Assembly: GCA_015654855.1 (NCBI GenBank)
Contig: JAATGA010000188.1
Location: forward strand, 1-36,926
DNA: 36,926 nucleotides
DNA from: Rhodobacterales bacterium
Lineage (GTDB): Bacteria > Pseudomonadota > Alphaproteobacteria > Rhodobacterales > Rhodobacteraceae
Direction of reading: 5' to 3'
The notes beneath the pieces are model-generated. The model saw only the letters and a program-made list of their open reading frames with translations, did not search any database and was not told the origin of the DNA. How positions within the stretch are numbered: the stretch's first letter is position 1; every line of letters begins with the position of its first letter. Positions 1 to 36,926 of this stretch are shown piece after piece. The position numbers and the translations under genes are program-made.

Positions 1-172
1 TCTGGACGGCGGCATCGCTGTAGACGGGCTGTCGCCCCCGCTTGCCTGTCGGCTGCGCCGCCCAGGCCATGTCGGGATCAAACCAGATCGTCAGCGATCC
101 GCGGCGCTTGAGCGCACTGTTATACGCGCGCCAGTTGAGGGTGGTATAGGTCGGGGTGTTCGGTCTGCTCAT
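1..172 (-). CDS. IS5-family transposase, N-terminal part
   Basis: This is the first 57 codons of a DDE transposase, too short for the ORF track and truncated by the window edge. The translation begins MSRPNTPTYTTLNWRAYN and includes SLTIWFDPDMAWAA and GKRGRQPVYSDAAVQ. That opening is characteristic of IS5-group transposases: a short N-terminal stretch, a WFDP motif, then the helix before the catalytic core. The catalytic DDE residues would lie outside the window. The ATG at 172 is 63 bp inside the element's terminal repeat, a normal distance for this family. Whether the full gene is intact is unknown. Confidence 0.85.
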   Translation of the reverse strand, partial: MSRPNTPTYTTLNWRAYNSALKRRGSLTIWFDPDMAWAAQPTGKRGRQPVYSDAAVQ

Positions 173-235
173 GCCCTTCAGCTACCACGCTGGATTCACG
201 AGATGAATCCCTGATGGGATTTGTGCAACAGAGCC
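1..235 (-). mobile_element. 5' end of an IS5-family insertion sequence, cut by the window edge
   Basis: The outer end reads GGCTCTGTTGCACAAATCCC on the minus strand, ending near base 235, which is typical of IS5-type elements in alphaproteobacteria. Just inside it, bases 192-210 form a perfect hairpin (GGATTCA, 5-nt loop, TGAATCC). The transposase start lies at base 172 and the gene runs left off the window. Only one end is visible, so target duplication and completeness cannot be judged. Confidence 0.8.
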
Positions 236-314
236 ATCGGTGGGGACAAACAGACTGAGCACCTCGCGGGACGATCTAAGTCGAAATGGATGATCAATTC
301 AGCGAGAAGACGGC

Positions 315-1343
315 TTACAACCCCGCGGCCTTGGTCAGGTTCACCCTGAACCTGTCGCGTCTGCGCTGATACCTGCGGGTCATCTCAGCGCTCGCATGGC
401 CAAGCTGTTTCTGCACATGCCGTTCATCGACCTCGGCCGAGGAGGCGAGGCCAGCGCGCAGGGAATGTCCCGAGAAGAGGGCAGGGCGGTCCTTCTCCGG
501 CAGATCGCCCCGCAGCCCGGCGGCCTGGGCGGCGCGCTTGACCACACGCGCGACCTCGCGGTCGTTCAGCCGCATCGGGCCGATGTCCTTGCCTTGTCCG
601 GTGACTCGGCGGAACAGGGGGCCCTGGCTTATGCGCGCCAACTTCAGCCAGATTTCCAGCGCCGCGATCGGGCAGGTGGCGGGGGACGATCCGCGGCCGA
701 TCTCCACCTCGCGCCAGCCGGTCTTGCCGCGCAGGGTCACAAGCAGTCCGCCGGGCAGAATCTCGACCCAACCTCGGCCGTCCTCCGTCTGGTTGCGTCC
801 GGCATCAAGCCCGGTGATCTCGGATCGCCGCAGGCCGCCGGCAAAGCCGATCAGCAGCATGGTCCGATCGCGCAACCCGCGCAGCGTGCCGCGGTCACAG
901 GTTTCCAGCATGGCCAGCAGGTTTTCGGGCAGAATCGCCTCTTTCTGGCGCGGCGGCGCGGCATGGTTATTGCGGATCCCGGCCAGAACCGTGGCGACAT
1001 GACGGTCGCGCCGATCGAGGGACAACCCGCGTTGGGTAAAGGCCCAGACCAGCGCCGATAGCCGTCGTTCGATGGTGGACACCGCATTCTTGCGCCCGCC
1101 GAGGGATTTAGCGCCGCTGGCGCAGGCGGTGATATAGAGGCCAACGACCTGTGGATCCGGCGTCAGGGCGTCGAGGCCTTCGCGGCGACACCATCCGGCA
1201 AAATGCTTCCAGTCGGCGGCATAGGCTTTGCGGGTGTTGGCGGAACTGGCCGCTTCAGCGTAACCGCGGGCGCGCTCAGCCAGATCGCGCAGGGCAGGCG
1301 GCTGATGATCCAGCGGGGCAGGGGGTGGAGGGTTCTCAATCAT
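315..1343 (-). CDS. Tyrosine site-specific recombinase (integrase)
   Basis: This tyrosine recombinase would cut and rejoin DNA at a short core site through a covalent phosphotyrosine. The C-terminal catalytic set is complete: Arg in GLRRSEI (about residue 172), Lys in RGKTG (207), HSLR (His293, Arg296), His in LGHAS (316) and Tyr in RRYQ (325). The N-terminal SAM-like DNA-binding domain (about 20-125) contains NTRKAYAADWKHF. I chose the ATG at 1343 (342 residues); the longer ORF start adds 35 low-complexity residues inside fic. The start overlaps the fic stop in ATGATTGA, so translation is probably coupled. Association with a toxin-antitoxin pair suggests plasmid multimer resolution or integration rather than phage integration. 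The target site is not known; the palindrome at 2378-2408 is a candidate. Confidence 0.88.
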   Translation of the reverse strand: MIENPPPPAPLDHQPPALRDLAERARGYAEAASSANTRKAYAADWKHFAGWCRREGLDALTPDPQVVGLYITACASGAKSLGGRKNAVSTIERRLSALVWAFTQRGLSLDRRDRHVATVLAGIRNNHAAPPRQKEAILPENLLAMLETCDRGTLRGLRDRTMLLIGFAGGLRRSEITGLDAGRNQTEDGRGWVEILPGGLLVTLRGKTGWREVEIGRGSSPATCPIAALEIWLKLARISQGPLFRRVTGQGKDIGPMRLNDREVARVVKRAAQAAGLRGDLPEKDRPALFSGHSLRAGLASSAEVDERHVQKQLGHASAEMTRRYQRRRDRFRVNLTKAAGL

Positions 1344-1947
1344 CTTGGCCTTCGGCCTCGATCTGGCGAAGAAGCAGCACTGAAAGAGGCGCAGTATCGC
1401 CGCGATAGGCTGAAATGGAGGCCGTAAGCATCTCGTCTGGCGCGACACCTTCCCATGTCAGGGGATGTCCCGTCCGGTCCGCTAGGTAGCGCACATATTC
1501 GCGTAAGGCGCGCCCGTTGCCGTCCCGGAAGGGGTGCAGAACATTCGGCTCGCTCATGTACCACGCCATCCGCTCAGCGAAGCGTTCTATCGCCAGTCCT
1601 TCAAGCCAGTTCTCCTGCGCGAGATCGGCGGTGAGTCGGCCGCCCTCCTGTGCGATGAAGCGCCAGTTGGCAAAGCGATTGTCGCCCTTGGAGATGTCAA
1701 CGTCCCGCACCACGCCGGCCCAGGGATAGATGTCACGGAACAGCACTTCATGGATCGCCAGCAGATATCCGAAGCCCGGCCCTTCGGCGGGTTCGGGCAG
1801 GGGGGCGTTCCCGATCTCGAGCGTGGCCAGAAGGATGATCTCGGCCTCCGCATCATCGAGCGCAGGCTGGTTCGTGATGCCGAGCAGATTGATGAGGACT
1901 CCCGACCCCGGATATAGGTGCCGGTCGTCGCTGTCGTACTTTGCCAT
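1336..1947 (-). CDS. fic: Fic/Doc-family toxin (predicted adenylyltransferase)
   Basis: Fic enzymes transfer AMP, or another phosphate-containing group, from a nucleotide to target protein hydroxyls. This 203-residue protein carries the full active-site loop HPFRDGNGRALR (residues 138-149), with the catalytic His and the GNGR anion-binding segment, so it should be active. Upstream it has the family motifs LLGITNQ (21-27) and IHEVLFRDIYPWAG (65-78). There is no inhibitory helix in the protein itself. That motif is in the small gene just upstream, making this a class I Fic system like VbhT/VbhA. The start is 3 nt after the antitoxin stop and the end overlaps the recombinase start, giving a three-gene operon. 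Its likely role is a stability module. The protein target cannot be told from sequence. Confidence 0.92.
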   Translation of the reverse strand: MAKYDSDDRHLYPGSGVLINLLGITNQPALDDAEAEIILLATLEIGNAPLPEPAEGPGFGYLLAIHEVLFRDIYPWAGVVRDVDISKGDNRFANWRFIAQEGGRLTADLAQENWLEGLAIERFAERMAWYMSEPNVLHPFRDGNGRALREYVRYLADRTGHPLTWEGVAPDEMLTASISAYRGDTAPLSVLLLRQIEAEGQDD

Positions 1948-1950
1948 GCT

Positions 1951-2172
1951 TCAGCCCGCCGAGGCCGGCCTGCGATGGCGTTCCAGCAGACGGGTTCGCA
2001 GATCGGACGGGCTCAGGGTTCCGGCTTCCACCTGGCGCAACTCGGCCGCTGCCTGCGGGTTGAGATGCAGGCCCTCGATCTGCTGGCTTGCGATTGCGCT
2101 TGCCAGAAGCCGCGCGGATGGCGTGGCGCGACCATGTTTCTCGGTTGGGGGCGTGGCGGGCTTGGCTGGCAT
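1951..2172 (-). CDS. VbhA-like antitoxin of the Fic module
   Basis: This 73-residue protein precedes fic. Its central helix reads ASAIASQQIEGLHL, which contains the class I inhibitory motif [S/T]xxxE[G/N] as SQQIEG (Ser29, Glu33, Gly34). In this family the motif's Glu pairs with the Fic anion-binding Arg and blocks productive ATP binding. After it comes the usual tail resembling EAGTLSPSDLRTRLLER. The start is the ATG at 2172, with AGGA about 8-12 nt upstream; the ORF track's GTG at 2175 is one codon earlier. The order antitoxin then toxin with a 3-nt gap fits a toxin-antitoxin operon. It is small but confidently assigned because of the motif and its neighbour. Confidence 0.85.
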   Translation of the reverse strand: MPAKPATPPTEKHGRATPSARLLASAIASQQIEGLHLNPQAAAELRQVEAGTLSPSDLRTRLLERHRRPASAG

Positions 2173-2350
2173 CACGTTGTTCCTGTCCTGTCGTGTCCGA
2201 GCCTAGCAGAGACCGGGCGGTGTTGCATCATCGGCCTTGGCGCGACCTTCAGTTCGGCCCCGGAAATCCTGACGAAAACCCATCTCCTGCAGGGCCTTGC
2301 CGAGGCGATCCGGGTGCGATTTTCGGCTGTTTCGGTGGTCACGTACTGCC

Positions 2351-2370
2351 TCTCTATAGGTCTCTATAGG
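2351..2370 (+). repeat. Perfect tandem 10-bp repeat TCTCTATAGG x2
   Basis: The decamer TCTCTATAGG occurs twice without a gap, 8 bp before the 31-bp palindrome. One-turn spacing places both copies on the same DNA face, as expected for an operator or for an accessory site of a recombinase. The function is inferred only. Confidence 0.7.
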
Positions 2371-2377
2371 ATTTCAT

Positions 2378-2408
2378 AACATCCGATAATGCAAGATTAT
2401 CGGATGTT
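2378..2408. repeat. 31-bp interrupted palindrome: candidate recombinase core site or operator
   Basis: The arms AACATCCGATAAT and ATTATCGGATGTT are perfect 13-bp inverted repeats around a 5-bp spacer (GCAAG). Two 13-bp inverted arms around a short asymmetric spacer is the layout of a tyrosine-recombinase core such as loxP, although loxP has an 8-bp spacer. A run of T (2407-2412) follows, so a terminator is the main alternative. Its place between two divergent gene starts argues against termination. It could also be the operator of the toxin-antitoxin operon. Confidence 0.6.
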
Positions 2409-2483
2409 TTTTATAAAAGACAGGCGCGGCGCTTATTGGTAATTATTATAGTATATTCCGCCGCCTCATGCTACCGTTTCAGT

Positions 2484-3407
2484 ATGGTCAGCACTCCGGA
2501 ATCATCTCTTTTCCCTCTTCTGGCACAGCCCGGATTGCCGCACTGGATCCGACAGGGTGCCGACCGGGAACAGCTTGAAACAGCGTTGTTTTCCGCAGGA
2601 GCAACACTCGCCATGATGGATCCCATCGTGCGTTCAGAAGATCTTGTCGGGACGCTCTGGCGCAAGCGTCTGGCGCTGGCCTCCGCAGTGGCGGTTTCCG
2701 CACTGGAAGGACGCCGCGAAGGCGCGGCAGATCTGCGCGATGCCTTTGCACTGCGGCGCCCGGGCGACGATCCCGGCCCGGCGGGGCGGATGCTGAACGG
2801 CTGGCGGCATCTCGGCGACGCGCGCGCGCTACGATCCGCAGACTGGCCGAAACGGTTGCCAGAGTTTTTCGACCTGCCGACTGATCCAGTTGCGGAACTC
2901 CTGCACGATTTGGGCGGGCGGTTTGCCGCCAGCCGCACCATGCCGCTGCGTTTCGCAGCAGAGGCGGCGCGCGAGGTTCTGGCGCTCGGTTCTGTCTATC
3001 GTGGGCTGGCGCTCTGGCTGGCCGACGCCCTGCTGGCACAGGCGCTCGGCTGGGATCGTCCCGTGCCGCTGCTGGCGTCACATCTGCCGCGCGCGGCCTT
3101 CCGGCTGGAAGGGAACGACTGGCTTGCAGCTTGCTCGGGTGCATGGTGCAGAGGGGCGGCGGCCGCTTTTGATCTGCATGCCGATCTGAACTGCCGCGCG
3201 GAAGCACTGAGGGCCGCGGCGCCAAAGCTGCGGGGCAGGGATGCGAGGGCCGCGGTCCATGCGTTGTTGACCGAAGACGCTCTCACCGCCCGGGCAGGTG
3301 AGAAGGCCAGCGACCGCGCCGCGCGCCGGTTATTCGACCGGCTGACGACCCTTGGGCTGGTGCGCGAACTGACCGGGCGGCCGACCTTCCGGCTTTATGG
3401 GCTCTGA
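2484..3407 (+). CDS. DUF1403-family protein
   Basis: This 307-residue protein matches what I know of the DUF1403 family of alphaproteobacteria, which has no established biochemical role. Recognisable parts are DPIVRSEDLVGTLWRKRLAL near the N-terminus, a region rich in Ala, Leu and Arg helices, and a C-terminal winged-helix-like end with RRLFDRLTTLGLVRELTGR. I chose the ATG at 2484; the ORF track adds 16 residues from 2436 that run into AT-rich intergenic DNA. The gene overlaps scpB at its 3' end (the scpB ATG at 3397 lies before this stop), so the two are co-translated. The pairing with an ScpB-like protein suggests a role in replicon segregation, which is inference from context. No transmembrane segment or enzyme motif was seen. 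Confidence 0.75.
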   Translation: MVSTPESSLFPLLAQPGLPHWIRQGADREQLETALFSAGATLAMMDPIVRSEDLVGTLWRKRLALASAVAVSALEGRREGAADLRDAFALRRPGDDPGPAGRMLNGWRHLGDARALRSADWPKRLPEFFDLPTDPVAELLHDLGGRFAASRTMPLRFAAEAAREVLALGSVYRGLALWLADALLAQALGWDRPVPLLASHLPRAAFRLEGNDWLAACSGAWCRGAAAAFDLHADLNCRAEALRAAAPKLRGRDARAAVHALLTEDALTARAGEKASDRAARRLFDRLTTLGLVRELTGRPTFRLYGL

Positions 3408-4035
3408 GATGGCGGAGGTCCTGGACACCGAACTGACTGAGCTGCCGCAAGCCTTACGCTGGCGGGAATGGATGGCGCGGGTTGAAGCGGTGCTCTTCGC
3501 CTCTGCCGAGCCGGTGCCCCGCGCGGTGCTGTCCCGCATCGTGGGGCGGAATTGCGCCCTTGATCTGCTGATGGAAGACATCGCGGCCGAGCTTTCTGGC
3601 CGACCCTACGAGATCGCCCGCGTGGCCAGTGGCTGGCAGTTCCGGACGAAGCCGCGATATGCCGTCGCGATCCGCGCCGCGCGCGGCGAAGGCGATGGCA
3701 CGCGGGACCTGACGCAGAACGAAGCGCTGGTCCTGACGATCATCGCCTATCTACAGCCGGTAACCCGAGGCGAAATTTCGCGTCTGACCGGGCACGAGAC
3801 CAGCCGTGATCTGATTGCCCGGCTGCATCGTCAGAGCCTGATCGCCCGAGGTCCGCGCAGCCCGGAACCCGGCGCGCCCTATACCTATGTCACTACGGCG
3901 GGGTTTCTGGCCCGGTTCGGGCTGGAGACCCTGCGCGCTTTACCGGACCTCGAGGCGCTGGAAGATGCGGGTCTGCTGAAGCCCGCGTCGAGTGTTGCGC
4001 TGGATCTGCCCATCGCAGGGGGAGACGCGGATTAA
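3397..4035 (+). CDS. scpB: ScpB-like segregation and condensation protein
   Basis: ScpB is the winged-helix partner of ScpA and SMC in bacterial condensin. This 212-residue protein has the family pattern: RVEAVLFASAEPVPRAVLSRIVG (about 28-50), a first winged helix with ASGWQFRTKPRYAVAIR (about 76-92), then NEALVLTIIAYLQPVTRGEISRLTG (about 108-132) and a C-terminal second wing with TTAGFLARFGL. It is likely a replicon-borne paralogue rather than the housekeeping copy, because it sits with DUF1403, a recombinase and a toxin-antitoxin pair. It overlaps the DUF1403 gene; an alternative ATG at 3409 begins 1 nt after that stop. IS256 debris begins directly after the stop codon, so the extreme C-terminus may have been altered by insertion. 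No scpA or smc is in the window. Confidence 0.85.
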   Translation: MGSEMAEVLDTELTELPQALRWREWMARVEAVLFASAEPVPRAVLSRIVGRNCALDLLMEDIAAELSGRPYEIARVASGWQFRTKPRYAVAIRAARGEGDGTRDLTQNEALVLTIIAYLQPVTRGEISRLTGHETSRDLIARLHRQSLIARGPRSPEPGAPYTYVTTAGFLARFGLETLRALPDLEALEDAGLLKPASSVALDLPIAGGDAD

Positions 4036-4405
4036 AGCGTTTTGCCTTTGACGAAAAATGGAGGGGATTCCCCGGAGCGAGCTTGTGTACTGCGCTCTTC
4101 GCGGGAGGTGTCCCAGGGGTAGGCCAGAACGTCATGCTCGGCTTCATCCATGAGGGCTGCGAGCTTTGGCACCTTGATCCTGACCTGATCGGCAACAGTG
4201 CGCCACTGGGTGATGGCGGCCTTGGCCGCGTGTCCTGACCGAAGGCGGAGACGACCCCCGCCGCCCGCTCTTTCCGGCATGGGCCAAATGGGTCCAGGCG
4301 TTGCGCTGGAAGTGGACGCAGCAACGTTGCCAGGTGGCGCGCAAAGCCGTGCCAAAATGACCCCACACACGTTGCGTTTACGTTTCGCATATCCTGCAAC
4401 CGCAC
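4036..4405 (-). pseudogene. IS256-family transposase relic
   Basis: Fragments of an IS256 (mutator-type) transposase appear in different minus-strand frames. One frame gives LRATWQRCCVHFQRN and HAGKSGRR, a second gives VVSAFGQDT, and a third gives TQWRTVADQVRIKVPKLA and LMDEAEHDVLAY. In intact relatives these run in one frame just before the C-terminal HSTNPIERLNGEIKRR block, which here is unrecognisable. At least two frameshifts and both ends are lost, so it cannot be active. It abuts scpB. Confidence 0.75.
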
Positions 4406-4534
4406 AACACTGCTGACCGAGGAGAAGGGCGGTGCGAAATTAATCCACGGAAGCGGCGGCCTGTTGCTGCTGCGGGCGGCTTAAAAATCGTCCACCTTTT
4501 ATGCGGCTGCAGGGAGGGCGTGGGGATTTACAGC

Positions 4535-5411
4535 GTGGAGCTATATCTGAGAGTTCGCCAGGCTTGCGCCGGAAGGCATGAGCCAGCGGGAAGCAGCGCG
4601 GACGTTCAACATCTCGCGTGACACGCGTGACACGGTTCGGAAGATGATGTCGTTTTCGGTCCCGCCGGGCTACCGGCGCCAATCGGAGATCAGGCGGCCG
4701 AAGCTTGATCCGTTCATCCCGATCATCGAGGGCTGGCTTGAGGCGGATCTGACCATGCCTCGCAAGCAGCGGCATACGGCGAAGCGGGTGTTCGACCGGC
4801 TCCGCGACGAATGTGGTTTTGATGGCGGCTACACGATCATCAAAGACTATATTCGGGAGCGGGAACGGCGGGGCCAGGAAGTGTTCGTGCCGCTGTCTCA
4901 TCCGCCGGGCCATGCACAGGCCGACTTTGGCGAGGCATTGGTCCGGATCGGCGGCGCCGTTCGACGCCTGCGATCAGGATACGGGTCGCGTCTCGTCGCA
5001 ATCGCTGGTGCGCTACAAGACCAACGACTACTCGGTGCCGGACGCTTACGGCCACCATGATGTCTGGATCCGGGCCTATCTATGTCCATGAGGTGGTGAT
5101 CGGCTGCCGTGGCGAGGTGATCGCCCGCCATCCCCGATGCTGGGATCGCGATGAACTCGTCTTCGACCCGATCCATTACCTTCCGCTGATCGAGCAGAAA
5201 ATCAATGCGTTGGATCAGGCCGCCCCGTTGCAAGGCTGGGATCTGCCGGAGGCAGTTCGCCACACTGCGCCGCCTGATGGAGGCGCGAATGAACCGGCAG
5301 GGTCGACGAGAATATGTCTAGGTCCTGCGGCTTTTGGAAACCTTCGATCTGGCCGATCTGCGGGCGGCTGTGACGCAGGCCCTTCGGCTGGGGGCGCTCA
5401 GCTTCGATGCG
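4535..5411 (+). pseudogene. istA: Decayed IS21-family transposase gene (istA)
   Basis: The start GTG at 4535 gives VELYLRVRQACAG, the usual IstA opening, then a +1 shift leads to MSQREAARTFNISRDT. A tandem 9-bp duplication (CGTGACACG twice) adds an extra RDT in the helix-turn-helix. The frame continues through MPRKQRHTAKRVFDRLRDE and HPPGHAQADFGEALVRIGG, then jumps directly to PFDACDQDTGRVSSQSLVRY in another frame, so roughly the middle third (most of the catalytic core) is deleted. A further shift gives YVHEVVIGCRGEVIARH and DPIHYLPLIEQKINALDQAA. The C-terminus is again shifted and the match ends near 5411. No istB follows. Confidence 0.85.
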
Positions 5412-5752
5412 ACACAACCTCAGTGTATCAGCTTGTCTTAGTTCAGAATATCTTCATGTGTCTTGTGGAGGAAATTCTACTTATGCGAACCCTTACTTTC
5501 GGGGAGGATGATCAGGGTTCTCTGGCGGTGGCAGGCAGCATCGGGATGGCGAAATGCCGTCCGAGTGCTTTCCTTTATGGTAAACGGTTGTTAGTTTGCC
5601 GCTAATCACGGGATCTGGGGATCCAAAGCGATGGCCGGGATGCCCATGGCCCCTGCGGGATCGGGCGAGAAGACGCCGGGTAGAAACGCCAGCATGTCGC
5701 CCCGGCCGGCGATCTGCGGGTGGGCATGCCCGACCAATGATAAGGGACGGGC
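5412..5752 (+). other. Gene-poor stretch between the IS21 relic and the EPS locus; one weak small ORF
   Basis: No known gene was recognised. A 40-codon ORF (5483-5605, MRTLTFGEDDQGSLAVAGSI) has GGAGG about 10 nt before its ATG, but it resembles nothing I know. On the minus strand one frame over about 5755-5603 is open (GHAHPQIAGRGDMLAFLPG) and ends at a stop; it may be the tail of a lost gene. The 5' end is AT-richer than its surroundings, consistent with a rearrangement junction. The last bases (AAGGGACGGGC) supply the ribosome-binding site for the flippase gene. Confidence 0.4.
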
Positions 5753-7123
5753 ATGACGCAATCCTCTCCGGGCCGGGTAATGGACATGATTAGGGGGGAT
5801 GGCGTCAGGGCCAGAGCCCTGCGTGCGACGTTCTGGTCGATCTCCAACGTGGTCGGCATGAACGGGATGCGGCTGCTGTCGAATATCATTCTGACGCGGC
5901 TATTGTTCCCCGAGGCCTTCGGGCTGATGGCGCTGGTGCAGGTGTTCATCTACGCGCTGGTGACCTTTTCCGACATCGGCATCAATACTTCGGTGCTGCA
6001 AAGCAAGCGCGGCGACGATCCGGATTTCCTGGATACGGCGTGGACGCTGCAAATCATCCGCGGCGGGATCCTGTGGCTCGGGGCTTGCGTGCTGGCATGG
6101 CCGGTGTCACGGATCTACGGCCATCCGGATCTGCTGACCCTGTTGCCGGTCGCGTCACTGTCGCTTGTCGTTAATGGCTTCCAGCCGATGCGGGCGGCGT
6201 TGGCGGGGCGGCATCTGGCGCTTGGGCGGCTGACGGTCATCCAGCTCTTCGTGCAACTCGCCACGCTGCTGCTGACGGTGTTGCTGGCGTGGTGGTGGCA
6301 TTCGGTCTGGGCGCTGGCGATGTCGCAGGTGATCGGCGCGCTGCTCAACAACCTTCTGGTCCGGCTGTTCATGGAAGGACATCCGGACCGCTTTCGCTGG
6401 GATTGGACCAGCGTCCACGAGATCGTCGGCTTCGGGCGCTTCATCTTTTTGTCGACGATCGCGACCTTCCTGATCACATCAAGCGACCGCGCCATCCTTG
6501 GCACTTATGTCGACGTCACGACCTTCGGGATTTACAGCATCGCCCAGACCTTCGGCAGCCTGCCGGTGTTGATCGTGACTACAGTCAGCGGCCGGGTGAT
6601 GTTGCCGCTATACCGGATGAAATCCCCGCGCGAGAGCGACGAGACCCGGCAAAAAATCCGCCGCGCCGGTCGGATGCTGTCGGCTTTCGGGGTGATCATC
6701 GCGGTGGTGCTGGCTTTTTGCGGAACCTGGCTGGTCGATGTGCTATACGATTCACGCTATGCGCTGGCCGGGCCTATGCTGGTGCTTTTCGCGCTCAACG
6801 CGATCCCCAGCAATGTGATGATCGGAACGGAAGCCGTCATGCTGGCGCATGGCGACAGCCGCAGGCATTTCTTCCTGACCGTGTCGCTGGCGATCGTGCA
6901 GGTGGTACTGCTGTTCGTGATGATCCATCTGTTTGGGGTAGTGGGCGGGATCGTCGCGCCTGGGCTGGCGCTGTTGCTGACCTATCCGATCCGTGCGCGC
7001 ATGGTTGCGCATTACCGGGCCTGGGATCCGCTGAATGATGTCGTGGGGCTGGGGGTGGGGCTACTGCTCACGGGGCTTGCCTTTGTCCTGCACTGGGAAG
7101 AAATCATGAAACTCTTTCCCTGA
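5753..7123 (+). CDS. Wzx-type polysaccharide flippase (MOP/PST family)
   Basis: This 456-residue integral membrane protein belongs to the oligosaccharide flippases that move undecaprenyl-pyrophosphate-linked repeat units across the inner membrane. It has the usual N-terminus ([36 protein letters not shown]), where the ILTRLL..EAFG segment is typical of the PST family. By eye there are about 12 hydrophobic segments, with polar loops at [15 protein letters not shown] and [19 protein letters not shown]. The length is normal for the family. AAGGGA lies close upstream. The neighbouring ugd is 80 bp downstream on the same strand, so they probably form one operon. The substrate is inferred from context as the EPS unit of this locus. 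A teichuronic-acid-type exporter of the same family is the main alternative. Confidence 0.9.
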
Positions 7124-7203
7124 CGGCCGGGACGGGCTTGAGTCGGCAGGGGATCGTGGCAAAATGTTCGGCTCGGAACGAGATGCCGATGAAGGAGAGA
7201 TGG

Positions 7204-8370
7204 ATGAAGATTGCGGTTGCCGGTATCGGCTATGTGGGGCTGTCGAACGCGATCTTGCTCGCGCAGCATAACGAGGTGGTGGCGCTGGATCTTTCCGCAG
7301 AGCGGGTGGCGCAGGTGAATGCGCATAAAAGCCCGATCGCAGACCGCGAGGTGGAGGAATATCTGGCCAGCCACCCGCTGAACCTGCGCGCGACGACCGT
7401 GCCCGAGGAGGCCTATGCCGGGGCCGATTACGTCATCGTCTCGACGCCGACCAATTATGATCCTGTGTCAAACCATTTCGATACCCGTTCGGTCGAAGCT
7501 GTGATCCGCGACGTCAACCGGATCTGTCCGACGGCGACGATCGTGATCAAATCGACCATCCCCGTCGGCTACACCGCCGGGATCAATGCCGAAATGGGTT
7601 GCGCGAACGTGATTTTCAGCCCCGAGTTCCTGCGCGAGGGCAAGGCGCTCTATGACAACCTGCATCCGTCGCGGATCGTGGTGGGCGAGAAATCGGACCG
7701 CGCCCGGATCTTTGCCGACCTGTTGAAGGGCGGCGCGATCAAGGAAGACATTGCCGTCATCTTCTGCGGTTCGTCCGAAGCCGAGGCGATCAAGCTGTTC
7801 GCCAATACCTACCTTGCGCTGCGGGTCGCCTATTTCAACGAACTCGACAGCTATGCGCTGGCGAACGGGCTCGACAGTCGCGCGATCATCGAAGGTGTCG
7901 GCCGCGATCCGCGGATCGGGATGCATTACAACAACCCCTCGTTCGGCTATGGCGGCTATTGCCTGCCGAAGGATACCAAGCAGTTACTGGCCAATTACGA
8001 CAATGTGCCGCAAAGCCTGATCCGCGCCGTGGTCGATGCGAACCGCACCCGCAAGGATTTCATCGCCGAACAGATTCTGGCGCGGCGTCCCCGGGTCGTC
8101 GGGGTTTACCGGCTGGTGATGAAGGCGGGGTCGGACAATTTCCGGCAAAGCTCGATCCAGGGGATCATGAAGCGGATCAAGGCCAAGGGTATCCCGGTTA
8201 TCGTCTATGAACCGGCGCTGCAGGAGGACGAGTTCTTCAACAGCCAGGTCGTGCGCGATTTCGACGCGTTCAAGGCGCAATCCGACGTGATCATTGCCAA
8301 CCGCATGGCGCCCGAACTGGAAGATGTCGTGGCGAAGGTGTTCACCCGCGATCTGTTTGGCGCAGATTGA
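7204..8370 (+). CDS. ugd: UDP-glucose 6-dehydrogenase
   Basis: This enzyme oxidises UDP-glucose to UDP-glucuronate with two NAD+. The protein is 388 residues. Motifs seen are the Rossmann loop GIGYVG (7-12), STPTNYD (80-86), the linker [11 protein letters not shown] (139-149) and the active-site [15 protein letters not shown] with nucleophile Cys253. The length matches the short bacterial form. I chose the ATG at 7204 because AAGGAGAG lies just upstream; the ORF track's earlier start adds 22 unrelated residues. It follows the flippase gene and supplies substrate for the 4-epimerase at 15255. Among UDP-glucose/GDP-mannose dehydrogenases the GDP-mannose form cannot be fully excluded, but the sequence closely fits the UDP-glucose type. 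A strong hairpin follows the gene. Confidence 0.9.
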
Positions 8371-8386
8371 TCTAATGCGGATTAGG

Positions 8387-8418
8387 ATGCGGACCGGGGG
8401 ATGCCTCCCGGTCCGCAT
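8387..8418. terminator. Hairpin between convergent ugd and glycosyltransferase genes
   Basis: Perfect 12-bp arms (ATGCGGACCGGG / CCCGGTCCGCAT) surround an 8-nt loop, placed in the 57-bp gap between two converging genes. There is no T-run on either side, so termination would be bidirectional but possibly weak. Confidence 0.7.
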
Positions 8419-8427
8419 CACGCCGGG

Positions 8428-9390
8428 CTATTTGTATTCGATCAGCCCGGCGCGTTTTCCGGTCAGGCGGCGCAGGTGGAATTCCAGAACGCCCAGCCCC
8501 TCGGCGAATTTTGCCGCCGTCAGCAGCGCGGCTTCCTGCCAGGCGGAGGCGCGGTTACCGCCCTTGCGGGCCAGGCGCGCGATCTGCACCGGATAGATCG
8601 CAAACAGGACCAGCCCTGCGGGTCCGGCGATCAGCGCAAAAACCACGATTGCCAGCGGGATCGCGATCCCCCAGATGACCGCGCGTTTCAATTGTGGCAC
8701 GTAATGCCGTTCGGGCGCCGCCCCGTGCATATACGCCCCCTCGGCATAGGCATGGCCCGCGCGCCGCGCGCGCTTCCAAAACTGCCCGAACCGGGTCATC
8801 GCCGCGTCATGCAGGGTCATTTCCGCGTCCAGCCGCCAGATCTTCCAGCCGCTTTGGCGCAGGCGCACGCACATCTCGGGTTCTTCGCCCGCGATCAACG
8901 CCGGATTGTAGCCCCCAACCTGATCGAGCGCGGCCATCCGCATCAGCGCATCGCCACCGCAGGCGCGGGCCTCGCCGATGGGGGTATTCCATTCGCGGTC
9001 GCATTGGGCATTGTAGACCGAGGCCTCTGGAAGCCGTTCGCGCCGCCTGCCGCACACAACGGCGACCTGCGGATGGTCCTGAAAGAATGCAAATGCCTTG
9101 CCAATCCAGTCGGGCTGGACCTCGCAATCGCCATCGACCAGTTGCACGAAATCGGGGCGTTCGCCCTGTCGCAACTGGTCGAACCCGGCATTGCGCGCCC
9201 GCGCCGCGGTGAATGGTTTCGTCATGTCGAGTTCGACCACCTCGACGCCGCGCGCGCGCGCCATCTCGACTGATCCGTCGGTCGAGCCGCTGTCGACATA
9301 AACGATTCGACCGGCCTGACCACGCAGGCTATCTAGGCATCGCACGAGGCGGTCGCCTTCGTTGCGGCCGATGGCGATGGCGCCGATCAT
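8428..9390 (-). CDS. GT2-family glycosyltransferase with C-terminal membrane region
   Basis: This is a 320-residue family 2 (GT-A fold) glycosyltransferase. The N-terminus reads MIGAIAIGRNEGDRLVRCLDSL, followed by VYVDSGSTDGS (30-40), the metal-binding DGD in QLVDGDCEVQPDW (86-88), and the acceptor-side IAGEEPEMCVRLRQSGW. Two hydrophobic segments (AVIWGIAIPLAIVVFALI, AGLVLFAIYPV) near residues 240-280 anchor it to the inner membrane. I chose the ATG at 9390, which overlaps the upstream gene's stop (ATGA). The ORF track's extra 53 residues are an Arg-rich out-of-frame read of that gene. It is the last gene of a minus-strand operon with the acetyltransferase and a second GT2. It resembles the ExoA type, which adds a sugar to the lipid-linked unit. 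The sugar is unknown. Confidence 0.88.
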   Translation of the reverse strand: MIGAIAIGRNEGDRLVRCLDSLRGQAGRIVYVDSGSTDGSVEMARARGVEVVELDMTKPFTAARARNAGFDQLRQGERPDFVQLVDGDCEVQPDWIGKAFAFFQDHPQVAVVCGRRRERLPEASVYNAQCDREWNTPIGEARACGGDALMRMAALDQVGGYNPALIAGEEPEMCVRLRQSGWKIWRLDAEMTLHDAAMTRFGQFWKRARRAGHAYAEGAYMHGAAPERHYVPQLKRAVIWGIAIPLAIVVFALIAGPAGLVLFAIYPVQIARLARKGGNRASAWQEAALLTAAKFAEGLGVLEFHLRRLTGKRAGLIEYK

Positions 9391-9983
9391 GCGCGCACCC
9401 TGCCGATGACCTTCGCCGGAACGCCACCGACGATGGTGCCTGGTTCCACATCGCGCCGCACCACCGCATTGGCACCGACGATCGCGCCTTCGCCGACCTT
9501 CACCGAGCCCAGGATCACTGCCCCGGCGCCGATTTCTGCGCCGTCGCAAATCACTGGCCGGTTTTGCAACCCGTCGAGCCGGGCTATGCCCAGGGTGGTG
9601 TTCTGCCTGAGCGTCACGTCATCACCGATCCATTGCGCGACGAAGATCATGCCGCCGAAATGTTCCAGCCGCACCCGCCGCCCGACATGGACGGTATAGG
9701 GCAGGTAGATGCCGGTCGAACGCGACACGAGGCGGAACATGATCCGGTACAGCAGCGTCGCCGGAACCCGCAACGGTTTCGGCAGGCCCATCCGCCAATT
9801 GCCGAACCGGTGCCAGAACAGCGCCTGAAAGACCTCGCAATACCAGTCGCGACCGTGGGTGCGGTAATCCTCGGCGATCAGCCGTACCAGGCCGATTTCG
9901 GCGGGATTGCCGTTGCGGTCGCCTTTCGCCGGAGCGAAGCGCGGATCTTCGGTGGCGCGGCGTTCCCAATCCTGTTCAGCCAT
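9387..9983 (-). CDS. Serine-acetyltransferase-like hexapeptide O-acetyltransferase
   Basis: This 198-residue protein has a left-handed beta-helix made of hexapeptide repeats, for example ICDGAEIGAGAVILGSVKVGEGAIVGANAVVRRDV, ending in the typical GTIVGGVPAKVIG. The N-terminal helical part (IGLVRLIAEDYRTHGRDWYCEVFQALFWHRFGNW) resembles CysE-like enzymes found in polysaccharide clusters, such as the EpsC/colanic-acid group. It probably transfers acetyl from acetyl-CoA to a sugar hydroxyl in the cytoplasm. It overlaps both neighbours (ATGGCTGA with the upstream gene, ATGA with the downstream gene), so the three genes are tightly coupled. Housekeeping cysteine synthesis is unlikely given the context and the unusual N-terminus. 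Confidence 0.85.
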   Translation of the reverse strand: MAEQDWERRATEDPRFAPAKGDRNGNPAEIGLVRLIAEDYRTHGRDWYCEVFQALFWHRFGNWRMGLPKPLRVPATLLYRIMFRLVSRSTGIYLPYTVHVGRRVRLEHFGGMIFVAQWIGDDVTLRQNTTLGIARLDGLQNRPVICDGAEIGAGAVILGSVKVGEGAIVGANAVVRRDVEPGTIVGGVPAKVIGRVRA

Positions 9984-10965
9984 CGGTCTTCCCCGTGAGT
10001 AGCGGCACCATCACTTGGCGCGGAAAATCGCGCAGGAAATTCAAAGGCATGCTGGGCGCCCGCCCGCGCAACGCCGCCAACGGCAGGTTGATCAGCGCGC
10101 CGGTGATCCAGCCCAGACCGGCGCCGATCGCGCCACCGCGTCCCGCAGTCTTCAGATAATAGAGCATCCAGGACCGATACCAATAGGCCGGGCGTGCGCG
10201 GCGTTCGGCCTGATGGCTCTTTTGTTCGGTCGCAGCCCCCTCGGCATGCAGTACCCGCGCGCCCGGAACATAGAGGATGTCGTATCCCGCCTGGCCGATC
10301 CTGTGCATTAACTCGACCTCTTCGTAATACAGGAAGAAGTCGGGGTCGAAGCCGCGCATCTGCTGCAAGACGGTCATACGAAACATCACAGCCGCCCCCG
10401 CGACCCAATCGACGGCCCCGTCGGGATGGTCGGGGGGCAGGGCGACGATATGGTTCGCGCAGGCCCGGGCCAGCGGGCCAAAGTTCACCGCTTGGACGAA
10501 TTCGCCGATGGCCGAAGGGAACCGGAACGCCGCCGTCACCGGCTTGCCAGAGGGCAGCGCGATCCCGGCCCCTGCCGCGCCAGCCTTTGGCGTGGTATCG
10601 AGCCGGTCTGCCAGAATCGCCAGCGCCTCGTTTTCCAGCATCGCATCCGGGTTCAGAAGGAAGATATAATCCGGTGGAGCCGCCCGCCGATCCAGCGCGT
10701 GAATGACGACATTGTTTCCACGTCCGAAACCGTGATTCGTGCTTTCGAGCCAGAGCGTGACCCGTTCGCCCCAGCCCCGCGTGTCATGCGCCTGCGCGAA
10801 TCGGGCGGCGTCATCGCCGGGAGAGGCGTTGTCGACCAGATGCACCTCGACCGGATGGCCGTCATGCCGGTGGGCAAGGACGCTTTCCACGGCTGCAATC
10901 GACAGATCCGCCGTGCCGTAATTCACGACAATGACTGCGATGCTCGTCCTAACTTCTGCTGTCAC
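9976..10965 (-). CDS. GT2-family glycosyltransferase (rhamnosyltransferase-like)
   Basis: This GT2 enzyme has the start TSIAVIVVNYGTADLSIAAVESVL, the acceptor/donor segment HLVDNASPGDD, NHGFGRGNN, FLLNPDAML and the late DPDFFLYYEEVELMHRIGQAGY, a pattern common to WbbL-like rhamnosyltransferases. I chose the GTG at 10965 (329 residues) because GGAGG sits exactly 6 nt before it. The ORF track's ATG at 11001 lacks a ribosome site and adds MLHRNEDRRRIS. The C-terminus (GWITGALINLPLAALRG) is weakly hydrophobic. With rfbCBDA in the same locus, dTDP-rhamnose is a natural donor guess, but this is inference. It is the first gene of the three-gene GT-acetyltransferase-GT operon. Confidence 0.87.
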   Translation of the reverse strand: MTAEVRTSIAVIVVNYGTADLSIAAVESVLAHRHDGHPVEVHLVDNASPGDDAARFAQAHDTRGWGERVTLWLESTNHGFGRGNNVVIHALDRRAAPPDYIFLLNPDAMLENEALAILADRLDTTPKAGAAGAGIALPSGKPVTAAFRFPSAIGEFVQAVNFGPLARACANHIVALPPDHPDGAVDWVAGAAVMFRMTVLQQMRGFDPDFFLYYEEVELMHRIGQAGYDILYVPGARVLHAEGAATEQKSHQAERRARPAYWYRSWMLYYLKTAGRGGAIGAGLGWITGALINLPLAALRGRAPSMPLNFLRDFPRQVMVPLLTGKTDG

Positions 10966-11040
10966 CGATATCCTCCGCCGATCTTCGTTGCGGTGCAGCA
11001 TAACCGCAGGCCGGAGGAAGCTGAACCGGAAACGGTCGAG

Positions 11041-11772
11041 TCAGCCATCGACCGTCAGGAAACGTACGCCTTGCGCCGAAATCAACACCGCGCTCAGCCG
11101 ACCGGACAGCCAGGCGCCGGTGTCGACGGTGATCACGCGCCGCTGCAGGCGAGGGGAAGGCACGACGGTATGGCCATGCACGATCCATACTCTATCGGGG
11201 CGGGGGAAGCGGCCGCAGGCCGGATGACCCCAGAGCAAATGCTGCGGATCTTGCTGTGCGAGCGGCACACGCGGATCGGCCCCGGCATGCACCACGGCGA
11301 CATTGCCGCTCTGCCAGCGGTCGGGCAGGGCGTGCAGCCAGGATTCGAGCCCTGTTGGCAGGGCGCGTCGCAACGCGTCGCGGGTCGCGCTCTTGGGTGC
11401 GGGTTCGAGGATGCCGAAACTCGCCAGAGTCTGTATTCCGCCATGCCGCAGCCAGCGCGCGCCCGTTGTTTCCACCGCGTCTCCTGTCGCGTCGAGAAAA
11501 TCCAGCATCATCTGTTCGTGGTTGCCGCGCAGCGCCAGCGTCTGGGCGCGCACGCGTTCCAGTACGCCGCGACTGTCGGGGCCTCGGTCGATCATGTCGC
11601 CGACACAGACCCTGTGCGCTTCGGGCACCTCGCGGTCGAGCCGGTCGAACAGGCGGTCGAGTAGATCGACACGACCATGAACGTCGCCGATCACCGCTAG
11701 CGGGGTTTCCGGTGCCGGCGTGTCGCGCCGGAACCTCACCAAGGCCATGTTAACCTTATCGACAATGGACAT
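11041..11772 (-). CDS. PPP-type metallophosphoesterase
   Basis: This 243-residue protein carries all three metal-binding signatures of the serine/threonine phosphoprotein phosphatase family: AVIGDVHGR (GDVHG at 29-33), VGDMIDRGPDS (GDMID from 58) and LRGNHE (81-86), plus WLRHGG and the late WIVHGHT. It should be a soluble di-metal phosphatase. An alternative start is the ATG at 11748 (MALVRF), which would still include every motif. It lies about 75 bp upstream of the GT operon on the same strand. Known relatives act on phosphoproteins or on diadenosine tetraphosphate. In this locus it could oppose the BY-kinase at 21165, but nothing in the sequence proves that. Confidence 0.85.
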   Translation of the reverse strand: MSIVDKVNMALVRFRRDTPAPETPLAVIGDVHGRVDLLDRLFDRLDREVPEAHRVCVGDMIDRGPDSRGVLERVRAQTLALRGNHEQMMLDFLDATGDAVETTGARWLRHGGIQTLASFGILEPAPKSATRDALRRALPTGLESWLHALPDRWQSGNVAVVHAGADPRVPLAQQDPQHLLWGHPACGRFPRPDRVWIVHGHTVVPSPRLQRRVITVDTGAWLSGRLSAVLISAQGVRFLTVDG

Positions 11773-12145
11773 GGATGTGGCACCGCAGAGAATGAATCAT
11801 GCGTGATACTGACAGGATGCGATGGCGGATGGCACGATAAAATCCGATTGTACCATGGTCGGATCTGCCTTGTTTTTGACCATGCCTCGTGCTTTATAGT
11901 TTCTGAAGCGTTAATGGTAGGCACGCATCGGCTTGTTGCTGCGTTTTTGTGACGATTAAGAGGATGTTAACTTAAAAATGTGTTAGCAAAACCTTGCAAG
12001 CACTGACTATAGAGAGGAAGCCGGGGGATCTGACGGGGGGTCAGCGATCTTGGTGGAGAGGTCGGTGCCTGTCGGGGAGGAGACCGCAAGCACTGATGGC
12101 CTATCCGGGTCATTAGCAGGTTTATAGTCCGTTCTCGGAGTTTTC
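11773..12145. promoter_or_regulatory. Long divergent promoter region upstream of the exoY-like gene
   Basis: This 373-bp non-coding stretch separates the minus-strand phosphatase from the plus-strand initiating transferase. The part around 11860-12010 is AT-rich by eye (TTAAGAGGATGTTAACTTAAAAATG). The motif GCAAGCA recurs at 11996, 12086 and 12178, which suggests binding sites for a regulator of the first committed EPS gene. There is also a short G-rich hairpin (TGACGGGGGGTCA) near 12034. No promoter can be pinned down by eye. No ORF worth calling was seen. Confidence 0.55.
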
Positions 12146-12184
12146 ATGTTCGTTCTGGCTGAATCGAGAAAAACCTTGCAAGCA
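11988..12184 (+). repeat. Dispersed direct repeat AAAACCTTGCAAGCA / GCAAGCACTGA
   Basis: AAAACCTTGCAAGCA (15 bp) occurs exactly at 11988-12002 and again at 12170-12184. A third, partial copy, GCAAGCACTGA, lies at 12086-12096 and matches 11996-12006. The common core GCAAGCA is spaced 90 and 92 bp apart. The last copy lies inside the first codons of the exoY-like gene. Confidence 0.7.
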
Positions 12185-12856
12185 GGGGATAATGTTTCTG
12201 TCGCAAATGCACCCTCGACGAAACGTCATTCCATGATGCAAAGGATTTACGCAGGCTATGTCAAGCGTATCCTAGATCTGCTGCTATGCATGGTGTTGGT
12301 CCCCGTCTTGCTGCCGTTTCTGGCGGTGATATGGCTGCTCGTACGCCGCGATGGCGGCGCAGGTCTTTTCATCCAGCCGCGAGTCGGTCGGGACGGTCGC
12401 ATTTTCCAATGTTTCAAGTTCCGCACAATGGTCGTCGACGCCGAAAAAGTGCTCGAAGATATGTGTGCCAAGGATCCGGAAATCGCGGCGGAGTGGCTGA
12501 AATATCAGAAGTTGCATGCTGATCCGCGGATCTCGAAGATCGGTGGATTGCTGCGCGCGACATCGCTCGATGAATTACCGCAGGTGTTCAATGTGCTGCT
12601 TGGTGATATGAGCTTGGTCGGCCCGCGCCCCTTCCTGCCCTCGCAGAAGGTGCTATATGACGAAGCGGGCGGGGTGGCCTATTACAGGATGCGTCCGGGC
12701 ATCACCGGCGCGTGGCAGGTGTTCGGTCGCTCGGCCACTACCTTCAAGGAACGAGTGGCGTTTGACAGCACCTATTACAGCAATCTCAGCCTGACGGCCG
12801 ACCTTGGCCTAATCCTGCGTACGGTCAAGGTCGTGTTCTGCCGCACCGGCAAATGA
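12146..12856 (+). CDS. ExoY-type undecaprenyl-phosphate sugar-1-phosphate transferase
   Basis: This enzyme starts EPS assembly by moving a hexose-1-phosphate from a UDP-sugar onto undecaprenyl phosphate at the inner membrane. The 236-residue protein has one N-terminal hydrophobic helix (ILDLLLCMVLVPVLLPFLAVIWLLV, about 42-66) followed by the family signatures FQCFKFRTMVVDAE (87-100), ATSLDELPQVFNVLLGDMSLVGPRP and RMRPGITGAWQVFGRS. It is the short ExoY/WcaJ-C form without the extra transmembrane bundle. The ATG at 12146 is preceded by GGAG at a good distance. A long upstream region with repeats and a strong terminator right after the stop make it a single-gene transcription unit, as expected of a controlled first step. 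Galactose or glucose is the likely first sugar; sequence does not decide. Confidence 0.92.
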   Translation: MFVLAESRKTLQAGDNVSVANAPSTKRHSMMQRIYAGYVKRILDLLLCMVLVPVLLPFLAVIWLLVRRDGGAGLFIQPRVGRDGRIFQCFKFRTMVVDAEKVLEDMCAKDPEIAAEWLKYQKLHADPRISKIGGLLRATSLDELPQVFNVLLGDMSLVGPRPFLPSQKVLYDEAGGVAYYRMRPGITGAWQVFGRSATTFKERVAFDSTYYSNLSLTADLGLILRTVKVVFCRTGK

Positions 12857-12888
12857 CACCGAAGTTTCCGTATTGGAGATAATCGTGC

Positions 12889-12917
12889 AAGGCCGGGTCA
12901 GGTGCCCGGCCTTTTTT
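12889..12917 (+). terminator. Rho-independent terminator after the exoY-like gene
   Basis: AAGGCCGGG (12889-12897), a 7-nt loop and CCCGGCCTT form a strong GC-rich stem that runs into TTTTTT (12912-12917). It lies 33 bp after the stop and on the correct strand. It also shows that the acyltransferase ORF cannot start at the GTG at 12902. Confidence 0.92.
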
Positions 12918-12946
12918 ATATCCTCCGGGCAAGGACAGGAACCGGA

Positions 12947-13855
12947 ATGCGTATCTACGGTCTTGACAGGCTCAAGTTTATCGCCGCGATCGGGGTCGTT
13001 TTCCTGCATACTGGAGCGTTTGGCACCCTATCCCTGTCCCTGAACGACATCATGGCGAATGGCTATCTGCGGATGGCAGTGCCGCTCTTCGCAATTTTGT
13101 CCGGGTATTTTTTTACGACACGGGACAAGCCTGGGAAATGGCTACCCTGGGTACTGCGGATCGTCTTGATCTATCTGGGGCTGATGGCGGCCTATGCGCC
13201 ATTCTGGCTGGATCAGGTCCATTCTATCAGAGGATGCGTGAATCTTCTGGTCTTCGGATATTTCCACCTGTGGTATCTGCCGGCCATCGCTTGCGCGGCG
13301 GTTGCGACCCATTACGGAGCCCGTTGGCGGTATTTCGACTGGCTGGTGGGAGTGTGCGCGCTTATCGGGCTCGGGCTTCAGTACCAGATGATCTATCATG
13401 GCGGTGTCAATCCACTGACCTTCCGCAACGGGCTGTTCTTTCTGCTGCCATTCTTTTTCATCGGTTACCGGATGGCCACATGGCGGCTTGTGGTGTCAGG
13501 GCCGCTGGTCCTGGCGTCGCTGCTGGCAGTTTTGGTCGAGACCTGCCTTGTGCGAGCTACTGCAACCCCACCTTACAGCCATGATATCCTGCTGTCGCTT
13601 TATGTTGCCTGTCCGGTCGTGGTTGCGTGGTGCATCGCGCATTATCGGCAGCGCGATTGTGCTCCCAATGCAGTCTATGGCACGTCGGACTTCATCTATT
13701 TCTATCACGTTCTCGCCATTCTCTGCTTGAGGATGGTGGGATGGTGGGAGGGCCTGCCGATGGCTGTGACAGTGATCCTTCTGACGATCACCGCCAGTCT
13801 GATCTATAACGGTTTGCGCAAACGCCTATGGCGCCCCTCTGCCAGTCCTGACTGA
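12947..13855 (+). CDS. Acyltransferase family 3 membrane protein
   Basis: This 302-residue polytopic protein starts MRIYGLDRLKFIAAIGVVFLHTG, the usual acyltransferase-3 opening with the conserved Arg and the catalytic-type His in the first membrane helix. It continues with PLFAILSGYFF and about ten hydrophobic helices, ending in SDFIYFYHVLAILCLRMVG. Such enzymes move acetyl, succinyl or similar groups onto sugars of glycans at the inner membrane. Compared with full OafA-like proteins it is short and lacks an SGNH domain. I chose the ATG at 12947 with AGGA shortly before it; the ORF track's GTG lies inside the terminator. It converges closely on the GT4 gene (12-bp gap). The acyl group and acceptor are unknown. 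Confidence 0.85.
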   Translation: MRIYGLDRLKFIAAIGVVFLHTGAFGTLSLSLNDIMANGYLRMAVPLFAILSGYFFTTRDKPGKWLPWVLRIVLIYLGLMAAYAPFWLDQVHSIRGCVNLLVFGYFHLWYLPAIACAAVATHYGARWRYFDWLVGVCALIGLGLQYQMIYHGGVNPLTFRNGLFFLLPFFFIGYRMATWRLVVSGPLVLASLLAVLVETCLVRATATPPYSHDILLSLYVACPVVVAWCIAHYRQRDCAPNAVYGTSDFIYFYHVLAILCLRMVGWWEGLPMAVTVILLTITASLIYNGLRKRLWRPSASPD

Positions 13856-13867
13856 GGGCAAAGGGGA

Positions 13868-15112
13868 TCAGCGCGGGCGCAGCCCCTCTGGCAAGGCGCC
13901 CGACAGGCTCCCCGCCAGAATCCGTTCCAGCCATTCTGCCTCGGCCGCCTGATTGAATTCGACCACGACCTTCTCGCGGCCCGCCGCGCCCATCCGTGCA
14001 CAAAGGTCGGGGTCGGACAAAAGTGCATTCAGCCGCGCGACGAGGCTGTCTAGGTCACCGGGCGGTACGGCATAGCCCGACACCCCATCTTCGACCAGTT
14101 CCTGCACGCCGGCCACGCGCGAGGCGATTACCGGCAGGCCCGAGGCCATCGCCTCCATCAGCACCACCGGCACGCCTTCGGCAAAGGACGGCAGCACCAT
14201 CACGTCGGATCGTGATAGCAACCCCGCCACCTCATCCGAGCTTTGATAGCCGTGGAAGGTCACCGCATCGGCGATGCCAAGTCTGGCCACCCGCGCTTCG
14301 GCAGGCTTGCGTTCGGGTCCGTCACCGACGATCGACAGATGGGCGTCGGGGTGGTGCGCCTTCACCCGTGCAAAGGCCTCGATCAGAATCGGCAGCCCCT
14401 TCACCGCGGCGAGTCGCCCGACGAAGATCAGATGTTTACCCCGTGCCAGATCGGCCCGGCCGTAGCGCGCCGGATCGACGCCGCAATGTACGATCTTCAG
14501 CTTGTCCCAGTATTCGGATTTGGTGAAATACATCGCTTGGCTGCGGCAAAAATGGCTGATGCAGCTGACAAAGGCCGCCCGCGCGGTCTTTTCGTCCAGC
14601 CGCCACCAGCGTGGTTCGTAGAACAGGGCCGGGCCATGCATCGTCATGGAAAACGGAATCCCGGCAAGTTCGGCCGCCAGCATGGTGACAGAACCGCTCG
14701 AATCGGCGAAATGGTTGTGGATATGCCGTACCCCCTGTGCCGACAGATACCGCGCCAGCACCGCCGCTTCGAGCAGGTAGAACATCTGCCAGATCCCGGC
14801 CTTGATCCCTGGCGGGCGGGTGTTCCAGGCCAGCCGCAGCGCCCGGCGCCAGCGGCCCTGCCGCAGCGCCCAGACCTGTGCGGCTAGCGCCGTCGCGGGC
14901 CGTTTTGCCGCCTCGATCACCGCAAATGTGCGGGTTTCTTCGGCCTTTTGCGCATCACCTACCACATCCTTGGCGGCGGCGCGGCGGATGGTGCAAGCCA
15001 GCACGGGCCAGCCCGCGGCGCGCAGAGCCTCAATCTCGCGTTGGATGAAGGTATGCGAGACCTTCGGATATTCCCCGGTCAGATAGGCGATAGGGGGCTT
15101 GGTCTCGGTCAT
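13868..15112 (-). CDS. GT4-family glycosyltransferase
   Basis: This 414-residue retaining glycosyltransferase has the GT-B fold. The N-terminal domain contains IAYLTGEYPKVSHTFIQREIEAL, typical of colanic-acid WcaL/AmsK-like enzymes, and HIHNHFADSSGSVTMLAAELAGIPFSMTMHG (split here by helices). The C-terminal donor domain begins near residue 227 with HLIFVGRLAAVKGLPILIEA and holds VLPSFAEGVPVVLMEAMASG, with the Glu-x7-Glu motif that binds the nucleotide sugar. It stands alone on the minus strand, about 140 bp after the epimerase gene on the same strand, so they may be co-transcribed. The donor is not evident; UDP-GalA or UDP-GlcA is a fair guess from the neighbour. Confidence 0.9.
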   Translation of the reverse strand: MTETKPPIAYLTGEYPKVSHTFIQREIEALRAAGWPVLACTIRRAAAKDVVGDAQKAEETRTFAVIEAAKRPATALAAQVWALRQGRWRRALRLAWNTRPPGIKAGIWQMFYLLEAAVLARYLSAQGVRHIHNHFADSSGSVTMLAAELAGIPFSMTMHGPALFYEPRWWRLDEKTARAAFVSCISHFCRSQAMYFTKSEYWDKLKIVHCGVDPARYGRADLARGKHLIFVGRLAAVKGLPILIEAFARVKAHHPDAHLSIVGDGPERKPAEARVARLGIADAVTFHGYQSSDEVAGLLSRSDVMVLPSFAEGVPVVLMEAMASGLPVIASRVAGVQELVEDGVSGYAVPPGDLDSLVARLNALLSDPDLCARMGAAGREKVVVEFNQAAEAEWLERILAGSLSGALPEGLRPR

Positions 15113-15254
15113 GGCGGTGCCTCAAAAGGTCCTTTGATCCCTGAATGGACAATGACCGGCGGGGCCGCAAGTCGTCAGGTGCCTGTGCGGCACTTTTTTG
15201 CGGCACTTGCACAACAATGCCCCATAACGACTCGGCTGTGGCACACCCCGGAGC

Positions 15255-16259
15255 TCAGATGCCGTGATAGTCCCGATACCAGGCGACGAAACGCGCGACC
15301 CCCTCGGCGATGTCGGTCTGTGGCCGGTAATCCGTCAGCCGGTTCAGCAATGTGCTGTCGGCCCAGGTCGCGGGCACGTCGCCCGCCTGCATCGGCATCA
15401 TGTTTAGGATCGCCCTGCGCCCGGTCGCGGCCTCGATCGCGCGGATGAAATCCAGCAGTTGCACCGGCGCGCCATTGCCGATGTTCACCACCCGCCAGGG
15501 GGCGACAGGCGACAGGCTGTCGCCCTCGACCGCCGCCCGGCTGCCCGGGATCACATCGACCAGCCGGACGATCCCTTCAACCAGATCGTCGACATAGGTG
15601 AAGTCGCGCCGCATATCGCCCATATTGTAGACGTCGATCGGCGCGCCTTGCAAAATGTTAGCGGTGAATTTGAACAGCGCCATATCGGGCCGCCCCCAGG
15701 GCCCATAGACGGTAAAGAAGCGAAACATCGTCATCGGCAGCCCGTAAAGATGGGCATAGGAATGGGTGATCGCTTCATTGGCCTTTTTCGTCGCGGCATA
15801 GAAAGACATCGGCATGTCGGCCTTGTCGGCCTCGGCATAAGGCATCGCGGTATTCGCGCCATAGACCGACGAGGTCGAGGCCAACAGCATATGCCGGGGC
15901 GGCGTCGCGCGGGCGGCCTCTAGCAATTCGAAGGTGCCCAGCAGATTCGCCTCGACATAGGCGCGCGGATTATCGATCGAATAACGCACGCCGGCCTGAG
16001 CGGCGAGGTGGACCACCACATCGGGGTGCTCGGTCGCCATCAGATCGCGCAAAAGCCCCGGTTCCTCGACCTTGGCATGGACGAAACGAAACCCCGGCGC
16101 GCGCAGCAGAAGATCCCGTCGGGCCTCTTTCAGCGCGACATCGTAATAATCGTTCAGGCTGTCGAGCCCGGTCACCCGCCAGCCCGCGTCCAGCATGCGC
16201 TGCGCCAGATGCGAGCCGATGAAGCCCGCGGCACCGGTCAGCAACATGTTGTGGGGCAT
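15255..16259 (-). CDS. UDP-glucuronate 4-epimerase
   Basis: This short-chain dehydrogenase (extended SDR) likely interconverts UDP-glucuronate and UDP-galacturonate. Visible features are the NAD loop LLTGAAGFIG (6-15), ASTSSVYGANT with the catalytic Ser/Thr, Tyr154 and Lys158 in FYAATKKANE, and FRFFTVYGPWGRPDMALFKFT, a signature of the CapI/LpsL-type uronate epimerases. I chose the ATG at 16259 (334 residues) because GAGGAG sits 6 nt upstream; the ORF start at 16313 adds 18 unrelated residues. It uses the product of ugd at 7204, so the polymer probably holds galacturonic acid. It is divergent from rfbC over a 227-bp gap, which likely contains both promoters. Confidence 0.9.
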   Translation of the reverse strand: MPHNMLLTGAAGFIGSHLAQRMLDAGWRVTGLDSLNDYYDVALKEARRDLLLRAPGFRFVHAKVEEPGLLRDLMATEHPDVVVHLAAQAGVRYSIDNPRAYVEANLLGTFELLEAARATPPRHMLLASTSSVYGANTAMPYAEADKADMPMSFYAATKKANEAITHSYAHLYGLPMTMFRFFTVYGPWGRPDMALFKFTANILQGAPIDVYNMGDMRRDFTYVDDLVEGIVRLVDVIPGSRAAVEGDSLSPVAPWRVVNIGNGAPVQLLDFIRAIEAATGRRAILNMMPMQAGDVPATWADSTLLNRLTDYRPQTDIAEGVARFVAWYRDYHGI

Positions 16260-16486
16260 GCTTGGCTCCTCGATGACCGGATCCGACATAGACCGCCGCG
16301 CGCACGGCGGCAAGGTATGGCCCCCGGTCTTGTTCGTCAGTCTTGCCCAGATCGTGAGCCATCCGGAAACAATCCGGCCCGGCCCCGGTTCCGCGTGGCA
16401 GGCAACGGTTGCGCTCCACGTGAAAATTGACCATCCTACCGGTGCTGCGGTGCCGCATTCAGGCTCGGCCGTACGGATTAGGACTT

Positions 16487-17041
16487 ATGATCAAGAATAC
16501 CGCCCTTTCAGGCGTCGTCATCATCACCCCCCCCCGCTTCGGCGATCATCGCGGCTTCTTTTCGGAGAGCTGGAACCGGAGCAAGCTCGAAGCTCAAGGC
16601 CTGTTTCTGCCCGAGTTCGTGCAAGACAACCATTCGTTGTCGCGCGAGATGGGCACGGTGCGCGGCCTGCACTTCCAGTCGCCGCCCCATGCGCAGGGCA
16701 AGCTCGTGCGCTGTGGCCGAGGCCGGATCTTCGATGTCGCGGTCGATGTGCGCAAGGGCAGCCCGACCTATGGCCAATGGCTGGGCGAGGAGTTGAGCTT
16801 CGAGAACGGTCGGCAATTGTGGATCCCGGCGGGGTTCCTGCACGGGTTCATGACGCTCGAACCTGACAGCGAGATCGCGTATAAATGCACCGATCATTAT
16901 GCGCCAGAATGCGACGGGGCAGTGAAATGGGACAGCGTGGGGATCGATTGGCCTATCGCGGGCATCACCCCGGCGATCTCTGACAAGGATGCGAAGGCCC
17001 AGACATTCGCCGATTTTGATAGCCCGTTCCTCTATACATGA
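16487..17041 (+). CDS. rfbC: dTDP-4-dehydrorhamnose 3,5-epimerase
   Basis: RmlC is the third step of dTDP-L-rhamnose synthesis. The 184-residue cupin has the RmlC features RFGDHRGFFSESWN (17-30), VRGLHFQSPPHAQGKLVR with the catalytic His62 and Lys72, IPAGFLHGFMTL, and EIAYKCTDHYAPECDG with the active-site Tyr. I chose the ATG at 16487, preceded by AGGA; the earlier start adds 20 residues with no match. A run of nine C (16527-16535) lies in codons 14-17, a possible slippage site. It is the first gene of the rfbC-rfbB-acyltransferase-rfbD-rfbA group, with a 186-bp gap to rfbB that may hold a second promoter. Confidence 0.93.
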   Translation: MIKNTALSGVVIITPPRFGDHRGFFSESWNRSKLEAQGLFLPEFVQDNHSLSREMGTVRGLHFQSPPHAQGKLVRCGRGRIFDVAVDVRKGSPTYGQWLGEELSFENGRQLWIPAGFLHGFMTLEPDSEIAYKCTDHYAPECDGAVKWDSVGIDWPIAGITPAISDKDAKAQTFADFDSPFLYT

Positions 17042-17227
17042 GATCGCGATGTGCCCCGATCGACGCAGCGATGACACCTATTGCGGAATATCACGGTCCC
17101 ACACCATCGCCAGCTTCCTGACCGCCTCACGGCATGTCCTGCCCGGTTTGCCGCTGTGTTCGGGGCGGGGGAAAACCGCCCTTTACGAACCCTTCCCTGC
17201 TTCTCTGATCAATAGAAAGACATCGGC

Positions 17228-18277
17228 ATGAAACTTCTGGTCAGCGGTGGCGCCGGCTTCATCGGGTCGGCCGTCGTGCGGCGGGCGATCGCACAGGGCC
17301 ATGCGGTCGTGAATGTCGATGCACTGACCTATGCCGCCTGCCTCGACAACGTGGCCCCGGTGGCATCAAATCCGGGCTATGCCTTTGAACAGGCAGATAT
17401 CCGCGACCGGGCCGCGCTGGATGCGGTCTTTGCAAGGCACGCACCCGATGCGGTGATGCATCTGGCCGCCGAAAGCCACGTCGATCGTTCGATCGACGGG
17501 CCGGGGGATTTCATCCAGACCAATATCACCGGCACCTTCAATATGCTCGAATCTGCCCGGGCCTATTGGACCCATCAGGGCAAGCCCGAAGCGTTCCGGT
17601 TTCACCATATCTCGACCGATGAGGTCTTTGGATCATTGCCCGACGATCCCGCGATCAAGTTTACCGAAGACACACCCTACGACCCGCGCAGCCCCTATTC
17701 GGCGTCCAAGGCCTCGTCCGACCATCTCGTGCGGGCCTGGCACGAGACCTATGGCTTGCCGGTGGTGCTGACGAATTGTTCGAACAACTACGGTCCCTAT
17801 CACTTCCCCGAAAAGCTGATCCCGGTGATCATCCTGAATGCCCTCGCGGGGGGAGCGCTGCCGATCTACGGCAATGGCCTGAATATCCGCGACTGGCTTT
17901 ATGTCGAGGATCACGCCGAGGCGCTACTTTTGGTGGTGGAAAAGGGCGTGGTCGGGCGCAGCTACAACATCGGCGGCGAGAACGAGCGCACCAATTTGGA
18001 GCTGGTGCAGACGCTTTGCGCGATCCTCGACCGGAAACGGCCGAAGGCCGCGGGCAGCTATGCCGACCAGATCACCTTCGTCACTGACAGGCCGGGCCAT
18101 GATGCGCGCTATGCGATCGACCCCTCGCGGATCCGCCTCGAACTGGGCTGGCGTCCGAGCGTGACCGTCGAAGAAGGTCTGGAACGCACCGTGCAATGGT
18201 ATCTCGACAACGAACCATGGTGGCGCGCGCTGCAAGGGCGCACGGGCGTGGGCAAACGTCTTGGGGTCGGTGGGTGA
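17228..18277 (+). CDS. rfbB: dTDP-glucose 4,6-dehydratase
   Basis: RmlB converts dTDP-glucose to dTDP-4-keto-6-deoxyglucose. In this 349-residue extended SDR, seen motifs are [12 protein letters not shown] (3-14), [15 protein letters not shown] (78-92), the hallmark STDEVFGSL (129-137) with the Asp-Glu dehydration pair, [12 protein letters not shown] (Tyr157, Lys161) and [14 protein letters not shown]. The length is normal. The following acyltransferase starts 9 bp after the stop, so the genes are co-transcribed. The ribosome site before the ATG is weak (AAAGAC). Confidence 0.95.
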
Positions 18278-18286
18278 ACGAACACC

Positions 18287-19381
18287 ATGCGTATCGCTGA
18301 CCGGGCCGCAGGGCGGGACAACAATTTCAGCTTGGTACGGATGATTGCCGCAACGGCAGTGCTGGTGTCGCATGCCTATCCGCTGGCCTTGGGAAGCGTT
18401 GCAATCGAGCCGCTTGAAAGCCTGCTGCACCGCGATCACATCAAAGATAACCTCGGCCGGGCGGCGGTTTTCGCCTTCTTCTGCATATCGGGTTTTTTTA
18501 TCACCCGCAGCTTTTGTCAGCGCCGGACGCTTGGCGGTTTCGTCCGGGCGCGGGTATTGCGGTTGTTCCCGGCGTTGGTGCCGATGTCGGTCATCGTCTT
18601 CGTGCTGGTCGCACTATGGGGCACAACTGCCCCTGGGGTCGACGTGCTGCGCGCCTTTCCGGGGTATTTTTACCGGATCATGACGCTCGGCCTGCCCGAT
18701 ATGTTCGGGTTGACCCATGTGGCCGGGGCCCTGCCGGGTGCTTTTGCGGAAAACCCGCTGCCCGGGGCGATCAACGGCTCGCTCTGGACATTGCCGTTTG
18801 AAGTCCTGTGCTATGTGCTGGTCGTTATCACGGGTCTTTTGGGTCTGTTGCGCAGCCGTCTGGCTTTCATGGCTGCTTTCGCACTGCTGCTGGCCGCCTA
18901 TCTTTTTGTCTTCCTAGTTGTGCCAGGCAAGGATTCACGGCTTGATCTTATGCTCTATCTCGCGCTGCCCTTTGGTATTGGCGCGGCCTTTTGGGTCTGG
19001 CGTGATACAGTGATGTTGAGCCTCTGGCTGACGCTGGTGCTGGCCGTCATCGCCTGGGTCGCGCGCGATACGGTGTTGTTCCGGCCGCTGTTCTGCCTTG
19101 CGCTGGCGCATGGGCTTTTTGTCATCGGCTATGCCCGGATCCCGATCATCGGCCAATATAACCGGCTGGGGGATTATTCCTACGGGATGTATATCTACGC
19201 CTTTCCGATCCAGCAGATGGCTGCGGCCCATGGCGCCACCACACCAACGATCAACCTGTTGATTTCGCTTCCGATCACCTTGGTTTTGGCGGTGATTTCA
19301 TGGCATTTGGTCGAAAAGCCGGCGATGCGGTTCGGCCGCCGCAGGCCTGATACCAATGTTCCGTCTTCAGCCATAGGATAA
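18287..19381 (+). CDS. Acyltransferase family 3 membrane protein inserted in the rhamnose operon
   Basis: This 364-residue inner-membrane protein has the acyltransferase-3 hallmarks: DNNFSLVRMIAATAVLVSHAYPL with Arg and catalytic-type His in helix 1, FCISGFFITRSF, the arginine-rich loop RARVLRLFPALVP, and NGSLWTLPFEVLCYV (N..LWTL..E). Near the C-terminus are YSYGMYIYAFPIQQ and SWHLVEKPAM. About ten membrane helices can be counted, with no SGNH domain. It sits 9 bp after rfbB and 7 bp before rfbD, so it belongs to the operon. That makes rhamnose, or a glycan containing it, a plausible acceptor; this is inference. The acyl group is unknown. Confidence 0.88.
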   Translation: MRIADRAAGRDNNFSLVRMIAATAVLVSHAYPLALGSVAIEPLESLLHRDHIKDNLGRAAVFAFFCISGFFITRSFCQRRTLGGFVRARVLRLFPALVPMSVIVFVLVALWGTTAPGVDVLRAFPGYFYRIMTLGLPDMFGLTHVAGALPGAFAENPLPGAINGSLWTLPFEVLCYVLVVITGLLGLLRSRLAFMAAFALLLAAYLFVFLVVPGKDSRLDLMLYLALPFGIGAAFWVWRDTVMLSLWLTLVLAVIAWVARDTVLFRPLFCLALAHGLFVIGYARIPIIGQYNRLGDYSYGMYIYAFPIQQMAAAHGATTPTINLLISLPITLVLAVISWHLVEKPAMRFGRRRPDTNVPSSAIG

Positions 19382-19388
19382 CTGCTTC

Positions 19389-20243
19389 ATGACGATTCTC
19401 GTCTTCGGCCAGACCGGCCAGGTCGCGACCGAACTATACCGGCTCGAGCCCGGCGCGATTTTCCTCGGCCGGGACCGTGCCGACCTGGCCAACCCCGAAG
19501 CCTGCGCGGCAGTGATCCGCGAAATCCACCCCGATGCGGTCATCAATGCCGCAGCCTGGACCGCCGTCGACAAGGCGGAATCCGAGGAGGAGGCCGCAAC
19601 GGTGGTGAATGGTACCGCACCGGCGGCAATGGCCCTGGCGGCGGCGCAGATCGGCGTGCCCTTCGTCCAGATCTCGACCGATTACGTTTTCGAGGGCGCG
19701 GGCGAGACAGCGTTCCAGCCTGGCGATCCGGTTTCCCCCTTGGGAGCCTATGGCCGATCGAAACTGGCCGGGGAACAGGGTGTGATCGCTGCGGGTGGGA
19801 TCCATGCGATCTTGCGCACCTCTTGGGTATTTTCGGCGCATGGGGCGAATTTCGTCAAGACGATGCTGCGCCTGTCCGAAACGCGCGACACGCTGACGGT
19901 GGTGGCAGATCAGATTGGCGGGCCGACACCGGCACGCGCGATCGCCGAGGCCTGCCTGGCAATCGCGCGCCAGCTTTGCGCCGATCCGTCGAAAAGCGGC
20001 ACTTATCATTTCTCCGGCGCGCCGGACGTCAGCTGGGCCAGTTTCGCTCAGGAGATCTTTGCCCAGACCGGACGGGCGGTCACGGTTCAGGGAATCCCGA
20101 CCGAGGCCTATCCAACCCCGGCGAAACGGCCGGCGAATTCTCGACTAGATTGTCGGGCGACGAAGACGGTTTTCGGTATCGACCGGCCGGACTGGACGGC
20201 GGAACTCGCCGATATATTGACGCAACTGGGGGTGACGGCATGA
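19389..20243 (+). CDS. rfbD: dTDP-4-dehydrorhamnose reductase
   Basis: RmlD makes dTDP-L-rhamnose with NAD(P)H. The 284-residue SDR shows ILVFGQTGQVATEL with the dinucleotide loop, NAAAWTAVDKAESEEE, the signature QISTDYVFEGAGE, and YGRSKLAGEQ with the catalytic Tyr-x3-Lys, then LRTSWVF. The length is typical. AGGATAAC stands before the ATG. Its stop overlaps the rfbA start (ATGA), giving tight coupling. Confidence 0.95.
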   Translation: MTILVFGQTGQVATELYRLEPGAIFLGRDRADLANPEACAAVIREIHPDAVINAAAWTAVDKAESEEEAATVVNGTAPAAMALAAAQIGVPFVQISTDYVFEGAGETAFQPGDPVSPLGAYGRSKLAGEQGVIAAGGIHAILRTSWVFSAHGANFVKTMLRLSETRDTLTVVADQIGGPTPARAIAEACLAIARQLCADPSKSGTYHFSGAPDVSWASFAQEIFAQTGRAVTVQGIPTEAYPTPAKRPANSRLDCRATKTVFGIDRPDWTAELADILTQLGVTA

Positions 20244-21124
20244 CCGCACGCAAGGGGATCATTCTGGCAGGCGGCTCGGGGACGCGGCTCTATCCGCTGA
20301 CGATGGCGGTGTCGAAGCAGCTGATGCCGATCTACGACAAACCGATGATCTATTATCCGCTGAGCGTGCTGATGCTGACCGGCATCCGCGATGTGGCGAT
20401 CATCACGACGCCGACCGATCAGGGGCAGTTCCAGCGGCTGCTCGGCGATGGCAGCCAGTGGGGGATGTCCTTTACCTGGATCGTCCAGCCCACGCCTGAT
20501 GGCCTGGCACAGGCCTATCTGCTGGCCGAGGATTTCCTTGCGGGCGCACCTTCGGCGATGGTTCTGGGCGACAATATCTTCTTTGGCCATGATTTGCCGA
20601 AAATGCTGAAGGCCGCCGATACCAAAACAGTGGGCGGTACCGTCTTTGGCTACCGCGTCGCCGATCCGGAGCGCTATGGCGTTGTTGCTTTCGACGCCGA
20701 TGGCACCGTACGTGAGATCATCGAAAAGCCTGCGGTTCCGCCCTCGAACTATGCGGTGACGGGGCTGTATTTTCTGGATGGCGAGGCACCCGTTCGGGCG
20801 CGCGCGGTGAAGCCTTCGGTGCGCGGTGAACTTGAGATCGTCACGCTGCTGGAAAGTTACCTGAAGGATGGTACGCTCGGTATTGAGCGGATGGGGCGCG
20901 GTTTTGCCTGGCTCGACACCGGGACCCATGCGAGCCTGCTGGATGCGGGGAATTTCGTGCGCACCTTGACCCTGCGCCAAGGCGTTCAATCGGGCTGCCC
21001 AGAAGAGATTGCCTGGAGCCAAGGTTGGATTGACGACGCACGAATGGAACAGCACGCCCAGACATTTGCCAAGACCGACTACGGCAAATATCTGGCGAGC
21101 CTGCTGCTCGAAGGGCAGAAGTAA
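20240..21124 (+). CDS. rfbA: Glucose-1-phosphate thymidylyltransferase
   Basis: RmlA makes dTDP-glucose from dTTP and glucose-1-phosphate. The 294-residue protein starts MTARKGIILAGGSGTRLYPLT, with the nucleotide-binding GGSGTRLYP, then SKQLMPIYDKPMIYYPL, VLGDNIFFGH and EIIEKPAVPPSNYAVTGLYF, all standard. I chose the ATG at 20240, which overlaps the rfbD stop by ATGA. The ORF track's start at 19823 is an out-of-frame extension through rfbD and should be ignored. It is the last gene of the rhamnose operon. Confidence 0.96.
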   Translation: MTARKGIILAGGSGTRLYPLTMAVSKQLMPIYDKPMIYYPLSVLMLTGIRDVAIITTPTDQGQFQRLLGDGSQWGMSFTWIVQPTPDGLAQAYLLAEDFLAGAPSAMVLGDNIFFGHDLPKMLKAADTKTVGGTVFGYRVADPERYGVVAFDADGTVREIIEKPAVPPSNYAVTGLYFLDGEAPVRARAVKPSVRGELEIVTLLESYLKDGTLGIERMGRGFAWLDTGTHASLLDAGNFVRTLTLRQGVQSGCPEEIAWSQGWIDDARMEQHAQTFAKTDYGKYLASLLLEGQK

Positions 21125-21130
21125 CCGTAA

Positions 21131-21154
21131 GGCCGACGTGGAAACGCGTCGGCC
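21131..21154. terminator. Hairpin between convergent rfbA and BY-kinase genes
   Basis: GGCCGACG and CGTCGGCC are perfect 8-bp arms around an 8-nt loop, in the 40-bp gap between two converging genes. No T-run follows on either side, so it is best read as a bidirectional terminator of moderate strength. Confidence 0.65.
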
Positions 21155-21164
21155 AGACCCGTGC

Positions 21165-21998
21165 TCAGTAGTAATATTTTCCGTCGTATGTGCCCGCGTC
21201 GCTTTCGTCCGGGAAGGGGCATTTGTTCAATACAACTCCGACCACGTTGGTCAGTTCCGACAGTTTCCGTTCGACGCTATCAAGCTGGTGGCGTGTGGTC
21301 TTTTCCGCTTCGACGATCAGCAGTACCCCGTCGATGAAGCCAAGGAAGCCCTGCGTATCGTCTGTCGCGAGGAAAGGCGGCATGTCGAACAGCATCAGGT
21401 CGGGTTGGTAGACCTCTTCGACAGCATTCAGAAAATCATGAGTCTGCTCGCTTTGCAGCAGTTCTGACGAATTTTTTACCGGCGCGCTGTTAAGCCCGAA
21501 AGCAACATTCTCGCCATAGCGCAGGATATGGTCCTCGAAGCGGACTTCACCGCGCAGTACCTGCCCCATGTCATGTTCGGGCGTCTGTCCAAGGAGTCGC
21601 GCCAGCGATGGCCGCCGCAGATCGAAATCGAAGGCGATCGTGCGGTAATGCGGCATTCGGCTGAAGGCGAACGCCATGTTGGCGAGTGTCGTCGACTTTC
21701 CCGCTGCGGGACGGGTCGAGGTGATGGCGATGCGCCGGATATTGCGCCGCTTGACCTCGTCGCGTAGCCGGGTACGCAAGATGTCATAATGGGTCGCATC
21801 CGGGCCGTTGCGATGGGTGATTATCTTGTTAGCCTCGAGCTGAACCGGGTCAAAGGATATCTCGCCCAAGGCGGTCCAGGCATCGGCCTGCTCGGCCGGC
21901 ACAACGGGGATGCGGGCATCGCCCCCCGTCATCGTGCCGCCGCGCTGCGAAAGCCGGCTGGTGCGGGCCTTCTCGATGGCGATCTGCAGCTTTTCCAT
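21165..21998 (-). CDS. CpsD/CapB-type tyrosine autokinase (BY-kinase)
   Basis: This 277-residue cytoplasmic ATPase acts with the GumC-type membrane protein to control EPS chain length or export. It contains a modified Walker A (TSTRPAAGKSTT, 93-104), Walker A' (TIAFDFDLRRP, 120-130) and Walker B (LMLFDMPPF). The C-terminus ends in DGKYYY, a small tyrosine cluster of the kind these kinases phosphorylate. Most relatives keep more tyrosines spread over a longer tail, so this tail is short. It follows the GumC gene by 12 bp in the order ATPase-GumC-kinase. The kinase and the membrane activator are separate proteins here, as in Gram-positive bacteria, rather than fused as in Wzc. Confidence 0.88.
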   Translation of the reverse strand: MEKLQIAIEKARTSRLSQRGGTMTGGDARIPVVPAEQADAWTALGEISFDPVQLEANKIITHRNGPDATHYDILRTRLRDEVKRRNIRRIAITSTRPAAGKSTTLANMAFAFSRMPHYRTIAFDFDLRRPSLARLLGQTPEHDMGQVLRGEVRFEDHILRYGENVAFGLNSAPVKNSSELLQSEQTHDFLNAVEEVYQPDLMLFDMPPFLATDDTQGFLGFIDGVLLIVEAEKTTRHQLDSVERKLSELTNVVGVVLNKCPFPDESDAGTYDGKYYY

Positions 21999-22010
21999 GA
22001 TTTGGCTCCG

Positions 22011-23552
22011 CTAGAGGCTGACGCCGATTCGGCTCGCGACACTGCGCGCGAGCTCGTCGAAAGGCATGTAATAAGTGTGGATACCCCAGAGCAACAGTGG
22101 GATCACGACGCCGATCAGTAGCGATAGGCCGGTTCGGCGTATCCGGATTGCGCGTTCCTCGGGGAGGCTGCGCATCATTGGAATCGTCACCATCGGCGTG
22201 ATTCCGAGACCGTCGATCAAGTCCTTGGACCGGCGAATCTTGCCCGAAAGCAGATCTAGCGCTTGTAATGTTCCGGTCGCGAGCACCAGCCCGGCGAAAA
22301 GACCCATAACCACCAGCCGTTTGCGGTTCGGCTTGATCGGGGTGGTCGGCTCCGAGGCACGTTCAACCACGCTCATCCGCTGGCCGCGTGACAGGGTTTC
22401 GATCCGTTCACCCGTGGACGCCCGTGCAAGGCTATCCGTCGTCCGATTATACTGTGCCTGGATATTGTCGTAGTCGCGCTGCAGGGCTTCGAGGGTCACC
22501 GCATTGCCCGGGGTTCGGTTGATCCGGTCCTGCACTTCGCTGATCTGGGTTTGCAGGACCTCCCGTTCGGAACTGAGCTGTTTGATCCGGGAATCGAGAT
22601 CGGCAGTCTGCAGATCAAGCATCGCCTTGGCCGGATCCGTATTCTCGCCGGGTGACTGGCCTTTGGCGGCGGCGAAGGCGGACTCCATTTGGCTGATCCG
22701 CCGCTTGAGCGAGATCACCCGTGGGCTATCCGCAGCATAGACCGATTGCACCGAGGCCAATTCGTTGCGCAATGCCTGGATGCTCTGTTCCTCCGGGCTG
22801 AGCTGCTGGGATCCAGATCCCATCACCCTGCCGGTGACCTCGTAGGCCTGGACCAGCCGCTGTTTCTGCTCATCAAGGCTTGATTTGTCGCGGTCGATCT
22901 GGGTGACACGGTCTTGCAGGCTCAGCAACAGGTCGCGGTGATAGGTTAGACTATCGGGCAGGGAGTCGGCATTGCTCCCTTTGAAGGCGATGATCTTGGC
23001 GCCCTGATCGTTCAGCCCCGCAGCCAGACGATCTACTTCCTGCTGGAAGAATTCCTGTGTCTGGCCCGCACGTTGAGACCGATACTGTGCGTCCTGATTC
23101 AGGATGAAGGTCAGATAGGCATCCAGTACCCGCACGGTCATCGCTGGATATTGCGATTCGAAACTGATTGTCATCAGCGTTGCCTGGCCGCGTCCGAAAG
23201 AGGACTTGATCGTCGTTGCCGCCTGCATCGCCTGGATGATCTCATCGCCCGACATGGTGGCCTGATCCGGGAAGGGCCGCAGCCGACCCGCGATGTCAAG
23301 CAGCGTGTCGCGCGTCATCAGCCGGGTCTGGAACAGCTCGATCTGTTCCTGCGCCGGTGTGTCGACGGTTGATTGCGCCAAATTGTCTGGGATCTGCGAG
23401 CTTTCAACCACCAGCCGCATCTGCGCGCTGTAGATCGGTGGTAGGCTGATCGCCAGCAGCACTGCGCCGGCTGTGATCGGGATGAAGATCAGCAAGAACA
23501 GTGGCAACCGCCGCCAGAACAGTGACAGATAAAAACGGATTTCCGAGATCAT
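22011..23552 (-). CDS. GumC/Wzz-family polysaccharide chain-length and export protein
   Basis: This 513-residue polysaccharide co-polymerase spans the inner membrane twice with a large periplasmic coiled-coil domain. The first helix is LPLFLLIFIPITAGAVLLAISLPPIYSA (about 16-43), followed by the Wzz-type domain with QIELFQTRLMTRDTLLDIAGRL. Long helical heptads run from about 170 to 370. The conserved proline-rich stretch ERASEPTTPIKPNRKRLVVMG precedes a helix, and a last helix (LSLLIGVVIPLLLWGIHTYYMPF) lies near the C-terminus. The start overlaps the upstream ATPase stop by ATGA. It lacks a kinase domain, which is supplied by the downstream gene. The extra helix at the very end is more like the XrtA-type chain-length proteins than classical Wzz. 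Confidence 0.9.
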   Translation of the reverse strand: MISEIRFYLSLFWRRLPLFLLIFIPITAGAVLLAISLPPIYSAQMRLVVESSQIPDNLAQSTVDTPAQEQIELFQTRLMTRDTLLDIAGRLRPFPDQATMSGDEIIQAMQAATTIKSSFGRGQATLMTISFESQYPAMTVRVLDAYLTFILNQDAQYRSQRAGQTQEFFQQEVDRLAAGLNDQGAKIIAFKGSNADSLPDSLTYHRDLLLSLQDRVTQIDRDKSSLDEQKQRLVQAYEVTGRVMGSGSQQLSPEEQSIQALRNELASVQSVYAADSPRVISLKRRISQMESAFAAAKGQSPGENTDPAKAMLDLQTADLDSRIKQLSSEREVLQTQISEVQDRINRTPGNAVTLEALQRDYDNIQAQYNRTTDSLARASTGERIETLSRGQRMSVVERASEPTTPIKPNRKRLVVMGLFAGLVLATGTLQALDLLSGKIRRSKDLIDGLGITPMVTIPMMRSLPEERAIRIRRTGLSLLIGVVIPLLLWGIHTYYMPFDELARSVASRIGVSL

Positions 23553-24397
23553 GCGCCGGCTCCAAGAGTAATATCGCCGAAGAATACGCCGTCATCGAGC
23601 ACGGATTTCACCTCTGCCGGTGTCACCACGCGCTGATCGTCGCTCCAGGCATAGATCATGGCGAAGTCGGCCAGCTGGTTGACCAGCCGCGGTACTCCGC
23701 CCGTATGTTCATAGATCATCGCCACGGTTTCAGGCGTGATTTCGTCCCCGGTGCCACCCGCCGCCGTCAGACGGTGCCGGATATAGTCGCGTGTACGATC
23801 AAGATCCAGCCGCTCCAAATGAAAGCTGGCCGCCACTCGCTGCGCCAGCTGACGCATGTTTGGTGCGCGTACGATATCGCGGAGTTCGGGTTGTCCCACC
23901 AAAATCAACTGGATCAACTCGTCCTTGTTTGAATTGATGTTCGTTAACATGCGCACTTCTTCCAAACCTTCAGCCGAAAGATTCTGCGCTTCGTCGATCA
24001 CAAGGACGACACGCCGCCCTTCTGCGTATTCCTTCAGCAGAAAGTCCTGAAAGCGCTGAAAAAGTCGGACATAATCCTCGTCATTGACCGAATCTATTCC
24101 GAAGGCGTTGAGGATCCAGCGTAGCAGTTCCCCACGCCCACCTTTCGCATTGGAAATCAGCCCAACCGACAGGTTATCATCGATCTCCTTGAGCAGCGCT
24201 TGGACCAGCGTCGTCTTGCCAGCACCGATCTCGCCCGAGATCAAGGTCACCGGCGCACGCGACATCAGACCGAAGCGCAGAACAGTAATCGCCCGGATGT
24301 GCTGGGGGGACCAGTAGATCAGGGACGGATCCGGCAAAAGGGTGAACGGCCGCTCCCGCAGGCCGAAGAATTCCGCATAGAGTCCTTCAGTCGTCAT
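23549..24397 (-). CDS. ExeA/XrtA-system-like AAA ATPase
   Basis: This 282-residue AAA+ ATPase of the ExeA/GspA-like group starts with YAEFFGLRERPFTLLPDPSLIYWSPQH, typical of the family. It has Walker A GEIGAGKTT (55-63), Walker B VVLVIDEAQNL (130-140), a sensor segment LILVGQPELRDI and the Arg-rich C-terminal domain with TGGVPRLVNQLAD. Family members in exosortase-linked EPS loci stand directly next to a chain-length protein and a tyrosine kinase, as here. No peptidoglycan-binding domain is visible. Being first in the three-gene operon with coupled translation, it likely energises or gates EPS assembly or export. Its exact role in those systems is not established to my knowledge. Confidence 0.88.
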   Translation of the reverse strand: MTTEGLYAEFFGLRERPFTLLPDPSLIYWSPQHIRAITVLRFGLMSRAPVTLISGEIGAGKTTLVQALLKEIDDNLSVGLISNAKGGRGELLRWILNAFGIDSVNDEDYVRLFQRFQDFLLKEYAEGRRVVLVIDEAQNLSAEGLEEVRMLTNINSNKDELIQLILVGQPELRDIVRAPNMRQLAQRVAASFHLERLDLDRTRDYIRHRLTAAGGTGDEITPETVAMIYEHTGGVPRLVNQLADFAMIYAWSDDQRVVTPAEVKSVLDDGVFFGDITLGAGA

Positions 24398-24557
24398 GTG
24401 TCATCCAAAGAGCCATTTTCAGGTCTGCGGAAGTTGTCTCAGCCAAGATTCTCTTGTGGCCCAAGCCACACCTCCAAGAATAGACAAATCGACGCAAGTG
24501 CACTTAACAAGTTGCAATGCGGCAATTCAATGTCTTTTAAAAGTTAATTTACGGCAT

Positions 24558-24575
24558 CCGTTCCCTGGGGAACGG
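24558..24575 (-). terminator. Probable terminator after the acyltransferase/SGNH gene
   Basis: Arms CCGTTCCC and GGGAACGG pair perfectly with a very small loop, 3 bp past the stop of the minus-strand acyltransferase gene. Downstream on that strand the DNA is AT-rich (GTAAATTAACTTTTAAAAG) but has no long U-run. Confidence 0.6.
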
Positions 24576-24578
24576 CGG

Positions 24579-26435
24579 TTATTCGCTCGTCTCGATCAGC
24601 CGACGCAACACCGGCGCCAGCAGCTTTGCCCCGGCCTCGGTAACATGCCCACCGTCGATTGTAACAACTTTTCCATCATCGGTGAACAGCCGACAAGCTG
24701 TATGGTTACCCTCGCAGAAGGGATCAAGCAGCTCTGTCAGATAAGGAGCGGGGACGGTACGGCGCATATGCGCGTTGACGTCGACGAAATAGGGCTCTGA
24801 CGACTGTCGGTATGCGGTGCGGCGGTCGAACGGGATCGACAGTGCTTTTTCCAGATTCGTCAGGCCAAAATTTTTGATGCCGAACACCCGGACCTTCACA
24901 CCATAGGTTTTTTCCAGATTCGTGATGGTATCGGGTAACAGGTCCACAACCCAATCGAGCCACAGCGCATCCAGCCAGACCTCGTCAGCCTGTTCCAGAA
25001 TCGGCTGCATTTTTGGATTGTCGAGCCGTCCCATGATCTTGCAGCGTTCTTCGTTCAGTGCCGAGATATGCGCGCTCAGGTCCTGCGTTACAAAGACATT
25101 ACCGCAGCCCGCATTGATACGTTTGGTCGAAAATTGATAGCGCTGATCCAGCCCTGCCTCCAGCGTGATATTGTAGAGGTCTCGGGCATGGCTGTCGCCG
25201 ACGATTACGACTTTGCGCCGATCTGAAGTGTCGAAAGGCCGGAACTCGGCCGCGTCAAAGCGGGTCTCGCTATAGGCAGGAAGGTTCTCGTACTGGTGCA
25301 TTATGGCGACATCGCGCGGGTCGTAGCGCGCCTCGAAGCCACGGTTGAACACGATCACCGCACCAATGATTATGAAGGCCAGGCTGCCAATGGCGGCGGC
25401 GGTGAAGATCCGCTCGCGATCAATTGTGCGATTGCGCCGCACCGGGGTTTCAACAAATCGATAGCTCAGCCAGCTCAGCAAAAAGACAACCGGCAGACTC
25501 AGCAGCGGCGCACGGGAACCTTCGTAGCCGATGTGGCGCAGATAGGTGAAAATCGGTTGGTGCCAGAGATAAAGCGAATAGCTGATTAGCCCGATCAGGA
25601 CGAAGGGGCGCGTCGACAACAATCGATGCACCGGGTTGCCCTCGGGGCGGGACAAGATGATCAGCGCCGCCCCCGCGACAGGAATCACCGCTGCAATACC
25701 CGGAAAAACCGTCTTGTTGGTATAGATGAAGATCGCATAAAGGATCAGCCCCAGCCCAACCGCAGACAGAGCTGCGCCCATGGGCCCCGTGAACCCCGGC
25801 CTGCGCGCCAAGAACATGGCACAAAATGCCCCCGTCAACAGTTCCCATATCCGCGAGAAGGGCAGGTAGAATCCGGTGTCGAAATGCAACCGCGTCAGAT
25901 ACCAGCTCGCCGCCAAAGAAACCACGAACAGCACCGCCAGGACCGTCCGCAACAGCCCCTTCCCTCGCGCAAAGAGGAAGGCCAGCAACGGCGGGAAGAA
26001 GATGTAGAATTGTTCTTCGACCGCAAGGCTCCACGTATGGACCAGCGGTTTCAACTCTGCTGCGGCGCCGAAATACCCCCGTTCGCTCCAGAACAGTATG
26101 TTCGAAACAAAGGTCGGCACCGCGATCAGGCTCTTGCCGTAATCAACGAACGCATTCGGCAGCAGCAGGAACCAGGCAAAGGGGATCGTCGCGGCCATCA
26201 CCACGAACAGTGCCGGCAGCACCCGCCGGATCCGTCGCTCGTAGAAGCGCAGGATGGAGAAATCGCCCTTGTCCAGCTCGCGCAGCAAGATCGTGGTGAT
26301 CAGGTAGCCCGATATCACGAAGAAGATGTCAACCCCGACATAGCCTCCCCCGAAAACCGATAGCCCGGCATGAAAGAGGATGACGGGAAGGATGGCGATG
26401 GTGCGCAGGCCATCAATCTCGGCACGATATTTCAA
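24579..26435 (-). CDS. OafA/YrhL-type acyltransferase with C-terminal SGNH domain
   Basis: This large inner-membrane O-acyltransferase pairs an acyltransferase-3 domain (about 1-360) with a periplasmic SGNH domain (about 405-618). Visible are YRAEIDGLRTIAILPVILFHAG with the family Arg and His, DIFFVISGYLITTI, RFYERRIRRVLPALF, HTWSLAVEEQFYIFFPPLL, and YSLYLWHQPIF. The SGNH part has VVIVGDSHARDLY (Ser about 415) and near the end DGGHVTEAGAKLL (Asp594, His597), so the triad looks complete. The start is probably the TTG at 26435 (618 residues): relatives begin MKYRAEIDGLR and AAGG lies 6 nt upstream. The ORF track uses another TTG at 26468. It stands alone, likely acetylating the exported EPS in the periplasm. 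Confidence 0.9.
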   Translation of the reverse strand: MKYRAEIDGLRTIAILPVILFHAGLSVFGGGYVGVDIFFVISGYLITTILLRELDKGDFSILRFYERRIRRVLPALFVVMAATIPFAWFLLLPNAFVDYGKSLIAVPTFVSNILFWSERGYFGAAAELKPLVHTWSLAVEEQFYIFFPPLLAFLFARGKGLLRTVLAVLFVVSLAASWYLTRLHFDTGFYLPFSRIWELLTGAFCAMFLARRPGFTGPMGAALSAVGLGLILYAIFIYTNKTVFPGIAAVIPVAGAALIILSRPEGNPVHRLLSTRPFVLIGLISYSLYLWHQPIFTYLRHIGYEGSRAPLLSLPVVFLLSWLSYRFVETPVRRNRTIDRERIFTAAAIGSLAFIIIGAVIVFNRGFEARYDPRDVAIMHQYENLPAYSETRFDAAEFRPFDTSDRRKVVIVGDSHARDLYNITLEAGLDQRYQFSTKRINAGCGNVFVTQDLSAHISALNEERCKIMGRLDNPKMQPILEQADEVWLDALWLDWVVDLLPDTITNLEKTYGVKVRVFGIKNFGLTNLEKALSIPFDRRTAYRQSSEPYFVDVNAHMRRTVPAPYLTELLDPFCEGNHTACRLFTDDGKVVTIDGGHVTEAGAKLLAPVLRRLIETSE

Positions 26436-26765
26436 AGGTGGCCTTCTTTCCAGGGTTCCCCTGCCCAAGCGATCACCGGTCCGGATACTGTGGCCTGTAC
26501 GCGGTATCGCGGACGCCGATTCGCGGCCGTCGGGTTATCGGTGGAACTTTTGCCGGACACTGGGTGGGTCTCTGCCGTGGGGTCGGGGGATCGAAACGGG
26601 AAATGGTGTGCGCCATTCAGCCGGAGACTGCCCCAAATGCGCGGTAACCACAATGCCCACCGCAACGCAGCAACATCGATCATTCGCAGCTGGTTACGTT
26701 CGAGGCACGGGGCGAAACTAGGAGCAAAAGAAGGATCGTAACACAGAAAAAACTAGAAACGAAAC
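26436..26765. other. Intergenic stretch without a recognisable gene
   Basis: The overlapping ORFs in this 330-bp stretch are all short, rich in Arg/Pro and unlike known proteins. It must hold the promoter of the minus-strand acyltransferase, but no clear box was identified. Its right end runs into the terminator of the VPLPA-CTERM gene. Confidence 0.45.
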
Positions 26766-26789
26766 TGCCGCCCCCCTGAGGAGGCGGCA
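26766..26789 (-). terminator. Terminator of the VPLPA-CTERM protein gene
   Basis: On the minus strand TGCCGCC and GGCGGCA pair around a 10-nt loop, followed by GTTTCGTTTCTAGTTTTTT, a broken U-rich tail. It lies 22 bp after the stop. Confidence 0.75.
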
Positions 26790-26811
26790 ACCAAGATCCG
26801 GAAGTGGCGGA

Positions 26812-27300
26812 TCAGGATTTTTTACGACGTTTCGCAATGCCGAGGCCCGCGAGCGCGGAACCGAGCAGCAGGCCAGCAGCCGGAAGCGGGACGGTATCCA
26901 GAACCTGGGTTGCGGTGAAGGTCGCGGTCGCCAGAACCGTGCCCGTGGAGCCAGCGGCATAGGTGTAGGTGACGGTGAAATCATCCGAGGTGGTGAAGCC
27001 CGTAGCCAGCAGGGTCGCCGTATTGCCTTGGCCTTTGGTCCAGACGGTATAGGTTTCGCCCGTGGAGCTCACGGTGACGGAAACGCTGGTGATGTCAGCC
27101 CAAGCACCATTGGCGGTGAAGGAAATATCACCGATGGTCCAGGTAGTGCCGTCGGCGACATCATAGTCGACAGAGACGCTATTGCCCGACGTCAACACCT
27201 CGATATCGTAGTTAAATCCCGACGAAACGGTCGCAGCCGAGGCGGCGAACGGAGCAGCCAGCGCAAACGTGGCGCCGAGGAGAAAGTGTTTCATGTTCAT
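26812..27300 (-). CDS. Secreted protein with VPLPA-CTERM sorting signal
   Basis: This 162-residue protein has a Sec signal peptide (MNMKHFLLGATFALAAPFAASAA, cut after ASA) and a Thr/Ser/Val-rich beta-type mature domain. The C-terminal tail reads VPLPAAGLLLGSALAGLGIAKRRKKS: a VPLPA motif, one hydrophobic helix and a basic end. That tripartite tail is the VPLPA-CTERM form of the PEP-CTERM sorting signal, recognised in other bacteria by an XrtD-type exosortase. I chose the ATG at 27300 with AAAGG upstream; the ORF start at 27390 adds 30 residues. No Cys is seen in the mature part. A similar gene lies 330 bp upstream. It is probably a surface or matrix protein made together with the EPS. Confidence 0.85.
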   Translation of the reverse strand: MNMKHFLLGATFALAAPFAASAATVSSGFNYDIEVLTSGNSVSVDYDVADGTTWTIGDISFTANGAWADITSVSVTVSSTGETYTVWTKGQGNTATLLATGFTTSDDFTVTYTYAAGSTGTVLATATFTATQVLDTVPLPAAGLLLGSALAGLGIAKRRKKS

Positions 27301-27578
27301 GTTGTACCTTTTGCAAAAGGAGGAGGGGATCATCATTACTTGATCCGAGATCAACTTATAGTTGATTTTTCGTAAAAAAACTACCGTCATGCAAAAAGTC
27401 TCGCGATTGCAGCATGTTCATGGGATGCGTATGTAAATTTGTTTAAAAACATATGGATAAGAAAAGATGCAACCAAGAATAGGGGTTTTTCTCCTTGCAA
27501 AGCAGGACCACCGGCATGGTTCATTACACGAATCTGGAACTGGACCCACATCCCAAGGAGGCCCATCCGAACGTTAAA
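27301..27578 (-). promoter_or_regulatory. AT-rich leader and promoter region of the VPLPA-CTERM gene
   Basis: This 278-bp region is visibly AT-rich (for example ATGTAAATTTGTTTAAAAACATATGG) compared with the surrounding genes and should contain the promoter and a long 5' leader. AAAAGGTACAAC directly precedes the ATG. No coding sequence was recognised. Confidence 0.5.
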
Positions 27579-27599
27579 CGCCGCCCTGAAGGGGCGGCG
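27579..27599 (-). terminator. Terminator of the second VPxPA-CTERM gene
   Basis: CGCCGCCC and GGGCGGCG form a perfect 8-bp stem with a 5-nt loop, about 30 bp after the stop on the minus strand, followed by TTTAACGTT. Termination is probable though the U-run is weak. Confidence 0.7.
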
Positions 27600-27630
27600 C
27601 CCATGACGTTATCCTGACTGAACCCTAGAA

Positions 27631-28146
27631 TCAGGCCTTCTTGTTGCGCCGCGCTGCAATGCCGAGGCCTGCCACAGCTGAAACCAGCAAGATGCCAGCA
27701 GCCGGAACCGGGACCACGGGGGTTGCGGTGAAGGCATAGGTCGCCTGCAGCGGGAAGGTTCCGGTCCCCGCATAGCTCAGTGTGATGATGAAGCTCGAGT
27801 TCCCCGTGGCCGTAAAGCCATCACTCTGCAACTCGGTATAGCCGATAGTCACCTGACCGCCTGAAAGTGAAATAATTTCCCAGACCGTCGTGGTGTCACC
27901 ATCAACACCGGCCGTAACCAGATTGATGTTGCCAACCACCGCCGCAGCGGTCGTACTTGCACCGATCAGCGTATAACCGATTTCGCTGATGTCGAATGCG
28001 GAGCTGGTTGTCCAGGTTTCACTGTATTGCTGACCCGGGATGAGAGTGATAGCCGCACCGTTCGAGCCGGTGGTGACCGTAGCAGCCTGCGTCGCAACAG
28101 GAAGAGCAGCAGCGAGGAAAGCTGCAGACAGAAATTTCATACTCAT
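27631..28146 (-). CDS. Secreted protein with VPxPA-CTERM sorting signal
   Basis: This 171-residue protein has a signal peptide (MSMKFLSAAFLAAALPVATQAA) and a Thr/Gly/Ser-rich mature part. The tail VPVPAAGILLVSAVAGLGIAARRNKKA has the same architecture as the neighbour (VPxPAAG, hydrophobic helix, basic end), with Val for Leu in the motif. The start is the ATG at 28146, because GAGGG stands 8 nt upstream; the longer ORF start at 28266 runs into AT-rich leader. The two proteins share domain layout (ATxTFTAT before the tail; GxxFTATGN-like repeats), so they are probably paralogues. Both have their own terminators and leaders, implying separate control. The function of the mature domain is unknown. 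Confidence 0.83.
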   Translation of the reverse strand: MSMKFLSAAFLAAALPVATQAATVTTGSNGAAITLIPGQQYSETWTTSSAFDISEIGYTLIGASTTAAAVVGNINLVTAGVDGDTTTVWEIISLSGGQVTIGYTELQSDGFTATGNSSFIITLSYAGTGTFPLQATYAFTATPVVPVPAAGILLVSAVAGLGIAARRNKKA

Positions 28147-28433
28147 TGACACTACCCTCAATGTCCGAAAATACGGACAAACTAAATAACAAGAGCAAGA
28201 TCGCTCTTTGGACACTTTACTATGAGGCTTGCCACAACGCGATAGAATATTTTGCAGTTTCAGCACGCTGAAGCGCGCGTGATTTTGTTACCATTCGCAT
28301 ATAATATATATTTATCAAATACTTACATAAATAATATCGCATGCGTGAATGCAACAACCTCAAAAATATTAAAAGATGATTAACGCCTACACCCACTGCA
28401 CATCCACGTGATTTCAGTGGGGCACCCCACCCT
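28147..28433 (-). promoter_or_regulatory. AT-rich upstream region of the second VPxPA-CTERM gene
   Basis: This 287-bp non-coding stretch is strongly AT-rich around 28290-28380 (ATAATATATATTTATCAAATAC). A short hairpin (AAGAGC, 6-nt loop, GCTCTT) occurs at about 28191-28208 in the likely 5' leader. It probably also holds the 3' end of the manC transcript. No gene was seen. Confidence 0.45.
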
Positions 28434-29888
28434 TCAGCCCTTGGCGCCCTGCCCCCGAGAATAGACATCCTCGTATCGAATGATGTCATCTTCGCCGAGA
28501 TAGGTACCGGTCTGCACCTCGATCAGCACCATCGGCACCTTGCCGGGGTTCTCCATTCGGTGCACCGCGCCAAGCGGGATATAGACCGACTGGTTTTCGG
28601 TCAGCAACGTCACCTGATCATCGACTGTCACCCGGGCCGTACCCTCGACCACGATCCAGTGTTCGGACCGGTGGAAGTGGCTTTGCAGGCTCAGTGCCGC
28701 ACCGGGATGGACATGGATGCGTTTCACTTGAAAGCGGTCGCCGATGACAAGGCTCTCGTACCAACCCCAGGGGCGGTGATCCATCGGGAATTGCGTCGCC
28801 TGCACCGCCTGCTTGGCCTTCAACGCATCGACCGCCTTCTTCACGTCCTGGGCGCGCGACATATCGGCCACCAGCACAGCATCATTCATCGCCACAGCGA
28901 TGATATTCTTCAGCCCGATTCCGACAACTTCGAGGTTGCTGCTGTCCGATCGCAGCAGCGTATCGGCGCAATCAATCGCCGTCGCCGCGCCCGATAGTGA
29001 AACGCCATTGTCGTCGCGCGACCCCTCGCGCCAGACCGCATCCCAGCCGCCCAGATCCGACCAGCCCGCCGCGAACGGCACCACCGACAGATTCGGCGCT
29101 TTTTCCATCACCGCATAGTCGATCGAGATATCCTCGGCCTGCGCCCAAGGACCCGGCGCCAGCCGCAGGAATCCCAGATCGGCCGCCGCCTCGGCCACTG
29201 CAGCCCTGACCGGTGGGCACAGGCCCGGCGCGCAGGCCTCGAAGGCGGCGACGACATCCTTTGCGCGGAACAGGAAGATACCGGCGTTCCACAGATAGGT
29301 ACCCGCCGCCAGCATCTCGGCGGCGCGGGCGGCATTGGGTTTTTCGACAAAACGCGACAGCTTGACCGCCGTGCCCGACCCATCCGGCTGCGCCGCCAGT
29401 TCCAGATAACCATAGCCGGTTTCGGGCCGGTCTGGCAGGATGCCAAAGGTGACCAGATCCCCGGCTGCGACCGCCGTCAGCCCCTGGCGAACCGACTCGT
29501 GGAATATCGCCGCATCCGGGATGACATGATCCGAGGGCGCGACCAGCATGATCGCCTCGGGATCGTCCTGCAGCAGATGCAGCGCGGCAGCGAGCACCGC
29601 TGGTGCGGTGTTGCGCCCTTCCGGTTCGATGATGATCGCGCCGGGATCAAGAGCGACCTCGGACAGCTGTTCGGTCACAATGAAGCGGAAGTCCGAATTG
29701 GTCAGCACGACCGGAGGCCGGAAGGACAGATCGCCCGTCTCGCCGGACATGCGCAGCGCAGAGGCCTGAAAAAGCGTCTGCTGGCTGACCAAGCGGACGA
29801 ACTGCTTGGGATAGGATTTGCGCGACAGCGGCCAGAGGCGGGTTCCGGACCCGCCAGCGAGAATAACGGGCGTGATGAGAGAGGTCAT
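28434..29888 (-). CDS. manC: Mannose-1-phosphate guanylyltransferase / mannose-6-phosphate isomerase
   Basis: This bifunctional enzyme makes GDP-mannose. The protein is 484 residues, the usual length of the ManC/XanB/AlgA class. The N-terminal nucleotidyltransferase shows PVILAGGSGTRLWPLSRKSYPKQF (8-31), VAPSDHVIPD and the sugar-binding RFVEKPNAARA. The C-terminal type II isomerase cupin shows RPWGWYESLVIGDRFQVKRI, HPGAALSLQSHFHRSEHW with the metal-binding His residues, and QSVYIPLGAVHRMENPG. It lies 75 bp after the adenylation/carrier/acyltransferase fusion gene on the same strand, so the two are likely co-transcribed. No GDP-mannose dehydratase (fucose) or phosphomannomutase is in the window; mannose itself is the simplest predicted residue. 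Confidence 0.94.
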   Translation of the reverse strand: MTSLITPVILAGGSGTRLWPLSRKSYPKQFVRLVSQQTLFQASALRMSGETGDLSFRPPVVLTNSDFRFIVTEQLSEVALDPGAIIIEPEGRNTAPAVLAAALHLLQDDPEAIMLVAPSDHVIPDAAIFHESVRQGLTAVAAGDLVTFGILPDRPETGYGYLELAAQPDGSGTAVKLSRFVEKPNAARAAEMLAAGTYLWNAGIFLFRAKDVVAAFEACAPGLCPPVRAAVAEAAADLGFLRLAPGPWAQAEDISIDYAVMEKAPNLSVVPFAAGWSDLGGWDAVWREGSRDDNGVSLSGAATAIDCADTLLRSDSSNLEVVGIGLKNIIAVAMNDAVLVADMSRAQDVKKAVDALKAKQAVQATQFPMDHRPWGWYESLVIGDRFQVKRIHVHPGAALSLQSHFHRSEHWIVVEGTARVTVDDQVTLLTENQSVYIPLGAVHRMENPGKVPMVLIEVQTGTYLGEDDIIRYEDVYSRGQGAKG

Positions 29889-29963
29889 GCGACTGCTTCT
29901 GTAATGTGTTCACGTTAAAGACAACAGCAACCTGCGCCGATGTCCAGTCTTGAGGCCAGAGCT

Positions 29964-32576
29964 TCAGCGGAAATACATCTTGTTGAGCCGCCACATCCCA
30001 TAGCCGATAGCCGAAAAGAACAGCACTAGCGGCAGCAGCAGCGCCGCCTTGCCTGGCAATCCGGCCACAATCAGCAGGTCCTTCACCGGAATGACCAATT
30101 CGTGCAGCGCATAGACTGGCAACGCCAACCCGCCGAGCAAGATCAGCACTCGCACAACCATTCGCAGGACTGCGGATAGATCTTGCCAGCGTTCCAGCAT
30201 CCAGACGGCCCCCGCCAGCAGCAGCGCCGTGAACCCCGCATAAATCATCGCACCCAGCAGGCTCCACCAGAACGTGGTCTCGCGGTCGAGCAGCACACCT
30301 GGCCCCCAATTTTCTATCACGATGACCACGCCGCAGGCGAGCAGTACCCCCCCCGCCAGAGCCGACTGCCGGACAAAGACCCGGATATCGGGGGCATGCA
30401 TCATCCAACTGCCCAAGGCTATCCCGGCCAGCACCAGCACTGACATCCCGAAGTAGCTGTATTTCGCCACCGCCATTAGCCGCAACCATTCCAGTGGGTT
30501 GTTCCAGTGCTCATGGCCCAGCACCATCCCCGCCAGCAGCCACAGCGACCACATCAGCGGGATCCCGATCGCGGCCACCTGCAACACCCTGCCATGCAGC
30601 AAGCGCAGCCAGAGCGGCATCGAAAGCAGGGCCAAGAAATAGAAACTGAGGACATTGTAGAAGGCCTCGCCCCAACTACGTCCGGACAATCCGACCCCGG
30701 TCGCAACCCGCAAAGTCTGCGAGATAGTTGCCAGTAGCAGCAGCGCGAAGAAGATAACCAGTAGCGAGAACCTCTGTCGACGACGTACAGAATGGCGGTT
30801 TCCCGGATAGCCGTCGAGCATGAAACAAGCGATCCCCATGCCAAAGACAATCGCAAATCCCGGCGTGCCCATACGCGACACGAAGGCCAGCGGGTCGTAA
30901 TGCAACTGCGGCGCAAGACGCGCCCAGACCCCCGGCATCCAGTGCGACAGCAGCACCGCGATCACCATGAAGCCACGGGCGACATTGACGCCCCAGCTTT
31001 TGACCGTGCGCGGCGGCAACGTCTCTGTCGTGGCGGGGGTATCTTGTTCAGTATCCAGCAGCGCGGCGATATCTGCGAGGCTACGCCCTTCGAGCGTTGC
31101 CCGCACTACGGGGCGCGAGAAATGCGATTCCATTGCCAGACCGATCTGAATCGCACCGAGGGAATCACCGCCGACGTCGTAGAACCCACTTTCCGGATAG
31201 AGCACCGCCGGTCCGAGCACGCTGCGCCAGACCTCAGCGATACGTTCTTGCGCGGGGGTCAGATCACCTGCCTCGCCTCCCGCCCCTTCGATTCTCGTCG
31301 GCGAAAGCGCCTCGGCCTGCCAGATCCCGCGCAGTTCCTTACGCTGGATCTTGCCGGAACCGGTGCGCGGCAGCTCCTCCAGAGCCAGCATCCGCACCTG
31401 TCCAGCGGCTTGAACCCCCTTGGCCGCCAGAGCCTGCACCAGCGCCGCCTGCAACAGCCCTGCATGTGGCGCCGCCAGCCTGTCATGCGCCAGCAGTAGC
31501 GTTTCTCCGCGCAAAGGATCCTCGACCGAACTCAGCGCGAAATGCCCTGGTTCCAGCGTCACCAGCGCCGCCATATCGACCTCCAGCGCTTCGGCCGATA
31601 GCTTGACCCCCGACAGGTTGATCTGGTCGTCAAGTCGGCCGCGGTAATACAGCCAGCCGTCGTGCAATTCGCCCCGGTCACGGGTGTGCAGCCAGCCATC
31701 TTCACCTGCGAGCGGCACCAGATCCCCAGTTCCCGACAACATTCCCATCGCCAGATGCGGGCCGCGAATACAAATCTCGCCCTCGGTCCCGATGCGCAGC
31801 TGGGTCTGGCCAATCGCACCACCGACACTTTCAAGCACGGCCTCTTCGGCCGCATCGATCACCAGAAACGTCGATCGCGAGGCCTCGGTCAGGCCGTAGT
31901 GCTGCACGATCCGGGCTTGGGGAAACATCCGCCGCAGGCCGATTTTTTCCTCGGCCGACATGTATTGGCTGCCGATCTCGATCCAACGCACCTTCGCCCC
32001 CAGATCCCCCAAGAAATCCGGCCGTGCCAGAAGGATCCGCCACAGGCTTGGTACTGCAGAAATGGCGTTAATCTCATCTGCCACGAGCAGATCGCGGATC
32101 TCGGCCGGATCGAAGCGTTCGGGAAGGTATAGGGACCCGCCCACCCGTGCCACCACGCGCGCCCGGCCAAGACCGAAGGAGTAGGTGACCGGCACGCCGA
32201 TATACTCGCGGACATCACCAGTCAGGCCCATCACCTCGATCAGCCGGTCTTCGACATCGGCCAGCGCCGCGCGACTGATCACGATGGCCTTCGGTTTACC
32301 CTCGGTACCCGAGGAAAACACGACCTGTGCTGCATCCCCATCCTGTCCTTCGGCCGGGGATGAACAATCTGGTGGGGCCAAATCTGGCCGCATCCAACCG
32401 TGCCGAGTTCCCACGTCGACCCGACGCTCGACCTGAAGCGAAGGATAATCTGCCGGGTCCGTTCCCGGACGGCAAATCGCAAAGGCCGTGCCCTCGCTGT
32501 AAAGACGAAACACTTCCTCAAGGAAATCGAGTGAGTTCCGCGCCTCCAGCACAGTGATCTTCAGCGAGTAAGCCAT
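29964..32576 (-). CDS. Three-domain fusion: AMP-forming ligase, acyl carrier domain, membrane acyltransferase
   Basis: This 870-residue fusion reads in one clean frame. Residues 1-420 are an ANL adenylation domain: phosphate loop VVFSSGTEGKPKAIVIS (85-101), QHYGLTEASR (225-234), DGWLYYRGRLDDQINLSG (306-323) and the catalytic Lys409 in LPRTGSGKIQRKEL. Its N-lobe is about 100 residues shorter than usual before the phosphate loop. Residues 437-510 are a carrier domain with the phosphopantetheine Ser472 in YDVGGDSLGAIQI. Residues 525-870 form about ten membrane helices beginning GVNVARGFMVIAVLLSHW, with the acyltransferase-3 Arg and His. The plain reading is that an acid is activated, loaded on the carrier, and handed to the membrane acyltransferase that modifies a glycan. 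The substrate (amino, fatty or hydroxy acid) cannot be told. It is divergent from the MBOAT gene and precedes manC. Confidence 0.88.
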   Translation of the reverse strand: MAYSLKITVLEARNSLDFLEEVFRLYSEGTAFAICRPGTDPADYPSLQVERRVDVGTRHGWMRPDLAPPDCSSPAEGQDGDAAQVVFSSGTEGKPKAIVISRAALADVEDRLIEVMGLTGDVREYIGVPVTYSFGLGRARVVARVGGSLYLPERFDPAEIRDLLVADEINAISAVPSLWRILLARPDFLGDLGAKVRWIEIGSQYMSAEEKIGLRRMFPQARIVQHYGLTEASRSTFLVIDAAEEAVLESVGGAIGQTQLRIGTEGEICIRGPHLAMGMLSGTGDLVPLAGEDGWLHTRDRGELHDGWLYYRGRLDDQINLSGVKLSAEALEVDMAALVTLEPGHFALSSVEDPLRGETLLLAHDRLAAPHAGLLQAALVQALAAKGVQAAGQVRMLALEELPRTGSGKIQRKELRGIWQAEALSPTRIEGAGGEAGDLTPAQERIAEVWRSVLGPAVLYPESGFYDVGGDSLGAIQIGLAMESHFSRPVVRATLEGRSLADIAALLDTEQDTPATTETLPPRTVKSWGVNVARGFMVIAVLLSHWMPGVWARLAPQLHYDPLAFVSRMGTPGFAIVFGMGIACFMLDGYPGNRHSVRRRQRFSLLVIFFALLLLATISQTLRVATGVGLSGRSWGEAFYNVLSFYFLALLSMPLWLRLLHGRVLQVAAIGIPLMWSLWLLAGMVLGHEHWNNPLEWLRLMAVAKYSYFGMSVLVLAGIALGSWMMHAPDIRVFVRQSALAGGVLLACGVVIVIENWGPGVLLDRETTFWWSLLGAMIYAGFTALLLAGAVWMLERWQDLSAVLRMVVRVLILLGGLALPVYALHELVIPVKDLLIVAGLPGKAALLLPLVLFFSAIGYGMWRLNKMYFR

Positions 32577-32813
32577 TCAGAAACCCGGATCGAAGGAAAG
32601 TCCTGACGATGCTTAAGGCCTACGGCAGGTCGGGCCAAGCGCTTTCCGCTGCGCCGCGGCAGAACAATTCCGGATAGCCCCGCTCAGAGGATATCGTCGT
32701 GATCGCCGTACGGCATTTTTTCGCTGCCGCGCGGCATTGATGGACTGTCCGGGAGGGGAGGAAGTTGCTACAGATCGCAGGGCACACCGTGACATGCACC
32801 GCGACGGGGAACC
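32577..32813. promoter_or_regulatory. Divergent promoter region between the fusion gene and the MBOAT gene
   Basis: This 237-bp gap lies between two gene starts pointing away from each other, so it should hold both promoters and may let one regulator control the proposed acylation system. GGGGAACC precedes the MBOAT ATG. The fusion gene lacks a clear ribosome-binding site. No gene was seen. Confidence 0.5.
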
Positions 32814-34259
32814 ATGTTTTTCACACAATTGTCTTTCTGGGGCTTCTTCCTGCCCGTTCTCGGGCTGGCGGTCGTACTGCCACGGCTGTTCGGACCCTAT
32901 TCCCGCAGTCTGATGCTGCTGGCGGCGAGCTGGCTGTCCTATGCGTTCTGGGACTGGCGCTTTCTCGGGTTGCTAATCGTGTCTACGGCCGTGGTCTGGG
33001 CGATCGCGCTGCGCATCGAAGACGCCGAGGGTGCAGCGCGCAAGCGCTGGCTCTGGTTGTCGCTGGTGTTCAGCATCGGTCTGCTGGGCGTGTTCAAATA
33101 TCTGAACTTCTTCGTCGATTCCTTCATCGGCCTGATGGCGGCGATCGGGATGCCCGTGACGGACGATTGGGCGGTGCGACTGATCCTCCCGCTCGGGATC
33201 TCGTTTTATACATTCCAGACCGTGGGCTATACGATCGACGTATATCGCCGCACCCTGCCGGCGGAACGCAGCTTTGCCAATGTCGCGCTGTTCGCGTCGT
33301 TCTTTCCCACCCTCGCTTCGGGACCGATCCAGCGCGCGGGCGATCTGCTGGCGCAGATCCGTGCACCGCGACCGATCCTGTGGGATGACATCGGCCGGGG
33401 GGCTGTGCTGTGCCTGCTCGGTCTGATCAAGAAGATCGTCATCGCCGATGCGCTGGCGCCTCAGGTTGCGGCGATCTACGGTGCCGACCCTTCGGTTGTG
33501 GGTGGGGCCGACGTGATCTATGCGACATGGCTGTTCGCGATCCAGATCTACTGTGACTTCTCGGGCTATACCGATATCGCGCGCGGGGTGGCGCGGATGC
33601 TGGGTTTCGATCTGAAATACAACTTCCTGCAACCCTATTTTGCCACCAGCCCGCAGGAATTCTGGCGCCGTTGGCATATCAGCCTGTCGACCTGGCTGCG
33701 CGACTATCTGTACATCCCGCTCGGTGGCAGCCGGGGCGGCTCGGCTGCCATCGACCGCAATCTGATGATCACAATGCTGCTTGGCGGGCTGTGGCACGGC
33801 GCGGCGTGGAATTTCGTCGCCTGGGGCGGCTTTCAAGGCGCGGTGCAGGTGATCCAACGCCGGTTGGGCCTGAAAGGGCGCAAGCCCGGCCAGCCGGTGG
33901 CAGGGGGCATCGTCGGAAAGCTGCGCCATATCGTCACTGTCGCGTTGTTCTTTCAAGTTACCTGCTATGGGTGGCTGCTGTTCCGCGCTACGTCCTTTGA
34001 CCAGATAGCGGCCTTCACCGCCCACATTTTCACCGCGCCGCTGCGCACGGCCGGGCTGATCTCGGCGCCGCCAGTACCCGCGCTATGCGGCATTTTGTTC
34101 CTGCTGCTATGGGATCTCTGCGCTGAAACTGCGGATGACCAGCGATTTTACATGCGCTGGCCGCTTGCGGTGCGAGCCTGCCTCTGGGCGGCGATGATCT
34201 ACCTTCTGGCCTTTGGCGCGACCACTGCGACCTCGGTCTTCATCTATGCGAAGTTCTGA
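32814..34259 (+). CDS. MBOAT-family O-acyltransferase (AlgI-like)
   Basis: This 481-residue membrane-bound O-acyltransferase resembles AlgI, which acetylates alginate. About eleven hydrophobic helices are visible. Key motifs are ILPLGISFYTFQTVGYTIDVYRR, FFPTLASGPIQRAGD, CDFSGYTDIARGVARMLGFD, SPQEFWRRWHISLSTWLRDYLYIPLGGSRGG and the catalytic-His segment GGLWHGAAWNFVAWG. All are conserved, so the enzyme should be active. The gene is followed 10 bp later by an SGNH-like gene, matching the AlgI-AlgJ/AlgX or DltB-DltD pairing. It is divergent from the adenylation/carrier/acyltransferase fusion. It may act with acetyl-CoA alone, as AlgI is thought to, or take an acyl group from the carrier domain. 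Confidence 0.92.
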   Translation: MFFTQLSFWGFFLPVLGLAVVLPRLFGPYSRSLMLLAASWLSYAFWDWRFLGLLIVSTAVVWAIALRIEDAEGAARKRWLWLSLVFSIGLLGVFKYLNFFVDSFIGLMAAIGMPVTDDWAVRLILPLGISFYTFQTVGYTIDVYRRTLPAERSFANVALFASFFPTLASGPIQRAGDLLAQIRAPRPILWDDIGRGAVLCLLGLIKKIVIADALAPQVAAIYGADPSVVGGADVIYATWLFAIQIYCDFSGYTDIARGVARMLGFDLKYNFLQPYFATSPQEFWRRWHISLSTWLRDYLYIPLGGSRGGSAAIDRNLMITMLLGGLWHGAAWNFVAWGGFQGAVQVIQRRLGLKGRKPGQPVAGGIVGKLRHIVTVALFFQVTCYGWLLFRATSFDQIAAFTAHIFTAPLRTAGLISAPPVPALCGILFLLLWDLCAETADDQRFYMRWPLAVRACLWAAMIYLLAFGATTATSVFIYAKF

Positions 34260-34269
34260 GGAGCGGGCT

Positions 34270-35346
34270 ATGCTGCGGCAACTGAAGATCGTTTTGGCAA
34301 CTCTGGCAGCGCTGGTCGTGCTGGATATCGCGGTGGCGCTGGTTCTGACAAAGGCACCTGCATCGTTGCGCAGTTTCTTCGACTACGGCCGTTCGACGCC
34401 GGGCAAGCTGACGCAATGGCAAGACCAGCCGGGGCTCAATGGCAATCTGCTGAAGGTCGCTTGGCTACCCGACGGATTGGACCATGCGCGTAAGGCCTTC
34501 GAGGCTGAGCCACCCGGAACCGGCCCTGTCATCCGCAACTACGGCATGTCCTTCACCATCCAGATGGTAGAGACCGCCACCGGGATGTTGCCCGGACTAC
34601 GCAGCTCTGGTATCCTTGGACCGGGTGCACCGCCGAACTATGTCTATGCTGCCTTCCTCGATGACCGTGCGCACCGCCGCCCGGGCGATGTCGTACTGTT
34701 CGGCATCTTGTCAAAGAATGTGCCGGGGCTGGCCTCGTTTTCGAACCAGGTCTGGGCTTTTGAACAGCCCGCCCCCTTTACCTACCCAATCTTTCGCCCC
34801 GACACGGCAGGTGGACTCACCCGTACCGACCCGGTGGTCGCCTCGTTCGGGGATTTCCGCGATCCGGCGAAATCGGCGGCCTTCGACGCCCAGATCCGTA
34901 CTCAGGACATGCTATGGACACCCGAAGCCTTCGCGCTGCCCGCGCTTGATGCTTCACCGTTCGCGCGACTGCTGCGCCGGGCCTTCGCCAATGACGCAAT
35001 CGATGCGCGCGAGACAGCAGTGACGGCACATCCGCTGGATGGTCCGATGCCTTGGGCCGAGGTTTTAATCCGGATGATCCGCGAGATCGATCGCATTACC
35101 CGCGAAGACGGCCAGACCCCGGTGATCATGTTGATCCAGTCGCAAGGAACGGACACGGCGCCGCTGATGAAAATGCTCGGCCCGACGTTGAAGGAGCTGG
35201 GCATCGCCTATATTGCCACCGAGGAAACCGCGCCACCCACCGACGCACGCGCCTTCCTGCCCGATGGCCATTTAACCCCGGCGGTGAATAAAATTCTCGC
35301 CCGGCAGTTTCTGGACATGCCAGCGGTGGCTGCAGCGGCGCACTGA
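34270..35346 (+). CDS. SGNH-like periplasmic partner of the MBOAT (AlgJ/AlgX/DltD-like)
   Basis: This 358-residue protein has one N-terminal membrane helix (IVLATLAALVVLDIAVALVL, about 7-26) and a periplasmic domain. The block RNYGMSFTIQMVETA places a Ser (94) where SGNH enzymes have their nucleophile, and LPDGHLTPAVNKILA supplies the Asp332/His334 pair near the C-terminus. In AlgJ/AlgX-type partners these residues transfer the acyl group to the polymer. The rest has no match I can name and the overall identity looks low, so this call rests on motifs and on position. I chose the ATG at 34270 because GAGGAG lies just before it; the ORF track adds 19 residues overlapping the MBOAT gene. It converges on a GT4 gene. 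Confidence 0.75.
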   Translation: MLRQLKIVLATLAALVVLDIAVALVLTKAPASLRSFFDYGRSTPGKLTQWQDQPGLNGNLLKVAWLPDGLDHARKAFEAEPPGTGPVIRNYGMSFTIQMVETATGMLPGLRSSGILGPGAPPNYVYAAFLDDRAHRRPGDVVLFGILSKNVPGLASFSNQVWAFEQPAPFTYPIFRPDTAGGLTRTDPVVASFGDFRDPAKSAAFDAQIRTQDMLWTPEAFALPALDASPFARLLRRAFANDAIDARETAVTAHPLDGPMPWAEVLIRMIREIDRITREDGQTPVIMLIQSQGTDTAPLMKMLGPTLKELGIAYIATEETAPPTDARAFLPDGHLTPAVNKILARQFLDMPAVAAAAH

Positions 35347-35369
35347 GGCTGCGCCGCGCAGGTACCTGC

Positions 35370-36557
35370 TCACATCGCCTGCCGATAAATCCCGTGCAGG
35401 GCGGTCTCGGCCACATCGAACCCGTAGAGCCCCGCGATATGGCGCCGCGCGGCCTCGCCCATCTGGCGCACGCGCGCCCGGTCCCCGGCGATGCCCATCA
35501 GCACCGACAAAATGCCCGCGCGGATCGTTTCCTGCGCCGCATCCCATTGCGCGGCCGCCGTCGCATCACCCAGATGACGCCAGCGCCTGTCCGCATTCAA
35601 CTGCAGATCGACAACCCAACCCGTCTCGCCATCAATGACCAGTTCCGGCAAGGCGAAGATATTCGTCACAATCGACGGCATCCCCGCCAGCGCCGCCTCG
35701 GCGGGTACCCAGCCGAGGGAATCATCGAGCGTCGGCAGCAAGAAGATATCATGTTCCAGCATCAACCGCCGCATCTCGGAATTGGGCAGGCTGGTGTGCC
35801 AGGTGATCCAGGGCGTCTCGTGCAGCCGCCGTTCCAGCGGAGCTGGGTCGACCCGCATATCGGGCATGACATAAGACGCCGCAGTCGGGCGGCCGATCAC
35901 CGTCAGCACGACATCAATGCCCGCCGCCCGCGCGGCGGCAACCGCATCGACCATGGGCTCCAACCCTTTACGCAGCCCGTCGCCACCCACGAACATCAAC
36001 CGCAGCGGCCCGCCTGCAGCAGGTTCCAGCCGGGCCTGCTGCGGCCCCGGATGCACCGCGCCGCGAAAAACCATCATCTTGTCGACAAGTTCGGGAAATC
36101 CTGCATCCGTAAAGCGGCGGCCCAGATAGGCTTGGGTCGCTTCGCTCAACGCGAGGATGCGGCGGCAGCGATCCGAGGCCAGCCGTGACAGCCCGAACCG
36201 GATCTGCGCCGCAGAAGCCTCGCCAAGATAGCGCGGCATTTCGAGTTCCGCCGTCACAACGAAGCGGCGGTTGAGCGGGATCTGGTTGAAGGTGTGCACC
36301 AGATCAACCCGCGCCCCCAGCAAGAAGGGCGTATAGGCGAGAAAGGTACCGTTCCGTTCAAACCGGTGCAGCGGCAGCGGCTTGAGCGTGACATAGCGAT
36401 GGAGCGCCGAGGGGATCATATAAGACACCCGCTCCATACTATAGGACGGTGCGCAAATCCCGATCAGGGGTGTGTCTCCGGTGGGGCGGCGCCAGAGCGC
36501 GGTTGGCGGGGCATTGGTCACCGTCTTGTCGGACACGTCGTATTCCTTCCAGATCAT
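35370..36557 (-). CDS. GT4-family glycosyltransferase
   Basis: This 395-residue GT-B enzyme has a variable N-terminal acceptor domain (PLIGICAPSYSMERVSYMIPSALHRY, RVDLVHTFNQIPLN) and a C-terminal donor domain. The latter includes RLMFVGGDGLRKGLEPMVDAV and DIFLLPTLDDSLGWVPAEAALAGMPSIV, the Glu-containing nucleotide-sugar loop of family 4, then TNIFALPELVIDGETGWVVDL. The usual second Glu of the E-x7-E motif is kept as PAEAALAG, with the first at a less typical position. The gene faces the SGNH-like gene across a 23-bp gap holding the palindrome GCAGGTACCTGC. The donor and linkage are unknown. It is the last gene of the locus before the right IS-like end. Confidence 0.87.
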   Translation of the reverse strand: MIWKEYDVSDKTVTNAPPTALWRRPTGDTPLIGICAPSYSMERVSYMIPSALHRYVTLKPLPLHRFERNGTFLAYTPFLLGARVDLVHTFNQIPLNRRFVVTAELEMPRYLGEASAAQIRFGLSRLASDRCRRILALSEATQAYLGRRFTDAGFPELVDKMMVFRGAVHPGPQQARLEPAAGGPLRLMFVGGDGLRKGLEPMVDAVAAARAAGIDVVLTVIGRPTAASYVMPDMRVDPAPLERRLHETPWITWHTSLPNSEMRRLMLEHDIFLLPTLDDSLGWVPAEAALAGMPSIVTNIFALPELVIDGETGWVVDLQLNADRRWRHLGDATAAAQWDAAQETIRAGILSVLMGIAGDRARVRQMGEAARRHIAGLYGFDVAETALHGIYRQAM

Positions 36558-36715
36558 ACCCGCGCATCCGACATCCTCTGCACGGCACTGTCCAGAAATC
36601 TTTCACCGAGCTAGGGCACCTCCATGTCCGATCCGCCATTCCGCCATGCGCGACAGGATCGATTCATCCTAAACCCGATCCATCAGATGCCGGGACTGAA
36701 CACCTCATGTGTCTC
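36558..36715. other. Intergenic DNA between the EPS locus and the right IS-like end
   Basis: No gene or clear signal is visible in these 158 bp. They must contain the promoter for the GT4 gene at 35370, whose start has only a weak ribosome-binding site. Confidence 0.4.
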
Positions 36716-36926
36716 GGCTCTGTTACATTAGGCCCATCGCATCTCCCGGTCAGGAGCTGCGATGGGGTGGGATACAGCGCTGAATACCTTGTGGCATGAC
36801 CACGGCATGCTAGTGGTTACCGCCTGACATAAGAGTCCGGTATGGGATTCCTTTTGCTGGGTTGGCATGCGAGTCTGGCGCATGCGCACAGGAATATCGT
36901 TCACCGTTTCGCCAACCGATTACCAA
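36716..36926 (+). mobile_element. Probable end of a second IS (IS5-like), pointing right
   Basis: GGCTCTGTTACATTAGGCCC at 36716 matches the left-hand IS5 end at 18 of 24 positions and lies in the opposite orientation. Directly inside is a hairpin with arms CCCATCGCA (36733-36741) and TGCGATGGG (36758-36766), whose loop itself pairs (CTCC/GGAG). The left element has a hairpin in the same place. A 21-codon ORF (ATG at 36762, MGWDTALNTLWHDHGMLVVTA) and a second ATG near 36842 follow, but no transposase domain is recognisable before the window ends. Confidence 0.45.

Follow-up and report, generated by a model that had tools for sequence, protein, structure and literature searches.

A candidate self-loading acyltransferase: an adenylation–carrier–AT3 fusion protein in a polysaccharide locus of a Rhodobacterales bacterium

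The acyltransferase-3 (AT3) proteins known so far are believed to take their acyl groups from acyl-CoA, chiefly acetyl-CoA, and this narrows the choice of groups for the decoration of surface sugars. What, then, is the role of an AT3 domain that is joined in a single reading frame to an acid-activating adenylation domain and a phosphopantetheine carrier? Such a gene is found in positions 1 to 36,926 of contig JAATGA010000188.1, a stretch referred to here as the window, and a preliminary description had read its product as a self-loading, carrier-bound route for decorating a polysaccharide. The adenylation, carrier and AT3 fusion is termed AAT below, and its parts are as follows.

29964..32576, reverse strand: A-PCP-AT3 (AAT) fusion gene, 870 aa, stop included in the coordinates
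31302..32576, reverse strand: adenylation domain, residues ~1-425, with a short N-lobe and catalytic Lys409
31056..31247, reverse strand: phosphopantetheine carrier, residues 444-507, attachment Ser472 in GGDSL
29967..31013, reverse strand: AT3/TmAT membrane domain, residues ~522-870, with R534-X10-H545 in TMH1 and invariant Y646, Y779 and H825

The fusion reported at this position is real, and its three-part nature is borne out by the 870-aa frame, by Pfam matches above the curated cut-offs to AMP-binding (residues 74-278, E 2e-24) and PP-binding (residues 444-507, E 2e-7), and by the fold model of the AT3 part. The key residues claimed for each part are all present, viz. the ligase motifs (P-loop SSGTEGKPK, HYGLTE, TxD, GRxDDxIN and TGSGK) with Lys409, the GGDSL Ser472 and R534/H545; the P-loop, A5, A7, A8 and A10-Lys motifs of ANL adenylating enzymes are all there. 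Lys409, Ser472 and the other catalytic motifs are invariant in six aligned full-length AATs (the window protein counted), and the motifs are recognisable in 18 proteins. Misassembly can be set aside, since the same single frame is carried by isolates and by independent MAGs. The carrier is separated from TMH1 by 15-20 residues in AATs; a model of the full-length protein has a pTM of 0.42, too low to place the carrier against the pore, and finds McyG (4r0m) as its best fold match overall.

The assignment of the C-terminal part to AT3 is weak by sequence. It scores 21 bits against PF01757, below the gathering cut-off of 31, a phmmer search of the PDB returned chance matches only, and a profile–profile comparison with ten ordinary AT3s yielded no more than a partial, short match, for which reason a fold search was used. 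Modelled separately (pLDDT 85.7, pTM 0.86), this part has the 10-TMH TmAT fold, and HGSNAT and GWT1 (TmAT) account for its top eight PDB fold matches, with probability 1.00 and TMq 0.44-0.58, at E values of only 6e-3 to 9e-2; after the eighth match the probability drops to 0.33 or less. AT3 proteins and HGSNAT belong to a single superfamily (PMC12423673). The R-X10-H that is the signature of AT3 (PMC9833829) is R534/H545 in TMH1 of the window protein, and relatives of the same architecture pass the PF01757 cut-off (L029 with 92, P0009 with 48 and L082 with 38 bits). With signature, model, fold matches and relatives' scores in agreement, the predicted AT3 identity is otherwise well supported.

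The short N-lobe of the ligase had been taken to suggest an unusual substrate pocket, a suggestion that did not hold up. The lobe lacks its first ~60 residues, those ahead of the ‘NS’ strand, and these are absent in all members of the family to which the protein belongs (type 1), so that type 1 AATs do not have the full-length N-terminal lobe of ANL enzymes; the segments that form the acyl pocket (A4, A5 and the 299/301 strand) are intact in the window protein. Nor is the lobe truncated, since in a 75%-identical orthologue the frame has the same starting residue and is immediately preceded by a stop. Alignment to NRPS and XrtA-type ligases gives S133, F134, G137, I199, I201, H226, R234 and S235 as the pocket-equivalent residues, with inferred numbering. 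At PheA position 235, where the aligned NRPS and XrtA-type ligases retain an Asp that anchors the alpha-amino group, the window protein has Ser133 and the aligned type 1 members likewise have Ser; with this anchor missing, an alpha-amino-acid substrate is thought unlikely. All type 1 members keep an Arg in the A5 segment (R234 of the window protein, in HYGLTEASRS), which XrtA-type ligases also have, and the type 2 AATs described below have an Arg near the equivalent position. From these residues, the substrate could plausibly be a non-amino acid whose second group is polar or acidic.

The preliminary description treated the fusion as a one-off; the fusion stands, its uniqueness does not. Some 18 relatives with the short N-lobe are found across alpha- and gammaproteobacteria, and a protein-based scan of a public genome collection gave full-length relatives in Sinirhodobacter populi (L030, the 75%-identical orthologue), a Roseobacter, Cognatiyoonia, Microbulbifer, Marinagarivorans and another Pseudomonadales genome. 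Searches of family, class and phylum samples scored the top few candidates per genome, so the counts are lower bounds: AATs occur in at least 11 of the 397 genomes sampled from the window's bacterial family, its own included, and in at least one further genome of the phylum sample (399 genomes), while in the class sample (385 genomes) the window's own genome was the sole one with an AAT among the top candidates scored. Members are found on plasmids of Novosphingobium, Paracoccus and Neorhizobium. The copy in Neorhizobium galegae (L017:11980-14199) is split over several frames and is apparently broken or frameshifted. Matches to NRPSs in Thioclava and Rhodococcus were rejected as ordinary assembly lines of other architecture, and a Gemmobacter match (L018) was excluded as unrelated because no alignment as AT3 was obtained for its C-terminal part.

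The architecture also recurs with other adenylation domains. The same genome encodes a second A-PCP-AT3 protein, on contig C410 (L037:6383-9010, forward strand, 875 aa), next to a standalone AT3 (5162-6307). This type 2 protein shares with the window AAT the three-part order, the R-X10-H and the lack of RxxRxxP, a motif considered below, but has a full-length N-lobe, an A domain of another clade and an AT3 part above the Pfam cut-off; matches to it were found in 9 of 199 family genomes, its own included. A third, NRPS-like A-carrier-AT3 version (type 3) lies within a 1351-aa open frame of genome G242 (L082:1-2472, forward strand). A tree built from adenylation cores resolves types 1 and 2 as separate clades (support 1.0 each) and places type 3 with an NRPS-like domain; besides type 1, this architecture is thus found in two or more other adenylation lineages, each with a root of its own. 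That the same three parts have been assembled independently argues that the carrier and the AT3 work together. Several kinds of AT3 occur even within type 1, the AT3 halves of L027-L029 resembling the standalone AT3 of L023. The fusion partners named in the AT3 literature are SGNH, racemase and NRF, with an A-carrier fusion not among them (PMC9558356, PMC12423673, PMC9833829), and we found no paper on an A-carrier-AT3 fusion in the open-licence literature, which is weak evidence of absence; these proteins appear to be a conserved and undescribed family.

Considering the question of the donor, acetyl-CoA serves the characterised AT3s and a review of these proteins favours acyl-CoA over ACP (PMC9558356), which makes the contrast drawn earlier with ordinary, acyl-CoA-using acyltransferases a fair one. 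Modelling and mutagenesis have implicated conserved arginines, including the RxxR segment of TMH3, in a CoA-binding donor pore (PMC9833829). All 27 fused AT3 domains that were scored keep the R-X10-H and none has RxxRxxP. Among the ordinary AT3s of these genomes in which an R-X10-H can be recognised, 11 of 16, including two in the window, have RxxRxxP. The window protein has RRRQR in the RxxR region of TMH3, and this is not kept even in the 75%-identical orthologue. Loss of the motif is not unique to fusions, since the standalone AT3s of L023 and L031 also lack its exact form; the pattern, though not clean, agrees with a donor that lacks CoA's 3'-phospho-ADP. The N-termini of AT3s lie in the cytosol (PMC9833829) and the carrier stands shortly before TMH1, which would place it at the correct face of the membrane. 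Speaking against a carrier-fed route, the genome yielded a single AcpS-type transferase gene and no further ACPS-family (Sfp-type) match, although the assembly is 73% complete.

It could be argued that the AT3 of these fusions uses ordinary acyl-CoA and that the A-carrier portion performs separate chemistry, such as supplying a thioester to a soluble enzyme, the fusion serving co-localisation only. The use of acetyl-CoA by characterised AT3s (PMC9558356) and the free AT3s that also lack RxxRxxP are in keeping with this. The AAT protein, however, has no condensation, thioesterase or other consumer domain, the three-part order recurs with different A domains, and where carriers occur in tandem they immediately precede the AT3, all of which leaves this alternative distinctly unlikely.

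The tandem carriers are themselves linked to another gene. TauD-type dioxygenase genes are present on the same fragment in five of the ten EPS-type loci with a type 1 fusion, as follows.

L020:8162-9130, TauD-type gene
L021:7941-8876, TauD-type gene
L023:16968-17903, TauD-type gene
L035:13221-14024, TauD-type gene
L032:17796-18836, TauD-type gene

In L020, L021 and L023 this gene runs in the same direction as the fusion gene and stops 6-12 bp ahead of it (Cognatiyoonia sediminum has such a closely spaced upstream TauD gene), in L035 it overlaps the end of the fusion gene, and in L032 it is 5 kb distant. Three to four tandem carriers, directly before the AT3, are found in four of the five TauD-linked fusions, three of which have the TauD gene at the 6-12 bp spacing, and in none of the five loci without TauD. 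The relatives that these TauD-type proteins matched, weakly, include amino-acid beta-hydroxylases. Linkage and tandem carriers together point naturally to a carrier-bound acyl group that is probably hydroxylated by TauD in these relatives, a reading that does not extend to the window locus, where no TauD was found and the fusion has a single carrier.

As regards the acceptor, the position of the gene within a polysaccharide locus, as first described, is upheld by its neighbours, among them the following.

28434..29888, reverse strand: manC-type mannose-1-phosphate guanylyltransferase, 75 bp downstream of AAT on the same strand
17228..21124, forward strand: rmlB, standalone AT3, rmlD and rmlA (dTDP-rhamnose genes)

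The window locus further contains chain-length (Wzz) genes, an XrtA-type ATPase, glycosyltransferases, three other AT3s and VPLPA-CTERM proteins, and in Sinirhodobacter populi (L030) the order is rmlB, rmlD, rmlA, AAT, manC. The other AT3s of the window lie at 12902-13855, 18287-19381 and 24579-26468, one of them SGNH-fused, making the locus unusually rich in acyltransferases. Two small VPLPA-CTERM proteins (26812-27390 and 27631-28266) adjoin the XrtA-type ATPase and chain-length genes.

The alternative that the true acceptor is a lipid or a small secreted metabolite, with the EPS neighbourhood coincidental or specific to a subfamily, draws on the several subfamilies of AAT that adjoin regulators, oxidoreductases or oxidases, a sulfotransferase or transport genes. 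We consider it unlikely given that the EPS-type subclade recurs in polysaccharide loci (with glycosyltransferase, Wzz, WecG or rml/manC neighbours) of several unrelated genera. Decoration of EPS, as proposed in the preliminary description, thus suits the setting of the window's subclade and may fail for the family as a whole, since some members lie outside polysaccharide loci; a polysaccharide acceptor is best supported for this subclade only. In a Pseudomonadales MAG, a gene for a GDSL/AlgX-like SGNH protein (L032:12569-13669, reverse strand) adjoins the fusion gene, and could encode a periplasmic partner.

A putative second acylation pair lies divergently beside the AAT gene.

32814..34259, forward strand: divergent MBOAT (DltB/PatA/AlgI class) with C-terminal FIYAKF (FXYXXF acceptor-Tyr motif)
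34270..35346, forward strand: SGNH/DltD-like partner of the MBOAT, assigned by position and weak motifs (GMS, DGH), with no family match

These neighbours raise the possibility of a Dlt-like relay, in which the fused carrier serves the MBOAT and its SGNH-like partner and the AT3 acts chiefly as an anchor or an additional exit. DltB is the sole NCBIfam match of the MBOAT and accounts for all of its PDB matches, the pair is adjacent to AAT, and a homologous pair (56%/45% identity) lies ~15 kb from the AAT gene in G368. Yet neither the 75%-identical orthologue nor most relatives have the pair next to AAT, every scored fusion keeps the AT3 catalytic residues, and the MBOAT has an FXYXXF tail of its own, an acceptor-tyrosine feature typical of bacterial MBOATs that is also found in the acetyl-CoA user PatA (PMC12148441). 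For the lack of linkage in the closest orthologue and the MBOAT's own tail, a full relay of this kind was demoted and is in our view quite improbable; the MBOAT and SGNH-like proteins are likelier to be an acylation pair of their own than an obligate partner of AAT.

A self-loading carrier route remains the most economical reading. We put the probability that AAT is a membrane-anchored self-loading acyltransferase at roughly 0.6, and infer the substrate class, the direct transfer from carrier to AT3 and the acceptor. In such a mechanism, the cytosolic adenylation domain would convert a free non-alpha-amino carboxylic acid to acyl-AMP and load the acyl group onto the tethered carrier, on its phosphopantetheine arm at Ser472; in TauD-bearing relatives the carrier-bound group would probably be hydroxylated before transfer. 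The arm, standing in for CoA, would then enter the AT3 pore at its cytosolic mouth, and the AT3 (R534/H545) would pass the acyl group to the outer face and on to a sugar hydroxyl of the locus polysaccharide, either directly or via an SGNH partner. There is perhaps an even chance that these proteins form a wider class of AT3 whose pore is fed by a covalently tethered carrier and not by acyl-CoA, a class that arose in three or more separate assemblies and delivers non-acetyl, non-amino acyl groups to extracellular polymers; in some members TauD would hydroxylate the group on the carrier, and tandem carriers would serve as a loading reservoir. Having its own ligase and carrier would make AAT independent of the CoA pool in its choice of acyl group and account for unusual acyl groups on polysaccharides, and donor recognition by AT3, carrier arm versus CoA, would become a directly testable question.

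Among known systems, the ordinary AT3/TmAT proteins (OafB, OatA, OacA and HGSNAT) share with AAT the 10-helix fold, the R-X10-H in TMH1 and a cytosolic N-terminus, whereas AAT adds upstream A and carrier domains, does not conserve RxxRxxP and is expected to take a carrier thioester rather than CoA as donor. NRPS A-PCP didomains have the same A then PCP order, but AAT has no condensation or thioesterase domain, lacks the Asp at position 235 and ends in AT3. The XrtA/exosortase-associated acyl-CoA ligases of TIGR03098 are the second-best NCBIfam match of the A domain and share YGLTEaxRSTxL with it; these ligases have a full N-lobe, the Asp at position 235 and no AT3 fusion, and membership was rejected at 91.9 bits against a curated cut-off of 592. 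The closest parallel in logic is the Dlt system (DltA, DltC, DltB and DltD), which likewise adenylates its substrate, loads a carrier, crosses the membrane from the carrier thioester and modifies an envelope polymer. AAT differs in being one polypeptide, in having an AT3/TmAT in place of the MBOAT (DltB), and in lacking both the amino-acid-anchoring Asp and a conserved DltD-like partner. On the proposed mechanism, AAT works like the Dlt pathway without being a member of it, having no amino-acid anchor and no fixed DltD; the Dlt strategy would then have been reached with a different membrane enzyme.
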